The notes under the pieces are model-generated. The model was given only the letters and a program-made list of their open reading frames with translations, ran no database searches and had not been told where the DNA came from. A stretch of DNA of 48,367 nucleotides from the IMG/VR virus record IMGVR_UViG_3300025410_000028, positions 1 to 48,367 of that record; one strand, given 5' to 3'. This stretch comes from a virus. Below, piece after piece: positions 1 to 48,367 of the stretch. A program made the position numbers and the translations under genes. Numbering within the stretch: position 1 is the first letter of the stretch; each line of letters starts with the position of its first letter.

Positions 1-1012
1 CTCGAGTTACTTCTGCTGTAATCTTGGTATCTGTGTAAGACTCTGAATTTGATTGTGCTGAATTTGCAGCATTGGTTGCAAAAGACTCAGCAGTAGAAAT
101 GGCATTTGTTACTGCGGTTGCTCTAGCAGAGGCTTCGCTGGTAACAGCTGTTGCACGTGCTGAGGCTTCGACAGCGACAGCTGCGTCTGCGTAAGCGGTT
201 GTGGCAATTTTAGTGCTATTGTCTAGAGGGGAAGCTGTTGGTGCTGTTGGTGCGCCTGTTAATGCTGGGCTTGCTTTAGGAGCAAGCAGTGCTTCGGCTG
301 CTTCAGCACGTGAAGTTTCTGTTGCAATTGCTGAATTGCGATTTGTAACTTCAGTTGCAATTGCTGAGTCTGTGTAACCTTCTGAAGTAGATTGAGCTGT
401 TGCAATGTCTGATAGCAATGTTGTAGAAAAATTAGCATCATTATTAATAGCTGCATCAATTTTAGCAAGAGTATTAAGAACTGATGGCGCAGTTGAAACA
501 AGTGCAGCAACTTTTGTATCTGTGTAGCCTTCAGCAGTAGAAATGGCATTTGTTACTGCGGTTGCTCTAGCGGATGCTTCGTTGGCTACTGCGGTGTTTG
601 TGTAGCCTTCAGCAGTTGTAATAGCGTTGGTTACTGCAGTTGCTCTAGCAGAGGCTTCGTTGGCTACTGCGGTATCTGTGTAGCTTTCAGCAGTTGTTAT
701 TGCGTTAGAGATATCAGTTGAAGATTGTGACCCTAACGATGATAGGTCTGCTGCATTAGCAGCTGTATAACCTAAAGCAGCATTTACATCTGCGGCTGTA
801 AGTTGACTTCCAATACCTGCTGCAACTGCGTCTGCAAGTTCAGTAGGGGTAATTGTAGCGTATCCAAGTGACGACCAATTAGTGGTGCCGTCACCAATCT
901 TAATTTTAAGTGTATCTGTCTCTACTCCAGCTTCACCAGCTGCTAGGACGGGATTTACAGAGGTCCATTGCGATGAAGTACCTCTTCTGATTTGAATTCT
1001 TACTGTTGACAT
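1..1012 (-). CDS. Tail fibre protein with Mtd_N-type N-terminus, partial
   Basis: Starts with ATG at 1012 after a GGGG-containing ribosome site and stays open to the left window edge, so only the first 337 residues are visible. The N-terminus (RRGTSSQW, NPVLAAGEAGVETD, KIGDGTTNW) is the short beta domain found at the start of many phage receptor-binding and tail-fibre proteins (Mtd_N type). It is followed by alanine-rich repeats of the type ESYTDTAVANEASARATAV, which suggest a trimeric coiled-coil shaft. One block (LNTLAKIDAAINNDANFSTT) recurs nearly unchanged in the fibres at 1492 and 4062. Probably a host-contacting fibre; the tip lies outside the window. Confidence 0.85.
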   Translation of the reverse strand, partial: MSTVRIQIRRGTSSQWTSVNPVLAAGEAGVETDTLKIKIGDGTTNWSSLGYATITPTELADAVAAGIGSQLTAADVNAALGYTAANAADLSSLGSQSSTDISNAITTAESYTDTAVANEASARATAVTNAITTAEGYTNTAVANEASARATAVTNAISTAEGYTDTKVAALVSTAPSVLNTLAKIDAAINNDANFSTTLLSDIATAQSTSEGYTDSAIATEVTNRNSAIATETSRAEAAEALLAPKASPALTGAPTAPTASPLDNSTKIATTAYADAAVAVEASARATAVTSEASARATAVTNAISTAESFATNAANSAQSNSESYTDTKITAEVTR

Positions 1013-1042
1013 TTATTACCCCTTTTTAATTTTATTTTTTTT

Positions 1043-1051
1043 ATTATACCA
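1043..1051 (-). promoter_or_regulatory. Extended -10 promoter before the left-edge fibre gene
   Basis: On the minus strand the sequence reads TGGTATAAT, about 30 bases upstream of the ATG at 1012, with a ribosome site between. No clear -35 box is visible. Confidence 0.5.
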
Positions 1052-1067
1052 GTTTAGGTATTTAAGA

Positions 1068-1418
1068 CTAAATTGCTCCCGAATCAAATATATACTCTAT
1101 ATTTGAATATGGTGTTACTGAACCTGCATCTACAAACTTACTATCTCCACTAATTGTAACGCCATTGCCTTGTACAATATATGTAGGTTGACCGTTATAA
1201 TCAATTGAAAGTCCAATATCCATAAATGACAAACTGCCTCCTAAATCGTCCAATGTGGCGATAGAAGACCATGCGTTATTTATGTATAATTGAAGTCTGT
1301 TTGTATTTGTATCAAACGCTAAAGGGGTTGATCCTAATATGACTTGTGATCCAAATGTTGCATTTCCTGCTACATTTAGCCCATTCTTAACTTTAAAATC
1401 TTTATCCATCACTGTCAT
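1068..1418 (-). CDS. Small tail-fibre-associated protein
   Basis: A 116-residue protein beginning MTVMDKDFKVKNGLNVAGNATFGS. The motif DKDFKVKNGL closely matches DKNFRIKNGL at the start of the next fibre gene (1492-3090), so the two share an attachment or head domain. The rest is beta-rich and contains a short W-containing segment (LYINNAWSSIATLDDLGG) also typical of phage fibre heads. It lies between two fibre genes on the same strand and is probably a short fibre or an adaptor. A second ATG three codons in is an alternative start. Confidence 0.75.
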   Translation of the reverse strand: MTVMDKDFKVKNGLNVAGNATFGSQVILGSTPLAFDTNTNRLQLYINNAWSSIATLDDLGGSLSFMDIGLSIDYNGQPTYIVQGNGVTISGDSKFVDAGSVTPYSNIEYIFDSGAI

Positions 1419-1455
1419 TTTTGGTTCACTGTCCCCTAAATTTTGTATTTTGTGT

Positions 1456-1476
1456 GGGGGATTTTAAGGATCCCCC
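1456..1476 (-). terminator. GC-rich hairpin between fibre genes
   Basis: GGGGGA (1456-1461) pairs with TCCCCC (1471-1476) around a 9-base loop in the gap between the stop at 1492 and the start at 1418. No run of T follows on the minus strand, so it may only slow or partly stop transcription. Confidence 0.4.
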
Positions 1477-1491
1477 TAACCTTTTAAACTA

Positions 1492-3090
1492 TTAGTCAGC
1501 CCAGACTATTACTGAACCTGAAGCCACAGCTTCGACATTTGTATGTCCAGCTGTTGGAGATACTGTTAATGAAACAATTCCTCCTGAATACACTGCTGAA
1601 ATATCAGCAAGCGATCCATTTGTTGTAACAATTGCATATTCTGTAATGGCAATGTTATTATTTGAATCACGAGCAATCAAAACTTCTGATGCTTGTGAAT
1701 GAACTCCATCTCTTACATGAACAGTTAATTTAGCTGTTCCATAATTTGAGTTCCATGATACTGGTACAAATGTTGCACCAGTTGATGTGCTATTCCAACC
1801 AGAAATTAATTCTGTATACCCGCCAACTTTTACTGCTTGGTATGTTGGTGTTGCACTTGAATTACCATTTGCAACAAGATTATCTGCATAAGTTTCTGCA
1901 GCTGATTGTGCTGAAGAAGCAGATCCCGCTGCATCATAATTTGATGCTAACCCATCTGCGTATGATTTTGCAGCATTTTCAGCTGTTGTAATGGCAGAGT
2001 TACGGTTTGAAACCTCTGTGCTAATTGCTGAGTCTGTATAACCTTCGGCTGTTGTGATAGCTTGTGATTTTGCAGTTGCAATCGCTGAATTACGATCTGT
2101 AATTTCTTGAGCAATCTTTGAATCCGTGTAAGACTCAGCGGTAGACTGAGCGGTAGCAATATCATTAAGAAGAGTTGTTGAGAAATTAGCATCATTTGCT
2201 ATTGCAGCATCAATTTTTGCCAAAGTGTCAAGCATTGATGGAGCCATACCAACAAGATCAGAAACTTTTCCGTCTGTATAGGTATTTGCAGCAGAAATTG
2301 CTTCTGTCTTTTTAGTGTCAGCATAAGACTCTGCATTTGCCTGTGCATTTGAAGCTGCTGTATCAGCATATCCTTCTGCATTAGACTGTGCAGTTGAAGC
2401 AGCACCTGCTGGATCATAATTACCAGCTAATGAATCTGCGTATGATTTAGCAGCATTTTCAGCAGAAGTTGCTGAGCCTGCAGGATCATAATTAGGTGCT
2501 AATCCATCTGCATATGACTTTGCAGCATTTTCAGCACTAAGTGCTGCTGAGTCTGCGTACATTTGTGCAGCTGTTTGTGCAGCTGCTGCTGCGCCTACAG
2601 CATCATAATTTGAAGCTAGGCCATCTGCATAATTTTCAGCAGTTGTAATTGCAGAAGAAATTGCAGAGTTGCGATTTGAAACTTCTGTTGAAATAGCTGA
2701 ATCAGTATAAGATTTTGCACTATTAAGAGCATTTCCAGATACTGTATCTGCATAATTTTCTGCTACTGTAAGTGCTGAATTAATTGCTGTTTGACGATTT
2801 GAGGCTTCTGTTGAAACTGCTGAGTCTGCGTAAGATTCTGCTGCAGATTGTGCAGATGAAGCTGCCCCATAAGCATCAAAAGTATTTGCATTAACTGTAA
2901 GATGCCCAGAGCCATCTACATTAAATACTGATGTATCAACAGATTTAACTAGGGTGGATCCGCCTACCAGATTGAGTATGTACGAGTCACTTGCTGACTC
3001 TGTGAGGATATTATTGCCATTAATTGTACCCGTGGTACCTTCAACAACCAATCCATTTTTAATCCTAAAATTTTTATCTACTGTTGCCAT
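1492..3090 (-). CDS. Long tail fibre with alanine-rich heptad repeats
   Basis: 532 residues. Residues 1-70 form a head domain (DKNFRIKNGLVVEG). Roughly 75-400 are repeats of the kind AAKSYADGLASNYDPAGSA and AISTEVSNRNSAI with small residues spaced every 3-4 positions, as in trimeric coiled-coil or beta-helical shafts. The C-terminal 110 residues form a beta-rich tip. That tip aligns by eye with the C-terminus of the 181-residue protein at 3116-3661 (blocks KLTVHV, IARDS, YSGGIVSLTVSPT against KIQVTK, ITSRDD, YNGSIINLVVTPV). Ribosome site AAGGAGC precedes the ATG. Confidence 0.85.
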   Translation of the reverse strand: MATVDKNFRIKNGLVVEGTTGTINGNNILTESASDSYILNLVGGSTLVKSVDTSVFNVDGSGHLTVNANTFDAYGAASSAQSAAESYADSAVSTEASNRQTAINSALTVAENYADTVSGNALNSAKSYTDSAISTEVSNRNSAISSAITTAENYADGLASNYDAVGAAAAAQTAAQMYADSAALSAENAAKSYADGLAPNYDPAGSATSAENAAKSYADSLAGNYDPAGAASTAQSNAEGYADTAASNAQANAESYADTKKTEAISAANTYTDGKVSDLVGMAPSMLDTLAKIDAAIANDANFSTTLLNDIATAQSTAESYTDSKIAQEITDRNSAIATAKSQAITTAEGYTDSAISTEVSNRNSAITTAENAAKSYADGLASNYDAAGSASSAQSAAETYADNLVANGNSSATPTYQAVKVGGYTELISGWNSTSTGATFVPVSWNSNYGTAKLTVHVRDGVHSQASEVLIARDSNNNIAITEYAIVTTNGSLADISAVYSGGIVSLTVSPTAGHTNVEAVASGSVIVWAD

Positions 3091-3115
3091 TGTGGGTGTT
3101 GCTCCTTATTTTATT

Positions 3116-3661
3116 TTATTTTTTTAAAGCTGTTCTGAGAAACCTTACGGACACAGAATTTAAAACTGGGGTTACTACTAAATTGATTATACTTCCATTA
3201 TACACAAAATCAAAGTTGGCGGGATTTGCAATATCATCTCTGGAAGTTATGATATTTGATTCTGATATGTTAACTCCACCAGATGTAAACAATACATTTA
3301 AATCTGCACTATAAACATCACTATTTTTTGTCACTTGTATTTTATATTGAGCTGATTGCCAGACAGAGGTATCAATGGTATCTATTGTTGTAGGGTTTTC
3401 TATACCATGAATTTCTAGATCATTATTACCTTGAAGGCCTAAAACTTCTACTGTTGTAGTACCACCTGCTGCTTCAAGTTGAGCAATTTTATAATCAAGT
3501 GAATTTACATCTGTAGAATTATTAATACCAACTTTTGCTTCAAGAGCTTCGATTGCTGAATTAGCAAATGTATGTTGTTCTGAGTGAGAGGGGTTTGATA
3601 AAGGATCATTCGGGTTTGGGTTTGAAATGCTATCTAAATTATTTGGGAAATTGCTAGCCAA
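3116..3661 (-). CDS. Tail-fibre or tip protein with duplicated beta domain
   Basis: 181 residues, starting MASNFPNNLDSISNPNPNDP. Residues 1-35 are polar and proline/asparagine rich. A short helix (HTFANSAIEALEAKVG), common in phage fibre connectors, follows, then a beta-rich C-terminal domain related to the tip of the 532-residue fibre. It overlaps the end of the upstream gene (3654-3998) by 8 bases, which suggests translational coupling. Likely a short side fibre or fibre tip. Confidence 0.75.
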   Translation of the reverse strand: MASNFPNNLDSISNPNPNDPLSNPSHSEQHTFANSAIEALEAKVGINNSTDVNSLDYKIAQLEAAGGTTTVEVLGLQGNNDLEIHGIENPTTIDTIDTSVWQSAQYKIQVTKNSDVYSADLNVLFTSGGVNISESNIITSRDDIANPANFDFVYNGSIINLVVTPVLNSVSVRFLRTALKK

Positions 3662-3998
3662 CTATGCCACCATCCAATATTGCTGAATTTGAAAATCCTG
3701 GTAGCAGAGTTTGATCTGGATTTGCAGGACCTCCATCAACACTTAGTATACCAGTTCCATTGAATGTATCCAAGTTGTACGGGACTGGATTAATTATTGC
3801 AACATCTCCATCATATGTATGAGTATGTTCATAAAATGGAATTGGATCATCTGATTTAATTATTGTAACCCAAGTTATACCATTATAAATTCTAATGCTT
3901 TTATCAGCTGTGTTAAAGTACATATCACCTTCTGTGCCACGAGATGGGTCAGAAGCTCTTGTTAGAAGATTTAATGGTGTTAACATTTTTTTAGACAT
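3654..3998 (-). CDS. Small fibre-head or adaptor protein
   Basis: 114 residues. MLTPLNLLTRASDPSRGTEG followed by MYFNTADKSIRIYNGITWV is the short head module of many phage fibres (a G-x-x-YFNT turn, then a W-V strand) and resembles residues 30-60 of the 365-residue fibre at 4062. The remainder is rich in G, N and P and ends DGGIVG. Probably a structural adaptor for the overlapping downstream gene. Confidence 0.7.
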   Translation of the reverse strand: MSKKMLTPLNLLTRASDPSRGTEGDMYFNTADKSIRIYNGITWVTIIKSDDPIPFYEHTHTYDGDVAIINPVPYNLDTFNGTGILSVDGGPANPDQTLLPGFSNSAILDGGIVG

Positions 3999-4017
3999 AA
4001 CTACTCCACTTTAACTG

Positions 4018-4045
4018 AAAAGGGGTATGGGATTTTCCACACCCC
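4018..4045 (-). terminator. Terminator between fibre genes
   Basis: On the minus strand GGGGTGTGG pairs with CCATACCCC (9 pairs, one G-U) over a 6-base loop, followed by TTTT. It lies just after the stop of the 365-residue fibre gene (4062) and before the start at 3998. Confidence 0.65.
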
Positions 4046-4061
4046 TCCTTATTTAATACTT

Positions 4062-5159
4062 TTATCCTACTATAACTACTTCGTAGGTTGTGCCTACAGA
4101 TGGTGCCAAACCAAAACCTAATGTGACTGTAGAGGTTGTATCTCTAGTGACATCAACTTCTACGTCCGCCCACTGAGTATCTGGAGTACCTGATGTTTGA
4201 TAAACTTGAACAGTTACTGCACGTGTATTTAAGTTGTGAGTAATTGTAAATAAATCTGTAGAATTGTCTCCAGAGATTTCTTGTGAATATTTTGATGTTA
4301 AATGTAATGCTGTGATCTGGCTATCTGTGTAAGACTTTGCAGCATTTTCAGCATTTGTTGCTGCTGTATCTGCATAAGATTCTGCAGTAGCTTGAGCAGT
4401 GGCAATATCATTTAAAAGTGTTGTTGAAAAATTTGCATCATTATTGATTGCTTGATCAATTTTTTTGAGCGTATCAAGAATTGATGGTGCTGAATCAACA
4501 AGTGCTGAAATTTGTGCATCAGCATAAGATTTTGCAGCGTTTTCTGCATTTGTAGCTGCAGTATCTGCATAGCTTTGAGCTGCAGTTTGTGCAGAAGAAG
4601 CCGAACCTGCTGGATCGTAATTTGATGCTAAGGAATCTGCGTACGACTTAGCATTGTTTTCTGCTGTTGTAGCAGCACCTGCTGGGTCGTATGCAGAATT
4701 AGCACGTGTTACTTCATTAGCAATTGCTGTATCAGTATAGTTTTCTGCAGTTGTTATTGCGTTAGATATATCTGTTGACGATTGACTTGAAAGAGTAGAT
4801 GATAGTGTAATAATCGAAGAATCGGTATATGATTTTGCTGCATTCTCAGCATTAGTTACATCAGTTTGATTTGCAAACCCGTCAGTTGTAAGATGTGACT
4901 CAATTGTAGCTACATTTAAGAAAAGTTCATTATTAGTTACAGTAAAGTATGTGCTATCTACTGAAGAGATATATTGTACTCCTACTGGCTCCCAGCTTGA
5001 TGTTCCTGGTCCCGTTGAATAGTAAAATGTATTATTGTTTGTATTAAAGTAAAGTTGACCTGCCGTCAAAGCATTAGGAGCAGAGGCGGAAGGTTGGATT
5101 GCAGCATTGAGAAGCTGATTGCCCTTTAGATTAATATTTGTTAAAAATGTTTTTGCCAT
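4062..5159 (-). CDS. Long tail fibre
   Basis: 365 residues: a head (1-65, with QLYFNTNNNTFYYST and SSWEPVG), a shaft of alanine-rich repeats (about 80-280, including ILDTLKKIDQAINNDANFSTT, nearly the same block as in the fibres at 1 and 1492), and a compact C-terminal domain (about 285-365, FTITHNLNTRAVTVQVYQ ending TTYEVVIVG). The ITHNLNTRAVTVQV pattern is common in phage appendage tips. The shared shaft block shows that the three long fibres arose by duplication or module exchange. Confidence 0.85.
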   Translation of the reverse strand: MAKTFLTNINLKGNQLLNAAIQPSASAPNALTAGQLYFNTNNNTFYYSTGPGTSSWEPVGVQYISSVDSTYFTVTNNELFLNVATIESHLTTDGFANQTDVTNAENAAKSYTDSSIITLSSTLSSQSSTDISNAITTAENYTDTAIANEVTRANSAYDPAGAATTAENNAKSYADSLASNYDPAGSASSAQTAAQSYADTAATNAENAAKSYADAQISALVDSAPSILDTLKKIDQAINNDANFSTTLLNDIATAQATAESYADTAATNAENAAKSYTDSQITALHLTSKYSQEISGDNSTDLFTITHNLNTRAVTVQVYQTSGTPDTQWADVEVDVTRDTTSTVTLGFGLAPSVGTTYEVVIVG

Positions 5160-5195
5160 GTGTTTTATAACACTCCCTTTTTATTTATTATTGCC

Positions 5196-5837
5196 TTACG
5201 ACAAATAAGCATGCCCAGAAATTTGTTCTGAAAATGTTAACGTTAAATTATTTTGGTCAACATGCTCTATATCACATTCTACATTATTTTGTCCATAATC
5301 AATAACAGTTACATTGGGCATAAAGCCAAGATTATGCGGGATACTCCATAATGCACTATTAGATCTTTTTTCATATGTATACGACACCAAAGATATGTTA
5401 AATCCTGATACGTTTCCTGGCAGACCTTGTGGACCTTGTAAACCTGTATCACCTTTAGGTCCTGCTGGTCCTTGTGGACCTTGAGGACCTTGCGGACCTT
5501 GTGGACCTTGTGGACCAGTTAAACCTTGTGGGCCCGCTTGCCCTTGTAAACCTGTATCACCTTTAGGTCCTGCTGGTCCTTGTGGACCTGTTGTTCCTGT
5601 ATCACCTTTTGGACCTTGAACTGGGCCAGTGATTAGCCATGCATTTGTTTGTGGATTCCAGATGTAAAGATTTGATCCAACAAGATAACCTTGCCCAACA
5701 GACCCTGTTGCATGAGCTGATTGTAAATCAGATAAAGTATTGTAACTTCCAAGTATAGTTATTCCAGTGCCCGCTGGGCCAGCATCACCTTTAGGACCTC
5801 TGGCTCCAACTGCTCTTACAATTATTTTTTCTGTCAT
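5196..5837 (-). CDS. Collagen-like tail protein
   Basis: 213 residues. [10 protein letters not shown] near the N-terminus and a central run of about 20 G-x-y triplets ([15 protein letters not shown] repeats, about 75-140) form a collagen-like triple helix. The C-terminal 70 residues ([20 protein letters not shown]) are a beta-rich trimer tip with the HNLGF signature also found at the ends of other phage fibres. The start ATG shares one base with the stop of the upstream gene (TAATG), so translation is coupled. Confidence 0.85.
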
Positions 5838-6211
5838 TAGTATATAACTCCTGGATAAACTTTAAACCATCCCTGTAGCCAAGTATCAACTGAGCCATAA
5901 GGGTCTATAGAATTTAATTGATACGCAGATCTTGGTAAAGAAAATTTATTTGTTTTTTCTGGTGTAATAGAAAGTGTAACAATTCCATTTGCAGCATCAG
6001 TGATTGTAATACCATCGCCAATAGAGCACCTAGCAGCCAAAAATCTACCTTCTGGCTTATCTCTAACTTCTAAAACGAATGTGTATCCAGTAATATCTAT
6101 TGGAATTTCAACTTGAGTTCCTTCTTCTTCAGAAACATATTGCAATTCTCTAAGGAAGCTTTCCCCTTGAGTTATTGTAAAGTTAATATTTTCTTCAGAA
6201 GTTACAGACAT
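5837..6211 (-). CDS. Beta-sandwich baseplate or fibre-associated protein
   Basis: 124 residues from the ATG at 6211, which has a ribosome site GAGGG six bases upstream; a TTG one codon further up is less likely. The pattern [16 protein letters not shown], then [13 protein letters not shown] and [13 protein letters not shown] resembles small beta-sandwich domains at the N-termini of siphophage baseplate and receptor-binding proteins (BppU/DUF2479-like). First gene of the tail-fibre operon, with a promoter at 6242. Confidence 0.65.
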
Positions 6212-6241
6212 CAAAATCCCTCATTTTTCTGGTTTTAAATG

Positions 6242-6250
6242 ATTATATCA
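6242..6250 (-). promoter_or_regulatory. Promoter of the tail-fibre operon
   Basis: Minus strand reads TGATATAAT, an extended -10 box in the gap between the nrdJ stop and the ATG at 6211. No good -35 box is seen. Confidence 0.55.
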
Positions 6251-6278
6251 CTTAAATTACAAAAAACATAGGCTTCTT

Positions 6279-8207
6279 TTAAGCGTTAATATCTACAATT
6301 TCACACTCGCCAGACACACAAGCTAGTGCTTGAGACCCCGTTGTAGAGTCTTCTGTTTCATAAATAGACAAAGCTGCCCAATTTATAGTTTTTGGCATTT
6401 TTTCTGAAAGTTCAACATACTGTTCTTTTGCAATTTCTTGATAAGGAGCTTGTACGTATGTATGCTCAGAATATGGAAGGAATGAAATGCCCGATACTTC
6501 ATCAAAATGCTTATAAACCCAGGCACCAACTTCCATCCATTCGTCTTCCTTTACTGAAACTGTAATTGAAGGTTTGTGTTCACACCAATGACGTTGATAT
6601 ACAAGCCAAATTTCAAGTTGTTGCAAAGCAGTTAATTTGTCTCTTGTAATTGCATTTTTTGGTGCCTTTACAGGAAAAGAAAATACTGTTGTTGCATCTG
6701 GTTTCATAACATCATCTTCAGCAGGAATACCTGAATCAATTAAGAATTGAGTTATAGGATCTTTTTTATCTCCACGAACTGTTCTTATGTAATAATTTGA
6801 ATGCCATGGATGCATTCCTGAACTCACCCCGACCAATTGGGACACTGTGCCTGAAGGCTTAACGCATGTGACTGCTGCGGAAGCGGGAATCCCAATTTTC
6901 CCTGCTTCTTCAATATTAACTTCAACGGCATACTCACGAAGTCTATCTAGAGCATCGGCAAGTTTTTGAATTCCGTCTTGACCAGAAAAAAACTTGTTTC
7001 CAAACTGCCCAGTTAAAGAAACTCCAAGTAGTCTTTCTTCTTCTGTATTGTCTTTCCAAATTTTTCTAATATATTTAAAATCTGTAAGTGTTGACTGCCA
7101 AGTTCCAAGTATTGAAGCAAGTCTTACTTTTTTAGCAACTGATTCTGGCGTATCGTTTTCACGTAGAACAACTTCAGATAAATTGCAGAATTGATATGGA
7201 CGAAGAATAATTTCAGAACAAGGATTTGTGCCATAATGAATATCTGCAGAGCGACGTCCGTATTTTGCTGCTTGTTTTTGTGCAGCTGCCACATTGTAAA
7301 TACCACGCTCACCAGACTTTGAATCGTATAAAGATTTCCATTCAGCAATAAACTGTTGCATATCTGGCTTTCTTGAATAAGCTACTGAGTTATTTGAAAG
7401 AGCACGTTGTGCACTTTTTTCCCACCAATTTCCAGCTTTTGCTTGAGCCATTTCAATATCGTTTATATTTGAAAGCGAAATCATAGCAGAACGACGAACG
7501 CCACCCACAACAACTACTTCGCCAATTTTACACATAATATCATGACATTCAATTGGTTTTAATTGACGGCCAAGTGCTCCTTTAAAAACTTGAACACTAA
7601 AGTCAAATAGGTTTACCAAAGGTTGTGGCCCCGAAGATCTTCCACCCATAGTTTTAAGTCTTGCTCCAGCTGGTCTAACTTTGCTTACATCAATCTGAGG
7701 GATTTGTCCAGCCCAAAGGAGAGACAAGAATTCACGATAAGCTTTTGCCCAACCCTCTTTAGAATCTCCTACGATAATTGTAGTTGAAGATTTTTCAAGT
7801 TTTTCAGGAAGGGCGGGAAGTTTATTGATGTACTTATATTCAACAGAGAATCCAACACCAGTACCACACATAAGAATATACATTGCCTCATCAAATGAAC
7901 GAGCATTATCTACTGGAAGAAATGCACAGTTATATCCAGAAACATTTTCTCTTTCTAATGCAGGTCCCGCTGTCATTACACTACGCATTGATGGCATAAC
8001 GTTACGATTAAATACTGCATCTTTAATTTCTTGTACAAGTTCTGGATCTGCAACATATCCATGCTTATCACGAAGTTGACCTTGCATAAAGTCAAAATAT
8101 CTATCTACTGTTTCCCCCCAAGTTTCACGACGATTTTCGGATTCAATCCATCTTGCATATCGAGATAATGCAATAAAGTTTTCATATGGGTTTTCAATAG
8201 AATTCAT
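6279..8207 (-). CDS. nrdJ: Class II (adenosylcobalamin-dependent) ribonucleotide reductase
   Basis: 642 residues. It reduces ribonucleotides to deoxyribonucleotides using B12, supplying dNTPs for phage replication. The key cysteines are visible: C94 (GYNCAFLP), the radical cysteine C330 in NPCSEI and C341 (YQFCNL), which is 11 residues later, as between C408 and C419 of the Lactobacillus leichmannii enzyme. The swinging-arm pair is C630 and C635 (ACVSGEC) near the C-terminus. CVKPSGTVSQLVG is also conserved. The start is ATG 8207, preceded by AAAGGT; an upstream TTG (8222) is less likely. Slightly shorter than the 739-residue monomeric Lactobacillus enzyme. Confidence 0.95.
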   Translation of the reverse strand: MNSIENPYENFIALSRYARWIESENRRETWGETVDRYFDFMQGQLRDKHGYVADPELVQEIKDAVFNRNVMPSMRSVMTAGPALERENVSGYNCAFLPVDNARSFDEAMYILMCGTGVGFSVEYKYINKLPALPEKLEKSSTTIIVGDSKEGWAKAYREFLSLLWAGQIPQIDVSKVRPAGARLKTMGGRSSGPQPLVNLFDFSVQVFKGALGRQLKPIECHDIMCKIGEVVVVGGVRRSAMISLSNINDIEMAQAKAGNWWEKSAQRALSNNSVAYSRKPDMQQFIAEWKSLYDSKSGERGIYNVAAAQKQAAKYGRRSADIHYGTNPCSEIILRPYQFCNLSEVVLRENDTPESVAKKVRLASILGTWQSTLTDFKYIRKIWKDNTEEERLLGVSLTGQFGNKFFSGQDGIQKLADALDRLREYAVEVNIEEAGKIGIPASAAVTCVKPSGTVSQLVGVSSGMHPWHSNYYIRTVRGDKKDPITQFLIDSGIPAEDDVMKPDATTVFSFPVKAPKNAITRDKLTALQQLEIWLVYQRHWCEHKPSITVSVKEDEWMEVGAWVYKHFDEVSGISFLPYSEHTYVQAPYQEIAKEQYVELSEKMPKTINWAALSIYETEDSTTGSQALACVSGECEIVDINA

Positions 8208-8238
8208 GTTTTTACCTTTCAAAAATATTTAGAGATTA

Positions 8239-8247
8239 AGTTTACCA
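8239..8247 (-). promoter_or_regulatory. Extended -10 promoter before nrdJ
   Basis: Minus strand TGGTAAACT, about 32 bases before the ATG at 8207. Matches the TGNTAAACT form used in the early region. Confidence 0.4.
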
Positions 8248-8264
8248 CACTGGCATTCTTAAAT

Positions 8265-9281
8265 CTAAGGGTTTGTAGTTTTGTTTTTATAAATCTTTTT
8301 TAATCTATCAACAGCTGGCTTAGACACTTTTGTCCAATCATATTGGCTATGTACCTTTAAAGCATTTTTAAAAGATACATCTGCATATTTTTTATAATTG
8401 TCAACGACCTCTTGCATTTTAACTTTTAAATCTTCTACATCTGGTGTAAATTGCATACCTGGGTGAATATTTTGCCACGGGGAAGTTGACATTTTTGATT
8501 TTATTGGAAGTGTTATTAAATTTTTATACTCTGCCCACTCATCTGTAGTAATTGTTGGAATACCTAGGGCCATTGATTGTAATGGATTAAAGCCGAACCC
8601 TTCGCCGTATGTAGGAAAAACAAAACAATCAGAAATATTATAAAGATAATTCATCTGTTCTTTTGAAAGTACATCGTGTATTGCAATGATATTTTTGTAA
8701 ACAACAGATGGCGATGAAAGTTGTCCAGGAGTTTTTGGGTTTTTTACTTTTGTTGTATTAAAGACATGCGACTTCATAATAAGTCTATAATCTTCATCAT
8801 TTCCAAAAAGATCTACAAAAGCATCAACTGCAATTTGTCCACCTTTTCTTGCGTAAGGTTCGCCTAAATGAAAAAATGTAAAGGGTTTATTACTTTCTTG
8901 TCTTTTTTTAGGAATCCAAGATTTATCAATACCATGATTATAAACAAATATTGGCTTTCCAGAAAAATATTGATACATCACATTCGCAACAAATGAAGAT
9001 GTGGCCCATAGTTCATCGCATGCTAACATATTTAATTGAAACTGATGGCTAAACTCTGTAGACTCCCAGGCTGAGTATCCTATCTTATAACTATTTGGAT
9101 AATAAAAAATATAATTGCCAGGATCTGCAAAACATAATTCAATATCTGCACCATCTAAACGTTCTACCTCAACATCTAATCCAGCTTTTTTAAATTCTTG
9201 ATATATATGAAAAGACGCTTCGCCATAGCCCACTGTAGTATCCATGTCACGCATTGCGGGGCCTGTAAGAGAAATTTTCAA
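8265..9281 (-). CDS. Glycosyltransferase, GT4/GT1-like
   Basis: 338 residues. The N-terminus (MKISLTGPAMRDMDTTVGYGEAS) and the signature near residue 230-250 (FPTYGEGFGFNPLQSMALG) fit a GT-B fold retaining glycosyltransferase: the E-x7-E-like segment binds the sugar-nucleotide. FFHLGEPYARKGGQIAVDAF corresponds to the K/R region of the donor site. It would transfer a sugar from a nucleotide donor to an unknown acceptor (phage DNA, virion protein or cell-surface glycan). Ribosome site AAGGAG, with its own promoter at 9302-9310. Confidence 0.88.
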   Translation of the reverse strand: MKISLTGPAMRDMDTTVGYGEASFHIYQEFKKAGLDVEVERLDGADIELCFADPGNYIFYYPNSYKIGYSAWESTEFSHQFQLNMLACDELWATSSFVANVMYQYFSGKPIFVYNHGIDKSWIPKKRQESNKPFTFFHLGEPYARKGGQIAVDAFVDLFGNDEDYRLIMKSHVFNTTKVKNPKTPGQLSSPSVVYKNIIAIHDVLSKEQMNYLYNISDCFVFPTYGEGFGFNPLQSMALGIPTITTDEWAEYKNLITLPIKSKMSTSPWQNIHPGMQFTPDVEDLKVKMQEVVDNYKKYADVSFKNALKVHSQYDWTKVSKPAVDRLKKIYKNKTTNP

Positions 9282-9290
9282 CCTTGCTCC

Positions 9291-9319
9291 TTGTTTTTCT
9301 TATTATATCATGCTACACT
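9291..9319 (+). promoter_or_regulatory. Promoter of the plus-strand lysin cluster
   Basis: TTGTTT (9291-9296), 17-base spacer, TACACT (9314-9319) with a TGC extension. It overlaps the divergent minus-strand -10 box at 9302-9310, so the two promoters cannot be occupied at the same time. Confidence 0.6.
9302..9310 (-). promoter_or_regulatory. Promoter of the glycosyltransferase gene
   Basis: Minus strand TGATATAAT, about 20 bases before the ATG at 9281. It lies inside the spacer of the divergent plus-strand promoter. Confidence 0.6.
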
Positions 9320-9355
9320 ATTTATTACCTGTCAGTAAAACTAGGAGGTAAGGGA

Positions 9356-10021
9356 ATGAGTATAAAAACAAAGTTCCATCTAACATTAGTTGTATTGATA
9401 ACAATACTAAATACCATAGTTGGTATTTCAGTATCTGATACAGCAAACGCATTAGTAAAAAGTAATGAAGTTGACTTTAAAAATTCAACACTTTATAATC
9501 TTACTAGTGCTGCGGGGGGCAATATATATAATATATATAATAATATAAATATTAAATATATTAGTTTAAAGCTCTCGCTGGCAAATGAATATAACTCAAG
9601 TCATATTCAAAAAATAAGTACAAAAACTGTTTTGTCTTTTAAAGATAAAATTGAGATTTTAATGTATTCTATAAAACAAGTGGAAACACATGGCAGGTAT
9701 AATGCAAAGTCTCGATATTCAGATGCATGTGGAGCATATCAATATATGCCGATCACCTGGAATAACTTTAAAGGTTTTAAAACGGCTTGCCTTGCACCAG
9801 AGTGGGTTCAAGATGCGAGAATGCGTGGAGAAGTAAATTGGGCTTGGAGTAAGTATCATGACTGGAATAAAGTCATAGCAACTCATTACTTGCCTTCGTA
9901 TGCAAATAATTTAAGCATGTGGAATAAACATCTTTATGCTGGACAGCCTACGATTAGCCAATATGTTCAAAATGTTAATCAAACTATGAATACTGTAATG
10001 GCAGGTTTAGCCACTACATGA
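9356..10021 (+). CDS. Secreted lysin, lytic transglycosylase-like
   Basis: 221 residues from the ATG at 9356, which follows a strong ribosome site (AGGAGG, 7 bases). Residues 1-32 look like a signal peptide (basic start, hydrophobic FHLTLVVLITILNTIVGISV, cleavage near TANA). Residues about 100-190 resemble the SLT/lysozyme-like fold: catalytic glutamate E110 in IKQVETHGRY, then SDACGAYQYMPITWNNFKG matching the G-x-x-Q-x-MPxTW motif. It would cut peptidoglycan glycan strands. Export by the host Sec system would let it act with little holin help. First gene of the plus-strand cluster. Confidence 0.82.
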   Translation: MSIKTKFHLTLVVLITILNTIVGISVSDTANALVKSNEVDFKNSTLYNLTSAAGGNIYNIYNNINIKYISLKLSLANEYNSSHIQKISTKTVLSFKDKIEILMYSIKQVETHGRYNAKSRYSDACGAYQYMPITWNNFKGFKTACLAPEWVQDARMRGEVNWAWSKYHDWNKVIATHYLPSYANNLSMWNKHLYAGQPTISQYVQNVNQTMNTVMAGLATT

Positions 10022-10027
10022 TTTAGG

Positions 10028-10050
10028 GGGTGGGGCAATAAGCCCCACCT
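10028..10050 (+). terminator. GC-rich hairpin after the lysin gene
   Basis: GTGGGGC and GCCCCAC (extended to 9 pairs) around AATAA, 7 bases after the lysin stop. No T-run follows, so read-through into the next gene (ATG 10072) is likely. Confidence 0.45.
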
Positions 10051-10071
10051 ACCATAATTATAAGGAAAAAA

Positions 10072-10320
10072 ATGAGACATCAAGTATTTTCATACTACTA
10101 TCAATTATCTCTTAAAGATAAAGTTGAGCCTATTCGCTGTGTAAATGAAGATCACAAAAATCCTATGGCCCCAGCAATTGATGAAAATTCTGAAACCTAC
10201 CTTTGGTGTATAGAATGTAAATCAATATTGAAGCCTGGTTATGCTTTATATGAAAAACTAATAGAAAGAATTAATATTGCAGACCCCTACCCAGAAGACC
10301 TTACCACTAATATCAGTTAA
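10072..10320 (+). CDS. Small zinc-ribbon-like protein
   Basis: 82 residues beginning MRHQVFSYYYQLSLKDK. A C-x4-H segment (CVNEDHKN) and WCIECKS about 22 residues later suggest a small metal-binding fold. Ribosome site AAGGA. It overlaps the next gene by 44 bases. Function unknown. Confidence 0.6.
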   Translation: MRHQVFSYYYQLSLKDKVEPIRCVNEDHKNPMAPAIDENSETYLWCIECKSILKPGYALYEKLIERINIADPYPEDLTTNIS

Positions 10321-10792
10321 TAGAGAGTGTGGCTCTTGCACAAAATGCTGTGAAGGATACCTTTATTCAGATGTTAAATTTGATGATGGCAGAATTATTG
10401 AACTTGGACCTAATCCCTGCCCTATTTTAGAGTTAGGCAAAGGTTGTGGAGACTATGAAAATCGTCCTCAGAGCCCCTGTAGAGGCTTTCAATGTGAATG
10501 GACTAGACAACCCGACGTGTACCCCGAAGAAATGCGTCCAGACAAGATTAACACCATTTTTAGCCTTCAGGAGGTAGAGGGAATACCATACCTTAGAATA
10601 ACAGAGGCGGGCTCAGTGTTAACTGCTGAAAATTTATCATTTGGAATAAAGCTGGCTCTTATGAACAGATTTAATCTTTATTGGGAAGTAGATGGTAAAG
10701 TCCATTGGTTTGGAAACAAAGATTTTGTAGCAATGATGAATAAACATAAGAACAATAATTTAATTAAAGAAAATGAGCCGAAAAATGAATGA
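10277..10792 (+). CDS. YkgJ-type cysteine-cluster protein
   Basis: 171 residues if started at TTG 10277. The C-x2-C-x2-C-C motif (CGSCTKCCEGY), followed by CPILELGKGCGDYENRP and CRGFQCEW, is the signature of YkgJ/CxxCxxCC proteins (PF03692 type), thought to bind zinc or an iron-sulfur cluster; their role is unclear. The first cysteine lies 18 codons from the TTG and no ATG or GTG precedes it in frame, so a non-ATG start is required. It overlaps both neighbours, indicating one operon. Confidence 0.75.
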   Translation: MQTPTQKTLPLISVNRECGSCTKCCEGYLYSDVKFDDGRIIELGPNPCPILELGKGCGDYENRPQSPCRGFQCEWTRQPDVYPEEMRPDKINTIFSLQEVEGIPYLRITEAGSVLTAENLSFGIKLALMNRFNLYWEVDGKVHWFGNKDFVAMMNKHKNNNLIKENEPKNE

Positions 10793-10985
10793 AGACCAAA
10801 TTAATATATTTCAAGAATTAATTGCTGGTATTTATATTCAACAATTAAGAATATACGATTTATTAGCAGTTATGGTTTCAAAAGATATGCCTGATAAAAT
10901 GAGCGAATTAGAGAAGTTGCATTCTGAAGGTAAGATTTTATGTCCTGACCCTTCTTTAACATTGGAGAATAATAATGAGAAGTAA
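10773..10985 (+). CDS. Hypothetical protein
   Basis: 70 residues, MSRKMNEDQINIFQELIAG, mostly helical, overlapping the upstream gene by 20 bases and the downstream oxygenase gene by 11. Not recognised. Confidence 0.6.
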   Translation: MSRKMNEDQINIFQELIAGIYIQQLRIYDLLAVMVSKDMPDKMSELEKLHSEGKILCPDPSLTLENNNEK

Positions 10986-11514
10986 AATTAAAATAATTGA
11001 AGATTTTATTACACCTGAAGATGCTTTGCTTATGATTGAGCAATTAGATAATCCAAATAAAGGTGTATATCCTGAATACTATAAAGATAGAAACGGTGGG
11101 ACTGGTTTCCCATACAATCCCGAATCTATTGCTTTGCAAAAAAAATATGGACACATGTCAAATAAAGTATGCGAAGAGTTCTTTGAAACAGAAAAACCTG
11201 TAATCATTACAAAGTCATTTGGGTCACACTGGCTTCCTGGCGGATCTGGTAATTTGCATACAGATGCAGTTGATAGAGAACCATTTATTGAATATAGTGC
11301 AGTGCTTTATTTAAATGATGAGTATACGGGTGGAGAGATTTATTTTCCACGTCAAAACTTTGAATTAAAGCCAAAAAAGTATTCAGCATTATTTTTCCCT
11401 GGAAATGAACAAGGATATTTACATGGGGTAAAAACAGTACTATCTGGTAATAGATACACATGCCTGTGGATGCATTCTACAAAAGCAGAATTTGCGGATC
11501 CTGATTACCTATAA
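10975..11514 (+). CDS. 2-oxoglutarate/Fe(II)-dependent oxygenase (prolyl hydroxylase-like)
   Basis: 179 residues. The facial triad is visible as H95-x-D97 (NLHTDAV) and H150 (GYLHGV), with R160 ten residues later (GNRYTCLWM) to bind 2-oxoglutarate. The strand LYLNDEYTGGEIYFP and the KYSALFFPG turn are typical of P4H-like phage oxygenases. It would hydroxylate an unknown substrate. One of four such enzymes in the window (see 29630, 37493, 44905). Confidence 0.88.
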   Translation: MRSKIKIIEDFITPEDALLMIEQLDNPNKGVYPEYYKDRNGGTGFPYNPESIALQKKYGHMSNKVCEEFFETEKPVIITKSFGSHWLPGGSGNLHTDAVDREPFIEYSAVLYLNDEYTGGEIYFPRQNFELKPKKYSALFFPGNEQGYLHGVKTVLSGNRYTCLWMHSTKAEFADPDYL

Positions 11515-11528
11515 TACAATGTACCTAT

Positions 11529-11819
11529 ATGACTCCACAAGAAATTAGGAGACGGGTAGATAAAATTAAATTGTCCGCAGGGTGTGCAATATGCGGATAT
11601 AATAGTCACCCCGCAGCATTGTCATTTGACCATTTTAATCCTGAAAATAAATACAGGACAAAATCTGGGAAAAAGGTACACGTAGCTGATATGGTAAAAG
11701 GCGGAAGATACTCCTGGCCTACTATACAAGAAGAAATAAAAAAGTGTAGAATACTATGTATGAACTGTCATATGGAAATAAATCATCCACGCCCTGATTT
11801 AATGAGCGTCGAAAACTGA
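11529..11819 (+). CDS. HNH-type nuclease
   Basis: 96 residues with CAICGYN at about 19-25, ALSFDHFNPENK at about 30-41 and CRILCMNCHMEINHPRP near the C-terminus. This is a zinc-stapled HNH (two CxxC pairs, the DH of the catalytic strand and the later N/H). It may be a free-standing homing or packaging-associated nuclease. A TATAAT box lies just upstream inside the oxygenase stop region. Confidence 0.8.
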   Translation: MTPQEIRRRVDKIKLSAGCAICGYNSHPAALSFDHFNPENKYRTKSGKKVHVADMVKGGRYSWPTIQEEIKKCRILCMNCHMEINHPRPDLMSVEN

Positions 11820-11820
11820 A

Positions 11821-11979
11821 ATGCCCCTATTATATTTGTTTATAGCTATTATAGCGTCGTTCTTTTTTCTACCTTTAGCTATATTTGCATGGTATGCAAT
11901 TATAGTGCCACTTAAATTTGTGATGCTGATCACATTTATTTATTTGATATATAAACTACTACAAGGAAGTAATAAATGA
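11821..11979 (+). CDS. Small two-helix membrane protein, holin candidate
   Basis: 52 residues (MPLLYLFIAIIASFFFLPLA and a second hydrophobic stretch IIVPLKFVMLITFIYLIY), ending LLQGSNK. Two membrane helices with a short basic tail fit a class II holin-like protein, but this is only inferred from topology and from sharing a cluster with the lysin. It starts two bases after the HNH stop and its stop overlaps the next ATG (ATGA), so it is translationally coupled. Confidence 0.65.
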   Translation: MPLLYLFIAIIASFFFLPLAIFAWYAIIVPLKFVMLITFIYLIYKLLQGSNK

Positions 11980-12521
11980 ATTTCTGGCAAGAGCTTAACT
12001 TAGAGACAGCCCCTGATGCAGTACTTACTGGCCATACAGGGCCTATAGAGGATATGCCTATATACGGAGAAGTAACGAAGCTATTTGAAAAAACGGGGAA
12101 TGTCTTAGATTTTGGAACGGGCGTTGGAAGAAATCTCCCATATCTCCTAGATAGATACGATAAGGTCTATGCCTATGATTATAAGAACATGACAGATCTT
12201 ATACCTGTTATTGTTCGAAACTCCCCCTCATTAACCATATTGAACTCACTAGAGGATGTGTGTAAAACCTCTTATGATGAAGTATTATTCTCTTTGGTAT
12301 TACAGCATATTCATCCAGAGGAATTGAACACAATTCTAGAGAGAGTTTCTCTCCTCTCCCGCCGATTTATTATACATAGTCGTGTATGGGTAGATTTTAC
12401 AGAAGAGCAGATAATGCCTATGTTGAATAAATACTTTAAAGTTATACAGATTGAATATCAGAAGGATCCAAATTCAGATAGAGACGATCATTTTATTGGC
12501 TTGTTTGAACCATTGGTATAA
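11976..12521 (+). CDS. Class I SAM-dependent methyltransferase
   Basis: 181 residues. Motif I is VLDFGTGVGRNLPYL (about 43-57), motif II VYAYDYKN, and the post-II region DEVLFSLVLQHIHPEE resembles Methyltransf_11/25 proteins. The substrate is unknown; small-molecule or glycan methylation is more likely than DNA methylation because no NPPY or PC motif is present. Coupled to the upstream membrane gene by an ATGA overlap. Confidence 0.82.
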   Translation: MNFWQELNLETAPDAVLTGHTGPIEDMPIYGEVTKLFEKTGNVLDFGTGVGRNLPYLLDRYDKVYAYDYKNMTDLIPVIVRNSPSLTILNSLEDVCKTSYDEVLFSLVLQHIHPEELNTILERVSLLSRRFIIHSRVWVDFTEEQIMPMLNKYFKVIQIEYQKDPNSDRDDHFIGLFEPLV

Positions 12522-12542
12522 TGTATTTAGGAGATGATATAA

Positions 12543-12710
12543 ATGCCAAGACATTTTTTCAATGCATACATGCAAAATAGAAAGATTAACTCTTATAGAA
12601 TTAGATTAGTTAAGAAAGAGATTCCTGTAGATCCCGCCAAAGATATAAAGGAAGAAAATCTTATTGACACTACCATTCGCATCTTTGCTTTCTGGAGAAA
12701 AGAAAACTAG
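12543..12710 (+). CDS. Hypothetical basic protein
   Basis: 55 residues (MPRHFFNAYMQNRKINSYRI, ending FAFWRKEN). The ribosome site AGGAG lies 9 bases before the ATG. It converges with the sulfotransferase gene and overlaps its stop by 4 bases. Not recognised. Confidence 0.6.
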   Translation: MPRHFFNAYMQNRKINSYRIRLVKKEIPVDPAKDIKEENLIDTTIRIFAFWRKEN

Positions 12711-13516
12711 TCTAAATATTTAAAGCTAGGCCAAAGATCTTTAATCTCTGGAAATATCTTTAACATACATCTGTATGTTTCTATATATTCTAAAGCCACT
12801 TCTTTTTTCATTTCTTCAGATACATTTACAGATTGATCATCTGGAGCAGAATTTACCTTTATATTGACAAAATCATGATTAAAGTCTATATTTAAAAACT
12901 TAGCAATTTTATCTGATGCATTGTTGTTAAATAGATCTTCGTATATTAAAAACAAATAATCTGACTCATCAAAAACTCCCGCTACATTCTTATAAGTATT
13001 CTCATATCTTCCAATATTCTTGCTAAACTCTGATGTAGCATATTGATAAAAACTTTGAGTATTGATATCATCTGGGTACCCAGTTCTATATTTGATAGAA
13101 TCAGGCCTTCTTACTGCATGCTTATATGATGACAACAATCTATCTATAGGATCTCTCATGATAAAGATAACTTTTGTAGAGACCCCTCTTTTTGCAAACT
13201 CTTCTTTTATAGATGCAAGTCTTTCTTTACTTAATGCTGAATAATTTGGTGTGATGTCATAAGCAAAATTATGAGTTGAAAAGAAAGCATCCATAAAAAA
13301 ATCAAAGTAATGATTTGGATTTTTTTGAAAGTATTGTGTCATTGGATGCCAACCTAATGATGGCTTATCGAGTACTAGAGGAATCACATTGTCTACCGTG
13401 TTCCATACTTGATACTCTTTTGGTCCATTCTTGACAGACGAGTTAGTATTAAGAAACTCATATAACCAACTGCTACCAGACTTTTGAGCTCCAAGCCCTA
13501 AAATAAATGTTTTCAT
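12707..13516 (-). CDS. Sulfotransferase family protein
   Basis: 269 residues. The PAPS-binding 5'-PSB loop is GLGAQKSGSSWLYEFL (about 7-22) and the 3'-PB motif is FIMRDPIDRLLSSYKHA (about 138-154). KEYQVW and DITPNYSAL are also shared with its neighbour. It would move sulfate from PAPS to a hydroxyl or amine, probably on a glycan. It is a paralog of the upstream gene and overlaps its stop by 4 bases (ATGA). Confidence 0.88.
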   Translation of the reverse strand: MKTFILGLGAQKSGSSWLYEFLNTNSSVKNGPKEYQVWNTVDNVIPLVLDKPSLGWHPMTQYFQKNPNHYFDFFMDAFFSTHNFAYDITPNYSALSKERLASIKEEFAKRGVSTKVIFIMRDPIDRLLSSYKHAVRRPDSIKYRTGYPDDINTQSFYQYATSEFSKNIGRYENTYKNVAGVFDESDYLFLIYEDLFNNNASDKIAKFLNIDFNHDFVNIKVNSAPDDQSVNVSEEMKKEVALEYIETYRCMLKIFPEIKDLWPSFKYLD

Positions 13517-14316
13517 ATTTTTTCTTTTATGTATTTAAAACTACTCCATAGATTTTCTATCTCAGGAAACTTTTGTATAGCGCACTTATAAGTTTCTATA
13601 TACTCTAATGCTATTGTATTTTTTACAACTTCTTCAAACTCCATTGAAAATTGAGATGAATTTACCTGCTCATCAATCATATCGTAATCTGCATGCATAT
13701 TAAAATACTGAGAGAGTTTATACACTCCCGTTTTACTAAATAGGTTTTCGTACAGCTCTAAGTATATATCATTCTTGTCAAATACAGATTGAACATTAAA
13801 TATGGTATTTTCATATCTACCAATTTTTGTTGCTAAGTCAGATTTAGCAAAATCAACTATATTTATATTGTGATCCACATCACCTATATCATTCCTAAGT
13901 ATTATGTCTTTGTATGCTGATATAGTTCTCTCTACGGGATCTCGCATAATAAACAATACTTTAGTTGTAATAGATCTTTCTTGAAATCCTGCTTTTATCT
14001 TCTTTAATACTATTTTTGGCAATGCAGCATAATCTGGCGATATGTCACCAGATATAAGAGTGCTGTTAGAAGAAAGTATATTTGCAAAGTAGTCGAAGTA
14101 ATTAGATTCATCTTGCTGCATTCTTTTACGCATAACATCTTTATAGGTATGAGTATCTACTACTTTATATTCAGGTCTTATGCCACATAATGCATCCCAT
14201 ACATGGTATTCTTTAAAAGCCCCCATGTCTACATATGGGTAATGTGATGATAGGTATTGATGTACCCAGGTAGTCCCACTTTTTTGTGCACCCACACCCA
14301 ATATAAATGTTTTCAT
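13513..14316 (-). CDS. Sulfotransferase family protein (paralog)
   Basis: 267 residues from ATG 14316: MKTFILGVGAQKSGTTWVHQYL (first 20 match the paralog's start) and FIMRDPVERTISAYKD. The start at 14316 is preferred over one at 14361 because it aligns with the paralog and lies 9 bases after a TGTTATAAT box, giving a nearly leaderless message. The tandem pair differs enough to suggest two acceptors or two positions on one acceptor. Confidence 0.88.
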   Translation of the reverse strand: MKTFILGVGAQKSGTTWVHQYLSSHYPYVDMGAFKEYHVWDALCGIRPEYKVVDTHTYKDVMRKRMQQDESNYFDYFANILSSNSTLISGDISPDYAALPKIVLKKIKAGFQERSITTKVLFIMRDPVERTISAYKDIILRNDIGDVDHNINIVDFAKSDLATKIGRYENTIFNVQSVFDKNDIYLELYENLFSKTGVYKLSQYFNMHADYDMIDEQVNSSQFSMEFEEVVKNTIALEYIETYKCAIQKFPEIENLWSSFKYIKEKI

Positions 14317-14325
14317 TAGGTTACA

Positions 14326-14334
14326 ATTATAACA
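14326..14334 (-). promoter_or_regulatory. Near-leaderless promoter of the sulfotransferase pair
   Basis: Minus strand TGTTATAAT ends 9 bases before the ATG at 14316, so the transcript would carry about 2-3 untranslated bases. Confidence 0.6.
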
Positions 14335-14444
14335 TTTACTATTTGATACCCTCAATTTCATTTTGAGAAAATGTTAATTTTTTTTTAAGATGCATGATAC
14401 ACTCTGAAAAAAAGGAAAAAAAAAGAAATACTGTGCCCATATCG

Positions 14445-14508
14445 GGACAAATCGGACATAAATGACCAGTCAAAGAAAAAATAAATTTCGATTTGTCCTG
14501 ATATGTCC
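14445..14508. repeat. Phased GGACA operators, divergent pair
   Basis: GGACA at 14445 and 14454 on plus, TGTCC at 14494 and 14504 (the same motif on minus), with TGACCAGTCA (14463-14472) between. The motif units are 9-10 bases apart, close to one helical turn. This lies in the gap between the divergent sulfotransferase and early-region promoters, so a repressor or activator array is likely. Confidence 0.6.
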
Positions 14509-14518
14509 GTTTTGCGAC

Positions 14519-14547
14519 TTGATATTTTCCAAATACTGTGCTAAACT
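14519..14547 (+). promoter_or_regulatory. Early promoter, TTGATA/TAAACT type
   Basis: TTGATA (14519-14524), 17 bases, TAAACT (14542-14547) with TGC extension. First promoter of the plus-strand early region. Confidence 0.7.
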
Positions 14548-14562
14548 TAAGTTATTAAAGAA

Positions 14563-14581
14563 ATTGAGAAAGGTTCTCAAT
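14563..14581 (+). promoter_or_regulatory. 5' leader hairpin
   Basis: ATTGAGAA and TTCTCAAT form an 8-bp stem with an AGG loop a few bases before the ribosome site of the 14599 gene. GAAAGGTTC occurs both in the hairpin and at the true ribosome site, so it could be a decoy or switch element. Confidence 0.45.
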
Positions 14582-14598
14582 AAAGAAAGGTTCAGAAT

Positions 14599-14745
14599 AT
14601 GAACACTGTAAAATATGCAGAATATATCAAATGCCCTACCTGCAAGGTGCCTGTTCTAGTAGATCAGGAATATACCCCTCCTGCCCGACTTCAGATAGAA
14701 TGTCGGAATTGTCTAGATGTGAGCGGAATCACACTCTATATCTAG
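14599..14745 (+). CDS. Mini zinc-ribbon protein
   Basis: 48 residues: CPTC at 12-15 and CRNC at 35-38 make a two-knuckle zinc ribbon. Ribosome site AAAGG. First gene of the early region; function unknown. Confidence 0.65.
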   Translation: MNTVKYAEYIKCPTCKVPVLVDQEYTPPARLQIECRNCLDVSGITLYI

Positions 14746-14748
14746 CGT

Positions 14749-14783
14749 GTCGAGTTGATTTTCTCGACATAGTATGCTAAACT
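14749..14783 (+). promoter_or_regulatory. Early promoter with operator around the -35 box
   Basis: TTGATT (14755-14760), 17 bases, TAAACT (14778-14783) with TGC extension. GTCGAG (14749) and CTCGAC (14763) form an inverted repeat that brackets the -35 box, a typical repressor site. The sequence GCGTGTCGAGTTGA before it recurs inverted near 19970-19985. Confidence 0.65.
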
Positions 14784-14812
14784 TCCAGTTATAAAATTAA
14801 ATATAGAAAAAT

Positions 14813-14876
14813 CCTAGTGAGCCTCTAGCAATAGAGCAAATAATCTAGGCAAGGAAAGCGGTTAGAAAGTCTAACC
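14813..14876 (+). ncRNA. Structured 5' leader, possible cis-regulatory RNA
   Basis: The transcript from the 14778 box has about 110 untranslated bases. CCTAG (14813) pairs with CTAGG (14845), enclosing CTCTA-GCAA-TAGAG (a GNRA-capped hairpin). This is followed by GGTTAGA-AAG-TCTAACC (14860-14876) just before the ribosome site. This is much more structure than a simple leader needs. Confidence 0.5.
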
Positions 14877-14901
14877 AAATAAAAAGAAAGGTGTTCATCA
14901 A

Positions 14902-15102
14902 ATGAATACACTAAACTATAACTACATTGAGATTGGTGATACTATCACTCTCCCTAATTCCCACCTTGCTATCAAGTCTGGTGTAATTGCTAAAATCCGT
15001 AAGTGGAATGGCGATGCTATGCAGGTTACTTGCACCAATGGTGCGGTGTTTGCACTTAGCAAGTATAATCGTAATTTTGTCCTCACACTAGAGGACAACT
15101 AA
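14902..15102 (+). CDS. Small SH3-like beta-barrel protein (paralog 1)
   Basis: 66 residues. The YIEIGDTITL start, with SGVIAKIRKW and a T-rich beta core, matches the pattern of the proteins at 18965 and 19710 (Y-x-x-GD-x-x-T, then V-x-G-x-I). This suggests a small beta-barrel, perhaps nucleic-acid binding. Preceded by a long structured leader and a GAAAGGTG ribosome site. Confidence 0.65.
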   Translation: MNTLNYNYIEIGDTITLPNSHLAIKSGVIAKIRKWNGDAMQVTCTNGAVFALSKYNRNFVLTLEDN

Positions 15103-15106
15103 TTAA

Positions 15107-15208
15107 ATGACTATAAACTCTTTAACCCTGCTATCTATCTTGCTAGTGTCGTACCTATCTGCTAAACTCATAACAGATAAAGATTGGGGCAAGAATGATA
15201 AGAAATAA
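15107..15208 (+). CDS. Single-pass mini membrane protein
   Basis: 33 residues (LTLLSILLVSYLSAKL is the hydrophobic part, tail DKDWGKNDKK). It begins 4 bases after the previous stop and overlaps the next gene by 14 bases. A TGTC-N9-TGCTAAACT promoter lies inside it. Coding status is uncertain because of its size. Confidence 0.45.
   Translation: MTINSLTLLSILLVSYLSAKLITDKDWGKNDKK
15147..15168 (+). promoter_or_regulatory. Promoter related to the AATGTCAG family
   Basis: TGTC, 9 bases, TGCTAAACT: same spacing as the AATGTCAG-N7-TGNTANNAT promoters but with a changed left half. It precedes the secreted protein gene at 15195. Confidence 0.4.
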
Positions 15209-15395
15209 AGTAATCGCATTAGCGATAGCACTAACGCTATTCCCTACTGTGGCTAATGCTAAGGTTTATCACATTGTGAAAACGCCTAAGGCTACACGTA
15301 GTTTGACTTCTGTGGGTAAGTATGGTTATACTTATCACAGAGAGTCCACAATCAAATGCCCGTTTTTTGGTTGTCGCAGAGCCTACACTCACTAA
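15195..15395 (+). CDS. Small secreted protein
   Basis: 66 residues. Residues 1-22 (MIRNKVIALAIALTLFPTVA, then NA) form a clear signal peptide with an ANA-type cleavage site. The mature part is basic and contains CPFFGC. It may act at the host envelope, for instance in superinfection exclusion, but this is only inferred from the signal peptide. Confidence 0.65.
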   Translation: MIRNKVIALAIALTLFPTVANAKVYHIVKTPKATRSLTSVGKYGYTYHRESTIKCPFFGCRRAYTH

Positions 15396-15421
15396 TAAAA
15401 ATTAACGAAAGGAAAAAAATA

Positions 15422-15598
15422 ATGACTATGACATATTCATTCGAAAAAAAGTTTGACCCTTGGGCGATTGAGCCTGATGCCTTTGACTTGCTTATGGCTG
15501 AAGAAGCAGAAACAGAAAACGCTAAGCAAGGTGATGACATTTCACTAGAAGACTTAGAAGATTCAGAAATTGAGTTTGATGAGGAGTTTGATTTATAA
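15422..15598 (+). CDS. Acidic hypothetical protein
   Basis: 58 residues from ATG 15422 with ribosome site GAAAGGA. Strongly acidic C-terminus (ISLEDLEDSEIEFDEEFDL). The stop overlaps the next ATG (TAATG). It may be a DNA mimic or binding tail, but no family is recognised. Confidence 0.6.
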   Translation: MTMTYSFEKKFDPWAIEPDAFDLLMAEEAETENAKQGDDISLEDLEDSEIEFDEEFDL

Positions 15599-15789
15599 TG
15601 ATGAGCCGTAAAGACTACATAAATGTAGCGGATATTCTAAATGAAAATAAAAATCGAATTGACTCAGATGTCTTTCACGATTTAGTAATTGACTTCTCGG
15701 ATTTCTTCTTTGCAGATAATCCCAACTTCTCGCCAAATCGTTTTGAATTGGCTTGCTATGGAAATGATGAAACGGCGGATGTAAAATAA
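15598..15789 (+). CDS. Conserved small actinophage-type protein
   Basis: 63 residues. VFHDLVIDFSDFFFADNPNFSPNRFELACYG resembles a small family seen in many actinobacteriophages (a D-F-x-D-FF-x-x-DNP-x-F motif ending in F-x-x-AC). Function unknown. Coupled to both neighbours by TAATG overlaps; ATGATG gives two start choices. Confidence 0.6.
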   Translation: MMSRKDYINVADILNENKNRIDSDVFHDLVIDFSDFFFADNPNFSPNRFELACYGNDETADVK

Positions 15790-15887
15790 TGGAAGACATT
15801 TTTAATTTTGCAAATGCAATCCAACTAGATCATTTAACAGATGAACAAATCAAAATCGTTGAAAATATTTTAAAAGATTTTGAATAA
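15789..15887 (+). CDS. Mini helical protein
   Basis: 32 residues (MEDIFNFANAIQLDHLTDEQ), amphipathic helices. Its ATG overlaps the previous stop (TAATG), which supports translation. Not recognised. Confidence 0.45.
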   Translation: MEDIFNFANAIQLDHLTDEQIKIVENILKDFE

Positions 15888-15895
15888 ATAAAAAA

Positions 15896-15930
15896 GCTCT
15901 GAAGTAGGCGTAAAATACTGACTTCAGAGC
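15896..15930. terminator. Perfect 10-bp hairpin ending the first early unit
   Basis: GCTCTGAAGT (15896-15905) and ACTTCAGAGC (15921-15930) around a 15-base loop. The run of six T lies on the minus-strand side, so as a classical terminator it works best for leftward transcription; on the plus strand it lacks a U-tract. Confidence 0.55.
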
Positions 15931-15944
15931 AAGGCCGGGATTTT

Positions 15945-15999
15945 GGACAAATCGGACATTTACGGACAAAAAAGACATTTACGGTGTGACCAGTCACAC
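15945..15999. repeat. Phased GGACA array and GTGTGAC palindrome
   Basis: GACA cores at 15946, 15955, 15965 and 15974 (9-10 base steps) are followed by GTGTGAC-CA-GTCACAC (15984-15999), which contains the same TGACCAGTCA core as the site at 14463. The whole 15888-16190 gap has no gene; it holds this array and two promoters. Confidence 0.6.
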
Positions 16000-16061
16000 A
16001 AATATCCACGCTCCAAATATTGAGATTTACCCCTATGTTACTCGATAGTAGCGATATTTTA

Positions 16062-16070
16062 TGCTATAAT
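16062..16070 (+). promoter_or_regulatory. Extended -10 box TGCTATAAT
   Basis: A consensus extended -10 with no clear -35 box. No gene follows within 110 bases, and a second promoter lies at 16129, so tandem promoters or a short leader RNA are possible. Confidence 0.45.
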
Positions 16071-16128
16071 TCCATTATACAAAATTAAATAAAAATAAAA
16101 AAAAGTTAGTTAATTACGGCGTGTCGCC

Positions 16129-16157
16129 TTGATTTTTAGCAGAAAGTCTGCTAAACT
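16129..16157 (+). promoter_or_regulatory. Early promoter, TTGATT/TAAACT type
   Basis: TTGATT, 17 bases, TAAACT with TGC extension, preceded by GGCGTGTCG as in the 14755 promoter. Confidence 0.7.
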
Positions 16158-16190
16158 AACGATAGTTAAACAATAAGAAAGGTGGTCAAA

Positions 16191-16385
16191 ATGACTACAC
16201 TAAATAAAATAAATATCGGAAAAACCCTTGGAATTTCTGCTCAGTTAGAAAATCGTATCATTCACGAATTTAACAATGGAGGCTGTAAGTCCTCTTATGG
16301 CTTATCTACGCCTCAGCGTATAGCCTTAATTAAAATCCTATTGGGTGGCAATGCCCCTAAGTGTGAGTGTATTCTCTGCATTTAG
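16191..16385 (+). CDS. Hypothetical small protein
   Basis: 64 residues from ATG 16191, with AAAGGTGG five bases upstream. Mostly helical with a C-terminal CECILC cluster. An in-frame GTG at 16182 overlaps the ribosome site and is unlikely. Not recognised. Confidence 0.6.
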   Translation: MTTLNKINIGKTLGISAQLENRIIHEFNNGGCKSSYGLSTPQRIALIKILLGGNAPKCECILCI

Positions 16386-16398
16386 GCAAATCCCGCCC

Positions 16399-16422
16399 AA
16401 TGTCAGTGGGCTCTGATATAAT
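16399..16422 (+). promoter_or_regulatory. AATGTCAG-family promoter
   Basis: AATGTCAG, 7 bases, TGATATAAT. Precedes the gene at 16454. Confidence 0.75.
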
Positions 16423-16453
16423 AAATCCGTTAAACAAAAGAAAGGAAGTTAAA

Positions 16454-16681
16454 ATGACTTCACTAAAAATAAATTGCCAAGAGTGTGGCAAATCCTGCGG
16501 AGAGATTTCCGTATATGACGCTCCTTATACTGGGGCAACTACTTGCTGGGAATGCACTTTTAAAAATTGCGATCTCTGCTATGGTCAAGGTATCACTGGC
16601 TGGGTTAGCCCTGATGGTGATTTTGATTTTGATTATTGCGAATGCAACCCACTTTGCCTAACACTAGAGGAGGTCAAATAA
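16454..16681 (+). CDS. Cysteine-rich zinc-finger protein
   Basis: 75 residues: CQECGKSC near 8-15, CWECTFKNCDLC at about 34-45 and YCECNPLC near 63-70. Several CxxC knuckles suggest two zinc sites. Ribosome site AAAGGAAG. The stop overlaps the next ATG (TAATG). Function unknown. Confidence 0.65.
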   Translation: MTSLKINCQECGKSCGEISVYDAPYTGATTCWECTFKNCDLCYGQGITGWVSPDGDFDFDYCECNPLCLTLEEVK

Positions 16682-16887
16682 TGACTAACCAAACTATTTT
16701 TGAAGTCGCTTGCCTATACCACGAAATTTGTGGGGCAAGCCAAACTTTTTACTCTGAGGAAGAGTATGACATTTATGGCGATGACTATGTCTGCCCTGAA
16801 TGCTATGATCAGCAAGAAATGGGAATGTATGGGTGGGCAGACTCAAGCGATGCCTTTCCAATGTCTCTAGAATATGACGAAGGGTGA
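16681..16887 (+). CDS. Small zinc-binding acidic protein
   Basis: 68 residues with CLYHEICGA near the N-terminus and CPECYD at about 39-44. Acidic overall. Coupled to the upstream gene by TAATG. Confidence 0.6.
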   Translation: MTNQTIFEVACLYHEICGASQTFYSEEEYDIYGDDYVCPECYDQQEMGMYGWADSSDAFPMSLEYDEG

Positions 16888-16891
16888 TAAT

Positions 16892-17008
16892 ATGAACTTA
16901 GATGAATTTAAAGCTTATGTCCAAAACAAGCGTGAAGAGTCACGCCTTGAAGCAATGTCAGTGCTATCTGATACAATAACAACCTCAAACCCGAAAGAAG
17001 GAAAATAA
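16892..17008 (+). CDS. Mini protein containing a promoter in its reading frame
   Basis: 38 residues (MNLDEFKAYVQNKREESRLE, ending SNPKEGK), ribosome site AAGGG. The AATGTCAG-family promoter of the next gene lies inside its 3' end and is read as A-M-S-V. Ends two bases before the next ATG. Confidence 0.45.
   Translation: MNLDEFKAYVQNKREESRLEAMSVLSDTITTSNPKEGK
16954..16977 (+). promoter_or_regulatory. AATGTCAG-family promoter
   Basis: AATGTCAG, 7 bases, TGATACAAT, inside the 38-residue reading frame. Drives the gene at 17010. Confidence 0.7.
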
Positions 17009-17009
17009 T

Positions 17010-17267
17010 ATGAAAATGCACGAACTCGATACAACAAACTGGAATGCTTACCCTTTCACAGTTAATGGAATTAACTATGTCTCAAAGGTAAAGCCTGAGT
17101 CATCTATGGCAAGGCGTATTTCTCGTGTGCCTGCTGATGTCTTTATTACTATGAATGAACAATGCGTTCGTGAACTTATTGGCAATGCCACTTCAAAGTC
17201 TTTGCTAATTGCGAAACTTTATGAGGTAAATGAAAATGCTAGCGAAGCAGTTATCGAAATTGTCTGA
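17010..17267 (+). CDS. Hypothetical protein with KTN-like small fold
   Basis: 85 residues (MKMHELDTTNWNAYPFTVNG, then a conserved-looking YVSKVKPESSMARRISRVPADVF split over about 23-46). Ribosome site AAGGA. No family recognised; it overlaps the next small gene by 32 bases. Confidence 0.6.
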   Translation: MKMHELDTTNWNAYPFTVNGINYVSKVKPESSMARRISRVPADVFITMNEQCVRELIGNATSKSLLIAKLYEVNENASEAVIEIV

Positions 17268-17373
17268 TAGAGTCCAGCGTATTCAAGAATTGCGACGCAG
17301 TAATGCGTCGCAACCTATACGCAATAAAAAAAAGTACACCCGTAAGCAAAAGTATAAAAAGATAGAGGAATAA
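17236..17373 (+). CDS. Very basic mini protein
   Basis: 45 residues, about one third K or R (RNKKKYTRKQKYKKIEE at the end). GAGG lies 9 bases before the ATG, and the stop is one base before the next ATG. Likely nucleic-acid binding if expressed. It contains a perfect DNA hairpin (17290-17313). Confidence 0.5.
   Translation: MLAKQLSKLSDRVQRIQELRRSNASQPIRNKKKYTRKQKYKKIEE
17290..17313. repeat. Perfect inverted repeat inside the basic mini gene
   Basis: TTGCGACGC, 6-base loop, GCGTCGCAA. Nine GC-rich pairs inside a coding region suggest an operator or an mRNA hairpin. Confidence 0.5.
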
Positions 17374-17374
17374 A

Positions 17375-17629
17375 ATGTCAAATATTTCAACAGCGTTAGC
17401 AATTCAAGAAGCATGTCGTGAAGAAGTTTATAACCCTGAAGCAATGTACTATGCTGCAAAAATTGTAGCAACGGCAGGATTTACTGAAGAGATTGCAGAG
17501 TTGTTGCTTAAGTATGCAGCAACACTATCTGCAGGGGTTGCAACAAAAGTTGTTTCAATAACAATGTCTCGTGATGAATTTTCATCCATGGTATCAGAAT
17601 TAAAAGAGATGGAGTCTATCCATGGCTAA
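17375..17629 (+). CDS. Helical hypothetical protein
   Basis: 84 residues, alanine- and glutamate-rich helices (AELLLKYAATLSAGVATKVV). Ribosome site AGAGGA. Overlaps the next gene by 8 bases. Not recognised. Confidence 0.65.
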   Translation: MSNISTALAIQEACREEVYNPEAMYYAAKIVATAGFTEEIAELLLKYAATLSAGVATKVVSITMSRDEFSSMVSELKEMESIHG

Positions 17630-17837
17630 ACACCCACCAGTCAACAGTGCAAAATGGCATTCAGTTTTTGCAGATGATCAATGCAAGATCTGGCAAGATA
17701 GTAACGATGAAATATTTTTTAAAGTTGCGGTCAAGGGCCAACGTGTTAAATATTTTTATAATGAAACGGGATACAGTGACGTTGCAAGATACTGCAGTGA
17801 TCACCTGGGCATAGCTTATTGGTCCGTCCTAAATTAA
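17622..17837 (+). CDS. Hypothetical small protein
   Basis: 71 residues, beta-rich (CKIWQDSNDEIFFKVAVKGQ, YFYNETGYSDVARYC). Last gene of its unit; a hairpin and a terminator follow. Not recognised. Confidence 0.6.
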   Translation: MAKHPPVNSAKWHSVFADDQCKIWQDSNDEIFFKVAVKGQRVKYFYNETGYSDVARYCSDHLGIAYWSVLN

Positions 17838-17848
17838 TTTTTTGTTGC

Positions 17849-17893
17849 GACGGGTGAGAGAGATGGGTCCAGGAATTGCCACCTGGGCCCGTC
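17849..17893 (+). terminator. Large hairpin after the 17837 stop
   Basis: GGGTCCAGG (17865-17873) pairs with CCTGGGCCC (17882-17890), with an outer GAC/GTC pair set, followed by a T-rich tail. The 17838-18115 gap holds this, the terminator below, a GTGTCG element and a promoter. Confidence 0.55.
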
Positions 17894-17905
17894 ATAATTT
17901 ATTTT

Positions 17906-17942
17906 AAAATGCGGCGTGTTGATTTGACAAACGCATTTTTTT
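17906..17942 (+). terminator. Rho-independent terminator
   Basis: AAAATGCG (17906-17913) pairs with CGCATTTT (17932-17939) and the T-run continues to 17942. The 18-base loop is long. Confidence 0.5.
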
Positions 17943-18053
17943 GTCGGCAAAAATTCATCTAAAATTCACTTTACGGAGTGTCGTCCACAACCCCTGTGGA
18001 TTTTAATTAACCTTCTGTTCATTTAAAATGTCCGAATTATACGCATTTTGGAG

Positions 18054-18082
18054 TTGATAATGTCAGCCCGATAGTGTAAAAT
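18054..18082 (+). promoter_or_regulatory. Hybrid early promoter
   Basis: TTGATA (18054), 17 bases, TAAAAT (18077-18082). AATGTCAG (18059-18066) overlaps it at the family spacing, so this promoter carries both the TTGATW -35 box and the AATGTCAG element. Confidence 0.7.
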
Positions 18083-18115
18083 AGCGGATAGTTAAACAGA
18101 AAGAAGGTAGCAAAT

Positions 18116-18343
18116 ATGCTAATCTCACAAGCCCTAGAAGGCAAATATGTAAAGTCCTCACAAGGACAAGGTATAATCCAGTACGCAGATTTCCGCAAGG
18201 ATATGCACCACTCAACACCAGAAGGCTATCTTGCTTATGCTTGCAAGGTTCGCCCTATCTATAATCCCGAAAGACATAGATTTATTCCAGAAGATTTCTG
18301 GACAACAGTTTATGTAGGCATTGACTCAGAATTGGTGGACTAA
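18116..18343 (+). CDS. Hypothetical small protein
   Basis: 75 residues, beta-rich (MLISQALEGKYVKSSQGQGI, ending VGIDSELVD). Ribosome site GAAGG. The next ATG follows two bases after its stop. Not recognised. Confidence 0.6.
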   Translation: MLISQALEGKYVKSSQGQGIIQYADFRKDMHHSTPEGYLAYACKVRPIYNPERHRFIPEDFWTTVYVGIDSELVD

Positions 18344-18344
18344 T

Positions 18345-18551
18345 ATGACTATTAAACTTGGTGGGCTAGGGCAGACTATCTCTGCCTATTGCCCAGTATG
18401 CTCAGAAAAGATGACCCATATGTGTATTGCTACACTTGGTACGGGTCGTACCGTTCGCTATGCGTGGGAATGTAATGCTTGCGAATTATCTCTTAAATCA
18501 GATAAAGATGGCTATGCTCATCTCTTAACAGAATTGGCTTACTATGCTTGA
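18345..18551 (+). CDS. Zinc-ribbon protein
   Basis: 68 residues: CPVCSEKMTHMC at about 16-27 and ECNACELSL at about 42-50 form a four-cysteine ribbon around a beta hairpin (TGRTVRYAWECNAC). The ATG at 18345 follows the previous stop directly; an upstream TTG is less likely. Function unknown. Confidence 0.65.
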   Translation: MTIKLGGLGQTISAYCPVCSEKMTHMCIATLGTGRTVRYAWECNACELSLKSDKDGYAHLLTELAYYA

Positions 18552-18651
18552 TAAAGAATTAGATCAGTTATGGAATAATTATAAAGAGGCTACTTGGAAC
18601 ACAATGTCAGTACCACCTGCTACAATATGGGAAACAAAGGAGAACGACTAA
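18544..18651 (+). CDS. Mini protein containing a promoter in its reading frame
   Basis: 35 residues (MLDKELDQLWNNYKEATWNT, then MSVPPATIWETKEND). It overlaps the previous gene by 8 bases and its stop overlaps the next ATG (TAATG). As at 16892, the promoter for the next gene is read as T-M-S-V. Confidence 0.45.
   Translation: MLDKELDQLWNNYKEATWNTMSVPPATIWETKEND
18603..18626 (+). promoter_or_regulatory. AATGTCAG-family promoter
   Basis: AATGTCAG, 7 bases, TGCTACAAT. Drives the gene at 18651. Confidence 0.7.
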
Positions 18652-18857
18652 TGTATAAACTAACTGCATCTTATGACGGAAATCCCGCCCCACATTGGAC
18701 AGGTTCGTATGACAATGCACTTGATGCCGTACACGCTTTTGATAAGTGCGTGGATTGGGGTTTTGCAGATGAATATGCAACTTATAATTTATATGAGCCA
18801 AATGGCAGATGTCATACAAAAGTCTTTCACCGCTCAGGCGTAGTGCAAGCAAAGTAA
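18651..18857 (+). CDS. Hypothetical small protein
   Basis: 68 residues (MYKLTASYDGNPAPHWTGSY, then DNALDAVHAFDKCVDWG). The pattern looks like a small alpha/beta fold that shortens a T-x-x-Y-D-N-A-x-x-A-x-x-A-F module seen in several phage hypotheticals. Ribosome site AAAGGAG. Confidence 0.6.
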   Translation: MYKLTASYDGNPAPHWTGSYDNALDAVHAFDKCVDWGFADEYATYNLYEPNGRCHTKVFHRSGVVQAK

Positions 18858-18863
18858 AAGAAT

Positions 18864-18891
18864 TGTCGTGTGACTTAACTCATACACGACA
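18864..18891 (+). terminator. 8-bp inverted repeat after the 18857 stop
   Basis: TGTCGTGT and ACACGACA around 12 bases, containing the recurrent GTGTCG-type word. No T-run, so it may be an operator rather than a terminator. Confidence 0.4.
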
Positions 18892-18905
18892 CGCCCATAG
18901 TGGGT

Positions 18906-18935
18906 TGGACAAAGGTTGGTTCATTATGGTAAAAT
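18906..18935 (+). promoter_or_regulatory. Promoter TGGACA-18-TAAAAT
   Basis: TGGACA (18906), 18-base spacer, TAAAAT (18930-18935). The -35 box carries the GGACA word. Drives the gene at 18965. Confidence 0.6.
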
Positions 18936-18964
18936 ACCACACTAACAACAACAAAGGAGAAAAA

Positions 18965-19129
18965 ATGACAATCGGAAATAACACATACAAGGTAGGCGAC
19001 CTATTCACTACACAGAAGTCAAAGGTCACAGGCACTATCAAGGAAATCAACCCTATCAACGCAACTAACACAAGAGTCTTGCTTGATGTTGATGGTCAAG
19101 AACGCTGGACAACAGTTACACTTGCTTAA
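18965..19129 (+). CDS. Small SH3-like beta-barrel protein (paralog 2)
   Basis: 54 residues: YKVGDLFTTQKSKVTGTIKE then TNTRVLLDVDGQERW. Clear paralog of the 19710 protein (YQIGDLFTTSKTGVTGRI) and more distantly of 14902. Ribosome site AAAGGAG. Probably a small beta-barrel. Confidence 0.7.
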   Translation: MTIGNNTYKVGDLFTTQKSKVTGTIKEINPINATNTRVLLDVDGQERWTTVTLA

Positions 19130-19157
19130 TTAAATAGTTATGGGTGGGCTGGCAACA

Positions 19158-19181
19158 AATGTCAGCCCTACCTGCTACAAT
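19158..19181 (+). promoter_or_regulatory. AATGTCAG-family promoter
   Basis: AATGTCAG, 7 bases, TGCTACAAT. GGGCTG upstream pairs with CAGCCC within the motif, so it could also form a hairpin. Drives the gene at 19222. Confidence 0.7.
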
Positions 19182-19221
19182 ACAACTCTTAAACAAACCC
19201 GAACAGAAAGTAGAAAAATAA

Positions 19222-19638
19222 ATGGCTAGAGCAATCTCCGTAAAAGTAGCAACACCAAAGGTCATCAACGCACTAGAGTCAAAGTTGGCTCAGTTAGAGT
19301 CTGACCTTGCAACATCACTAGCAAACGAGGAAGCGTTCCAAATTGCTTGGAAAGATTATCAAACACAGTTGCAGAATTATGCTGTTGCAAATATCTCACA
19401 GGCAACCAACTTCCGTGTATCACACCGCAACTATCACGGAACAGTAAATATTGACTATGATGTTCCAAATAACTTGGCTGGATTCCCAGTAGAGCCAAAG
19501 CGTGATTTCGAGGTAGTGTATGAACACACAGTTACTTCTGCAAAAACAGAAATCGCAAATGCTCTCAACATCTTGCGTATGACAGATGAGGAATATGTAT
19601 CTGCCTCAACTATGAAGTCTATCGCTTCATACCTCTAA
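19222..19638 (+). CDS. Hypothetical coiled-coil protein
   Basis: 138 residues. Residues 10-50 are helical (VINALESKLAQLESDLATSL), the middle is beta-like (F-R-V-S-H-R-N-Y) and the end is helical. It lies between two SH3-like paralogs with its own promoter. Not recognised. Confidence 0.7.
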   Translation: MARAISVKVATPKVINALESKLAQLESDLATSLANEEAFQIAWKDYQTQLQNYAVANISQATNFRVSHRNYHGTVNIDYDVPNNLAGFPVEPKRDFEVVYEHTVTSAKTEIANALNILRMTDEEYVSASTMKSIASYL

Positions 19639-19709
19639 ATAAGTAACGACCTGAGCATAGTCGCTAAACTGCTCACCACTATACCCCGAATATAGCAAAG
19701 GAAAAAATA

Positions 19710-19880
19710 ATGACACTACAAGGATACACATATCAAATTGGTGATCTATTCACAACATCTAAAACAGGTGTAACAGGTCGCATCACAAAGTTTTCACCAG
19801 TATCAAATAAAGTTACTCGTGTTCAGTTGCAATTAGCAAATGGACAACAGCGTTTTGCAATGGTAAAAACATCTAAGTAA
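19710..19880 (+). CDS. Small SH3-like beta-barrel protein (paralog 3)
   Basis: 56 residues (MTLQGYTYQIGDLFTTSKTG, then VQLQLANGQQRFAMVKTSK). Ribosome site AAAGGA. Preceded by a TCGCTAAACT box and followed by a two-stem RNA structure. Confidence 0.7.
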   Translation: MTLQGYTYQIGDLFTTSKTGVTGRITKFSPVSNKVTRVQLQLANGQQRFAMVKTSK

Positions 19881-19886
19881 ATAATT

Positions 19887-19940
19887 AGCGGGTCGTGAGT
19901 GATAACAGGTAAGTGTCTAAGTAGCCTTAGACCACCCGCT
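19887..19940 (+). ncRNA. Two-stem RNA structure in the 3' region
   Basis: AGCGGGT (19887-19893) pairs with ACCCGCT (19934-19940), enclosing GTCTAAG-TAGC-CTTAGAC (19915-19932) and an unpaired 21-base strand. It lacks a T-run, so it is either a complex terminator or a stable RNA end. Confidence 0.45.
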
Positions 19941-20006
19941 TAATTTAAAAGCTGCGACACGCCCGATGTTGTCGGCAAATTGTCAACTCGACACGCCGTT
20001 ACGAAA

Positions 20007-20030
20007 GTGAACATTACGTGAACATTTACG
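20007..20030 (+). repeat. Tandem GTGAACATT(T)ACG repeat
   Basis: Two adjoining copies, 11 bases apart, resembling the GGACATTTACGG units elsewhere. The 19941-20112 gap contains this, CGACACGCC words and a promoter. Confidence 0.5.
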
Positions 20031-20060
20031 GAACTCTGGCTCTGCGGTTACGATTGGACA

Positions 20061-20084
20061 AATGTCAGTGGAGTCTGTTATACT
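20061..20084 (+). promoter_or_regulatory. AATGTCAG-family promoter
   Basis: AATGTCAG, 7 bases, TGTTATACT, preceded by TTGGACA. Drives the DUF932-type gene. Confidence 0.75.
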
Positions 20085-20112
20085 AGCGACACCTAATAGA
20101 AAGAAGGAAAAT

Positions 20113-21150
20113 ATGACTAACCCAATGTCACAAGTTCATCGCTCAGAAGTTGAAGATGGATCTGTATCTCTCGCTGTATCTCTACGCTCTAACCCTGCGT
20201 GGCATAGTTTTGCTAACAAGGTATTCAATCAAGATGAGGCTGTTACCACAGCGCAAATGCTTGAGGGTGCTAATCTTGCAAATTGGAATGTGCAACTAGA
20301 ATCTGTTTCAGATTTGCTTGCAGATAACTACACAACAGTTTCAGATAACTATCTTGTTGTTCGTGATAACCCTGTTACAGCGGGACAGAAAGATGTTCTG
20401 TCAGTTGTAGGTTCACGCTATAAGACAGTTCAGAATGAAGATTTGTTTGCGTTTGCAGATAATATTCACGATGGCAATTCAGATGTTTATTGGGAAAGTG
20501 CAGGCTCTCTCAAGAATGGTCGTGTTGTATTTGGCACAATGTCAATTCCCCGCACAATGGTTCTTGATCCTGAGGGTGCTAACGATCAGACTAATCTTTA
20601 TCTAGTTGTCTACACCTCACACGATGGTTCAGTAGCGGTTCAATCTGCTATTACCCCTGTTCGTGTTATGTGTCAGAATACACTTAACCTTGCAATGCGT
20701 CGTGCTAAGCAATCTTTCAAGATTCGCCACACTCAGACAGTAGATGGCAAGATCGCTGCTGCTCGTGAGGCTCTTGGTTTAACTTTCTCCTATATGGACG
20801 AGTTCGAGAAGCAGGCTCAAGAGTTGTTCTCTCGTGAAGTAACCAACGCTAAGTTTAGCGAGATCATCAACAAGATGTATCCTAAGCCTGAAGTGGACAA
20901 GAAAGGTGCTGTAAAAAAGTGGGAGAACAAGGTTGTTCTTCTTGATGAGTTGTACCACAACTCTCCTACTAATGCTAACATCAAGGGAACGGCTTGGGGT
21001 GTTGTTAATGCACTTACTGAACGCCTTGATTACTATCGCACAGCCCGTAAAGGTGGCGATTCACTTATGGCTGGTGCAAGTGGATTTGATCCAGTTGTAA
21101 CAGCAGAAAAAAATAAAATTGTTAAGCAGGTTCTTGCTTTAACCGCTTAA
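20113..21150 (+). CDS. DUF932 / TIGR03299 phage-plasmid protein
   Basis: 345 residues, the largest protein of the early region. NPAWHSFANKVFNQDEAVTT at the start, VVGSRYKTVQNEDLFAFAD, VYTSHDGSVAVQSAITPVRVMCQNTLNLAM (split here as three blocks) and IRHTQTVDGKIAAAREALG are hallmarks of the DUF932 family found in phages and plasmids, whose role is unknown but may concern replication or recombination. The ATG at 20113 has an AAGGA ribosome site. A strong hairpin follows. Confidence 0.88.
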   Translation: MTNPMSQVHRSEVEDGSVSLAVSLRSNPAWHSFANKVFNQDEAVTTAQMLEGANLANWNVQLESVSDLLADNYTTVSDNYLVVRDNPVTAGQKDVLSVVGSRYKTVQNEDLFAFADNIHDGNSDVYWESAGSLKNGRVVFGTMSIPRTMVLDPEGANDQTNLYLVVYTSHDGSVAVQSAITPVRVMCQNTLNLAMRRAKQSFKIRHTQTVDGKIAAAREALGLTFSYMDEFEKQAQELFSREVTNAKFSEIINKMYPKPEVDKKGAVKKWENKVVLLDELYHNSPTNANIKGTAWGVVNALTERLDYYRTARKGGDSLMAGASGFDPVVTAEKNKIVKQVLALTA

Positions 21151-21164
21151 TAAAAAAAATAAAA

Positions 21165-21188
21165 GTGGCGGAGCAAAAGCTCCGCCAC
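21165..21188 (+). terminator. 10-bp hairpin after the DUF932 gene
   Basis: GTGGCGGAGC, AAAA loop, GCTCCGCCAC. It lies 14 bases after the stop and just before tRNA-Asp; no long T-run follows, so it may separate mRNA from tRNA by processing. Confidence 0.6.
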
Positions 21189-21193
21189 TCTCT

Positions 21194-21267
21194 GATCCCA
21201 TAGATCAATTGGTTAGATCGCTACCCTGTCACGGTAGAGGTTGCGGGTTCAAGTCCCGTTGGGATCG
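21194..21267 (+). tRNA. tRNA-Asp (GTC)
   Basis: Acceptor GATCCCA/TGGGATC, anticodon loop CTGTCAC, T-arm GCGGGTTCAAGTCCCGT. Discriminator G, CCA not encoded. The only plus-strand tRNA in the window, away from the minus-strand cluster. Confidence 0.95.
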
Positions 21268-21282
21268 CATAGTAAGATTTAT

Positions 21283-21334
21283 AATCTCACATGTTGAGAT
21301 TTGCCGACAATAGACAAAATGGACATTACGGACA
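21283..21334. repeat. Hairpin and phased GACA array
   Basis: AATCTCA-CATGT-TGAGATT (21283-21301) is followed by GACA at 21306, 21313, 21322 and 21331, then ACTTTACGGA. Same word and spacing as at 14445 and 15945. Confidence 0.55.
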
Positions 21335-21366
21335 ACTTTACGGATCTCCTGAAATTTTTCTGGACA

Positions 21367-21390
21367 AATGTCAGTGGGGTATGCTAGAAT
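21367..21390 (+). promoter_or_regulatory. AATGTCAG-family promoter
   Basis: AATGTCAG, 7 bases, TGCTAGAAT, with TGGACA just upstream. Drives the gene at 21421. Confidence 0.75.
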
Positions 21391-21420
21391 ATGCCCTATA
21401 ACTACGAACAAAGGAAATAT

Positions 21421-22104
21421 ATGCCAAACTGGGTATTTAATGGTCTAACAATTGAAGGTAATCCTGAATCTGTAACTAAGTTAGTTAATCAGATGAATCA
21501 ACCATTTGAGGTTATGCACGACTCTTATGATATGGATACAGGTAAGTTTATTAAGAAAGATGTTCTTTACTCCGCCCCGATTTTTGCTTTCTGGAATATT
21601 GTCAAGCCAACAGATTTAGAAGCCTACAACAAGCAACCAGATCGTTCATTACCAATTCAAGAGCAACTTAAATTCCAAAGCGATTATTGGTATGACTGGA
21701 ATATCCGTAACTGGGGTGTCAAATGGGATGTAGCCGTATCTGAGGAAAGCAAGTATTCAAATACTTATATGGAAGGTCCTACAGAAAATGGTGATAACTT
21801 AGTAGTCTATTATAACTTTGAGACTGCTTGGGGTGTAGCAGATGAAGCACTAATTAAACTATCGTCTCAGTATCCCGACCTGTTATTCACATTGTCTTTT
21901 GAAGAAGAGACAGGCTGGGGTGGGGAATGGGAATTCCTCCGTGGAGAAATCATTAGCCAATCTGAATATGAAACCAAGTGTAATGAATGTGATGAATATA
22001 ACACTATGTCATATTGCGAAGATTGCGAAAATGATGTATGCTCTGCTTGTGGATATGGATCAGAGGATGTTTGTGAAACTCATAGGGAAAAGGTGGAGGG
22101 ATAA
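21421..22104 (+). CDS. Api92-like protein with C-terminal zinc fingers
   Basis: 227 residues. The start MPNWVFNGLTIEGNPESV is the hallmark of Api92-like phage proteins with a ferredoxin-type fold (MPNWC-x-N-x-L-x-I-x-G). FAFWNIVKP and NWGVKWDV fit the same family. The last 40 residues add CNECDEY, CEDCENDVCSAC and a C-x3-H, so a zinc-binding tail is fused. Start at 21421 with AAAGGA is preferred to an in-frame ATG at 21391, which overlaps the -10 box. Confidence 0.8.
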   Translation: MPNWVFNGLTIEGNPESVTKLVNQMNQPFEVMHDSYDMDTGKFIKKDVLYSAPIFAFWNIVKPTDLEAYNKQPDRSLPIQEQLKFQSDYWYDWNIRNWGVKWDVAVSEESKYSNTYMEGPTENGDNLVVYYNFETAWGVADEALIKLSSQYPDLLFTLSFEEETGWGGEWEFLRGEIISQSEYETKCNECDEYNTMSYCEDCENDVCSACGYGSEDVCETHREKVEG

Positions 22105-22283
22105 TGTCAGTAGAGGTTATTAAATATATTAAAGAACAACACACAAAACTCCTCAGCATCTATAATGATGCTAGGGACAATGTGGAAATTCCTGAAGATG
22201 AGTATTTTGAATCAGATGCTTACTATGAAGGGTCTATTAACACATTGGAAGATATCTTAAATAAGTTTGGGGTAAATGTATAA
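22104..22283 (+). CDS. Acidic hypothetical protein
   Basis: 59 residues (MSVEVIKYIKEQHTKLLSIY, then acidic). TAATG overlaps link it to both the Api92-like gene and the next gene. Not recognised. Confidence 0.6.
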   Translation: MSVEVIKYIKEQHTKLLSIYNDARDNVEIPEDEYFESDAYYEGSINTLEDILNKFGVNV

Positions 22284-22894
22284 TGGATCAATGGAATAAG
22301 TGGGATTATCTTTGCACAAATTGTGATGCAAATGTTGAGATGACTCTTAAAGTTGATGGACTCCCGCATTTTGCAGATTGTCCGAAATGTGAAGGTTTTA
22401 CCCTAACACTAATGTCAGTGGTAGATGCTACAATACTCCCTATAACCGAACAGAAAGAAGAAATCATGGAAACAGTACAAGAGACCTACAACCCAAATGC
22501 TTTGGTCACTTACAAGAAGATTGTAAATGGTCAGGCTGAATATGTTACTCTAAAGACAACAGAACTTGATTGGGCTATGAATCGTGCCCGTCAAGACGAG
22601 AAGCAGGTTCTCAATGACTATGAGAAGCAGGTTGCACTTGAGGAAATTATCAAGGAAAACTATCTTGAGTCTGGGGATCAGGGAACACTTCTCCAAATTG
22701 CAGAGCTCTTTCATATTGCATTAACTAAAGATGTTGAGTTTGTTGCAACTATCGAAATTGCGGGAACTGTAACAGTTGATTTAACTGATGAAGATGCCCT
22801 ACAAACCTTGCTAGAAAATAGCATAAATGTTTCTTCCTATGATGGAGATTTAGATGTATCCGATTATGTATTAGTCAACTATGAGGAGCGTTAA
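22283..22894 (+). CDS. Zinc-ribbon protein with an internal promoter and second start
   Basis: 203 residues. Residues 11-36 form a zinc ribbon (CTNC, then CPKC), and residues 62-203 are a separate acidic alpha/beta domain (METVQETYNPNALVTYKKIV onward). An AATGTCAG-family promoter (22411-22434) and a ribosome site AGAAAGAAG precede Met62 (22466) in frame. Two products are therefore expected: the full protein and a 142-residue short form. This looks like a fusion of an ancestral mini zinc-ribbon gene with its neighbour by loss of a stop codon. Confidence 0.7.
   Translation: MDQWNKWDYLCTNCDANVEMTLKVDGLPHFADCPKCEGFTLTLMSVVDATILPITEQKEEIMETVQETYNPNALVTYKKIVNGQAEYVTLKTTELDWAMNRARQDEKQVLNDYEKQVALEEIIKENYLESGDQGTLLQIAELFHIALTKDVEFVATIEIAGTVTVDLTDEDALQTLLENSINVSSYDGDLDVSDYVLVNYEER
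22411..22434 (+). promoter_or_regulatory. AATGTCAG-family promoter inside a gene
   Basis: AATGTCAG, 7 bases, TGCTACAAT, translated in frame as L-M-S-V-V-D-A-T. It would produce a message for the 142-residue form starting at 22466. Confidence 0.7.
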
Positions 22895-23103
22895 TGGCTA
22901 TTGTTACAATTGATGCTGGGTCCCGCCAAACGGCGGGCTCCATTATCATGGAATCTTGGAAGCACGGGATTGAAGTAGAAAAGCTTTATGGCAACCAACT
23001 TGAACTTACATGTGCCCATGATGACAAATTAAATAGAGTCTTATCTAGATTTGCAGATATCAAGGTTTTGCATACTGAATTAATTAAAGAAGTTGCGGAA
23101 TAG
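22894..23103 (+). CDS. Hypothetical small protein
   Basis: 69 residues (MAIVTIDAGSRQTAGSIIME), coupled by TAATG to the preceding gene. The sequence after the start contains an inverted repeat of CCCGCCA/GGCGGG. Not recognised. Confidence 0.6.
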   Translation: MAIVTIDAGSRQTAGSIIMESWKHGIEVEKLYGNQLELTCAHDDKLNRVLSRFADIKVLHTELIKEVAE

Positions 23104-23105
23104 AC

Positions 23106-23135
23106 TTGACAACCCTCTTACGAATATGATAGGAT
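23106..23135 (+). promoter_or_regulatory. Leaderless promoter TTGACA-18-TAGGAT
   Basis: Perfect -35 box, 18-base spacer, TAGGAT with TGA extension, and the ATG at 23143 seven bases later. Confidence 0.65.
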
Positions 23136-23142
23136 TCGCCTT

Positions 23143-23292
23143 ATGACTAAAGATATGACAATAACTGACTTACTTAATATGATGTATGCATTGGTAGATG
23201 GTCACAATGATGATTGTGATTGTTTAGATTGCAAGACATTAGATAATATCCAACTTATGATGATTACTTGGGTGGTGCAAAATGTGGAATGA
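23143..23292 (+). CDS. Cysteine-containing mini protein
   Basis: 49 residues with CDCLDC near the middle and two short helices. The start lies 7 bases after a -10 box, so a leaderless message is expected. Overlaps the next gene by 11 bases. Confidence 0.55.
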   Translation: MTKDMTITDLLNMMYALVDGHNDDCDCLDCKTLDNIQLMMITWVVQNVE

Positions 23293-23515
23293 TAGAGTAG
23301 ATTTAGTGATATATGAAGTAGATTATAGTGTATCCCCAGGCGGCATTAATATGTTTGAGGTATATGATCAATCTGAAGATAGTTATATTAATTCCCGTCC
23401 AGTATTTGAAACAGAGAGTTTGACAGAGGCTGTACAATTCTGTTATAATCAGGGCTTAAATTTTACTGTGCATACATTAGCGCAGTACTACGCAGAGGAG
23501 TTAAATAATGTCTGA
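23282..23515 (+). CDS. Hypothetical small protein
   Basis: 77 residues (MWNDRVDLVIYEVDYSVSPG, then LTEAVQFCYNQGLNFTVH). The ATG follows GGGTGGTGC. It overlaps the next gene by 8 bases. An alpha/beta fold is likely; no family recognised. Confidence 0.6.
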   Translation: MWNDRVDLVIYEVDYSVSPGGINMFEVYDQSEDSYINSRPVFETESLTEAVQFCYNQGLNFTVHTLAQYYAEELNNV

Positions 23516-23876
23516 TATTAGTGCATTGGACCGCATCGGCCTACTTGTAGACATCAACATGGCAATGACAAAGTATTCCAATGCTAAAGGCAATTGGAGA
23601 CCAGGGATCCATGACTACTGTACATTCCATACACTCATCAACATGTACGAAAGTGACATGTCTGATGAAAATCTAGAATACATGTGGAACAAGACACCTG
23701 ATGAAATCATGTACTACATCATAGAAAATAATAATAGTTTTACAATTGATTATGGATGGGAAGATCTTGATGAATCCATCCGTGATTATGTAATAAGTAA
23801 AGATTTTGTCGTTCATGTGGATGACATGTCAGAAGAAGAATACAACCAACTAACAGGAGGAAGAAATAATGGCTAA
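23508..23876 (+). CDS. Acidic helical hypothetical protein
   Basis: 122 residues, W- and Y-rich with an acidic C-terminus (FVVHVDDMSEEEYNQLTGG). Overlaps neighbours by 8 bases on both sides. Not recognised. Confidence 0.65.
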   Translation: MSDISALDRIGLLVDINMAMTKYSNAKGNWRPGIHDYCTFHTLINMYESDMSDENLEYMWNKTPDEIMYYIIENNNSFTIDYGWEDLDESIRDYVISKDFVVHVDDMSEEEYNQLTGGRNNG

Positions 23877-24042
23877 GGAAAACGCACGTACCTATCTAAT
23901 CAGCAAGGGTTTCAATCCAGGGGCCCGTGGTCGTTTCTCTGCAGAGATGATCAAGGTTCTCAAGGAATCGGGTCTTGAATTTACTCGTCCCATCAAGGAC
24001 CCAAAGCCTCGTGGCACCGTTCAGTCAGTGTCTTTAAAGTAA
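23869..24042 (+). CDS. Lsr2-type DNA-binding domain protein
   Basis: 57 residues. ARTYLISKGFNPGARGRFSA and EMIKVL align with the C-terminal DNA-binding domain of mycobacterial Lsr2 ([20 protein letters not shown] and DVIDAY), including the RGR motif that enters the AT-rich minor groove. The N-terminal oligomerisation domain of Lsr2 is missing. Such a protein could act as a decoy, a heteromeric partner or a regulator of AT-rich DNA. Ribosome site AGGAGG. Codon use is more GC-rich than in its neighbours, hinting at host origin. Confidence 0.8.
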   Translation: MAKENARTYLISKGFNPGARGRFSAEMIKVLKESGLEFTRPIKDPKPRGTVQSVSLK

Positions 24043-24125
24043 ACCCCTATTCAACTTTAACCCCACTACGTAATTCACGTACATTGTACGGGCTTGACAA
24101 GGCTGGGGTTAAGGTAGGATTTGTT

Positions 24126-24230
24126 ATGTGTTCTGACTGTGAACTACACATGACACTTTGCGAATGCGAAGGGGGAGTAAAAGCTCCGTCTCATATAGTG
24201 AAACTACTGGACAGTAACGCAAGACTCTGA
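24126..24230 (+). CDS. Mini zinc-knuckle protein
   Basis: 34 residues starting MCSDCELHMTLCECEGG (cysteines 2, 5, 12, 14). TTGACA and TAGGAT boxes precede it in the same arrangement as at 23106, but with a short 15-base spacer and only 5 bases to the ATG. Preceded by a long-looped inverted repeat TTAACCCCA/TGGGGTTAA. Confidence 0.45.
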   Translation: MCSDCELHMTLCECEGGVKAPSHIVKLLDSNARL

Positions 24231-24236
24231 TATAAT
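24208..24236 (+). promoter_or_regulatory. Promoter TGGACA-17-TATAAT
   Basis: TGGACA (24208), 17 bases, TATAAT (24231-24236) with TGA extension. Drives the gene at 24258. Confidence 0.7.
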
Positions 24237-24257
24237 ACAAGGTTCAGAAAGGACAAT

Positions 24258-24572
24258 ATGCCAACGCTTCATTCAGAAAATAATTCAGTAACTAGGAAGT
24301 TCAGCAAGCAAGCAGAAGAAGCATTATCTGATGATAGATATCACGCTACAGGTTTTGCCTTTGATTTGACCCATATGCCAGTTAATGCTCAAATTAGATA
24401 TTTTAACACATTTGCTGCTTATGCTGCAATTATGTCTAACTATCTAAAGGAAGACTTTGTACAACCTTATCTAAAGGATATTGCGGTTGTATGTAATGAA
24501 TTGGTTTCTCTTATTGGAAGCCATAAGAATGGTTCCGCCCAGCCTATGTGGGAGCAACCGACCCTGCTCTAA
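24258..24572 (+). CDS. Helical hypothetical protein
   Basis: 104 residues, mostly helical (MPVNAQIRYFNTFAAYAAIM). Ribosome site AGAAAGGA. Its stop overlaps the next promoter. Not recognised. Confidence 0.65.
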   Translation: MPTLHSENNSVTRKFSKQAEEALSDDRYHATGFAFDLTHMPVNAQIRYFNTFAAYAAIMSNYLKEDFVQPYLKDIAVVCNELVSLIGSHKNGSAQPMWEQPTLL

Positions 24573-24594
24573 TGTCAGTGGTCCCTGATATAAT
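24571..24594 (+). promoter_or_regulatory. AATGTCAG-family promoter
   Basis: AATGTCAG, 7 bases, TGATATAAT. Drives the gene at 24620. Confidence 0.75.
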
Positions 24595-24619
24595 ACCAAC
24601 CTAAACCGAAAGGAACAAA

Positions 24620-24958
24620 ATGGGAGCAAGAACTAATTATACAATCATCACAACTGATAACCCCGCCCAAAATATAAATGTTTATGCACATTGGGATGGT
24701 GAAGAGTCAGTTGCAAATATGCAAAAAGCAATTCGCACCGCTATGCCACGCATTAACGATTTATCATATTGCACCCGTATTTTAGTTGACCAGTTGACAA
24801 AGCACGGGCGGGATTCAGAAACAGGCTATGGCTTATATGTAGGACAAGTAGACCACGAAGAAGAATATGACTACAAAGAAATTAACTTAGTTAACAAGAC
24901 AATCACAGTTGGTCAGATGCAATTTTCAATTGACCAGTTTGTGGAGGTGTTGGCATAA
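24620..24958 (+). CDS. Hypothetical protein
   Basis: 112 residues (MGARTNYTIITTDNPAQNIN, then YAHWDGEE, and GYGLYVGQVDHEEEYDYKEI). The pattern is like small phage proteins that begin with a ferredoxin-like beta strand and Y-x-H-W-D-G. Ribosome site AAAGGAAC. The stop overlaps the next ATG. Confidence 0.65.
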   Translation: MGARTNYTIITTDNPAQNINVYAHWDGEESVANMQKAIRTAMPRINDLSYCTRILVDQLTKHGRDSETGYGLYVGQVDHEEEYDYKEINLVNKTITVGQMQFSIDQFVEVLA

Positions 24959-25119
24959 TGTTAGGTTATTCTAAAGATGATCTAAATGAAATGATTGACG
25001 CTACATATTTGGCTATGCACTATGTGCCCGAAGGTCAAACAAAGCTTATGGAAAATTTGGCTGGGACCAATGACTTTCTCCAGGGCCTGTGGGCAGAGGG
25101 ATATTTTGATAACGCTTGA
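24958..25119 (+). CDS. Hypothetical mini protein
   Basis: 53 residues (MLGYSKDDLNEMIDATYLAM), helical, coupled by TAATG. Its stop codon lies inside the -35 box of the following RNA promoter. Last gene of the early region. Confidence 0.55.
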   Translation: MLGYSKDDLNEMIDATYLAMHYVPEGQTKLMENLAGTNDFLQGLWAEGYFDNA

Positions 25120-25145
25120 CAAAGTTAAATATGCAGTGGTATAAT
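25116..25145 (+). promoter_or_regulatory. Consensus promoter of a short RNA
   Basis: TTGACA (25116-25121), 18 bases, TATAAT (25140-25145). Both boxes are perfect. No gene follows before the terminator at 25194. Confidence 0.75.
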
Positions 25146-25151
25146 AATTAA

Positions 25152-25233
25152 TGAAAAACTAGGGCGTTCAGGCGTTCAGCCAAGTCCATTATAGAGCCCC
25201 ACGGAATTCGGGATCCGTGGGGCTCTTTCTTTT
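25152..25233 (+). ncRNA. Short terminator-ended RNA next to the origin candidate
   Basis: About 80 nt. It begins near 25152 after a perfect promoter, carries a tandem GGCGTTCA repeat (25163-25178, then GCC closing a GGC/GCC stem), and ends in an 11-bp hairpin GAGCCCCACGG/CCGTGGGGCTC (25194-25225) with TTTCTTTT. No reading frame beyond three codons. A regulatory or replication-priming RNA is possible. Confidence 0.7.
25194..25233 (+). terminator. Strong Rho-independent terminator
   Basis: 11-bp GC-rich stem, 10-base loop, TTTCTTTT tail. It closes both the short RNA and any read-through from the early region. Confidence 0.85.
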
Positions 25234-25261
25234 GTGCAGGCAACGGCAAAAAAGAAAAAAC

Positions 25262-25395
25262 GGGATTACGAAGGGACCCAAAAAACCCCTGGAGCTTTTC
25301 CACCAATAGAAATCATACCTAGAATATGATAATAAAACCATATAGAAAATATAAATAAACAATTAAATATAAACACATAATATGGGATTACGAAG
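25262..25395. repeat. Direct repeat GGGATTACGAAG
   Basis: Two identical 12-base copies at 25262-25273 and 25384-25395, 122 bases apart, in the gene-free AT-rich stretch. A related ATTACGATGG lies among the DnaA boxes at 25585. Confidence 0.55.
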
Positions 25396-25604
25396 AAATA
25401 TATATTCATTCTGCACAATTATGCAAAAAAATATTTACTACAAAATATTTGCGATGTCAAGTGCATATACTGTGACATATAACACACATATATTGTAGAT
25501 ATAGACTTGACAAATAATATATCTACATATTGTGGATAACTTGTGGATAAGTATATAGGCCATATTTGCATTTATCCACAGATATTACGATGGCCTGTGG
25601 ATAA
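25316..25604. other. Candidate replication origin
   Basis: Four perfect DnaA boxes: TGTGGATAA at 25531-25539, 25542-25550 and 25596-25604, and TTATCCACA at 25572-25580. They follow about 200 bases of extremely AT-rich sequence (25316-25530) that could be an unwinding element. The 25234-25727 gap has no gene, marks the switch from plus- to minus-strand coding, and also has CTCCACTTT direct repeats near 25675-25692. The boxes imply use of host DnaA. Confidence 0.6.
25494..25527. repeat. Perfect inverted repeat beside the DnaA boxes
   Basis: TGTAGATATA (25494-25503) and TATATCTACA (25518-25527), 10-bp arms with a 14-base spacer that contains TTGACA. It lies immediately before the first DnaA box. 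Confidence 0.55.
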
Positions 25605-25712
25605 CGCTTTATAACCCATAGCAAATAATATAATAAATACATAGGATCTTTTATATCGAATATCTGTATTTATTCTCCACTTTGCTCCACTTTCTACCAC
25701 TACAATACACAA

Positions 25713-25721
25713 TGATATACT
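25713..25721 (+). promoter_or_regulatory. Leaderless promoter TGATATACT
   Basis: Extended -10 box exactly 6 bases before the ATG at 25728. Confidence 0.6.
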
Positions 25722-25727
25722 ATCTTT

Positions 25728-26255
25728 ATGAGTAAATATGACTTCAAACCCGTATATCTATACTTTGATTGGCTAAATCAACCAGTAGAAATGCTTAATC
25801 AAGAAGATATAAAAAGAGTGGTTAAATCAAAATTAAATAAGAGCTTTATTGTAAATAAGGTTGAAAAGTTCGAAGATGCTGATGTCATTTTAATAATGGC
25901 AGTAGAGACCATAGTCGTAGAGATTGATAATCAGATAAGATCATGTGAAGCCCTTGAGGGTATAATGATTCCATCTGACTATCAATACAATATTAAAGAT
26001 GATTCTGGTAGGTATTTTTTGTGGGGTTATGCAGTAGAACCTGTGAATATAGGCATTGGATCTAAGGAATTTAAAGTTGAGGCTACATTAACAGATAAAT
26101 ATACTATAACTGTGATGGCGGACACAGAAGAAGAAGCTCTAAAATTAGCTTATGATACAGAGCTTGAAAATTGGCATCACTTAGATATATATCCAGAGTT
26201 AAAAGACGCTGCAGTAGTTCGTTTCTCAAAATGGGGTAATTTAAAAATATTATAA
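25728..26255 (+). CDS. Hypothetical protein next to the origin candidate
   Basis: 175 residues (MSKYDFKPVYLYFDWLNQPV), mixed alpha/beta, with an acidic segment TEEEALKLAYDTELE near 135-150 resembling an Arm-like or transposon-associated helical module. It is the only plus-strand gene in this part of the window and converges with the minus-strand operon. Leaderless start. Its place beside the DnaA boxes might suggest a replication role, but no motif supports that. Confidence 0.7.
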   Translation: MSKYDFKPVYLYFDWLNQPVEMLNQEDIKRVVKSKLNKSFIVNKVEKFEDADVILIMAVETIVVEIDNQIRSCEALEGIMIPSDYQYNIKDDSGRYFLWGYAVEPVNIGIGSKEFKVEATLTDKYTITVMADTEEEALKLAYDTELENWHHLDIYPELKDAAVVRFSKWGNLKIL

Positions 26256-26262
26256 GACGGGG

Positions 26263-26394
26263 CTACTCTAGCTCAGCACATTCTGCACATACATGTAATA
26301 TTCTATATCCTTGTGCCATGATCGTGCTAGAAGGCTTTCGACAATATTCGCATGGATATTCTTTCTTGGGTCTATCTCTATATATAAATGACAT
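26263..26394 (-). CDS. Mini zinc-ribbon protein
   Basis: 43 residues: CEYC at 15-18 and CAEC at 37-40. TAGAAT lies 6 bases before its ATG, fitting a leaderless start. Last gene of the 28761-26263 operon. Confidence 0.55.
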   Translation of the reverse strand: MSFIYRDRPKKEYPCEYCRKPSSTIMAQGYRILHVCAECAELE

Positions 26395-26495
26395 ATATCT
26401 ATTCTATCTAAGTAGGGCATCTATCAGGCACTCCCGCCTTTTTATGCGTGTGGTTTCATTTTTCGGCTCATTTTTGTGGCGATAATATATGTGAC

Positions 26496-26621
26496 CTATG
26501 ACACAAAATACTTCATTATATGCTTTAGACAAACTGATATAGTTTGTCCATTATTGTCAAAATCAAAGTATGTACCTTCTTTATCACAATAGTAGCACTT
26601 CTCATCTTTTCTAATTGCCAT
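26496..26621 (-). CDS. Mini zinc-binding protein
   Basis: 41 residues (CYYC at 9-12, later C-L-K-H), with GGTGGGATA before the ATG. Overlaps the upstream gene by 11 bases. Confidence 0.55.
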   Translation of the reverse strand: MAIRKDEKCYYCDKEGTYFDFDNNGQTISVCLKHIMKYFVS

Positions 26622-26766
26622 TATCCCACCCCGAATGCTCATACTGTATAGGTTTTAAATTACTTATTTCTTTATTTAATTTGACTATCTTGTCTTCATA
26701 GCTGTGGATAAGATATACAACAACTAGGGACTGTAGCCCTACTATTGCAATTAATAAACCCGTCAT
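26611..26766 (-). CDS. Membrane-anchored mini protein
   Basis: 51 residues: one hydrophobic helix (LLIAIVGLQSLVVVYLI) then a polar, possibly coiled-coil tail. The layout resembles phage Rz-type spanins or signal-anchor proteins, but it is too short to call. ATGA overlap with the upstream gene. Confidence 0.55.
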   Translation of the reverse strand: MTGLLIAIVGLQSLVVVYLIHSYEDKIVKLNKEISNLKPIQYEHSGWDNGN

Positions 26767-26936
26767 TCTTCATCCCAATCCGCTTCAGATATCCAATCTA
26801 TACTGGAATAAGCCATATCTACAATTACTACAAGCAAATTAAGTATAATTAAAGATATTACTGCTACATAATTATGTTTTGCCATATTAAAGCCAGTTCC
26901 GACCCATAAAGCTATTTCCATTAATCTAAATATCAT
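26763..26936 (-). CDS. Two-helix mini membrane protein
   Basis: 57 residues from ATG 26936: MIFRLMEIALWVGTGF, then AVISLIILNLLVVIVDM, then an acidic tail (WISEADWDEE). A shorter version could start at 26885. It overlaps both neighbours. Confidence 0.55.
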   Translation of the reverse strand: MIFRLMEIALWVGTGFNMAKHNYVAVISLIILNLLVVIVDMAYSSIDWISEADWDEE

Positions 26937-27135
26937 TGCTATCTTTTATCCTTATCCACTTGCCATATTCAGTTATTGTTGGGGAGCCAACATATTCCTG
27001 ACCCGTCTCCATATCAATTAACTTCCACTTTGATGGGGCTTTTGTATGTATCGTCAAATCAACAGCCTCAGCTGTTTCTTCTACGTATTCCCCATTTAAT
27101 AATTTTCTCATTATGCCTTCAGTTTTTTCGCTCAT
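26926..27135 (-). CDS. Hypothetical small protein
   Basis: 69 residues; the C-terminal half (KWKLIDMETGQEYVGSPTIT) is a W-x-L-I-D-x-x-T-G-x-x-Y-x-G beta-hairpin motif seen in several small phage proteins. It starts directly at the HNH stop (TAAATG). Confidence 0.65.
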   Translation of the reverse strand: MSEKTEGIMRKLLNGEYVEETAEAVDLTIHTKAPSKWKLIDMETGQEYVGSPTITEYGKWIRIKDSNDI

Positions 27136-27582
27136 TTATTCGTGATCAACATTGGGTGTATATTCAATTATTCTGTTTAATTTAATGATATTGCATTGTC
27201 CATGAGAAGGCCTAATATTATCCAAAGTGTCTTCTCCACCTTTTGAGATAGGGATAACGTGATCAAGGTGCAACCCCCGTTCCCAGCCTGGTTTCCCGCA
27301 CCGCCTTGGGGCATCCATATCAATAGGCTCACCGCATATATGACAATTATACCCGTAAATGTTAATTACGTCAACGGCAGTATATTTATCACGCCTTGCC
27401 CCAGCCTTGTATTTTCTATAACTTGGTCTTGGGCCATGGTACTTTCTACGCCATACCCAGTATGCCTTCATTGCGTCCCTACAAGGCTCACAGGGCTCAT
27501 TAAAAGCCCCTCTCTTATGCCAATCATAGCCATCTTTAGTGCCGTGCCTAGGGACATAATTGTCGCTAAACTTTTTTTTCAC
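27136..27582 (-). CDS. HNH endonuclease
   Basis: 148 residues. CHICGEPIDMD (about 80-90), LHLDHVIPISKGGEDTLDNI (about 108-127) and RPSHGQCNIIK form a classic zinc-stapled HNH site: catalytic D-H, the central N and the final H/N. The N-terminus has CEPCRDAM, possibly a second zinc knuckle. It could be a free-standing homing nuclease. ATGA overlap with the upstream membrane gene. Confidence 0.88.
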   Translation of the reverse strand: MKKKFSDNYVPRHGTKDGYDWHKRGAFNEPCEPCRDAMKAYWVWRRKYHGPRPSYRKYKAGARRDKYTAVDVINIYGYNCHICGEPIDMDAPRRCGKPGWERGLHLDHVIPISKGGEDTLDNIRPSHGQCNIIKLNRIIEYTPNVDHE

Positions 27583-27902
27583 CAGAGCTGTTTTTTCTTT
27601 CTCATGGGATATTTTAAAAATGTAAATTTAATTAGTTTCATAAATTGAAAATGCCAAAGTACCCACCATTTTTTATCATGATCCCATAAATATGTAGAAT
27701 AAATGCCTATTCTTCTGCTTTCTCTTTTTAAATAAGATTTAGCCCACATGGATAGTAAATAGTCTTCACTCAAAAACTCTTCAAGGTTTTGACTAAAATA
27801 TGGGACAGATTTAACATAAATCAATCCAACAATACCAGATATTATACCTAATAATACACCAGCTCCTAAAACGCCTAAGAATATATAAGTAAGCCAAATC
27901 AT
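27579..27902 (-). CDS. Membrane-anchored hypothetical protein
   Basis: 107 residues: an N-terminal helix (FLGVLGAGVLLGIISGIVGL) followed by an aromatic and basic cytoplasmic part rich in W and K. Overlaps both neighbours. Confidence 0.6.
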   Translation of the reverse strand: MIWLTYIFLGVLGAGVLLGIISGIVGLIYVKSVPYFSQNLEEFLSEDYLLSMWAKSYLKRESRRIGIYSTYLWDHDKKWWVLWHFQFMKLIKFTFLKYPMRKKKQLW

Positions 27903-28204
27903 TATTTTCTAACCACCTTCTTAGGCTCCCGTTCTTTTATAAAATCAAGCACAGCGTTTATAGCTTCTATATAAACCATAACATCATCTTTTGCCCAAAA
28001 TAGGCTGCCATCTTCATTAAATGAACTACCTCTGTATTCTTGATATTCTTTAAGATGATTTTTTAATGCTTCTGATATTTCATCTCTTTCAAATTTTCTA
28101 GATTTACCGCATGTAACACAAGGGCATGGTACTTTATTTAAAGATTTATATGTAATTTGATCACGGGGATCACGATAAGCATTTTCTGCTGCTTCTAAAT
28201 CCAT
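27902..28204 (-). CDS. Hypothetical zinc-knuckle protein
   Basis: 100 residues from ATG 28204, whose first base is shared with the previous stop (TAATG); an in-frame TTG at 28234 is less likely. CPCVTCGKSRKFERD near 27-41 is a rubredoxin-like knuckle, followed by helices. Not recognised. Confidence 0.6.
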   Translation of the reverse strand: MDLEAAENAYRDPRDQITYKSLNKVPCPCVTCGKSRKFERDEISEALKNHLKEYQEYRGSSFNEDGSLFWAKDDVMVYIEAINAVLDFIKEREPKKVVRK

Positions 28205-28338
28205 TACTCTTTTTCTCTTTCTTGGCTTATCCAATGCTCCCCAGCATAATCTTCATAACAACTAGGGCACAGATGCATTTTGCCCATTGCACATATTTTT
28301 TTACCAATATAATTACATTGATCACACTTATAGCCCAT
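28204..28338 (-). CDS. Mini zinc-ribbon protein
   Basis: 44 residues: CDQC, then C-A-M-G, then CPSC, ending in a charged tail. TAATG overlaps at both ends. Confidence 0.55.
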   Translation of the reverse strand: MGYKCDQCNYIGKKICAMGKMHLCPSCYEDYAGEHWISQEREKE

Positions 28339-28448
28339 TAATATTTACCAGTTCCTTGACATCTGGCACAAGCAAGCGTTTTGCCATCTTTAAATTTTAA
28401 AATTCCAACACCTTCACATACGTGACACATATATATATTATTTTCCAT
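28338..28448 (-). CDS. DnaJ-type mini zinc finger
   Basis: 36 residues: CHVCEGVGILKFKDGKTLAC and CQGTG reproduce one complete pair of CxxCxGxG motifs of the DnaJ zinc domain, with nothing else. Coupled by TGATG and TAATG overlaps, which support translation. It may bind unfolded protein or a client, but could simply be a general zinc knuckle. Confidence 0.55.
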   Translation of the reverse strand: MENNIYMCHVCEGVGILKFKDGKTLACARCQGTGKY

Positions 28449-28666
28449 CAATAACCACCTAAACAGTTAACAGATTTAGTATGCCTTGTGTATTGCATAA
28501 GATATTCAGACTTAGTAGGAGCATAAAATTCTTTGTAGCATGCCCCGCAATTACCTGACCATTCTTCTTCAAAGAAGTTGTATGTCATAAGTTTAATACG
28601 TGGGTTTGTAGTTACTGGCGATGTCTTTTTTTGTTTCCGTATTTTTTCTCTACGTCTTGCTTGCAT
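28448..28666 (-). CDS. Hypothetical zinc-binding protein
   Basis: 72 residues if started at 28666; basic N-terminus, then WSGNCGACYKEFYAP and a later H and C. The first 55 bases overlap the 28612 gene, and no ribosome site is clear at 28666, so a start at ATG 28588 (46 residues) is possible. Confidence 0.55.
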   Translation of the reverse strand: MQARRREKIRKQKKTSPVTTNPRIKLMTYNFFEEEWSGNCGACYKEFYAPTKSEYLMQYTRHTKSVNCLGGY

Positions 28667-28761
28667 CGTTCAACAATCGCTTTCGTTAGTAGTTCTATGC
28701 GCCTAGATGATTCAAGGGCACGTATATCATCCCAATCCATAGGATCTTCCTGCTGATTCAT
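28612..28761 (-). CDS. Hypothetical mini protein heading an operon
   Basis: 49 residues (MNQQEDPMDWDDIRALESSR, ending KKRHRQ). The ATG lies 5 bases after the TATAAT of a perfect promoter, so it is the leader gene of the 28761-26263 operon. Confidence 0.55.
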   Translation of the reverse strand: MNQQEDPMDWDDIRALESSRRIELLTKAIVERCKQDVEKKYGNKKRHRQ

Positions 28762-28766
28762 ACCTT

Positions 28767-28796
28767 ATTATACCAATTAAAAGTATTGCTTGTCAA
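28767..28796 (-). promoter_or_regulatory. Consensus promoter of the 28761-26263 operon
   Basis: Minus strand TTGACA (28791-28796), 18 bases, TATAAT (28767-28772) with TGG extension, 5 bases before the ATG. Confidence 0.75.
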
Positions 28797-28802
28797 TGGG
28801 AA

Positions 28803-28829
28803 AGCCAATATGACATAATCATATTGGCT
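28803..28829 (-). terminator. 11-bp hairpin terminator
   Basis: AGCCAATATGA, CATAA loop, TCATATTGGCT: perfect arms between the DUF1003 gene and the next promoter. The minus-strand tail is TTTCCC, so termination may be partial. Confidence 0.6.
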
Positions 28830-28936
28830 CTCTATATTATTACCAATGTATTATAGATATTTTTTATAGTTTAGTATATTTAGTTGATTGGTATAATAGG
28901 TGACTAACGTATATAGTAGGGTAGAAAGGAAAATCA

Positions 28937-29314
28937 TTAAATTTTCCCATCACCCTTATCTTCAAGCTCATGCAAAATTTGATTTCTCAAATCTGCAATA
29001 TCTTCGTGCATGTGAGTTATTAGATCATAAGTCTTTTTTGTTAAACTTATGTTTCTTTTTGATAGTTGCCTATCCCTGTCAGATTCAAACTCAGTAGCAA
29101 GAAGAATTAAGCTTGAAAGCAAGATAGCTTCAAGAGAAACTATCATAGTTAGCAGCCCATAAGGGAAAGGCTCTATGCCAAAAATAATCCAGCATGCAAA
29201 CCAAGTTAGATGGAACAAAATAAACCAAGGGTTACCTGACAATTTTGCTGCCACCATAGCTATTTCTGCTACAGCATTTTCTATATAACTTATTATTCTT
29301 TTTATATTGTTCAC
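28937..29314 (-). CDS. DUF1003-family membrane protein
   Basis: About 125 residues. Two membrane helices (PWFILFHLTWFACWIIFGI and the segment after FPYGLLTMIVSLEAILLS) followed by ESDRDRQ match DUF1003, which shows the same F-x-PYPF-x-L and RDR pattern. The role of the family is unknown. GTG at 29314 is preferred because an upstream TTG (29326) lies inside a perfect 5' hairpin. Confidence 0.75.
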   Translation of the reverse strand: MNNIKRIISYIENAVAEIAMVAAKLSGNPWFILFHLTWFACWIIFGIEPFPYGLLTMIVSLEAILLSSLILLATEFESDRDRQLSKRNISLTKKTYDLITHMHEDIADLRNQILHELEDKGDGKI

Positions 29315-29321
29315 CTGTTTC

Positions 29322-29358
29322 AGCAATAATATTAACTATTATTGCTAATACAATTATA
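29322..29358 (-). promoter_or_regulatory. Promoter with a hairpin starting at the first transcribed base
   Basis: TATAAT (29353-29358, minus) and, from the expected start (about 29346), AGCAATAATA-GTTAA-TATTATTGCT (10-bp perfect arms, 29322-29346). The hairpin would cap the 5' end of the DUF1003 message. Confidence 0.55.
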
Positions 29359-29382
29359 CCAAAATAATGCTTGTTTAAATAA

Positions 29383-29619
29383 TTATTCTAAGTTTGTTTT
29401 AAATGTTTCAGCTGTACTTAAAGTATTTTTATTAATAAGATCATTAAAATGTGTCATATACGAGTTAATAATAAATGATACATCTTTAATTGCCATGTCA
29501 TTAATGCCTTCAGTAACATTTTCAATCCTGCCTTCAATTGCTTGATATTCAAGATAATCTCTTGTTACTTGTACTACTACATTTTCTAGATCTGTTTGAT
29601 TAATTGGTACTTCCGCCAT
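29383..29619 (-). CDS. Hypothetical helical protein
   Basis: 78 residues (MAEVPINQTDLENVVVQVTR, then EYQAIEGRIENVTEG). The pattern resembles small proteins that accompany phage tail or replication genes, but no family is assigned. Ribosome site AAAGGAT. Confidence 0.65.
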   Translation of the reverse strand: MAEVPINQTDLENVVVQVTRDYLEYQAIEGRIENVTEGINDMAIKDVSFIINSYMTHFNDLINKNTLSTAETFKTNLE

Positions 29620-29629
29620 TTTTTATCCT

Positions 29630-30280
29630 TTACGCTAGTTTAAGCCAATCACTTAATGAATTTGATCCTTCTGATCTATTAGGAGCAATATCATAAGCAA
29701 TTGTAATTCGTGGAACATTTACATCAAAATCATATACTGCATGTGGATGTCCAGTTTCTGAAATAATTGCACGATTATTTATATTTTCGTTATAAAAAAT
29801 TTTTTCTTTTTTATCAATTTTATATGCTGTTTTAGAAGGTTCTGCATTTACACAATAATATCCATGAAAATCTGGGATTCCATTACCATTATAATGATCA
29901 TGGAAAAAAATATTTGGACTTTTTTCCCATTCCATATTAAACCAACCTTTTATATAAAAATCTTTAGATGACATTTTTAAATCATAATATACACAAGCTT
30001 CATCTATTAAATTAGACAAAGATTCTTTTAATTTTGCAATTTCTTCATTTTTAAATCTAAAGATATTATAATATTTTCCTAGCTGGGTTGGGGCTCCATT
30101 ATGTTTTGTCCAGCCTTTAAAATCATTATTTTCCCAACCACCATGACTTGGCGGTTCATCTAAATATTCAAAATGCTTTCTTTGCAAAATTTCTTCAATT
30201 AAATTATTTAAATAATTATTAAGTTTAATCAAATCATTATCTAGATGTGCTTCAAAAAATTTATGAGGTGGCTTATTCAT
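29630..30280 (-). CDS. Putative 2OG-Fe(II) oxygenase
   Basis: 216 residues. FFHDHYNGNG (H127, H129), GYYCVNAEPS, then ETGHPHAV (H178 or H180) and PRITIAYDI (R191) fit the 2OG-FeII_Oxy_5 type found in cyanophages and marine phages, whose motif is H-x-H/D, then S/G-x-Y-Y, then H and R. The substrate is unknown. Ribosome site AAAAGGA. Confidence 0.75.
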   Translation of the reverse strand: MNKPPHKFFEAHLDNDLIKLNNYLNNLIEEILQRKHFEYLDEPPSHGGWENNDFKGWTKHNGAPTQLGKYYNIFRFKNEEIAKLKESLSNLIDEACVYYDLKMSSKDFYIKGWFNMEWEKSPNIFFHDHYNGNGIPDFHGYYCVNAEPSKTAYKIDKKEKIFYNENINNRAIISETGHPHAVYDFDVNVPRITIAYDIAPNRSEGSNSLSDWLKLA

Positions 30281-30308
30281 ATTTAATATTTCCTTTTCAT
30301 TTTAATCA

Positions 30309-30632
30309 TTAATCCCATAATGGTCCTTGCAATCCTTGGATTGCACCTTCTACAAGAGATTTTGCTTTTCTTGATCTACGTTCATCTTTTACCATTTGTA
30401 ATGTTTCAAAATAACCCGCACCATCTACAATATTATCACGTTTTGGACGGTTTACTTCACGACTAATTTTTAAACCAACCATACATAAAGCAACTTGCTC
30501 TGGTGTTACCTCAATGTTTAAAATAGCTGACCATATCTGTGCTGTTCTAGTGAAATCATCTAACGGATGGCCGTAGTTTTCACCACGAACTCCGTGCACT
30601 ATTCGTTTAGCTTCTTCTAAAATTGATTCCAT
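30309..30632 (-). CDS. DUF6378-type protein
   Basis: 107 residues. GVRGENYGHPLDDFTRTAQIWS and LCMVGLKISREV, then DNIVDGAGYFETLQM, match the widespread phage DUF6378 family (R-G-x-x-YG-x-P, W-x-x-x-L, K-x-x-R, D-x-x-D-x-x-GY). Proposed nucleotide-linked roles are unproven. Confidence 0.8.
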   Translation of the reverse strand: MESILEEAKRIVHGVRGENYGHPLDDFTRTAQIWSAILNIEVTPEQVALCMVGLKISREVNRPKRDNIVDGAGYFETLQMVKDERRSRKAKSLVEGAIQGLQGPLWD

Positions 30633-30634
30633 AT

Positions 30635-30937
30635 TTATCCTTGATATCCAAAAAGCATTTTGCTATTAACAAAATAAAACTTATTATCCATATCATCTTT
30701 AATTTCTGTAGCATGATTAGGGGAATAATATACTACCATGCCAATCTTTAATGTGTCAATTGGAATCAATTCTCCATTAATTTGATTTCTATCTCCTTCA
30801 CCAATATCTACTATTGTTCCAAATTTAAGATCTTGCTCAACTGAATCTGCAGTAAGAACAAGCCCTGAAGCTGTTTTTCTTTCTGTTGACTCTATTTCTT
30901 TAACCAAAATCAAACTTCCTAGAGGTTTAATACTCAT
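30635..30937 (-). CDS. groES: GroES-like co-chaperonin
   Basis: 100 residues. IKPLGSLILVKEIESTERKT, ASGLVLT, then GTIVDIGEGD, IGMVVYYSPNHATEIK and YFVNSKMLFGYQ give the full Cpn10 core: base strands, mobile loop (residues 19-32) and roof. It would cap host GroEL, perhaps to fold phage virion proteins as gp31 does in T4. Length matches bacterial GroES (about 97). Confidence 0.88.
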   Translation of the reverse strand: MSIKPLGSLILVKEIESTERKTASGLVLTADSVEQDLKFGTIVDIGEGDRNQINGELIPIDTLKIGMVVYYSPNHATEIKDDMDNKFYFVNSKMLFGYQG

Positions 30938-31142
30938 CTTCTTCCATATCCATTTCTATTGTATCTGGGCTATCCAGTGGTGTTCCTATGGTGTACTTTG
31001 TTTTACACTCAAAGCATTGTCCATCTGTTCCGTACATTCCAATTTCATAATCATCTGGGTCAACTATAATCCAAGTTAAAAATCTTGAACTACTGCAAGA
31101 AGGACAAATTGGAGACGGAATTCCTGTATAATCTACACTCAT
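30927..31142 (-). CDS. Zinc-ribbon protein
   Basis: 71 residues: CPSCSSSRFLTW at about 13-24 and GQCFECKTKYTIG at about 42-54, acidic C-terminus. It overlaps the groES start by 11 bases. A TFIIS-like ribbon fold is likely. Confidence 0.65.
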   Translation of the reverse strand: MSVDYTGIPSPICPSCSSSRFLTWIIVDPDDYEIGMYGTDGQCFECKTKYTIGTPLDSPDTIEMDMEEDEY

Positions 31143-31324
31143 CCCAAAAATTTAACTCTTGAAACTGTCATGCATGGGTCTCCACCATCTTCCCATTCTT
31201 CAATTTCTTCTTGAGTCATAACATCATACCCACCATCATGTGTTTGACAAAATGGAGTAGTGACCCATCCTTTATGAACTCCAACATTGAACCAATCCCA
31301 AAATTCTGTCATTTCATCTTTCAT
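31139..31324 (-). CDS. Conserved small actinophage-type protein
   Basis: 61 residues: FWDWFNVGVHKGWVTTPFCQ, THDG, then EEIEEWEDGGDPC. This pattern (W-F-x-x-G-x-x-x-GW, C-x-THDG, E-x-x-x-G-x-DPC) recurs in many actinobacteriophage genomes; function unknown. Overlaps the next gene by 4 bases. Confidence 0.7.
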   Translation of the reverse strand: MKDEMTEFWDWFNVGVHKGWVTTPFCQTHDGGYDVMTQEEIEEWEDGGDPCMTVSRVKFLG

Positions 31325-31340
31325 ATTTATTCTTTTCTAC

Positions 31341-31886
31341 TTATTTGTTTTTGTTTGTCTTCTGCTGACGAACTATTTGAAACGGAGCAGAGGTATAGAT
31401 ATCATTGTTAGCTGCAATTTCGAGAGCTTTCTCTACACTTGCACCAGCGTACAACGCACCAATAGCGAAGGGTGAGCCTGAGCCAACCCCATATATGCCG
31501 TCGCTATTCAGCAAAACACTAAAATCATTTCCAATGTCAAAGACCTCTCCATCAAATGCAAATAACATATTAAAGCCAGAGTCCTTATCTTCTTTGTCTT
31601 CTTTCCAACCATATTCTTCCAAACATTCTTTCATTGCTGGAATAAATTTAACAACCATAAATCTGTAAAGATTTTCTCTTTCTTTTACTGTTGGGATTGG
31701 AGGAATAAATACATGCTGCAATATATCGCAAGGTTGAGAATCACCACTACCAGCAATCAACCACCCGTTGTTTTTAGTAATTTTTTGCATATTGACATGT
31801 ACACTTGGGCGTGATCCATCAGTAACTTGTGAGTCAGCACCAATTGTAACATTGCCATTTTTAGATACAGCAACAATTGTTGTCAT
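31341..31886 (-). CDS. HslV/proteasome-like Ntn peptidase
   Basis: 181 residues. After removal of Met the N-terminus is Thr (TTIVAVSKNG), followed by GADSQVTDG with Asp at position 17 and Lys at 34 (MQKITKN). GSGDSQP, then YGVGSGSPFAIGALYAG and VEKALEIAANNDIYTSAPFQ are the core motifs of HslV and 20S beta subunits, including the Thr/Asp/Lys catalytic set. No ATPase partner is in the window. Possible roles are virion maturation or degradation of host proteins. Confidence 0.85.
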   Translation of the reverse strand: MTTIVAVSKNGNVTIGADSQVTDGSRPSVHVNMQKITKNNGWLIAGSGDSQPCDILQHVFIPPIPTVKERENLYRFMVVKFIPAMKECLEEYGWKEDKEDKDSGFNMLFAFDGEVFDIGNDFSVLLNSDGIYGVGSGSPFAIGALYAGASVEKALEIAANNDIYTSAPFQIVRQQKTNKNK

Positions 31887-32179
31887 CTTTGATCCTTAGC
31901 CTTTATGTAAACTTCAACATCTCCCATATCAACAGTCCTATCTGTAATACTCACTTGTTGGGGTTTTCCCAAAATAGACAAAATATTTTTAGACATCAAC
32001 TCTATAATTGTATGAGCACGAACAGTCATCACAATACCTAAAAGCACTGCATCTAACTCTATAGACTTGTGATGCTTTAAATGATAAAACATTAAATAAA
32101 TTGGTAAAAGGTATAAACCGCTAGTTATTGACTCATCAAAAAAATTAAAGATTTTCGATCTCAAGTTTGAGTTGCTCAT
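31883..32179 (-). CDS. Hypothetical membrane-associated protein
   Basis: 98 residues: a hydrophobic segment (SGLYLLPIYLMFYHL), a second weak one, and a beta-rich tail. Overlaps the thioredoxin gene by 35 bases and the peptidase start by 4. Not recognised. Confidence 0.6.
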   Translation of the reverse strand: MSNSNLRSKIFNFFDESITSGLYLLPIYLMFYHLKHHKSIELDAVLLGIVMTVRAHTIIELMSKNILSILGKPQQVSITDRTVDMGDVEVYIKAKDQR

Positions 32180-32444
32180 AACTTCTTCCTTCTAAGCGTT
32201 TAATCGTTTCTCCATTTGAAAAAACAAAAATTTGTGGGATGCTTTTAATATTTTTTGATTGTATATACTCACTTGGAACTTTGTCAACATTAACAAGATA
32301 ATAATTTAAATTATTATCTTGCATTGCAATTTTTGTAAACTGTGGTTTTAAAAGTTTGCATGGTCCGCACCAATCAGCACTAAAATACACTATTGCCTTT
32401 TCATCTTTAGATATAAGATCAATATCATCAGTAATATGTATCAT
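32145..32444 (-). CDS. trxA: Thioredoxin
   Basis: 99 residues with the active site ADWCGPCKLLKP (C26 and C29) and the cis-proline region SIPQIFVF. It reduces disulfides and could serve as electron donor for the class II reductase at 6279. Leaderless start: TATAAT ends 6 bases before the ATG, and that box overlaps the stop codon of the upstream gene. Confidence 0.92.
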   Translation of the reverse strand: MIHITDDIDLISKDEKAIVYFSADWCGPCKLLKPQFTKIAMQDNNLNYYLVNVDKVPSEYIQSKNIKSIPQIFVFSNGETIKRLEGRSYEQLKLEIENL

Positions 32445-32451
32445 TTTATTA

Positions 32452-32688
32452 TTATACCTGAAGTTCTACTGCAAGTATATCATTGCCTAAATATCTACGC
32501 TTTACTATAAAATCACGCACATACTCTGGGCCATTGGATCTAGCTGCAATAACAATAATAGACCTTGGCTCATATTTAGATTGAATGCAAGTTTCACACA
32601 TTAATAGTGTTACCCCATTTAACAATTCAGAATTTTTTGGAGACAAGCTATTTTTTGATTTGTTGCAACAAGCACACTTAACACTCAT
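32452..32688 (-). CDS. Zinc-ribbon protein
   Basis: 78 residues: CACCNKSKN at 5-13 and MCETCIQSKYEPRSIIVIAA (31-50), then a basic segment and beta tail. The C-x-x-C-x20-C-x-x-C layout resembles the HNH-associated or Rv0500-like recognition ribbons. The last codon and stop (GTATAA) form part of the thioredoxin -10 box. Confidence 0.65.
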   Translation of the reverse strand: MSVKCACCNKSKNSLSPKNSELLNGVTLLMCETCIQSKYEPRSIIVIAARSNGPEYVRDFIVKRRYLGNDILAVELQV

Positions 32689-32867
32689 TCATTTTCCTCT
32701 TCTATATCCATGTCAGAATCTAAAAATTCTAACTCGTTGTTTTCCATGATGACATCGTGCAAAACTCCTCCGTAATAATATTGCACACGTGAAGCATAAA
32801 CACCATGACTGATTAAGTCTGCATATATACTATCCTCTATTATTAGTACTTTTTGATTTCGGCTCAT
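32685..32867 (-). CDS. Acidic hypothetical protein
   Basis: 60 residues (MSRNQKVLIIEDSIYADLIS, acidic tail DSDMDIEEENE). ATGA overlap with the next gene. Not recognised. Confidence 0.6.
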   Translation of the reverse strand: MSRNQKVLIIEDSIYADLISHGVYASRVQYYYGGVLHDVIMENNELEFLDSDMDIEEENE

Positions 32868-33105
32868 ATTTTATTCCTTCTAGTTCGCAGGGTACTCCGT
32901 ATGACATAATCAATTCTCTACAAAGTAGTAAATATTCCATAATATCAGCACGTTTATCAATTTCGTACTGCATAACGTTATCTTCATAAACAGTTAATGC
33001 AAGATAATTCGGCCTTGCTCTTATATCCATTTTGAGATCTTTAACAGGTCTCTTAATTTTTCTAATAGCCCTTGCCATTTCTATATTATAGAATATTTTT
33101 TCCAT
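32830..33105 (-). CDS. Hypothetical protein
   Basis: 91 residues from ATG 33105 (AAAGAG ribosome site), or 82 from ATG 33078, which lies 6 bases after a TATAAT. Basic N-terminus (MARAIRKIKRPVKDLKMDIR). Overlaps the WhiB stop by 20 bases in the longer form. Confidence 0.6.
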   Translation of the reverse strand: MEKIFYNIEMARAIRKIKRPVKDLKMDIRARPNYLALTVYEDNVMQYEIDKRADIMEYLLLCRELIMSYGVPCELEGIKYEPKSKSTNNRG

Positions 33106-33406
33106 GTATCTCTTTCAGCTTTTTAAGCGTGTCTTTGGATTTATGCAAATTATTAAGTTTATCTGTACGACCAAGATTTAAATAAACTCCGCCCCAAACA
33201 CCTTTTTCTTTGTTTGATACACCTTCTTTGTAACATTGTTTAACAACAGGACAATTTAAACATATTTGATCCATTGTATCTGCTAAAATTTTATCATTTT
33301 CATACTTATCGTAAAACCAATTTATATCCATACCCTTGCATGCAGCAAGGTGATACCATTTGACATCTTCGGGGTCAATTCCCAGATGATCAAGTATTTG
33401 TGACAT
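33086..33406 (-). CDS. whiB: WhiB-family iron-sulfur regulator
   Basis: 106 residues with the four cluster cysteines C23, C49, C52, C58 (the latter three as C-x2-C-x5-C) and the GVWGG turn at 69-73. WhiB proteins are found only in actinobacteria and their phages. They bind a [4Fe-4S] cluster, dock on the housekeeping sigma factor and change transcription; phage copies (such as WhiBTM4) can block host division or superinfection. The C-terminal part after GVWGG is basic, as needed for DNA contact. Confidence 0.93.
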   Translation of the reverse strand: MSQILDHLGIDPEDVKWYHLAACKGMDINWFYDKYENDKILADTMDQICLNCPVVKQCYKEGVSNKEKGVWGGVYLNLGRTDKLNNLHKSKDTLKKLKEIHGKNIL

Positions 33407-33623
33407 ATTTTGCTGGCATCTTCCAAGTGCCCTGAGTTGTTAAAAAGAATTTGTTTGCATAGCCCCATTTATTATGGCGGAACATGCCATTTGTTTGTGT
33501 ATAGCCATTATGTCCTGGAGACCATTTAACAATGGTATAACCATCCCAATAAAAACCCTTTTTCTTATTTTTTTCTACAAAATCATGAGCTTCTTTGTAG
33601 TTTAACTCTATCATATTTGACAT
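33390..33623 (-). CDS. Hypothetical aromatic-rich protein
   Basis: 77 residues, rich in W, Y, G and K (GFYWDGYTIVKWSPGHNGYT). Overlaps whiB by 17 bases. Not recognised. Confidence 0.6.
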   Translation of the reverse strand: MSNMIELNYKEAHDFVEKNKKKGFYWDGYTIVKWSPGHNGYTQTNGMFRHNKWGYANKFFLTTQGTWKMPAKYVTNT

Positions 33624-33748
33624 TAGATACCCTTTTCTAGTTTGTTGGCTTCTTTATCTGATTTGTCTTTTAAAACTTTTGCAATAATTTGAAGGCTTTC
33701 TGACATTTCTTTTAATAACTTTTGAATAATTATATCATTTGTGCCCAT
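33623..33748 (-). CDS. Mini coiled-coil protein
   Basis: 41 residues (MGTNDIIIQKLLKEMSESLQ, lysine-rich tail). TAATG overlap with the next gene and 19-base overlap with the upstream gene support translation. Confidence 0.5.
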   Translation of the reverse strand: MGTNDIIIQKLLKEMSESLQIIAKVLKDKSDKEANKLEKGI

Positions 33749-34137
33749 TTGTTGTCAACCTTTTCTGTATATATTGCTGCAGGAATTTGAAATTCTTCTA
33801 ATAATTTAATTGCAGTAACAGTTCTTCTGTCACCCGTTGAAAATACAATTGCAGCGTCTGCACCTTGCTCCATCATATAATAATCATTTAAAGAAAAATT
33901 TTTGTCTTTTCTAATAATTTTTTCTTTAATAAAAAATTTTTTTTGTCGTAAAAACTTTTCTGTTTTACCAATATATTCTGTTACCATATTTTCAGCCCCA
34001 CGTCCCCCAGAATGAACAAATGTCATGCTCCTGTCATCTGGATGTGCTTCTACAGCATCTTGAATTAATATAGTCATATAGCGCATTAAGTCAGTATAGC
34101 TTTCCCAGCTTTCACTTCCTATAACTATTGTCTTCAT
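33730..34137 (-). CDS. SLOG/DUF2493-like nucleotide-binding protein
   Basis: 135 residues. MKTIVIGSESWESYTD, then TFVHSGGRGAENMVTEYIG and GADAAIVFSTGDRRTVTAI match the small SLOG fold proteins (DprA, lysine decarboxylase and YspA/DUF2493 relatives), where the GG-x-x-GA loop binds a nucleotide or nucleotide-like ligand. Ribosome site AAAGGAT. Confidence 0.7.
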   Translation of the reverse strand: MKTIVIGSESWESYTDLMRYMTILIQDAVEAHPDDRSMTFVHSGGRGAENMVTEYIGKTEKFLRQKKFFIKEKIIRKDKNFSLNDYYMMEQGADAAIVFSTGDRRTVTAIKLLEEFQIPAAIYTEKVDNKWAQMI

Positions 34138-34158
34138 TTTTTATCCTTTATAAAATAG

Positions 34159-34184
34159 ACACAGCGGTCAAATGACCGCTGTGT
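34159..34184 (-). terminator. 12-bp palindromic terminator
   Basis: ACACAGCGGTCA-AA-TGACCGCTGTGT between the 34206 stop and the 34137 start. T-rich on both sides, so it may work in both directions. Confidence 0.7.
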
Positions 34185-34205
34185 TTTATTATTTTAATTA
34201 TTAAA

Positions 34206-34931
34206 TTAAAACTTAATTGGTGCAAAGGCACCATTCCAAAGTGAAGAAGATTTCTTAATTGATTCTTCTTTTCCTTCTTTTTCTTCTTTAGCTTCTTCAG
34301 CTGGAGTTTCTTTAGCTTCTTCGGCTTGAGTCTCATCTGCTTCTGCTGCTTTTTCAATTTCAGTTGTATTCTCTGTAACTGAATCAGATTTATTCATACC
34401 AGAACAATTGCAAAGATGCATAGCTTTATTGCAATCTGGGCAAGCATCGCCACCACAAGATGGACAATTGTGTGCTGATTTTGCTACTGGCTCTGTTGTT
34501 TCACCAGCATTTGGTGCTTGTGTAGTTGTGTTTGCAGTTGTTCCAACTGTTGCTTCACCAACTACATCTGAAGAGCCATCTGGACGAACTGCTTTTGTAA
34601 TTGCTAATTCGCTGTTTGGATCTGGTTCTGTTGTAGAAGAACCTTCATTAATGTATTGATCCTTTGATGTAATAGAAGAATCTACGTCAAATGTTTTTTC
34701 TGTCATTCTGTCACCGCCATTCATAAATAAGTTTGAGTTAAACATAGAAGCAATATCGGTAGCATTTGAATCTGTTGGCGAAGGTTTTACATAATGCTCC
34801 AGATGATTGTCTGATGTTTCATTATGCTGACTGCTACTTGTTGCAAAAGGACTTAATTTACCATCCTCTGTAGTCCATGACTTTATCATGTCTTTGGTAA
34901 ATTCAATAACTTTGCTGTATATATCTTCCAT
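34206..34931 (-). CDS. Low-complexity protein with zinc knuckles and a WxGxFxP tail
   Basis: 241 residues. The middle is a disordered T/S/N/E-rich linker. CPSCGGDACPDCNKAMHLCNC near 155-175 is a cysteine cluster. An acidic E/A/K stretch precedes the C-terminus SSSLWNGAFAPIKF. This tail matches GASIWSGVFVPSNKG in the protein at 45488, suggesting a shared docking or sorting motif. Probably a virion-associated or scaffolding protein, but unproven. Confidence 0.65.
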   Translation of the reverse strand: MEDIYSKVIEFTKDMIKSWTTEDGKLSPFATSSSQHNETSDNHLEHYVKPSPTDSNATDIASMFNSNLFMNGGDRMTEKTFDVDSSITSKDQYINEGSSTTEPDPNSELAITKAVRPDGSSDVVGEATVGTTANTTTQAPNAGETTEPVAKSAHNCPSCGGDACPDCNKAMHLCNCSGMNKSDSVTENTTEIEKAAEADETQAEEAKETPAEEAKEEKEGKEESIKKSSSLWNGAFAPIKF

Positions 34932-34942
34932 TATAGTTCCAA

Positions 34943-35188
34943 TTATGGGCGTGTTTCGTTTGAAACGCTACCCTGCTCTGTTGAAACGATTGGTCCACCA
35001 AAAGGTTGACCAGTTGTCATTGAAACATCTGCTCCTGATAGTGGGCTCTGAATGCCTCCGCCCATAGGCTTTGCTTCATTGACTCCAAGATTTGTTACTG
35101 CTTGTGATGCGTAATGATCTGGTGCAGTTGCTGCTGATACTTCTGGCTTTGCTGCTGCCTGATCTGGGGTTTGTTGATTGTTATCCAT
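34943..35188 (-). CDS. Disordered hypothetical protein
   Basis: 81 residues, rich in A, T, P, G and Q with almost no hydrophobic core (MDNNQQTPDQAAAKPEVSAA). Ribosome site GGAGGTG, promoter at 35215. Likely an accessory to the next gene. Confidence 0.6.
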   Translation of the reverse strand: MDNNQQTPDQAAAKPEVSAATAPDHYASQAVTNLGVNEAKPMGGGIQSPLSGADVSMTTGQPFGGPIVSTEQGSVSNETRP

Positions 35189-35214
35189 ATTTCACCTCCG
35201 TGGTTGGTACTATT

Positions 35215-35223
35215 ATTATACCA
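35215..35223 (-). promoter_or_regulatory. Extended -10 promoter TGGTATAAT
   Basis: Minus strand box about 26 bases before the ATG at 35188, with a strong ribosome site between. Confidence 0.6.
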
Positions 35224-35232
35224 GTATACGTT

Positions 35233-35544
35233 TTAATTAAAGAATGGGAAGTCATTTTTTCCCTCAAAAATTTCTTTTGCCTTGTCAGACGCTCTAAATC
35301 TTGCTTGTAGATTTTCATCATACTCAATTTCTACTAGACCTGCCTTATAAAGTTCAAGTAAGTCATTGTCTAGGTCTTCCATAAGAGTATCATATAATGG
35401 GGGGCAAACATCCTTTAATATGTCCATGTCAAATTTAAACATAGGGTCTCCAGTTTCATCCATACCATCCCATATCAAAGCTCCCTGCTCTTCCAGCCAT
35501 CCAATCATCTCGTCATCTGACTCAAATTCATCAAAATTTTTCAT
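35233..35544 (-). CDS. Acidic hypothetical protein
   Basis: 103 residues, strongly acidic (MKNFDEFESDDEMIGWLEEQ), looking like a small winged-helix or helical phage protein that ends in K-N-D-F-P-F-F-N. Its start follows the subtilase stop by one base. Not recognised. Confidence 0.65.
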   Translation of the reverse strand: MKNFDEFESDDEMIGWLEEQGALIWDGMDETGDPMFKFDMDILKDVCPPLYDTLMEDLDNDLLELYKAGLVEIEYDENLQARFRASDKAKEIFEGKNDFPFFN

Positions 35545-35545
35545 A

Positions 35546-36430
35546 TCAAAGCATAGCCTTTTGAATATTGATTGCAGTTACATTTTTCTTAACCATAATA
35601 TTTGTATATTGAGTTCCAGTATTTTTAATTAAATTATACTCATCTTGATACGAAATAACCTTAGAATTAGCAATTTTTAACCAATAAGCTCCAAAAACTG
35701 ATACCGATAAAGATGTACCATAATCAGATTTTGTTTGATTATTAGGGGCTGCAACAGTCAAATTACCATTGGCTGCAAAATCTACCCTTGAGGAATAGTT
35801 TGCATAAAGTGCCAACCTTCCAACATTATCAATCGCACTAATAGCAAGAACTCCTGGAATGCATGCTGGGTTATCTACAGCAGTATAATTAAATTCATTT
35901 CCTGTAGGAAACATTACTGGGATACCACTTGCAAGTAATTTATTAATTGGTAAAACATATGAAGCAGACAAATTGCATGCCCCTTGTCCTCCCATAGGAA
36001 CAACTAATGCACCAATATTAAATTTATTTGAATTTACCAAAACCCAATTTAGTGCTGACGATAACATATCATTGTTACATCCAATATAGCCGTTTGTTCC
36101 CAACAAAGATGCACAGCGAATTTCAATAATTTTTACATTTGAATCTGATTGAACTGCTGCAGATACTACTTCTGTTCCATGATTCCATGCAGTATTTGTG
36201 TACATTGCTGGAGTGATAGTTGCTGATCCTGGACCTTCCATAAAATTTTGTTTATTTGGGCAAGAATTGTAACCAGAAACACATGCTTCGTAAATAATAT
36301 TATTTTTAATAAAGTTATTAGACATGTCAACACCAGTATCAATTATTGCTAATACTTTAGGATCTGAAGCATGAGCTGGGATTACATTAAGGCACAAAAA
36401 AACTGCCATAATTGCAGTTATCTTTTTCAT
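35546..36430 (-). CDS. Secreted subtilisin-like serine protease (S8)
   Basis: 294 residues. Residues 1-21 are a signal peptide (MKKITAIMAVFLCLNVIPAH, AS). The triad is D31 (AIIDTGVD), H84 (NHGTEV) and S240 (DYGTSLSVSV), with oxyanion N178 (PTGNEF). There is no propeptide of normal length, since D31 comes only 10 residues after the cleavage site. A phage-encoded exported subtilase is unusual. It could process virion or host surface proteins, or aid release. Confidence 0.82.
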   Translation of the reverse strand: MKKITAIMAVFLCLNVIPAHASDPKVLAIIDTGVDMSNNFIKNNIIYEACVSGYNSCPNKQNFMEGPGSATITPAMYTNTAWNHGTEVVSAAVQSDSNVKIIEIRCASLLGTNGYIGCNNDMLSSALNWVLVNSNKFNIGALVVPMGGQGACNLSASYVLPINKLLASGIPVMFPTGNEFNYTAVDNPACIPGVLAISAIDNVGRLALYANYSSRVDFAANGNLTVAAPNNQTKSDYGTSLSVSVFGAYWLKIANSKVISYQDEYNLIKNTGTQYTNIMVKKNVTAINIQKAML

Positions 36431-36461
36431 TTATATTCTTTCTATTAGTAGTTATATTGCG

Positions 36462-36535
36462 TACCCCTGAAGAGATTCGAACTCCCGACCTGATGGGTAG
36501 AAACCATATGCTCTAATCCACTGAGCTACAGGGGC
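36462..36535 (-). tRNA. tRNA-Arg (TCT)
   Basis: Minus strand: acceptor GCCCCTG/CAGGGGT, anticodon loop TTTCTAC, T-arm GGGAGTTCGAATCTC. Discriminator A, no encoded CCA. Isolated from the main tRNA cluster. Confidence 0.93.
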
Positions 36536-36578
36536 ATAGAGATATTATACTATTATGTTATATACCTTGTCAATGACC

Positions 36579-37022
36579 TTACATTATTGTTGTTTTAATT
36601 GTAGAACTTAGTTGCCAGTTCCACTTGTTATGCATAGCATCCCTAATCTCAAGGTCACTTGCTATACCTATTTCATCTACTGCTTCTGCTGCTTTATGTG
36701 CAACCCTAATGCCATTAATAACTGCTTCATTTGACACCAAAAAGCTTTCAATTTGATCTTTTGCATTGTTGCCTGCATAAACTGTACCAATCGTTCTATT
36801 ATCAATAAAATCCTGTAATTGAAATGGTGCCATAACATTCAATTTTCGTAACATTTCTGATATTAAATCAATAGATTCATATACATCTTCATAAATTTCT
36901 AAAAATTTTTCATGCATTTCTGGAAACAACATGCCCTCGACATTCCAATGATAACCATGTATTTGAAAATAAGTAGTAACTACATCTGCCTGTAGTCTTT
37001 TTAATGCGTCTGTTAATTCCAT
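36579..37022 (-). CDS. dps: Dps/ferritin-like protein
   Basis: 147 residues, all helical. FQIHGYHWNVEGMLFPEMHE (about 19-38) and YESIDLISEML give the Dps ferroxidase ligands (H25 with W26, H37, D52, E56), which sit between subunits of a dodecamer. It would bind and oxidise iron and may protect DNA. The basic N-terminal tail of DNA-binding Dps is absent. It overlaps the DUF2061 gene by 10 bases. Confidence 0.85.
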   Translation of the reverse strand: MELTDALKRLQADVVTTYFQIHGYHWNVEGMLFPEMHEKFLEIYEDVYESIDLISEMLRKLNVMAPFQLQDFIDNRTIGTVYAGNNAKDQIESFLVSNEAVINGIRVAHKAAEAVDEIGIASDLEIRDAMHNKWNWQLSSTIKTTIM

Positions 37023-37228
37023 TGTAATCTTTTCCTAATCCATTTCCATAAGTGTTCGTGCCAGTAAAAAAGCCCGCCTTCAAATAACAATTCTGCTGAT
37101 GCTAACTTTATTCCTGTTGCCCATTCGCTTGTTATAATAAGTCCAATAAAACTAACCATTAAAAAATGAAAAAAATACCAACTTATGGTTTTAAATAATA
37201 TTATTGGCCTAAGACTATTTTTATTCAT
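37013..37228 (-). CDS. DUF2061-family membrane protein
   Basis: 71 residues: LFKTISWYFFHFLMVSFIGL, then ELLFEGGLFYWHEHLWKWI match DUF2061 (K-x-x-SWR, then E-x-x-x-K-x-x-LYY-x-HE-x-x-W). Two membrane helices. Leaderless start after TGGTAAAAT. Likely inner membrane, role unknown. Confidence 0.75.
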   Translation of the reverse strand: MNKNSLRPIILFKTISWYFFHFLMVSFIGLIITSEWATGIKLASAELLFEGGLFYWHEHLWKWIRKRLQWN

Positions 37229-37262
37229 ATTATTATTTTACCATATTTTGAAAATTAGTCAT

Positions 37263-37481
37263 TTAATTGCTTGACTCCGATTTTTTGTTAATCTGATCAC
37301 GCTCATCAACAACCTTATAAGCTGATTTATTCAAAGAATTACTATATTTGTTGTAATGATGACCACAAAACATCAATTCGCCGTTTATTAAAGATACTAA
37401 AACAAAAGCTTGAGCGTCGCATCTATCGCACCTGTCAATTACTTTTAAAACTCTTTCAGAAGTCTCTGATACCAACGTCAT
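37263..37481 (-). CDS. DUF7455-type actinobacterial zinc protein
   Basis: 72 residues: CDRCDAQAFVLVSLINGELM and FCGHHYNKY match a small family found in actinobacteria and their phages, in which a C-x-x-C and a later C-x-H-H bind zinc. Ribosome site AAAGGAG. Often next to sigma factor genes in hosts; its role is unknown. Confidence 0.78.
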   Translation of the reverse strand: MTLVSETSERVLKVIDRCDRCDAQAFVLVSLINGELMFCGHHYNKYSNSLNKSAYKVVDERDQINKKSESSN

Positions 37482-37492
37482 CTGCTCTCCTT

Positions 37493-38224
37493 TTATACGT
37501 GAGTAATACCTTTTATTGACTCACCTTTATTTACCCATAAAATTACAGAATCTTCATGGTCATACTCGACCTGCAATTCTTTTTCTACATCAATATCAAA
37601 AGTATACCATCCTGGCATAGTATAGCGCAAGCCAGACTCGATCCTTGTTACCTCATGCCTATAAGCTCCATTACTAGGAAACATTATCATGTCCCCAGGC
37701 TTTGGTTTAATTGATTTGTTATGAGCAGGAAAATTTATAAGCCCACCTTCATAATCATCATTTATGTAAACTAAAACTGATAAATTAAGCTGATAAAAGT
37801 TAGCGTGAAAAGCTGGAGTTCCATCTGGACGCTCACAATCAGAATGTAACCCAGAGGCCATATTTTCATGCCACTTTACAAAATGAAATTGATTAACTGG
37901 CTCTCTTTTATATTGAACATTATATCTTTTTGCATATCTTTCTTGAATTCTATCCCAAATTTTTTGTTCTGATGATAACATTAAATTATAAACGGCAAGA
38001 TTTTCTTCTTTTACTGTAAAATCTCTTAAATCCTTTCCACCACTAAATTCTGGGTTATCTTTATGCGTATTTAAATAAGATCTTATTAGTTTAATTTCAT
38101 CATCAGACAAAAAATTATGTTCTAAAATAATATTATCTGAACTTTTGCCTATTCTATTAAAATACTCTAAATAGGGAGAGAAATCTATTTCAAAATCAGT
38201 TTCTTGTAAATATTCTTTTTCCAT
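37493..38224 (-). CDS. 2-oxoglutarate/Fe(II) oxygenase (P4H-like)
   Basis: 243 residues from the leaderless ATG 38224 (TATAAT, 6 bases). Residues H127-x-D129 (GLHSDCE), H190 (AYRHEV) and R200 (GLRYTMPGWY) complete the active site; LSVLVYINDDYEGGLINFP is the core strand pair. It heads the modification cassette in transcription terms last, being the most downstream of the set. Substrate unknown. Confidence 0.87.
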   Translation of the reverse strand: MEKEYLQETDFEIDFSPYLEYFNRIGKSSDNIILEHNFLSDDEIKLIRSYLNTHKDNPEFSGGKDLRDFTVKEENLAVYNLMLSSEQKIWDRIQERYAKRYNVQYKREPVNQFHFVKWHENMASGLHSDCERPDGTPAFHANFYQLNLSVLVYINDDYEGGLINFPAHNKSIKPKPGDMIMFPSNGAYRHEVTRIESGLRYTMPGWYTFDIDVEKELQVEYDHEDSVILWVNKGESIKGITHV

Positions 38225-38231
38225 TTTTATA

Positions 38232-38921
38232 TTATACCATATTTTCTTTTTGATAATTTTCAATTAGCTTTAAGGATAAATTGTACATGTCAATATATTC
38301 ATCAAAGTTATTTTTTAATATTTTTTCTTTAATTTCATAATAAATATCTGGTTTTTTTTCTACGGGAAAAGCATTAAAATAACCTATATCATTTTTGTTA
38401 TAAAATCTGGGGTTTATTTTTGCTTCTTCTATTAAAATATTATAATTTTCTTTAGTTTCTATATTTAAAACATTTTTTGTTATAAAATTAATATCATTAG
38501 TAACTTGTTCAAATGTAAAAGGAATTAAATTATGAATATTTTTTTCAAGTCCATAAATATATCTTGTATAGTTATAACATTGATCTTTAATTAATTTTTC
38601 AATAGAAATATCTATATCTTCATGTGGCATAGGAACTCCAGCAGATATGTTTTGACTCAAACCTCCTAAAGTTTTTGTAATTATAGAAGGTATTAAGTCT
38701 TCTGGTTTTCTTAAAATAAATATTTGTTTTATATCTTCAAATTTTGCAAACATAGTTATTGGTGAATTTATTTTTATAACAAAATCATCTTCGCAGACAT
38801 TGCCCAAATGTGGTTCTTTGTATTTATCTGTATAATTTGATTTTATTGTTTTCCATAAAATAAATTGAACCCAGCCTTGAGCAGTTCTTGGAGAAGAATT
38901 AATTAATATTTTATTTAACAT
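38232..38921 (-). CDS. Sulfotransferase-like protein
   Basis: 229 residues. INSSPRTAQGWVQFILW resembles the 5'-phosphate loop and IFILRKPEDLIPSIITK the 3'-phosphate motif (R-x-P-x-D) of sulfotransferases, matching the order in the 12707 and 13513 proteins, but sequence identity is low and a P-loop kinase-like role cannot be excluded. It overlaps the upstream gene by 11 bases. Confidence 0.65.
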   Translation of the reverse strand: MLNKILINSSPRTAQGWVQFILWKTIKSNYTDKYKEPHLGNVCEDDFVIKINSPITMFAKFEDIKQIFILRKPEDLIPSIITKTLGGLSQNISAGVPMPHEDIDISIEKLIKDQCYNYTRYIYGLEKNIHNLIPFTFEQVTNDINFITKNVLNIETKENYNILIEEAKINPRFYNKNDIGYFNAFPVEKKPDIYYEIKEKILKNNFDEYIDMYNLSLKLIENYQKENMV

Positions 38922-39672
38922 TTTTATTTTTTATTTCTGTTACAAACATATTAAATATATCATCTTGATTTCTATTATTGCTTGCTGTATTTTTAAATAA
39001 ATACTTAAAATTAAAATTAAAAAGTAAATCGTTGGTATGGTTGTCCCATGAAGTCCAATATAAATCAATATTAGATGCTTCGCAATATTGTTCAAGTGCT
39101 CTGACAAAATGAAGATATCTTATAATGGTTATTTCAACTGGCAAATTTTTTGGTTCTGCCATTTCATTATGTTCTTTCCCGCCTTCTTGATTTATATCAT
39201 TTTGATAAAATAGTTTTGGCTTAAAAGCTTTACTCTCTACCCAAAAACCAATATCTCTTGTTACATCTGGTAAATATAAAAATAATTTTTCTGGATTTCC
39301 AAATTGTTTGCAATATTTAAAAACATTTGAAACTATTTTTTCTACTGATGCTCCAGGGTAACAAAGATTTCTAAAATTTCCACTATTACTATCTAATTGC
39401 AAATAAAGTTTTTTTGCCCAACCTTCATCTTCTTCAATATCCATGGGCATTGTTAACTCGCATCCACCAAATAAAATATGATTTTTAGGAGTTTCATTAA
39501 AGTCATCGCACCTTAATCCATAATTATTTAATCTGTAAGAAGCTAAATTTTCTGCGTTTCCTGACTGCATAAAAGGAGGTAATGCTTCTACAGTAGGTTC
39601 TACAATGTCACTAAACCACATCCTTTGTGGCTCTACTATTTCATTAATAATTTCATAATAAGTTTTATTCAC
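38911..39672 (-). CDS. SGNH-hydrolase-like protein
   Basis: 253 residues from GTG 39672, which overlaps the carbamoyltransferase stop (GTGA) and has AGGAG 8 bases upstream. ILFGGCELTM corresponds to the GDS-type block, and LYLPDVTRDIG and WTSWDN match blocks in its paralog at 41166 (FILMPNVGR, WTTWD). The catalytic serine is replaced by C or E in the block, so activity is uncertain. It may remove or transfer acyl groups. Confidence 0.6.
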   Translation of the reverse strand: MNKTYYEIINEIVEPQRMWFSDIVEPTVEALPPFMQSGNAENLASYRLNNYGLRCDDFNETPKNHILFGGCELTMPMDIEEDEGWAKKLYLQLDSNSGNFRNLCYPGASVEKIVSNVFKYCKQFGNPEKLFLYLPDVTRDIGFWVESKAFKPKLFYQNDINQEGGKEHNEMAEPKNLPVEITIIRYLHFVRALEQYCEASNIDLYWTSWDNHTNDLLFNFNFKYLFKNTASNNRNQDDIFNMFVTEIKNKNVK

Positions 39673-41093
39673 TTTACTATCTCCTGTCCATAATATTCTT
39701 CCCAAGATTTTATATCATTCCAATCATTTAAAATCGGTTGCCCTTTAATATTTAAACTTGTATTAAGCAAAACTGGTACACCCGTTAACTTATACCATTC
39801 TGATAGTACGGAATAAAGGCCTGGATGTTGATCTTTATTAACTGTTTGAACTCTTGATGTACCGTCTTTGTGTACAACTGCAGGTATTAAATCTGGCTTT
39901 AAACATTTTACCGCATATTGCATATATGGAGTTGGCCTTCCCTTTGGCATTTTAAACCATTCATTTGCATGCTCTTCCATAACAACTGGAGCAAATGGCC
40001 TAAACATTTCTCTTTGTTTAATTTGATTCACTCTGTCTTTTACATCAATATGTGTTGGATCTGCCAATATACTTCGATTGCCCAATGCTCTGGGTCCAAA
40101 CTCTGCACGTCCTGCTGCAACTGGTGCTATACCTTTACTGACTAATTCATCTAAAATTTTTTGAACTGGATATTCATTGCCTAAATCGTGCCCAAGGTAA
40201 GGCCCCTCCCATTTTATATGGGAACCACGTAACGCCAAAGCGGCCCCCAAACTAGACCCAGCATCCCCTGGGTTTGGCATTATCCAAATATCATCAAATA
40301 GATCCCATAAAATAGTATTTGCAGAACAGTTTAATGCACATCCGCCCATAAATACAAGTTTTGTTTTTCCAGTTTTCTTTCTTGCGTGTTGCATAAATTC
40401 ATACAATCTTCTTTCATATACAAGTTGTGCTGCTGCTGCAATATGAAATTTGTCTATTTCGTTTGGAACATGCCCCCAATCAATTATACCTTTGTGAAAG
40501 TTATATTTTTGCTTATTGATACTCGGAAAATACTCATTAACTTTTTTAAAATATTTGTTTGGATTACCATATGCAGCCATACCCATCATGATATATTCTT
40601 CTTGATTAGGGATAAGACCAATTAATTGTGTAAAAGCTGAATAGAATAATCCAAAACTGAGGGGGTAGTTTTTTTTCTCAACTAAAGATATTTTTTCGCC
40701 AACTCCCGTCCAAATTGTTGATGTATTAAATTCTCCAATTGCGTCCAAAACAACTATAAGGGCATCATAAAACGAACTTGTGTAATACCCTGCTGCAGCA
40801 TGAGAGTAATGATGTTTAAATTCTTTAGTTTTTTTAGCAACCCAAATTGGTTTCCAGTCTGCAGTGCCACCACGTAATTTAATTCTTAATCTTTTTAAGC
40901 AAGATTTTTCATAATAAGCTGATTGTTCAGGTATTCCATAATTATAAAGATCAGTCATAATTTCATCATTATTGTACCAATCATTTTTTATTTTGCTGTA
41001 CCTTTCTGCATGGCTTGCAAACAATATCTTATCTTTACTAATCAAAGACATGCCAGCATCATGAGATGTTTCATTTATTCCAATTATGTTCAT
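39669..41093 (-). CDS. Carbamoyltransferase, NodU/CmcH/TobZ family
   Basis: 474 residues. The N-terminal Kae1-like domain has NETSHDAG and HHYSHAA (H94, H95, H98, metal and carbamoyl-adenylate site). FMGGCALNCSAN (about 250), AGRAEFGPRALGNRSILADP (about 335-354), FRPFAP and NTSLNIKGQPI form the YrdC-like C-terminal site region. It moves a carbamoyl group from carbamoyl phosphate, via ATP, to a hydroxyl of a sugar or natural product. Slightly short (usual 550-590), lacking part of the middle. Confidence 0.9.
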   Translation of the reverse strand: MNIIGINETSHDAGMSLISKDKILFASHAERYSKIKNDWYNNDEIMTDLYNYGIPEQSAYYEKSCLKRLRIKLRGGTADWKPIWVAKKTKEFKHHYSHAAAGYYTSSFYDALIVVLDAIGEFNTSTIWTGVGEKISLVEKKNYPLSFGLFYSAFTQLIGLIPNQEEYIMMGMAAYGNPNKYFKKVNEYFPSINKQKYNFHKGIIDWGHVPNEIDKFHIAAAAQLVYERRLYEFMQHARKKTGKTKLVFMGGCALNCSANTILWDLFDDIWIMPNPGDAGSSLGAALALRGSHIKWEGPYLGHDLGNEYPVQKILDELVSKGIAPVAAGRAEFGPRALGNRSILADPTHIDVKDRVNQIKQREMFRPFAPVVMEEHANEWFKMPKGRPTPYMQYAVKCLKPDLIPAVVHKDGTSRVQTVNKDQHPGLYSVLSEWYKLTGVPVLLNTSLNIKGQPILNDWNDIKSWEEYYGQEIVK

Positions 41094-41165
41094 TAATATG
41101 TAAAACCTTTTGTTTTTCTTAATTCTTTATTAATTTTTTTAAATTTAAACCATATAATTATTTTT

Positions 41166-42044
41166 TTAATCAATTTGCCAACCTCTTTTTTTTATCTCTT
41201 TTTCAAATGAATCTGCCCAATATTCATGATATAAATTTCCTGGATGACCATCTCTTTTATCCCAATCATATTTTTTAAAATTACCGTCTTTTCTTATTTC
41301 TTTAACAAATTTTGACATATCTTCAGTATAAATTGGAAAAAAGTTTTTAAAGTTTATTTGATTAAAATTTTCTATTTCAGCAAGGTCCCATGTTGTCCAT
41401 AATAATTTAACATTGTTTTGTTCACAAAAAAATTCAAAAAACTTCCATCCCATTACAAAGTTTATAAACTTTTCTTTGTGTTCTTCTGGAGTCAATGCAG
41501 TATAATTAGGCCTTTTATTACTTATAAATTCAGTTGACTCTTCGTATCTCTGAACATATTCCCAGCGTGACTCTTTTTTGTCCCAAGTATAAAATCTTCC
41601 AACATTTGGCATTAAAATAAAGTAATATTCAGGCATTCCATACTTCTTTACATAAATCATAAAATTATTTATAATTTTTTGCCAGCCCCAGCCACCTTTT
41701 GCTAAATTAAAAAATCCATCAGAGTTTTTAATTTTTAAATTTAATTTATAGCTCCATATATCATTTAAATTTGAAGCAACACCTTCTGTATTTGAACATC
41801 CAGAAAATAAAACGTGAGTGCCTTGATGATCTACTTTAAAATCATCAGATCTAAAAAAATCAGAATTGTATTTGTAATTTATATCTTTATCATCAATACC
41901 ATTTAATATCACTTCTACTGGGATTTGTGAAAATTCTTTGACGTTATCATTTCCCTCTGCCCAAGTCTTATCAAATTGATCAAAAAAAACATCCATTGCG
42001 TTTGAAGGATTTATTTTGTTTATGGTAAATTTTGAATTTAACAT
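41166..42044 (-). CDS. SGNH-hydrolase-like protein
   Basis: 292 residues. HVLFSGCSNTEGVAS is the GDS/GCS-type nucleophile block, FNLAKGGWGWQKI resembles the G block, FILMPNVGR the N block, and DGHPGNLYHEYWAD near the C-terminus the D-x-x-H block. The serine after GC makes an active esterase or acyltransferase possible. Paralog of 38911. The 72-base gap downstream is AT-rich with no clear signal. Confidence 0.65.
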   Translation of the reverse strand: MLNSKFTINKINPSNAMDVFFDQFDKTWAEGNDNVKEFSQIPVEVILNGIDDKDINYKYNSDFFRSDDFKVDHQGTHVLFSGCSNTEGVASNLNDIWSYKLNLKIKNSDGFFNLAKGGWGWQKIINNFMIYVKKYGMPEYYFILMPNVGRFYTWDKKESRWEYVQRYEESTEFISNKRPNYTALTPEEHKEKFINFVMGWKFFEFFCEQNNVKLLWTTWDLAEIENFNQINFKNFFPIYTEDMSKFVKEIRKDGNFKKYDWDKRDGHPGNLYHEYWADSFEKEIKKRGWQID

Positions 42045-42047
42045 TTT

Positions 42048-42740
42048 TTAACCTATTCTTTTTAAATAAATATCATAAAAACCTAAATTATGAAGTGCTA
42101 GGCCGTCAACTTTCCAATTTTTATTATAGTGTAAAAATTCATTTACTGCTTGAAATACGCCGTAGCTTTTTTCTTCTATAATACCATCCCAAATAAGATA
42201 ATCATTTAAACCAATTATACCATTAACAGCAATTAATTTTGAGGCATCAAATAAAGCAGGGGTAACAAATTCCCTATCATTATTAGAATCTATGTATATA
42301 TAATCATATTCATATTTTAATTTTGGCAAAATGTATCTGCTGTCACCTTTAATGGTTAATACATTTTTATATTTAGAAAATAAATCTTTTATGTATTGCT
42401 CATGTGTGTCTGAAGTATAACTACCATGTGGTTCATTACAAGAACAAATATTATTAAATCTTTGCCCCCAACAAAGATGATCTTGGTTGTATGTGTCTAA
42501 CAAATGTATGCATCTTGTAGATTTTTTTTCTACTAATTTTTTAGAATATGCGCCCCATGCAACACCAATCTCCAAGTATCGGATCCCCTCTGGAAGACTA
42601 TTGATATATTCATATCTATCTGAAAATAATTTAGCATTATTTAATTGATATTGATTAATTTCATGTGAATCTTCTATTTCATTTTCTAACGGTCTAGAGT
42701 AGTCTTTCCAGTCCATCCTGTGCTTAATGTTTTTTGACAT
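42048..42740 (-). CDS. Class I methyltransferase, Methyltransf_24-like
   Basis: 230 residues. YLEIGVAWGAYSKKL is motif I, HLLDTYNQ the acidic loop, and YDYIYIDSNND the motif IV region, as in the TylF/Methyltransf_24 group of sugar and small-molecule O-methyltransferases. Located between an SGNH-like gene and the flavin monooxygenase gene. Confidence 0.78.
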   Translation of the reverse strand: MSKNIKHRMDWKDYSRPLENEIEDSHEINQYQLNNAKLFSDRYEYINSLPEGIRYLEIGVAWGAYSKKLVEKKSTRCIHLLDTYNQDHLCWGQRFNNICSCNEPHGSYTSDTHEQYIKDLFSKYKNVLTIKGDSRYILPKLKYEYDYIYIDSNNDREFVTPALFDASKLIAVNGIIGLNDYLIWDGIIEEKSYGVFQAVNEFLHYNKNWKVDGLALHNLGFYDIYLKRIG

Positions 42741-42753
42741 TTTTATACCAATT

Positions 42754-43605
42754 CTACGACAATGTTTTTACAAGATTAAATATAGGCTTAAGATTTTTTT
42801 GATTTGTGACAATCATAAAATCATTTATTCCGTATTGCTCTGAAATTTTTTTTAATTGTTTAATTACACTATCCATATTTCCTTTAATATTATGTTCATT
42901 TTTAATTGTTCCTACAATATTTTCTTTATTAGTTCTATTGATTGGATTATACACATATTCAATTTCTTCACTTAACTCTTCTTCAGTTTCTCTTATCAAT
43001 GGATCAATTATTAATACTATTTTTTTATCTTTTATTAAGCTTAAAGCACTATCTAGTGTATGCATTTCACAAATTAAATAATCAGCATGTTTATTTCCAA
43101 GATTTACAGTCAATGGAGAATTAGAAATAGTATAAGTTTCTGGCCAATTCTCAAATTTTAAATCAATAACATTTTCAAAACCGCCACGCATTATATAAAA
43201 AAATTTTTCGGCCCATAAATCTGTTAACTGTATTCTTTTATCAACACTATTAATTAAAGATGAATCATAAGGAAAATTTTTAAGAGTAAAATTTTCTTCC
43301 CAATCTCCAGAAAATTTACCAGCGACTAAATTAAGAGCAACCCTGTCTCCATAATTTAATTTTATTGTTTTAAACATTTTTGCTGCATATTCAGGAGTAA
43401 GTGAATATGGCCTTAAAGCCATCATAAATTTAATATTTTTTGTTTCTTTTATTAAATCTGGTAATAACATCATATAATCTGTACCAGTTGATCCATAGGT
43501 CAAAAGAACTGAATATAAACCTGCATCATCAACTTCCTTTGCCATTTCTATAAGTCCCTCTAAATCATGGGACCACCTAAGCCTATTCATCCAATGGAAT
43601 CTCAT
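42754..43605 (-). CDS. Luciferase-like flavin monooxygenase (LLM)
   Basis: 283 residues. EMAKEVDDAGLYSVLLTYGS (about 19-38), IKFMMALRPYSLTPEYAAKM and LNYGDRVALNLVAGKF are the barrel signatures of bacterial luciferase-like enzymes (FMN or F420 dependent). It would oxidise an organic substrate. The start is leaderless: TATAAT, 6 bases, ATG. First gene of the modification cassette, directly after the tRNA cluster. Confidence 0.82.
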   Translation of the reverse strand: MRFHWMNRLRWSHDLEGLIEMAKEVDDAGLYSVLLTYGSTGTDYMMLLPDLIKETKNIKFMMALRPYSLTPEYAAKMFKTIKLNYGDRVALNLVAGKFSGDWEENFTLKNFPYDSSLINSVDKRIQLTDLWAEKFFYIMRGGFENVIDLKFENWPETYTISNSPLTVNLGNKHADYLICEMHTLDSALSLIKDKKIVLIIDPLIRETEEELSEEIEYVYNPINRTNKENIVGTIKNEHNIKGNMDSVIKQLKKISEQYGINDFMIVTNQKNLKPIFNLVKTLS

Positions 43606-43632
43606 ATTACAATTATACCTTACTATTTATAG

Positions 43633-43705
43633 TGCCTCCAGTAGGTTTCGAACCTACGACCCGCAGATTAAAAGTCTGCTGCTCTACCAACTGAGCTATA
43701 GAAGC
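43633..43705 (-). tRNA. tRNA-Lys (TTT)
   Basis: Acceptor GCTTCTA/TGGAGGC with G-U pairs, anticodon loop CTTTTAA, T-arm GTAGGTTCGAAACCTAC. Discriminator A. Confidence 0.95.
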
Positions 43706-43706
43706 G

Positions 43707-43779
43707 TACCCCAAGACAGATTCGAACTGTCGCTGTATGGATTTTAAGTCCACTATCTCTACCACTGGATTACTGGGGC
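43707..43779 (-). tRNA. tRNA with anticodon TAA (Leu), class I body
   Basis: Acceptor GCCCCAG/TTGGGGT, anticodon stem GTGGA/TCCAT with loop CTTAAAA (anticodon TAA, reads UUA), T-arm GACAGTTCGAATCTGTC. The variable region is only about 5 bases, whereas tRNA-Leu normally has a long variable arm. Confidence 0.8.
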
Positions 43780-43783
43780 ATTG

Positions 43784-43854
43784 CTCCCTGGCCTGGATTC
43801 GAACCAAGATACTTGCCTCCAAAGGGCAATGTCCTACCATTAGACGACCTGGGA
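43784..43854 (-). tRNA. tRNA-Gln (TTG)
   Basis: Acceptor TCCCAGG/CCAGGGA (one A-A mismatch), anticodon stem TTGCC/GGCAA with loop CTTTGGA, T-arm with GGTTCGAATCC. Discriminator G. Confidence 0.9.
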
Positions 43855-43859
43855 ATGTG

Positions 43860-43930
43860 AGCGGATGATGAGAATCGAACTCACCCCTTCTGCTTGGAAG
43901 GCAGAGGCACTACCAATATGCAACATCCGC
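43860..43930 (-). tRNA. tRNA-Gly (TCC)
   Basis: Acceptor GCGGATG/CATCCGC, anticodon stem TCTGC/GCAGA with loop CTTCCAA, discriminator T as usual for glycine tRNAs. Confidence 0.93.
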
Positions 43931-43933
43931 AAG

Positions 43934-44005
43934 TAGCCCCACAGGGACTTGAACCCTGTTCATCAAGATGAAAGCCTGATATCCTAACCCATAGAAGATG
44001 GGGCC
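43934..44005 (-). tRNA. tRNA-Glu (TTC)
   Basis: Acceptor GGCCCCA/TGGGGCT, anticodon loop CTTTCAT, T-arm CAGGGTTCAAGTCCCTG. Discriminator A. Confidence 0.92.
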
Positions 44006-44009
44006 TTGG

Positions 44010-44083
44010 TGGAGCAGGTAGGACTTGAACCTACGATTACCGAATTATGAGTTCGGGGCTTTGACCAACTAAGCTACTACTCC
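44010..44083 (-). tRNA. tRNA-Met (CAT)
   Basis: Acceptor GGAGTAG/CTGCTCC, anticodon stem CCGAA/TTCGG with loop CTCATAA. CCA follows the discriminator A (44007-44009). CAT could also be modified to read AUA (Ile2), but a TAT tRNA-Ile is present. Confidence 0.92.
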
Positions 44084-44084
44084 G

Positions 44085-44159
44085 TACTCCAAGTAGGATT
44101 TGAACCTACAGCCGTCAGTATATAAGACTGATGCTCTCACCAGATTGAGCTATTGGAGC
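44085..44159 (-). tRNA. tRNA-Ile (TAT)
   Basis: Acceptor GCTCCAA/TTGGAGT, anticodon stem TCAGT/ACTGA with loop CTTATAT (reads AUA). T-arm GTAGGTTCAAATCCTAC. Confidence 0.9.
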
Positions 44160-44163
44160 ATTG

Positions 44164-44236
44164 CTGGGATGACAGGGATCGAACCTGTGACATTTCGATT
44201 AACAGTCGAACGCTCTGCCGTCTGAGCTACATCCCA
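44164..44236 (-). tRNA. tRNA-Asn (GTT)
   Basis: Acceptor TGGGATG/CATCCCA, anticodon stem TTCGA/TCGAA with loop CTGTTAA, T-arm ACAGGTTCGATCCCTGT. First tRNA after the structured RNA. Confidence 0.93.
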
Positions 44237-44237
44237 A

Positions 44238-44362
44238 TAAAAAGGTACGGTAGACATATTCCTGCTGCCAAATGGCTGCCCTTTACACCACGAACATACC
44301 GTTCACGGGTTGTGTTATTTGTAACTATAATCACATCCTAAGGTTTGGTTGTCTACCGTACT
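44238..44362 (-). ncRNA. Structured RNA heading the tRNA cluster
   Basis: On the minus strand GTACGGTAGACA (44361-44350) pairs perfectly with TGTCTACCGTAC (44256-44245), closing a 93-base interior. Inside is an 8-bp hairpin (CCGTGAAC, GGTAT loop, GTTCGTGG, with G-U pairs). The closing stem is followed by C then TTTTT. A perfect promoter (44369-44398) places the first base at about 44362, right at the stem. No tRNA, tmRNA or protein-coding pattern fits. Confidence 0.7.
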
Positions 44363-44368
44363 TCTTAT

Positions 44369-44398
44369 ATTATACTTGTTATGTTATTTATATGTCAA
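44369..44398 (-). promoter_or_regulatory. Consensus promoter of the structured RNA and tRNA cluster
   Basis: Minus strand TTGACA (44393-44398), 18 bases, TATAAT (44369-44374). The -35 box abuts the Hsp20 stop codon. Confidence 0.8.
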
Positions 44399-44815
44399 TT
44401 ACTTGATTTTAATTTGCTTTGGCTTTTTTGCTTCTGGAATTTCTCTTTCAAGCATAATGCAAAGCATTCCATTTTCAACTTCAGCACTTTTAACTTCAAT
44501 GTATTCTGCTAAGGAAAAATGTCGAGTGAATTTGCGAGTAGCAATACCCTTATGAATAAATTTATCTTCTGAATCGTTTTCGATTTCGCCCTTAATAATA
44601 AGAGTTTGATCTTCTACTGATACTGATAAATCATTTTTTGAAAATCCAGCCACTGCTAAATTGATGCAAAAATTATCGTCATCAATTTTAACAATATCAA
44701 ATGGAGGATAAGATTGTTGAACTGCATGATTATGAACTTCGTTCATTCTTGCTACCTGGCGATTAAAGCCAATAAAAAAAGGATCATTAAAAAGATCCCA
44801 TAGGTTGTTAGTCAT
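44399..44815 (-). CDS. Small heat-shock protein, Hsp20/alpha-crystallin
   Basis: 138 residues. The alpha-crystallin domain runs from about 40 to 128: FDIVKIDDDNFCINLAVAGF, SVEDQTLIIKGE, ATRKFTRHFSLAEYIEVKSA and ENGMLCIMLEREIP, as in IbpA. The C-terminal I-x-I anchor is KQIKIK. It would hold unfolded proteins. Ribosome site AAAAGGAG; perfect promoter at 44875-44903. Confidence 0.9.
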   Translation of the reverse strand: MTNNLWDLFNDPFFIGFNRQVARMNEVHNHAVQQSYPPFDIVKIDDDNFCINLAVAGFSKNDLSVSVEDQTLIIKGEIENDSEDKFIHKGIATRKFTRHFSLAEYIEVKSAEVENGMLCIMLEREIPEAKKPKQIKIK

Positions 44816-44844
44816 ACTTGCTCCTTTTCAGCGAGTTAATTAAT

Positions 44845-44903
44845 TACAAGCCCCTATAGGCAGCTTGTATGTATATTATATATAAAAAATAGATAATTGT
44901 CAA
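44845..44903 (-). promoter_or_regulatory. Consensus promoter and 5' hairpin of Hsp20
   Basis: Minus strand TTGACA (44898-44903), 17 bases, TATAAT (44875-44880). The transcript would begin at a 7-bp hairpin TACAAGC/GCTTGTA (44845-44869). The hairpin does not cover the ribosome site, so it is not a typical RNA thermometer. Confidence 0.7.
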
Positions 44904-44904
44904 C

Positions 44905-45474
44905 TTAATAAGAATTTAAATATTGATCATAGTAATCTTCCATGATCTTATATTGCTTTTGACCAAATTCAGGATCTTTTTCATCTTGTTTTTGAGTCAA
45001 ATCGTCTCCTGCAAAATGAAAATAAATCATACTTAAATATTCACCTTCTTTAAAAATTCTTTTAGGTCTCCAATGAATATTATTAATGCCTGAAAAAGCT
45101 ATTGCTTGATTATCTTTTAATATTAATCTATTGCCTTCTAAGTATATTGACCATTCAATATTAGATTCAACTTGATAATCTATAATAAATTCAGTTAGGT
45201 TAGAGTCTGTATGCGGTACAAGTCTGGGTTGTCCGTAATCTGATGCAAATGTTGCATGAACATATTCAGATAAGTTTAATTTTTTACCATATTTTTCACT
45301 GGCAACTCTTTCTAATTTTTCTTTTATATTATTTGAAACTTGAAATGGTGTGTATAATCTTCCCATATGTTCGGTAAAAGCAACACCTTTATTTTTTTCA
45401 ATTGAACTTTTAATTTCAAACAAATCTTCTGATGAAAGCAAATTGTCCAAAATATTATATTTTGTTAGCATCAT
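44905..45474 (-). CDS. Putative 2OG-Fe(II) oxygenase-like protein
   Basis: 189 residues. RLVPHTDSN gives H88-x-D90 and NNIHWRP gives H134, in the right order with beta strands between (WSIYLEGNRLIL, NQAIAFSG). The usual arginine ten residues after the distal His is not obvious (R136 and R139 are near), so cosubstrate binding may differ. ATGATG start; the second ATG (45471) has the better ribosome-site spacing. Confidence 0.6.
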   Translation of the reverse strand: MMLTKYNILDNLLSSEDLFEIKSSIEKNKGVAFTEHMGRLYTPFQVSNNIKEKLERVASEKYGKKLNLSEYVHATFASDYGQPRLVPHTDSNLTEFIIDYQVESNIEWSIYLEGNRLILKDNQAIAFSGINNIHWRPKRIFKEGEYLSMIYFHFAGDDLTQKQDEKDPEFGQKQYKIMEDYYDQYLNSY

Positions 45475-45487
45475 ATCCCTTTTTTAT

Positions 45488-46603
45488 TTATCGCCAGCTT
45501 CTGCTGCCTGGTTGCGTTGTTCTATCTGGAGTATTATTTCCTTCTGGTATTGAATCATTTGAAGATCTATTTCCATAGCCCGCTGAAGGCTTTCCATCAT
45601 TTTCGTATGTTGCTTTTGATGGAAAATAATATGTATCATCTTGATTTTGAGAATTAAATCCTGGATCAAAAAATCCTTTATTTGATGGAACAAAAACACC
45701 AGACCAAATTGATGCTCCTTTTTCCATTTTCTTTTCTCTCTCTACAATTGCACGAGACCATGCGTACCCTGCATCCCCACCCCATGCATACCACATAACT
45801 TTGCCATGCGATGGCTTATCCCAATCTTTGCCTTGCTTATCAACTTCATGTCTTGAAAAAAATGAATACATTCTTTTAACTGTATCCAAGCTTAAAGTTT
45901 CTCCATTTACAATTTGACGTGCTCTTCCCCAGCCTACTGCTGTTCCAGCACCGTTTGCCTTTCCGTCTTCTTTCCACTTAATTGCTTTATGCGCTGCAGA
46001 CTTCATCCCAGCATTTGGCTTGTATCCGTCACTAGACTTCTTAACTTTTTTTGGAATACAATTTGGAACAGTTTTTCCATCTTGCTCTTTAGTTCCAGCA
46101 TACTCATATCCATCCCAACAGGGTCCCTGCCCTTTAGTAACACAGTGTAAGCATTTTTCTTCATCAGAAATATAGTGATGATCATTTCCTAAGTCATCAC
46201 ATCCGCATGTCATACATTTATTAATTTGTGCCACATTATTCTCCTTAAATTCTTCTGGGGTTTTAGTTGTTCTAACTTCTTCACCCAATAAATCTACAAC
46301 TTTATTATCTAGTCCTTTTAAGGCCTCTTCGGCTTCTGCTTTTGTTAAATAGCATCCCATTGATTGTCCTGTGCCAGATTTAATTATAGCATAACCATGT
46401 TGACAATCTGGAGTATTAAATTCAATTGACCAGCCATCGCCGCCATTAAATATCATTTTTTTAGTAGCATCTGGGACGTTTGCATATAATGCCCCAAGTT
46501 GAGCTTGGGCTTGCGCCTTTGAAGGGTGAGTGCCAACAACTTTACCAGTAGCTGTTACTACTACTTGATATTTATTACCTTCACGCTTTATATTATATGG
46601 CAT
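45488..46603 (-). CDS. Multidomain virion-associated protein with WxGxFxP motif
   Basis: 371 residues. Residues 1-45 (MPYNIKREGNKYQVV, THPSKAQAQAQLGALYANV) are the small phage domain often found in prohead or virion proteins. CMTCGCDDLG and CLHCVTKGQGPCWDGYEY are zinc knuckles. Residues about 200-300 (AGTAVGWGRARQIVNGE, MYSFFSRHEVDKQGKDW, KVMWYAWGGDAGYAWSRA) are a domain common in phage head-associated proteins. GASIWSGVFVP follows, shared with 34206. Leaderless start after TATAAT. Confidence 0.72.
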   Translation of the reverse strand: MPYNIKREGNKYQVVVTATGKVVGTHPSKAQAQAQLGALYANVPDATKKMIFNGGDGWSIEFNTPDCQHGYAIIKSGTGQSMGCYLTKAEAEEALKGLDNKVVDLLGEEVRTTKTPEEFKENNVAQINKCMTCGCDDLGNDHHYISDEEKCLHCVTKGQGPCWDGYEYAGTKEQDGKTVPNCIPKKVKKSSDGYKPNAGMKSAAHKAIKWKEDGKANGAGTAVGWGRARQIVNGETLSLDTVKRMYSFFSRHEVDKQGKDWDKPSHGKVMWYAWGGDAGYAWSRAIVEREKKMEKGASIWSGVFVPSNKGFFDPGFNSQNQDDTYYFPSKATYENDGKPSAGYGNRSSNDSIPEGNNTPDRTTQPGSRSWR

Positions 46604-46624
46604 AAGTCAATTATACCCTATTTG

Positions 46625-46873
46625 TTATAATCCAGCTAATATTTCATCGTCTGGCGTATCAGGGTCATTATTTGTATAAAGTGCCTTTAAAGTCTTTTTA
46701 TTTTCAATTCTCTGTACAGATTCTCCCATGCCAATGACAAACATTATTGTAGGAATAATAATTTCTATGGGTATACTTGGAAAGCTTTTGTTTAAATAAA
46801 TAATTAAAGCTGAAATATAACCAGACACTCTCGACGGATGTTTTTTAATATATTTAGATATTTTATAAAACAT
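46625..46873 (-). CDS. Small membrane protein
   Basis: 82 residues with two hydrophobic segments (VSGYISALIIYLNKSF, then IPIEIIIPTIMFVIGMG) and an acidic tail. Coupled to the upstream gene by a TAATG overlap. Holin-like topology, but so are its two upstream neighbours; function is not assigned. Confidence 0.6.
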   Translation of the reverse strand: MFYKISKYIKKHPSRVSGYISALIIYLNKSFPSIPIEIIIPTIMFVIGMGESVQRIENKKTLKALYTNNDPDTPDDEILAGL

Positions 46874-47160
46874 TAATTATTTGCCTTTTTATCTACCGCT
46901 GCAAATGCATTGTTAATTTCATCAACTGTAAGTTTACCGTCATCTAAGAATCCACGAGCAAGTTTTTCAACTACTGTGGCTACCCCTAAAGTTCCCGCTA
47001 AGATTACAGCTTTTACTGTATTAATCCCAACAATTGCACCAGCACCTATAACACTTAGTCCTGAGGCTGCAAATACTGCAACTATACGGGCAAGAATGTT
47101 ATTGACGCTTGCTATTGCTCCGCTCCCAACATGGCTTGGATCCCCTTTTACTTTGGCCAT
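46873..47160 (-). CDS. Hydrophobic small protein, possible holin or membrane structural protein
   Basis: 95 residues: long glycine- and alanine-rich hydrophobic stretches (ILARIVAVFAASGLSVIGAG, AVILAGTLGVATVV) and a soluble end (FLDDGKLTVDEINNAF) that looks like a single EF-hand-type helix-loop. Ribosome site AAAGGAG. Confidence 0.6.
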   Translation of the reverse strand: MAKVKGDPSHVGSGAIASVNNILARIVAVFAASGLSVIGAGAIVGINTVKAVILAGTLGVATVVEKLARGFLDDGKLTVDEINNAFAAVDKKANN

Positions 47161-47164
47161 CTTA

Positions 47165-47347
47165 TTACTCCTTTCCTTTTGGGTTTCTTAATCTATATGT
47201 TGCAATCCACAAGAAGATAGAGATAAGAATTGCATCTCCAACAACTGTCTTTGCAGATCCCGTCAAAACTAACCATGCAGAGAATAGACCAACAAAAGTC
47301 CAAATCTGATTGGCTAGGTCTGACAATAAACCTTTAATTAATTTCAT
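47165..47347 (-). CDS. Two-helix membrane protein, holin candidate
   Basis: 60 residues: IWTFVGLFSAWLVLTGSAKT and GDAILISIFLWIATYRL, basic tail RNPKGKE. Size and layout fit a holin. The strong ribosome site AAGGAGG lies inside the end of the upstream gene, and its ATG overlaps that stop (ATGA). Confidence 0.6.
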   Translation of the reverse strand: MKLIKGLLSDLANQIWTFVGLFSAWLVLTGSAKTVVGDAILISIFLWIATYRLRNPKGKE

Positions 47348-48367
47348 TTGCCGAACCTCCTTCTAAGTGCTGCTATCTGACCTACAACAATAGTAGTCAC
47401 TAATATTTTTTTAGCTTTTTTTCTTGTTACAGGCGACATATCATTTCCAATATTTGCCATTGCAACAAATGCTTGATTAATTGCTTGTACTCCAGGTACT
47501 GAAGCAAGTGTACCAGTTATTTGTGTTAAAACAACAGGGACAGCAACATCTGGAGCATTAAAACTAGCACCGCCTGGTTGACCAATAAATGTATCAGCAG
47601 TAGTGATTGCATCTGCAGGAATAGGTAGGCCAGATCCTGGAGGTGGGGCTGGAGGTGTAAGGTGACCATCTTCTCCAACAACTTGAGGTGCACTTTGTGT
47701 ACCAAAGAATTGAATACCACCATTTTCTACTCCCTTTACATCTTGTTGAATATGTGGGACTAATACTTCAGCAGGTGCAGGTTTTGGAATGTCAGTTGGT
47801 AGTTGTGCAGGATTGTTTGGAACAACGCCAGTTGATGCTATTAAAGATTTATCCGCTGCTGCTTTATCGGCTGTTTGTTGTGCAGATTTATCTGCTTCTG
47901 CTTTAGCAGCATCAGCTTTTGCTTGTGCATCTTTTTGTGCTTGTATAGCAGCATCCTGTGCAGCTTTTGCATCTTTTGCTTGTTGCTCTTTGGCTGCTTG
48001 TTCAGCAGCAATTCTATCCGCTTCTGCTTTTTGTTTATCTGCTTCTGCTTTAGCATTTGCAGCATCTTGTTCGGCTTTTGCTGTTTCATCTTTAGCTTTT
48101 TGTTCTGCTAGTGCAGCATCTTGTTCGGCTTTTGCTTTTGCGTCCGCCTCTGCTTTAGCAGCGTCTGCTGCTGCTTGAGCATCTTTTGCTGCTTGAATTT
48201 TTGCGTCTTCTGCTGCTTTGTCTGCTGCTGCTTGTGCTTCTTTGGCTGCTTGTTCAGCAGCAATACGTGCATCTTCTGCAGCCTTGGCTTCCGCTGCTGC
48301 TTTTTCATTTGCTGCTTGCTGTGCAGTTGCTGCTGCATCTGCTGCAGCTTTATCTGCTGCTGCTTGT
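47344..48367 (-). CDS. TolA-like coiled-coil protein, partial
   Basis: Open at the right window edge; 340 C-terminal residues are visible. About 200 residues are alanine/lysine/glutamate heptads (AAKEAQAAADKAAEDAK type), forming one very long helix or coiled coil. A proline-rich linker follows, then a C-terminal domain (AITTADTFIGQPGG, VPVVLTQITGTLASVPGVQA) ending in a basic tail (ALRRRFGK). Probably a virion or tail protein; the N-terminus is needed to decide. Confidence 0.75.
   Translation of the reverse strand, partial: QAAADKAAADAAATAQQAANEKAAAEAKAAEDARIAAEQAAKEAQAAADKAAEDAKIQAAKDAQAAADAAKAEADAKAKAEQDAALAEQKAKDETAKAEQDAANAKAEADKQKAEADRIAAEQAAKEQQAKDAKAAQDAAIQAQKDAQAKADAAKAEADKSAQQTADKAAADKSLIASTGVVPNNPAQLPTDIPKPAPAEVLVPHIQQDVKGVENGGIQFFGTQSAPQVVGEDGHLTPPAPPPGSGLPIPADAITTADTFIGQPGGASFNAPDVAVPVVLTQITGTLASVPGVQAINQAFVAMANIGNDMSPVTRKKAKKILVTTIVVGQIAALRRRFGK

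Follow-up and report, generated by a model that had tools for sequence, protein, structure and literature searches.

BldC of Streptomyces is a small MerR-like protein that, according to PMC5859096, binds DNA head-to-tail on 9-bp repeats, each unit being described as AATTXXXX(C), i.e., an AT-rich stretch followed by a C-G pair. An optimised 20-bp binding site derived from whiI (TGTCCGAATTGTCCGAATTG) is given in the same paper. In PMC6428758, BldC sites are stated to be unpredictable from sequence, and a review (PMC4255298) indicates that bldC was lost many times, simpler actinobacteria often being devoid of it. None of the titles and abstracts listed in our literature search dealt with BldC sites in phages.

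The window, i.e., the whole stretch of 48,367 nt analysed here (IMGVR_UViG_3300025410_000028), contains arrays of GGACA repeats. On sequence grounds, they are putative control elements conserved among a group of viruses of freshwater actinobacteria. A BldC-family protein probably uses these arrays as operators, and this protein most likely belongs to the host (probability of roughly 0.6).

GGACA repeats in the window and in related viruses

An earlier note on this DNA had described regularly recurring GGACA/GACA words at three sites, and these were confirmed (Table 1), with steps of 9 bp and 10 bp, and of 7-9-9 bp at the third site. The sites comprise two to four repeat units, and a further contig (G028) features three. 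GGACA pairs in the window numbered 3 at a spacing of 9 bp (0.07 across 200 dinucleotide shuffles, with a maximum of 2) and 2 at 10 bp (0.04), and one triple (0.00) was counted. With a profile from whose training the window had been left out, the repeat at 14440 scored 20.3, the array at 15940 reached 25.1, and the best pair of the third site, starting at 21321, reached 24.2. The opposed repeat at 14492 scored 8.6, the profile being built for 9-bp and not for 10-bp spacing; the arrangement of this repeat was also found in the relatives L041 and L042.

Table 1. Features located in the window (positions in nt).
Feature	Position	Strand	Details
Exact CRP-type palindrome	11919..11934		Within ORF 11821-11979; may be chance
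Candidate BldC-type direct repeat	14440..14461	+	GGACA at 14445, 14454; 9 bp step
TGACCAGTCA palindrome between two opposed repeats	14463..14472		Sequence match
Opposed direct repeat	14492..14513	-	GGACA x2 (TGTCC at 14494, 14504); 10 bp step
Exact CRP-type palindrome TGTGA-N6-TCACA	14718..14733		Sequence match
Array, four GACA units	15940..15980	+	GGACA 15945/15954/15964; GACA 15946/15955/15965/15974
Second TGACCAGTCA palindrome, within TGTGACCAGTCACA	15987..15996		Sequence match
Nine TGTC(A/G)G-N10-TAnnnT putative promoters	16401..24594	+	16401, 16956, 18061, 18605, 19160, 20063, 21369, 22413, 24573
Putative early promoter of phrog_1221 gene (20113-21150)	20055..20084	+	TGGACA, TGTCAGT box 20063, TGTTATACT
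Array, four GACA units	21305..21337	+	GACA 21306/21313/21322/21331
Putative early promoter below the 21321 pair	21361..21390	+	TGGACA, TGTCAGT box 21369, extended -10 TGCTAGAAT
WhiB-like protein	33086..33406	-	PF02467 match 33185-33358, E 3.6e-12

To evaluate conservation, 59 IMG/VR loci (970,620 bases) were used as the set of relatives, and spacing expectations were obtained from 10 shuffles. In total, 77 GGACA pairs at 9 bp (1.0 in shuffles) and 16 at 10 bp (1.1) were detected, the remaining spacings between 5 and 17 bp accounting for 0-2 pairs each. Both enrichment and a spacing preference, on which the earlier proposal of a binding array hinged, are thus present in relatives. Since the 9-bp step is far commoner than the 10-bp step, it reflects the period of a protein repeat rather than an exact helical turn. 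The repeat unit, AWWTCGGAC, spans 9 bp and typically occurs as two direct copies; the consensus of 72 unique pairs reads AAATCGGACATATCGGACATAT and the unit consensus from 72 sites AAATCGGAC, the bases flanking GGACA being conserved as well. In some early promoters, GGACA does occupy the -35 position, but that the words are only -35-like or occur by chance is extremely improbable in view of these conserved flanks and the excess at 9 bp, and chance was ruled out by the spacing statistics. In full relatives, a small number of pairs fall within long genes beyond the early region and seem fortuitous, and the arrays in L133 and L135 resemble coding or unrelated repeats.

Other direct-repeat binders of the host were considered as well, namely a response regulator or replication control of the DnaA/iteron type. 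DnaA boxes (TTGTCCACA) share TTGTCC with the repeats, and actinobacterial response-regulator repeats have periods of about 11 bp. The repeat peak of 9 bp deviates from the latter, however, TTGTCC is mostly followed by G and A or T and not by ACA as in DnaA boxes, and the repeats, unlike iterons, lie at fixed distances from promoters. Iterons and response-regulator boxes were therefore rejected on period and sequence. Usage by such a binder is quite unlikely, even though PhoP-type response regulators bind direct repeats too, as described in PMC5859096.

The exact pattern AWWTCGGACAWWTCGGACA was found in 107 viral stretches, compared to 12 for a permuted control, and 62 of these 107 motif-bearing loci matched clade proteins by tblastn (open frames of ≥150 aa). 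Furthermore, a 60-nt array query recovered 36 phage records, including 27 of Streptomyces and 5 of Rhodococcus, whereas its permuted version recovered 5, none of them actinobacterial. Megablast of the window region against phages yielded no match. In the search of genome contigs, two phage contigs appeared in non-actinobacterial MAGs and were taken as misbinned.

The TGACCAGTCA palindrome, reported previously to lie beside two of the arrays, was likewise recovered, the second copy starting one base downstream of the position given before (15986). TGACYRGTCA occurred 29 times in relatives (2.5 expected), and nothing connects this enriched palindrome to the binder of the GGACA repeats.

Likeness to the BldC operator and candidate binding proteins

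The phage unit (72 sites) agrees with the published description of the BldC unit, and the reverse complement of the optimised BldC site fits the phage pattern letter for letter; this pattern had been set before the optimised site was considered, while the natural whiI site was known earlier. The optimised site scored 28.3 bits compared to a training median of 28.1, and 6 million random 20-mers reached at most 18.5. For the natural whiI minimal site, 14.7 bits were obtained, a value reached by none of 20,000 shuffles. The whiI repeat AATTCGGAC and the smeA repeat AATTCGGTC ranked 3 and 122, respectively, among 262,144 9-mers; the natural smeA site as a whole does not stand out, its score being reached by 200 of 5,000 shuffles. 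Regarding position, the repeat pair in one conserved promoter lies at about -82 to -64, near the place of BldC binding at the whiI promoter (-50 to -80; PMC5859096).

The earlier note had suggested cooperative binding of a regulator to near-helical repeats, perhaps a phage master regulator. The first part is upheld by the spacing preference, the conservation and the match to the BldC site. A phage-encoded BldC appears unlikely, 0 of 15 phage records exceeding the HTH_BldC (NF033787) cut-off, which no control genome passed either. The master regulator might instead be a phage-encoded, MerR-like winged-HTH protein of approximately 171 aa (phrog_9440), the gene of which opens the replication module, and which would operate an early-to-middle switch at the repeats. 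Phage records containing this protein numbered 132 (127 from Streptomyces and 5 from Rhodococcus phages), and at least 417 IMG/VR stretches had it as well; it is encoded by the large relatives, and the Streptomyces phages matched by the array query were all 120-kb-plus genomes of the phrog_9440-bearing kind. Residues 59-125 are predicted to fold as a winged HTH of the MerR type. However, the best structural neighbours of the model were HiNmlR, CadR, and CueR, with BldC at Foldseek rank 32 and absent from the VIA-align table. PHROG and Pfam assigned no function beyond a weak HTH, and a sequence search of solved structures returned chance matches only. Within 80 loci around the phrog_9440 gene (631,566 bases), neither GGACA pairs nor exact CRP sites were found, which argues against autoregulation through such sites.

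The distribution of the sites also speaks against this protein. Fifty further motif-bearing records were checked, comprising all 45 without a clade-protein match and five with a weak one (L097, L114, L129, L182, and L185). Only two of them contained phrog_9440. WhiB was encoded in 14 of the 50, 13 of which show no phrog_9440, and the remaining 36 show no WhiB; most of the 50 are fragments. Seven of the 14 WhiB-bearing contigs (37-45 kb), unrelated to the clade, were read whole and exhibited a 9-bp GGACA pair peak of 17, nearly all pairs falling inside ORFs according to ORF calling; phrog_9440 was found in none of the seven, and HTH_17 gave no match in them. End repeats were present in just one of the seven (G055, 127 bp), so that the absence of phrog_9440 may be due to incompleteness. 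With sites but no match to phrog_9440 or HTH_17 in these seven WhiB-bearing contigs, the evidence favours a BldC-type protein of the host, and the phage-encoded master regulator appears rather unlikely. The window itself encodes a WhiB-like protein, marking it as an actinobacterial phage.

CRP-type sites and early promoters

The cluster of small genes holding the sites is taken as early, as deduced from its place in the Streptomyces relatives. In this region, TGTGA-N6-TCACA palindromes are strongly enriched (226 exact versus 0.8 expected), while exact palindromes with spacings other than N6 numbered 0-3. The CRP-type sites lie in 10.5-bp helical phase to the early promoters (R 0.722, n=154 non-redundant). 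No CRP site was found near 26 of 86 repeat pairs. A phage-encoded CRP was rejected, HTH_Crp_2 being detected in 0 of 11 phage records and in 14 of 14 control genomes. Among the papers listed in our literature search, we recognised none on phage early promoters with host CRP class I sites.

In the early promoters, a strong extended -10 is preceded at a distance of exactly 10 bp by a TGTC(A/G)GT box, and there is little -35 signal (columns of at most 0.19 bit). In the best conserved promoter, the CRP-type site is followed after approximately 10 bp by the repeat pair, and the latter after a further 27 bp by a weak -35, the TGTCAGT box, and the extended -10. In the window, the 21321 pair starts 48 bp ahead of its TGTCAGT box, and 49 bp were found in 14 of 27 same-strand cases among relatives. 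Upstream of the phrog_1221 promoter, many relatives carry a CRP site and a repeat pair; the window has no pair there, only degenerate GAACA words. GGACA ahead of promoters, as listed previously, was found at 18907 (formerly 18906), 20056, 21362, and 24209. Those at 20056 and 21362 are single words, not arrays, and occupy the weak -35 position of two early promoters; the words at 18907 and 24209 also resemble -35 elements and are not arrays.

Proposed regulation and comparison with known systems

For the preferred host BldC-type protein, one subunit would occupy each 9-bp unit, AWWT-CGGA-C(A), the AT-rich part fitting a narrow minor groove and the CA step taking the recognition arginine. Loading would proceed in head-to-tail fashion and bend the DNA, with usually two subunits per site and as many as four at 15940 and 21305. 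Host CRP presumably activates the early promoters from helically phased positions, and a BldC-type filament between CRP and polymerase would tune or restrain this activation. Through such modulation, early transcription would follow the carbon and growth state of the host. Possibly, though on the doubtful side, the early region forms a promoter system with three inputs, namely phased host CRP, a host BldC filament, and, in place of the -35, a novel TGTC(A/G)GT box recognised by a further factor; this factor may be the phage's single conserved WhiB acting on sigma region 4, and the system would then parallel T4 sigma appropriation in actinobacteria.

In hosts, growth, development, and carbon use are regulated by BldC and CRP, and the sequence data suggest that expression of the first viral genes is coupled to such host regulators. 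If large actinophages do carry dense and correctly spaced sites for both proteins ahead of their early genes, infection of lake bacteria would depend on host physiology in its speed or outcome. The repeats furthermore offer a large natural set of candidate sites for BldC and make early promoters of uncultured phages readily predictable.

Compared to the BldC operators of Streptomyces (whiI and smeA-sffA; PMC5859096), the candidate phage sites likewise consist of 9-bp direct repeats with two to four units, an AT-rich stretch with a C four bases on, and a position upstream of the -35. They differ in residing in phage DNA and in their tight association with CRP-type sites. The phrog_9440 protein of large actinobacteriophages, predicted to be a MerR-type winged HTH, occurs in the same phages as the repeats, but on present evidence is not required where they occur. 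Activator sites of the CRP/GlxR class I type also comprise TGTGA-N6-TCACA at 10.5-bp steps upstream of promoters, whereas in the phages they are very dense in the early region, with no phage CRP gene and little -35 signal. Finally, in T4 middle promoters (MotA box and extended -10; PMC2988021), a short box likewise replaces a good -35, its distance to the -10 being 12 ± 1 compared to 10 bp for the TGTC(A/G)GT box; the T4 class is middle, whereas the class described here is taken as early.

GGACA repeats in the window and its relatives

The GGACA arrays described in the earlier note were recovered, with all coordinates correct to within one base, and their spacing statistics confirmed them. In the window, three pairs of GGACA words in the same orientation were found at 9 bp (0.07 in shuffles), as well as one triple (0.00 in shuffles). 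Across the 59 IMG/VR loci encoding relatives of the window's phrog_1221 protein (970,620 bases, both strands), 77 pairs had the 9-bp spacing and 16 the 10-bp spacing, with approximately one expected for each, so that both the enrichment and the spacing preference are also present in relatives. Among nine control words, seven yielded at most six pairs at 9 bp, TGACA 8, and GAACA, the highest and differing from GGACA by a single base, 21. Most of the unique 9-bp pairs (58 out of 72) were located mainly outside ORFs of at least 60 aa; the sequence outside such ORFs makes up 26% of the total. The consensus of the 72 pairs was AAATCGGACATATCGGACATAT, the unit being a 9-bp repeat, AWWTCGGAC, and exact matches to AWWTCGGACAWWTCGGACAW were present in 107 viral-collection stretches vs. 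12 for a permuted control of identical composition.

The window is a 48,367-base IMG/VR virus record, and its region 12000–25000 had no megablast match in the phage collection. The WhiB-like gene (33185–33358) and the phrog_1221 gene (20113–21150), whose best relatives among the matches listed were Streptomyces phages of about 130 kb, indicate that the window derives from an actinobacterial phage. Since the records of the phrog_1221 relatives reach 112 kb, the window probably covers less than half of one genome. Many small genes reside at 14–25 kb; such clusters are located near the genome ends in the Streptomyces relatives, and from this placement we infer that the region is early. Across six long relatives, the intergenic pairs were mostly situated in or beside the early cluster, and the other pairs, inside longer genes, look like chance occurrences.

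Further motifs were observed. An inverted repeat, perhaps a terminator closing the preceding gene, directly precedes one array, and the palindrome TGACYRGTCA occurs twice in the window and 29 times in the relatives (2.5 expected). TTTACG words were over-represented in the early regions of the relatives (576 vs. 371 expected) and recur upstream of early promoters (window 20000–20060 and relatives).

Coordinates of repeat-associated and promoter features
Feature	Sequence	Position	Strand
Inverted repeat CTCTGAAGT...ACTTCAGAG, before the 15940 array	window	15895–15930	
TGACYRGTCA palindrome	window	14463–14472, 15987–15996	
Exact CRP-type site	window	11919 (inside ORF), 14718	
TGTC(A/G)GT-box promoters (nine copies)	window	16401, 16956, 18061, 18605, 19160, 20063, 21369, 22413, 24573	+
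Flanking repeat pairs	G045, smaller contig	14043 and 14119	
Flanking repeat pairs	G072, smaller contig	3831 and 3906	
Flanking repeat pairs	G055, smaller contig	23944 and 24010	

Resemblance to BldC sites and the candidate binding proteins

BldC, a MerR-like regulator of Streptomyces, is described in PMC5859096 as binding head to tail on direct repeats, with 9 bp per subunit and the consensus AATTXXXX(C). Scored with the phage profile, the minimal whiI site from that paper (lower strand AATCCGAGCAATTCGGACACA) reached 14.7 bits, a value that neither 20,000 shuffles nor 20,000 random 22-mers, at 50% or at 72% GC, ever attained. The optimised 20-bp BldC site given there (lower strand CAATTCGGACAATTCGGACA) fits the phage consensus completely, and its score of 28.3 is typical of the phage sites (training median 28.1), the best of six million random 20-mers reaching 18.5. 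Among 262,144 9-mers, four of six published half-sites ranked 3, 122, 2,989, and 8,116, and two were ordinary; the smeA array as a whole was not outstanding, its score being equalled by 200 of 5,000 shuffles.

At whiI, BldC protects −50 to −80 (PMC5859096). The repeat pair in the phrog_1221 promoter of one relative, L005, lies at about −82 to −64 counted from the −10, assuming its last base at −7. In many relatives, the phrog_1221 promoter consists of a CRP-type site, about 10 bp, the repeat pair, 27 bp, and the −35. Among same-strand cases, 26–27 bp separated the pair from the −35 in 13 of 34, and the pair started 49 bp before the TGTCAG box in 14 of 27, although many of these promoters are orthologous and the cases therefore not independent. 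The window pair at 21321, 48 bp before the box of promoter 21361–21390, follows this layout; the window's own phrog_1221 promoter carries no repeat pair.

Repeat pairs were also detected in same-family Streptomyces phages, for example Evy, BillNye (1478 of locus L235), and LilMartin (4695, minus strand), the last directly upstream of a promoter-like sequence before an Lsr2-like gene. A 60-nt array query matched 36 phage records, of which 27 were Streptomyces and 5 Rhodococcus phages, whereas the permuted query matched five, none actinobacterial. The repeats could be bound by the phage-encoded phrog_9440, a MerR-like protein common to large phages, whose AlphaFold model (mean pLDDT 79.6) resembles MerR-family DNA-binding domains with a best Z of 6.9, values below 8 possibly reflecting only a common arrangement. 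It is a predicted winged-HTH protein with conserved flanking domains (L252–L331; Wakanda gene 48, L332), encoded in Wakanda immediately ahead of the replication genes. However, WhiB was present in 14 of 50 further motif-bearing records (the other 36, some with plainly different arrays, had none), and phrog_9440 was not seen in 13 of these 14. Seven of these 13, contigs of 37–45 kb, were read whole and gave no HTH_17 match, although only G055 has end repeats and five of the contigs are related to each other in the sequence surrounding their pairs; the pairs of the seven likewise peak at 9 bp (17, vs. 2 at 10 bp). A host protein is the simplest reading for the binder, and the BldC-type operators would probably be occupied by one. 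In one of the seven, G028, an exact CRP site is flanked by repeats to its left and right, a pairing as in the window's clade, and its 4.7-kb locus L104 contained no clade-protein match. In smaller actinophage-like contigs (see table), two repeat pairs 66–76 bp apart flank a conserved stretch, perhaps a looped operator.

CRP-type sites and the promoter box of the early region

Exact TGTGA-N6-TCACA palindromes numbered 228 in the window and relatives, compared to 0–3 at other spacings; the relatives accounted for 226 (0.8 in shuffles), and such palindromes are dense in their early regions. Allowing one mismatch gave 215 unique segments; removal of those more than 75% identical left 157, of which 154 lay within 20–110 bp of a promoter box. 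Distances from site centre to box clustered at 26, 36, 46, 56–57, and 68 bp (R = 0.722 at 10.5 bp, n = 154), and therefore helical phasing in the early region is real, being clearest for the CRP sites. This 10.5-bp phasing is the pattern of class I activation by CRP. An HTH_Crp_2 domain was encoded in none of 11 phage records and in all 14 control genomes.

Of the 672 plus-strand TGTCAG copies in the relatives, 490 had a TAnnnT exactly 10 bp further on, as did 89 of 217 for TGTCGG, vs. 3–6 of 175–208 for three control words. The 524 unique copies in the window and relatives read AATGTC(A/G)GTSS, then TGnTAnAAT, an extended −10, with next to no −35, whose columns reach at most 0.19 bit. In full relatives, most box promoters share the cluster with CRP sites. 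Five Streptomyces early regions had no exact CRP-type site and no 10-bp box-to-−10 spacing (0/95), which was also rare in the seven smaller contigs (2/141). The 80 loci around phrog_9440 (631,566 bases) contained neither GGACA pairs nor exact CRP-type sites, and this spacing in 2 of 238 cases. As far as tested, the box promoter is clade-specific.

The best reading of the sequence is that the repeats would be BldC-type operators within CRP-activated early promoters, an unusual architecture, with the binding proteins, sign of regulation, early timing, and host as we infer them here. The box promoters recall the layout of T4 middle promoters, as described in PMC2988021, but their box lies about 2 bp closer to the −10.

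Follow-up and report, generated by a model that had tools for sequence, protein, structure and literature searches.

Here we describe a small structured RNA encoded in IMG/VR virus record IMGVR_UViG_3300025410_000028, of which the whole stretch of 48,367 nucleotides was analyzed (the window). The RNA is about 125 nt long (44238..44362, minus strand) and lies between an Hsp20 gene upstream (44399..44815, minus strand; PF00011, E 2e-20) and eight tRNA genes on its other side (Asn, Ile, Met, Glu, Gly, Gln, Leu, Lys; 43632..44236), which are outside the RNA and follow on the same strand, as a previous sequence-only reading had noted. That reading left the strand of the element itself unnamed; the element is real and its transcription is assigned to the minus strand. 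Single tRNA genes (Asp, Arg) also occur apart from the cluster, at 21194-21268 (plus strand) and 36461-36535 (minus strand). The stretches 39669-43605 and 44905-45474 carry phage metabolic genes such as a Nol-like carbamoyltransferase, a luciferase-like monooxygenase and a methyltransferase, with a weak ferrochelatase-like match among them.

Promoter, closing stem and fold

A sigma-70-type promoter, TTGACA-18-TATAAT (44369..44398, minus strand), matches the consensus at 12 of 12 positions, with TTGACA at 44398-44393, TATAAT at 44374-44369 and a spacer of 18 nt. The predicted transcription start, 44362/44361, lies at the base of P1, a 12-bp stem whose 5′ arm GTACGGTAGACA occupies 44350..44361 and whose 3′ arm TGTCTACCGTAC (44245..44256) follows 93 nt away and runs into CTTTTT (44239..44244), all on the minus strand. 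The perfect promoter, the start at the base of the stem and the distant second arm followed by five T are all as originally described. CTTTTT is a possible weak terminator or processing point; a terminator scan of the window element did not call it, and other members of the family have clear terminators. The tRNA-Asn gene (44236-44163, minus strand) starts two bases past it.

Upon folding, the RNA reaches a z-score of -3.65 and surpasses all 200 shuffled sequences. The internal hairpin with a GGTAT loop that had been proposed is present (CCGTGAAC/GTTCGTGG, with two G.U pairs) but is unused in the minimum-energy fold. ARAGORN, the Rfam tRNA and tmRNA models and the open reading frames all fail to explain the element, in agreement with the earlier view that no tRNA or protein fits. 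Rfam 15 at gathering thresholds returned tRNA matches only for the window and 15 relative loci, and at permissive settings the window element, L400 and nine other loci likewise yielded no above-threshold match to any Rfam family at the element.

Relatives and covariation of the stem

Searching IMG/VR for the Hsp20 gene provides relatives independently of the RNA, and only those derived in this way are unbiased (L002-L006, L008 and L010). In five close relatives (L002-L006) the RNA directly follows Hsp20, L008 has a divergent copy at the same place with one extra base in the core, and in L010/L011 the RNA is found elsewhere, directly before tRNA-Asn. Each of these groups has a P1 sequence of its own (GTACGGTAGACA, GTACGGTAAGCAA, GTACAGCAGACA, CCCCATACAGG) with the complement always present, and the loop keeps CTTAGGATG(nn)ATAGTTAC despite the changed stem. 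L002-L006, L117 and L131 have their promoter at the corresponding place.

Scanning IMG/VR for this core pattern identified 91 stretches and revealed a large family of phage RNAs, most of them 77-136 nt long, closed by a stem and located in phage tRNA clusters; the invariance of the core in that set is partly built in, because the pattern scans demanded the exact core. A same-strand tRNA gene is nearby for 46 of the 75 core matches listed, and members are located before, between or after tRNA genes or have no tRNA close by. No member faces an opposite-strand tRNA gene in its own locus, the sole exception (L292) being E. coli rDNA. Matches that look like chance or coding sequence were rejected (L119, L121, L128, L150, L296, L300, L304, L305, and the gap-4 and gap-5 GACG matches). 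Comparing ten core variants with the INPHARED isolate phages by BLAST gave no match, so these cores have no cultured representative there; Flavobacterium phage immuto has no clear copy, and none of 396 actinobacterial genomes contains the gap-2 core. The element appears to be phage-specific. The contigs are metagenomic, and we infer their hosts.

A sequence found in L009 and L012, GACAACCTGRGCAWGTTG, was considered as a third post-Hsp20 variant and discarded: it is a separate pseudoknot-like motif, and CTACCTTAGGA is part of a changing hairpin. The motif, GACAACCTGRGCAWGTTG(n)AAAA..GCTCA, is recurrent and intergenic, looks like an H-type pseudoknot and occurs at L009:5043, L012:5383 and about 50 distinct loci (L320-L394), after Hsp20 genes and also upstream of other phage genes; one example (L328) has no Rfam match.

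Covariation of P1 was assessed on an alignment of excised P1 and core sequences, in which the longer gap of the window copy was replaced by two bases and P1 left untouched. All 12 P1 pairs show double changes across 21 distinct P1 stems, and the covariation score is 1.28, compared to 0.25 for shuffled and at most 0.235 for slid alignments. In 47 distinct flanks no P1 helix scores below 27, where shuffles average 17.5 (sd 2.6, maximum 27). Among 37 P1 stems, the non-Watson-Crick pairs comprise 14 G.U against 2 A.C, and this excess of G.U indicates that the transcript is the strand described here, the minus strand in the window. The conservation and covariation on which the proposal of a structured RNA had been made to depend were thus both found: relatives exist, and the stem covaries.

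Complementarity to helix 69 of 23S rRNA

The loop closed by P1 contains segment A, CTTAGGATG-TGATT-ATAGTTAC (44321..44342, minus strand), which is antisense to helix 69 (H69) of actinobacterial 23S rRNA. Scanning 84,980 species genomes for the core, 119 of 119 among the matches listed are actinobacterial 23S rDNA in antisense orientation. The core thus reads as H69 in reverse complement: ATAGTTAC would pair with E. coli positions 1910-1917 and CTTAGGATG with 1921-1929, corresponding to H69 and its 3′ flank, with A1918-C1920 opposite the core gap; this gap measures 2 nt in most members, but the window copy has one of 5 nt. The predicted duplex of the window core has an energy of -29.8 kcal/mol, compared to a mean of -11.8 for 1,000 shuffles (sd 2.7, best -23.5). 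Half of segment A is paired in the predicted window fold (mean unpaired probability 0.51). A control pattern, CTTAGGAGT, which matches no H69 sequence seen here, returned 0 matches versus 91 for the GATG pattern.

The remainder of the RNA aligns antisense to 23S positions 1950-2015, weakly in single members and significantly family-wide. The best placement of this non-core RNA starts at 1950-1978 in 13 of 22 non-redundant members compared to 11 % of shuffles; since the members are related, the binomial p of 8e-8 should not be read as a real probability. By homology, segment C (GTTCGTGGTG; 44286..44295, minus strand) would be antisense to about 1990-2010 and segment B (CCATTTGGCAGCAGGAA; 44259..44275, minus strand) to about 1955-1976; for the window copy alone the antisense match of B and C to 23S is not significant. 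Members of the window class are ordered P1-A-C-B-P1′. The order (C-)B-A is enclosed by a stem in L084, L293 and L294 and stands without an enclosing stem in L101, L107 and L109. The presence of the same putative antisense modules in two circularly permuted orders fits one pairing target rather than a particular fold. A self-cleaving ribozyme, first suspected from the circular permutation, was dropped once the core was recognized as antisense to 23S.

H69 varies among bacteria: CATC, GGTC and CGTC forms are all found among the 55 Actinomycetota genomes with a match, and E. coli has the GGTC form. Phage elements of the GACC form, CTTAGGACC, mirror the GGTC H69 (L293, L294, L297-L299, L301-L303, L306, L395-L401); these GGTC-directed elements fall into three gap classes, L395-L401 having the full GTT and no gap. 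They follow a T7-promoter-like sequence, as judged by eye, in L293/L294, sit within a small hairpin near a tRNA-like sequence in L397, are equipped with promoter, stem and terminator in L400, and directly follow a structural gene in L395, L396, L398, L399 and L401 (a capsid gene in L399). In L297, L299 and L301 the terminator loop keeps a second segment, TCGCTAC, antisense to 1930-1937, and the stem changes between members. Elements with CTTAGGACGTTATAGTTAC (L404-L419) are ambiguous: they may correspond to the CGTC form, or to the GGTC form minus one base.

Two observations accompany these loci. H69-antisense 19-20-mers are found in the 3′ untranslated region just past a phage structural gene and are followed by a terminator (L395, L396, L398, L399, L401, L404, L405, L407, L408, L415, L417, L419), possibly as 3′-UTR-derived RNA. 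L293:968-5167 encodes a ribonucleotide reductase of 1399 aa, about twice the usual length, with inserts that by eye look like two inteins.

The class II ribonucleotide reductase of the window is 65 % identical to Streptomyces phage proteins, and most matches are to Mycobacterium and Streptomyces phages; the host is probably actinobacterial, matching the GATG form of the element. Some genes next to GACC-form elements resemble those of Flavobacterium phage, and others those of Pseudomonas and other phages. A match between the form of the phage element and that of the host H69 is suggestive only, because L399 carries the GACC form beside a Streptomyces-phage-like capsid gene; the GGTC H69 does occur in other Actinomycetota. 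The sequence comparisons strongly support pairing with 23S rRNA; that it takes place in infected cells, and what it leads to, we infer.

Candidate action on the host ribosome

Given this complementarity, pairing with 23S rRNA is very likely the function of the RNA. The element is probably a stand-alone phage antisense RNA on host H69, hindering subunit joining or 50S maturation. P1 would close the RNA and present core A, which would pair in trans with H69 through two duplexes, 8 and 9 bp long, that flank A1918-A1919-C1920, with segments B and C adding weaker pairing to 1950-2015. On free 50S subunits, or on 23S rRNA still being made, the RNA would thereby occupy H69, which is central to intersubunit bridge B2a; the ensuing block of subunit joining or 50S maturation could give the phage control over the host ribosome pool. 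Because the phage itself needs ribosomes, a general block would have to be restricted to a certain period or to newly made subunits. A point against pairing is that mature H69 already forms a hairpin of its own. H69 forms bridge B2a and contacts the A- and P-site tRNAs; translation is strongly inhibited by the loop mutations A1912G, A1919G and Psi1917C, and 50S or 70S formation is impaired by A1916G (PMC1190176). Growth of E. coli is inhibited by a synthetic PNA directed at H69, according to the citation of Kulik 2017 in PMC7038079. From the effects of the loop mutations and of the PNA, we favor interference with free or nascent 50S subunits. That the outcome is inhibition, rather than the work of a chaperone, guide or shield, is about an even call.

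The same complementarity, namely the core matches and the family-wide placement of B and C, would equally serve an RNA that helps: a chaperone, a guide for modification of H69 or C1920, or a shield that protects H69-H71 from a toxin nuclease of the host. We consider such a role, the main rival reading, rather unlikely. A1918-C1920 lie opposite the 2-nt gap in most GATG members, and C1920 is the TlyA methylation site; for a shield, mycobacteria possess a 23S-cleaving toxin, MazF-mt6, which cuts helix 70. However, no partner protein, guide boxes or conserved neighbor gene was noticed, and the gapless members L395-L401 speak against it.

The sequence-only reading had left open a stand-alone RNA, a processing signal and an attenuator of the tRNAs. 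The first is upheld by the element's own promoter, covarying stem and relatives across many phages. A cis-acting signal for the tRNA cluster is improbable: the element does directly precede tRNA-Asn with its T run after P1, and many core matches are near same-strand tRNA genes, but members also lie past the last tRNA, between tRNAs or far from any, without the constant upstream position of a leader, and what is conserved is the rRNA-antisense core rather than the stem or anything complementary to the tRNAs. More doubtful still is that the DNA acts instead of the RNA, as an rDNA-like homing-endonuclease or recombination site or as a guide directing a nuclease to host rDNA. The core site overlaps the rDNA region used by homing elements such as I-CeuI, but bases inserted or missing inside the site, the covarying P1, the consistent strand and the terminators all favor RNA, and no recurring nuclease gene was noticed beside the element. 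Chance rRNA similarity or rDNA contamination of viral contigs can practically be set aside: given the strong conservation of H69, rDNA contamination of any kind would produce a match, but only one of eight exact-antisense matches is rDNA (L402) and the other seven lie between phage genes, the control pattern found nothing, the gap of the GATG class differs from rRNA, and member flanks do not align to rRNA operons.

As a putative stand-alone antisense RNA, the element resembles the bacterial and phage antisense small RNAs that act in trans: it has its own promoter, a short seed presented by structure and significant, conserved complementarity to a target, and several other members have a Rho-independent terminator where the window copy has only the T run after P1. 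Those RNAs target mRNA, whereas the target here would be a functional center of rRNA. C/D and H/ACA guide RNAs (snoRNAs, archaeal sRNAs) are likewise stem-closed RNAs with two rRNA-complementary guide segments, but the element belongs to bacterial phages, no C/D or ACA boxes were noticed by eye in the aligned members, and bacteria are not known to have guide-RNP proteins. The T4 tRNA cluster also contains non-tRNA RNA, the stable RNAs C and D of about 120-140 nt. The H69 PNA (Kulik 2017, via PMC7038079) has the same target helix but is a synthetic oligomer and not a natural gene. PhiKZ014, a ribosome-targeting phage factor that acts directly on the 50S during infection by clamping 5S rRNA, is a protein and not an RNA (PMC10914614). 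Our search of the open-access literature found no earlier description of a phage H69-antisense RNA, nor of a natural bacterial or phage RNA base-pairing with a functional center of rRNA.

It is an evenly balanced prospect that phages infecting several bacterial phyla use small RNAs, in part evolved independently, which pair with H69, are tuned to the host and attack or commandeer its ribosome. If true, this would add an RNA weapon to phage host takeover, in the form of an RNA-based takeover of translation, and would explain non-tRNA RNA in phage tRNA clusters. The GATG or GACC form could then serve as a host-predicting tag for uncultured phages, and H69 and 50S assembly could be probed with the element as a genetically encoded tool.
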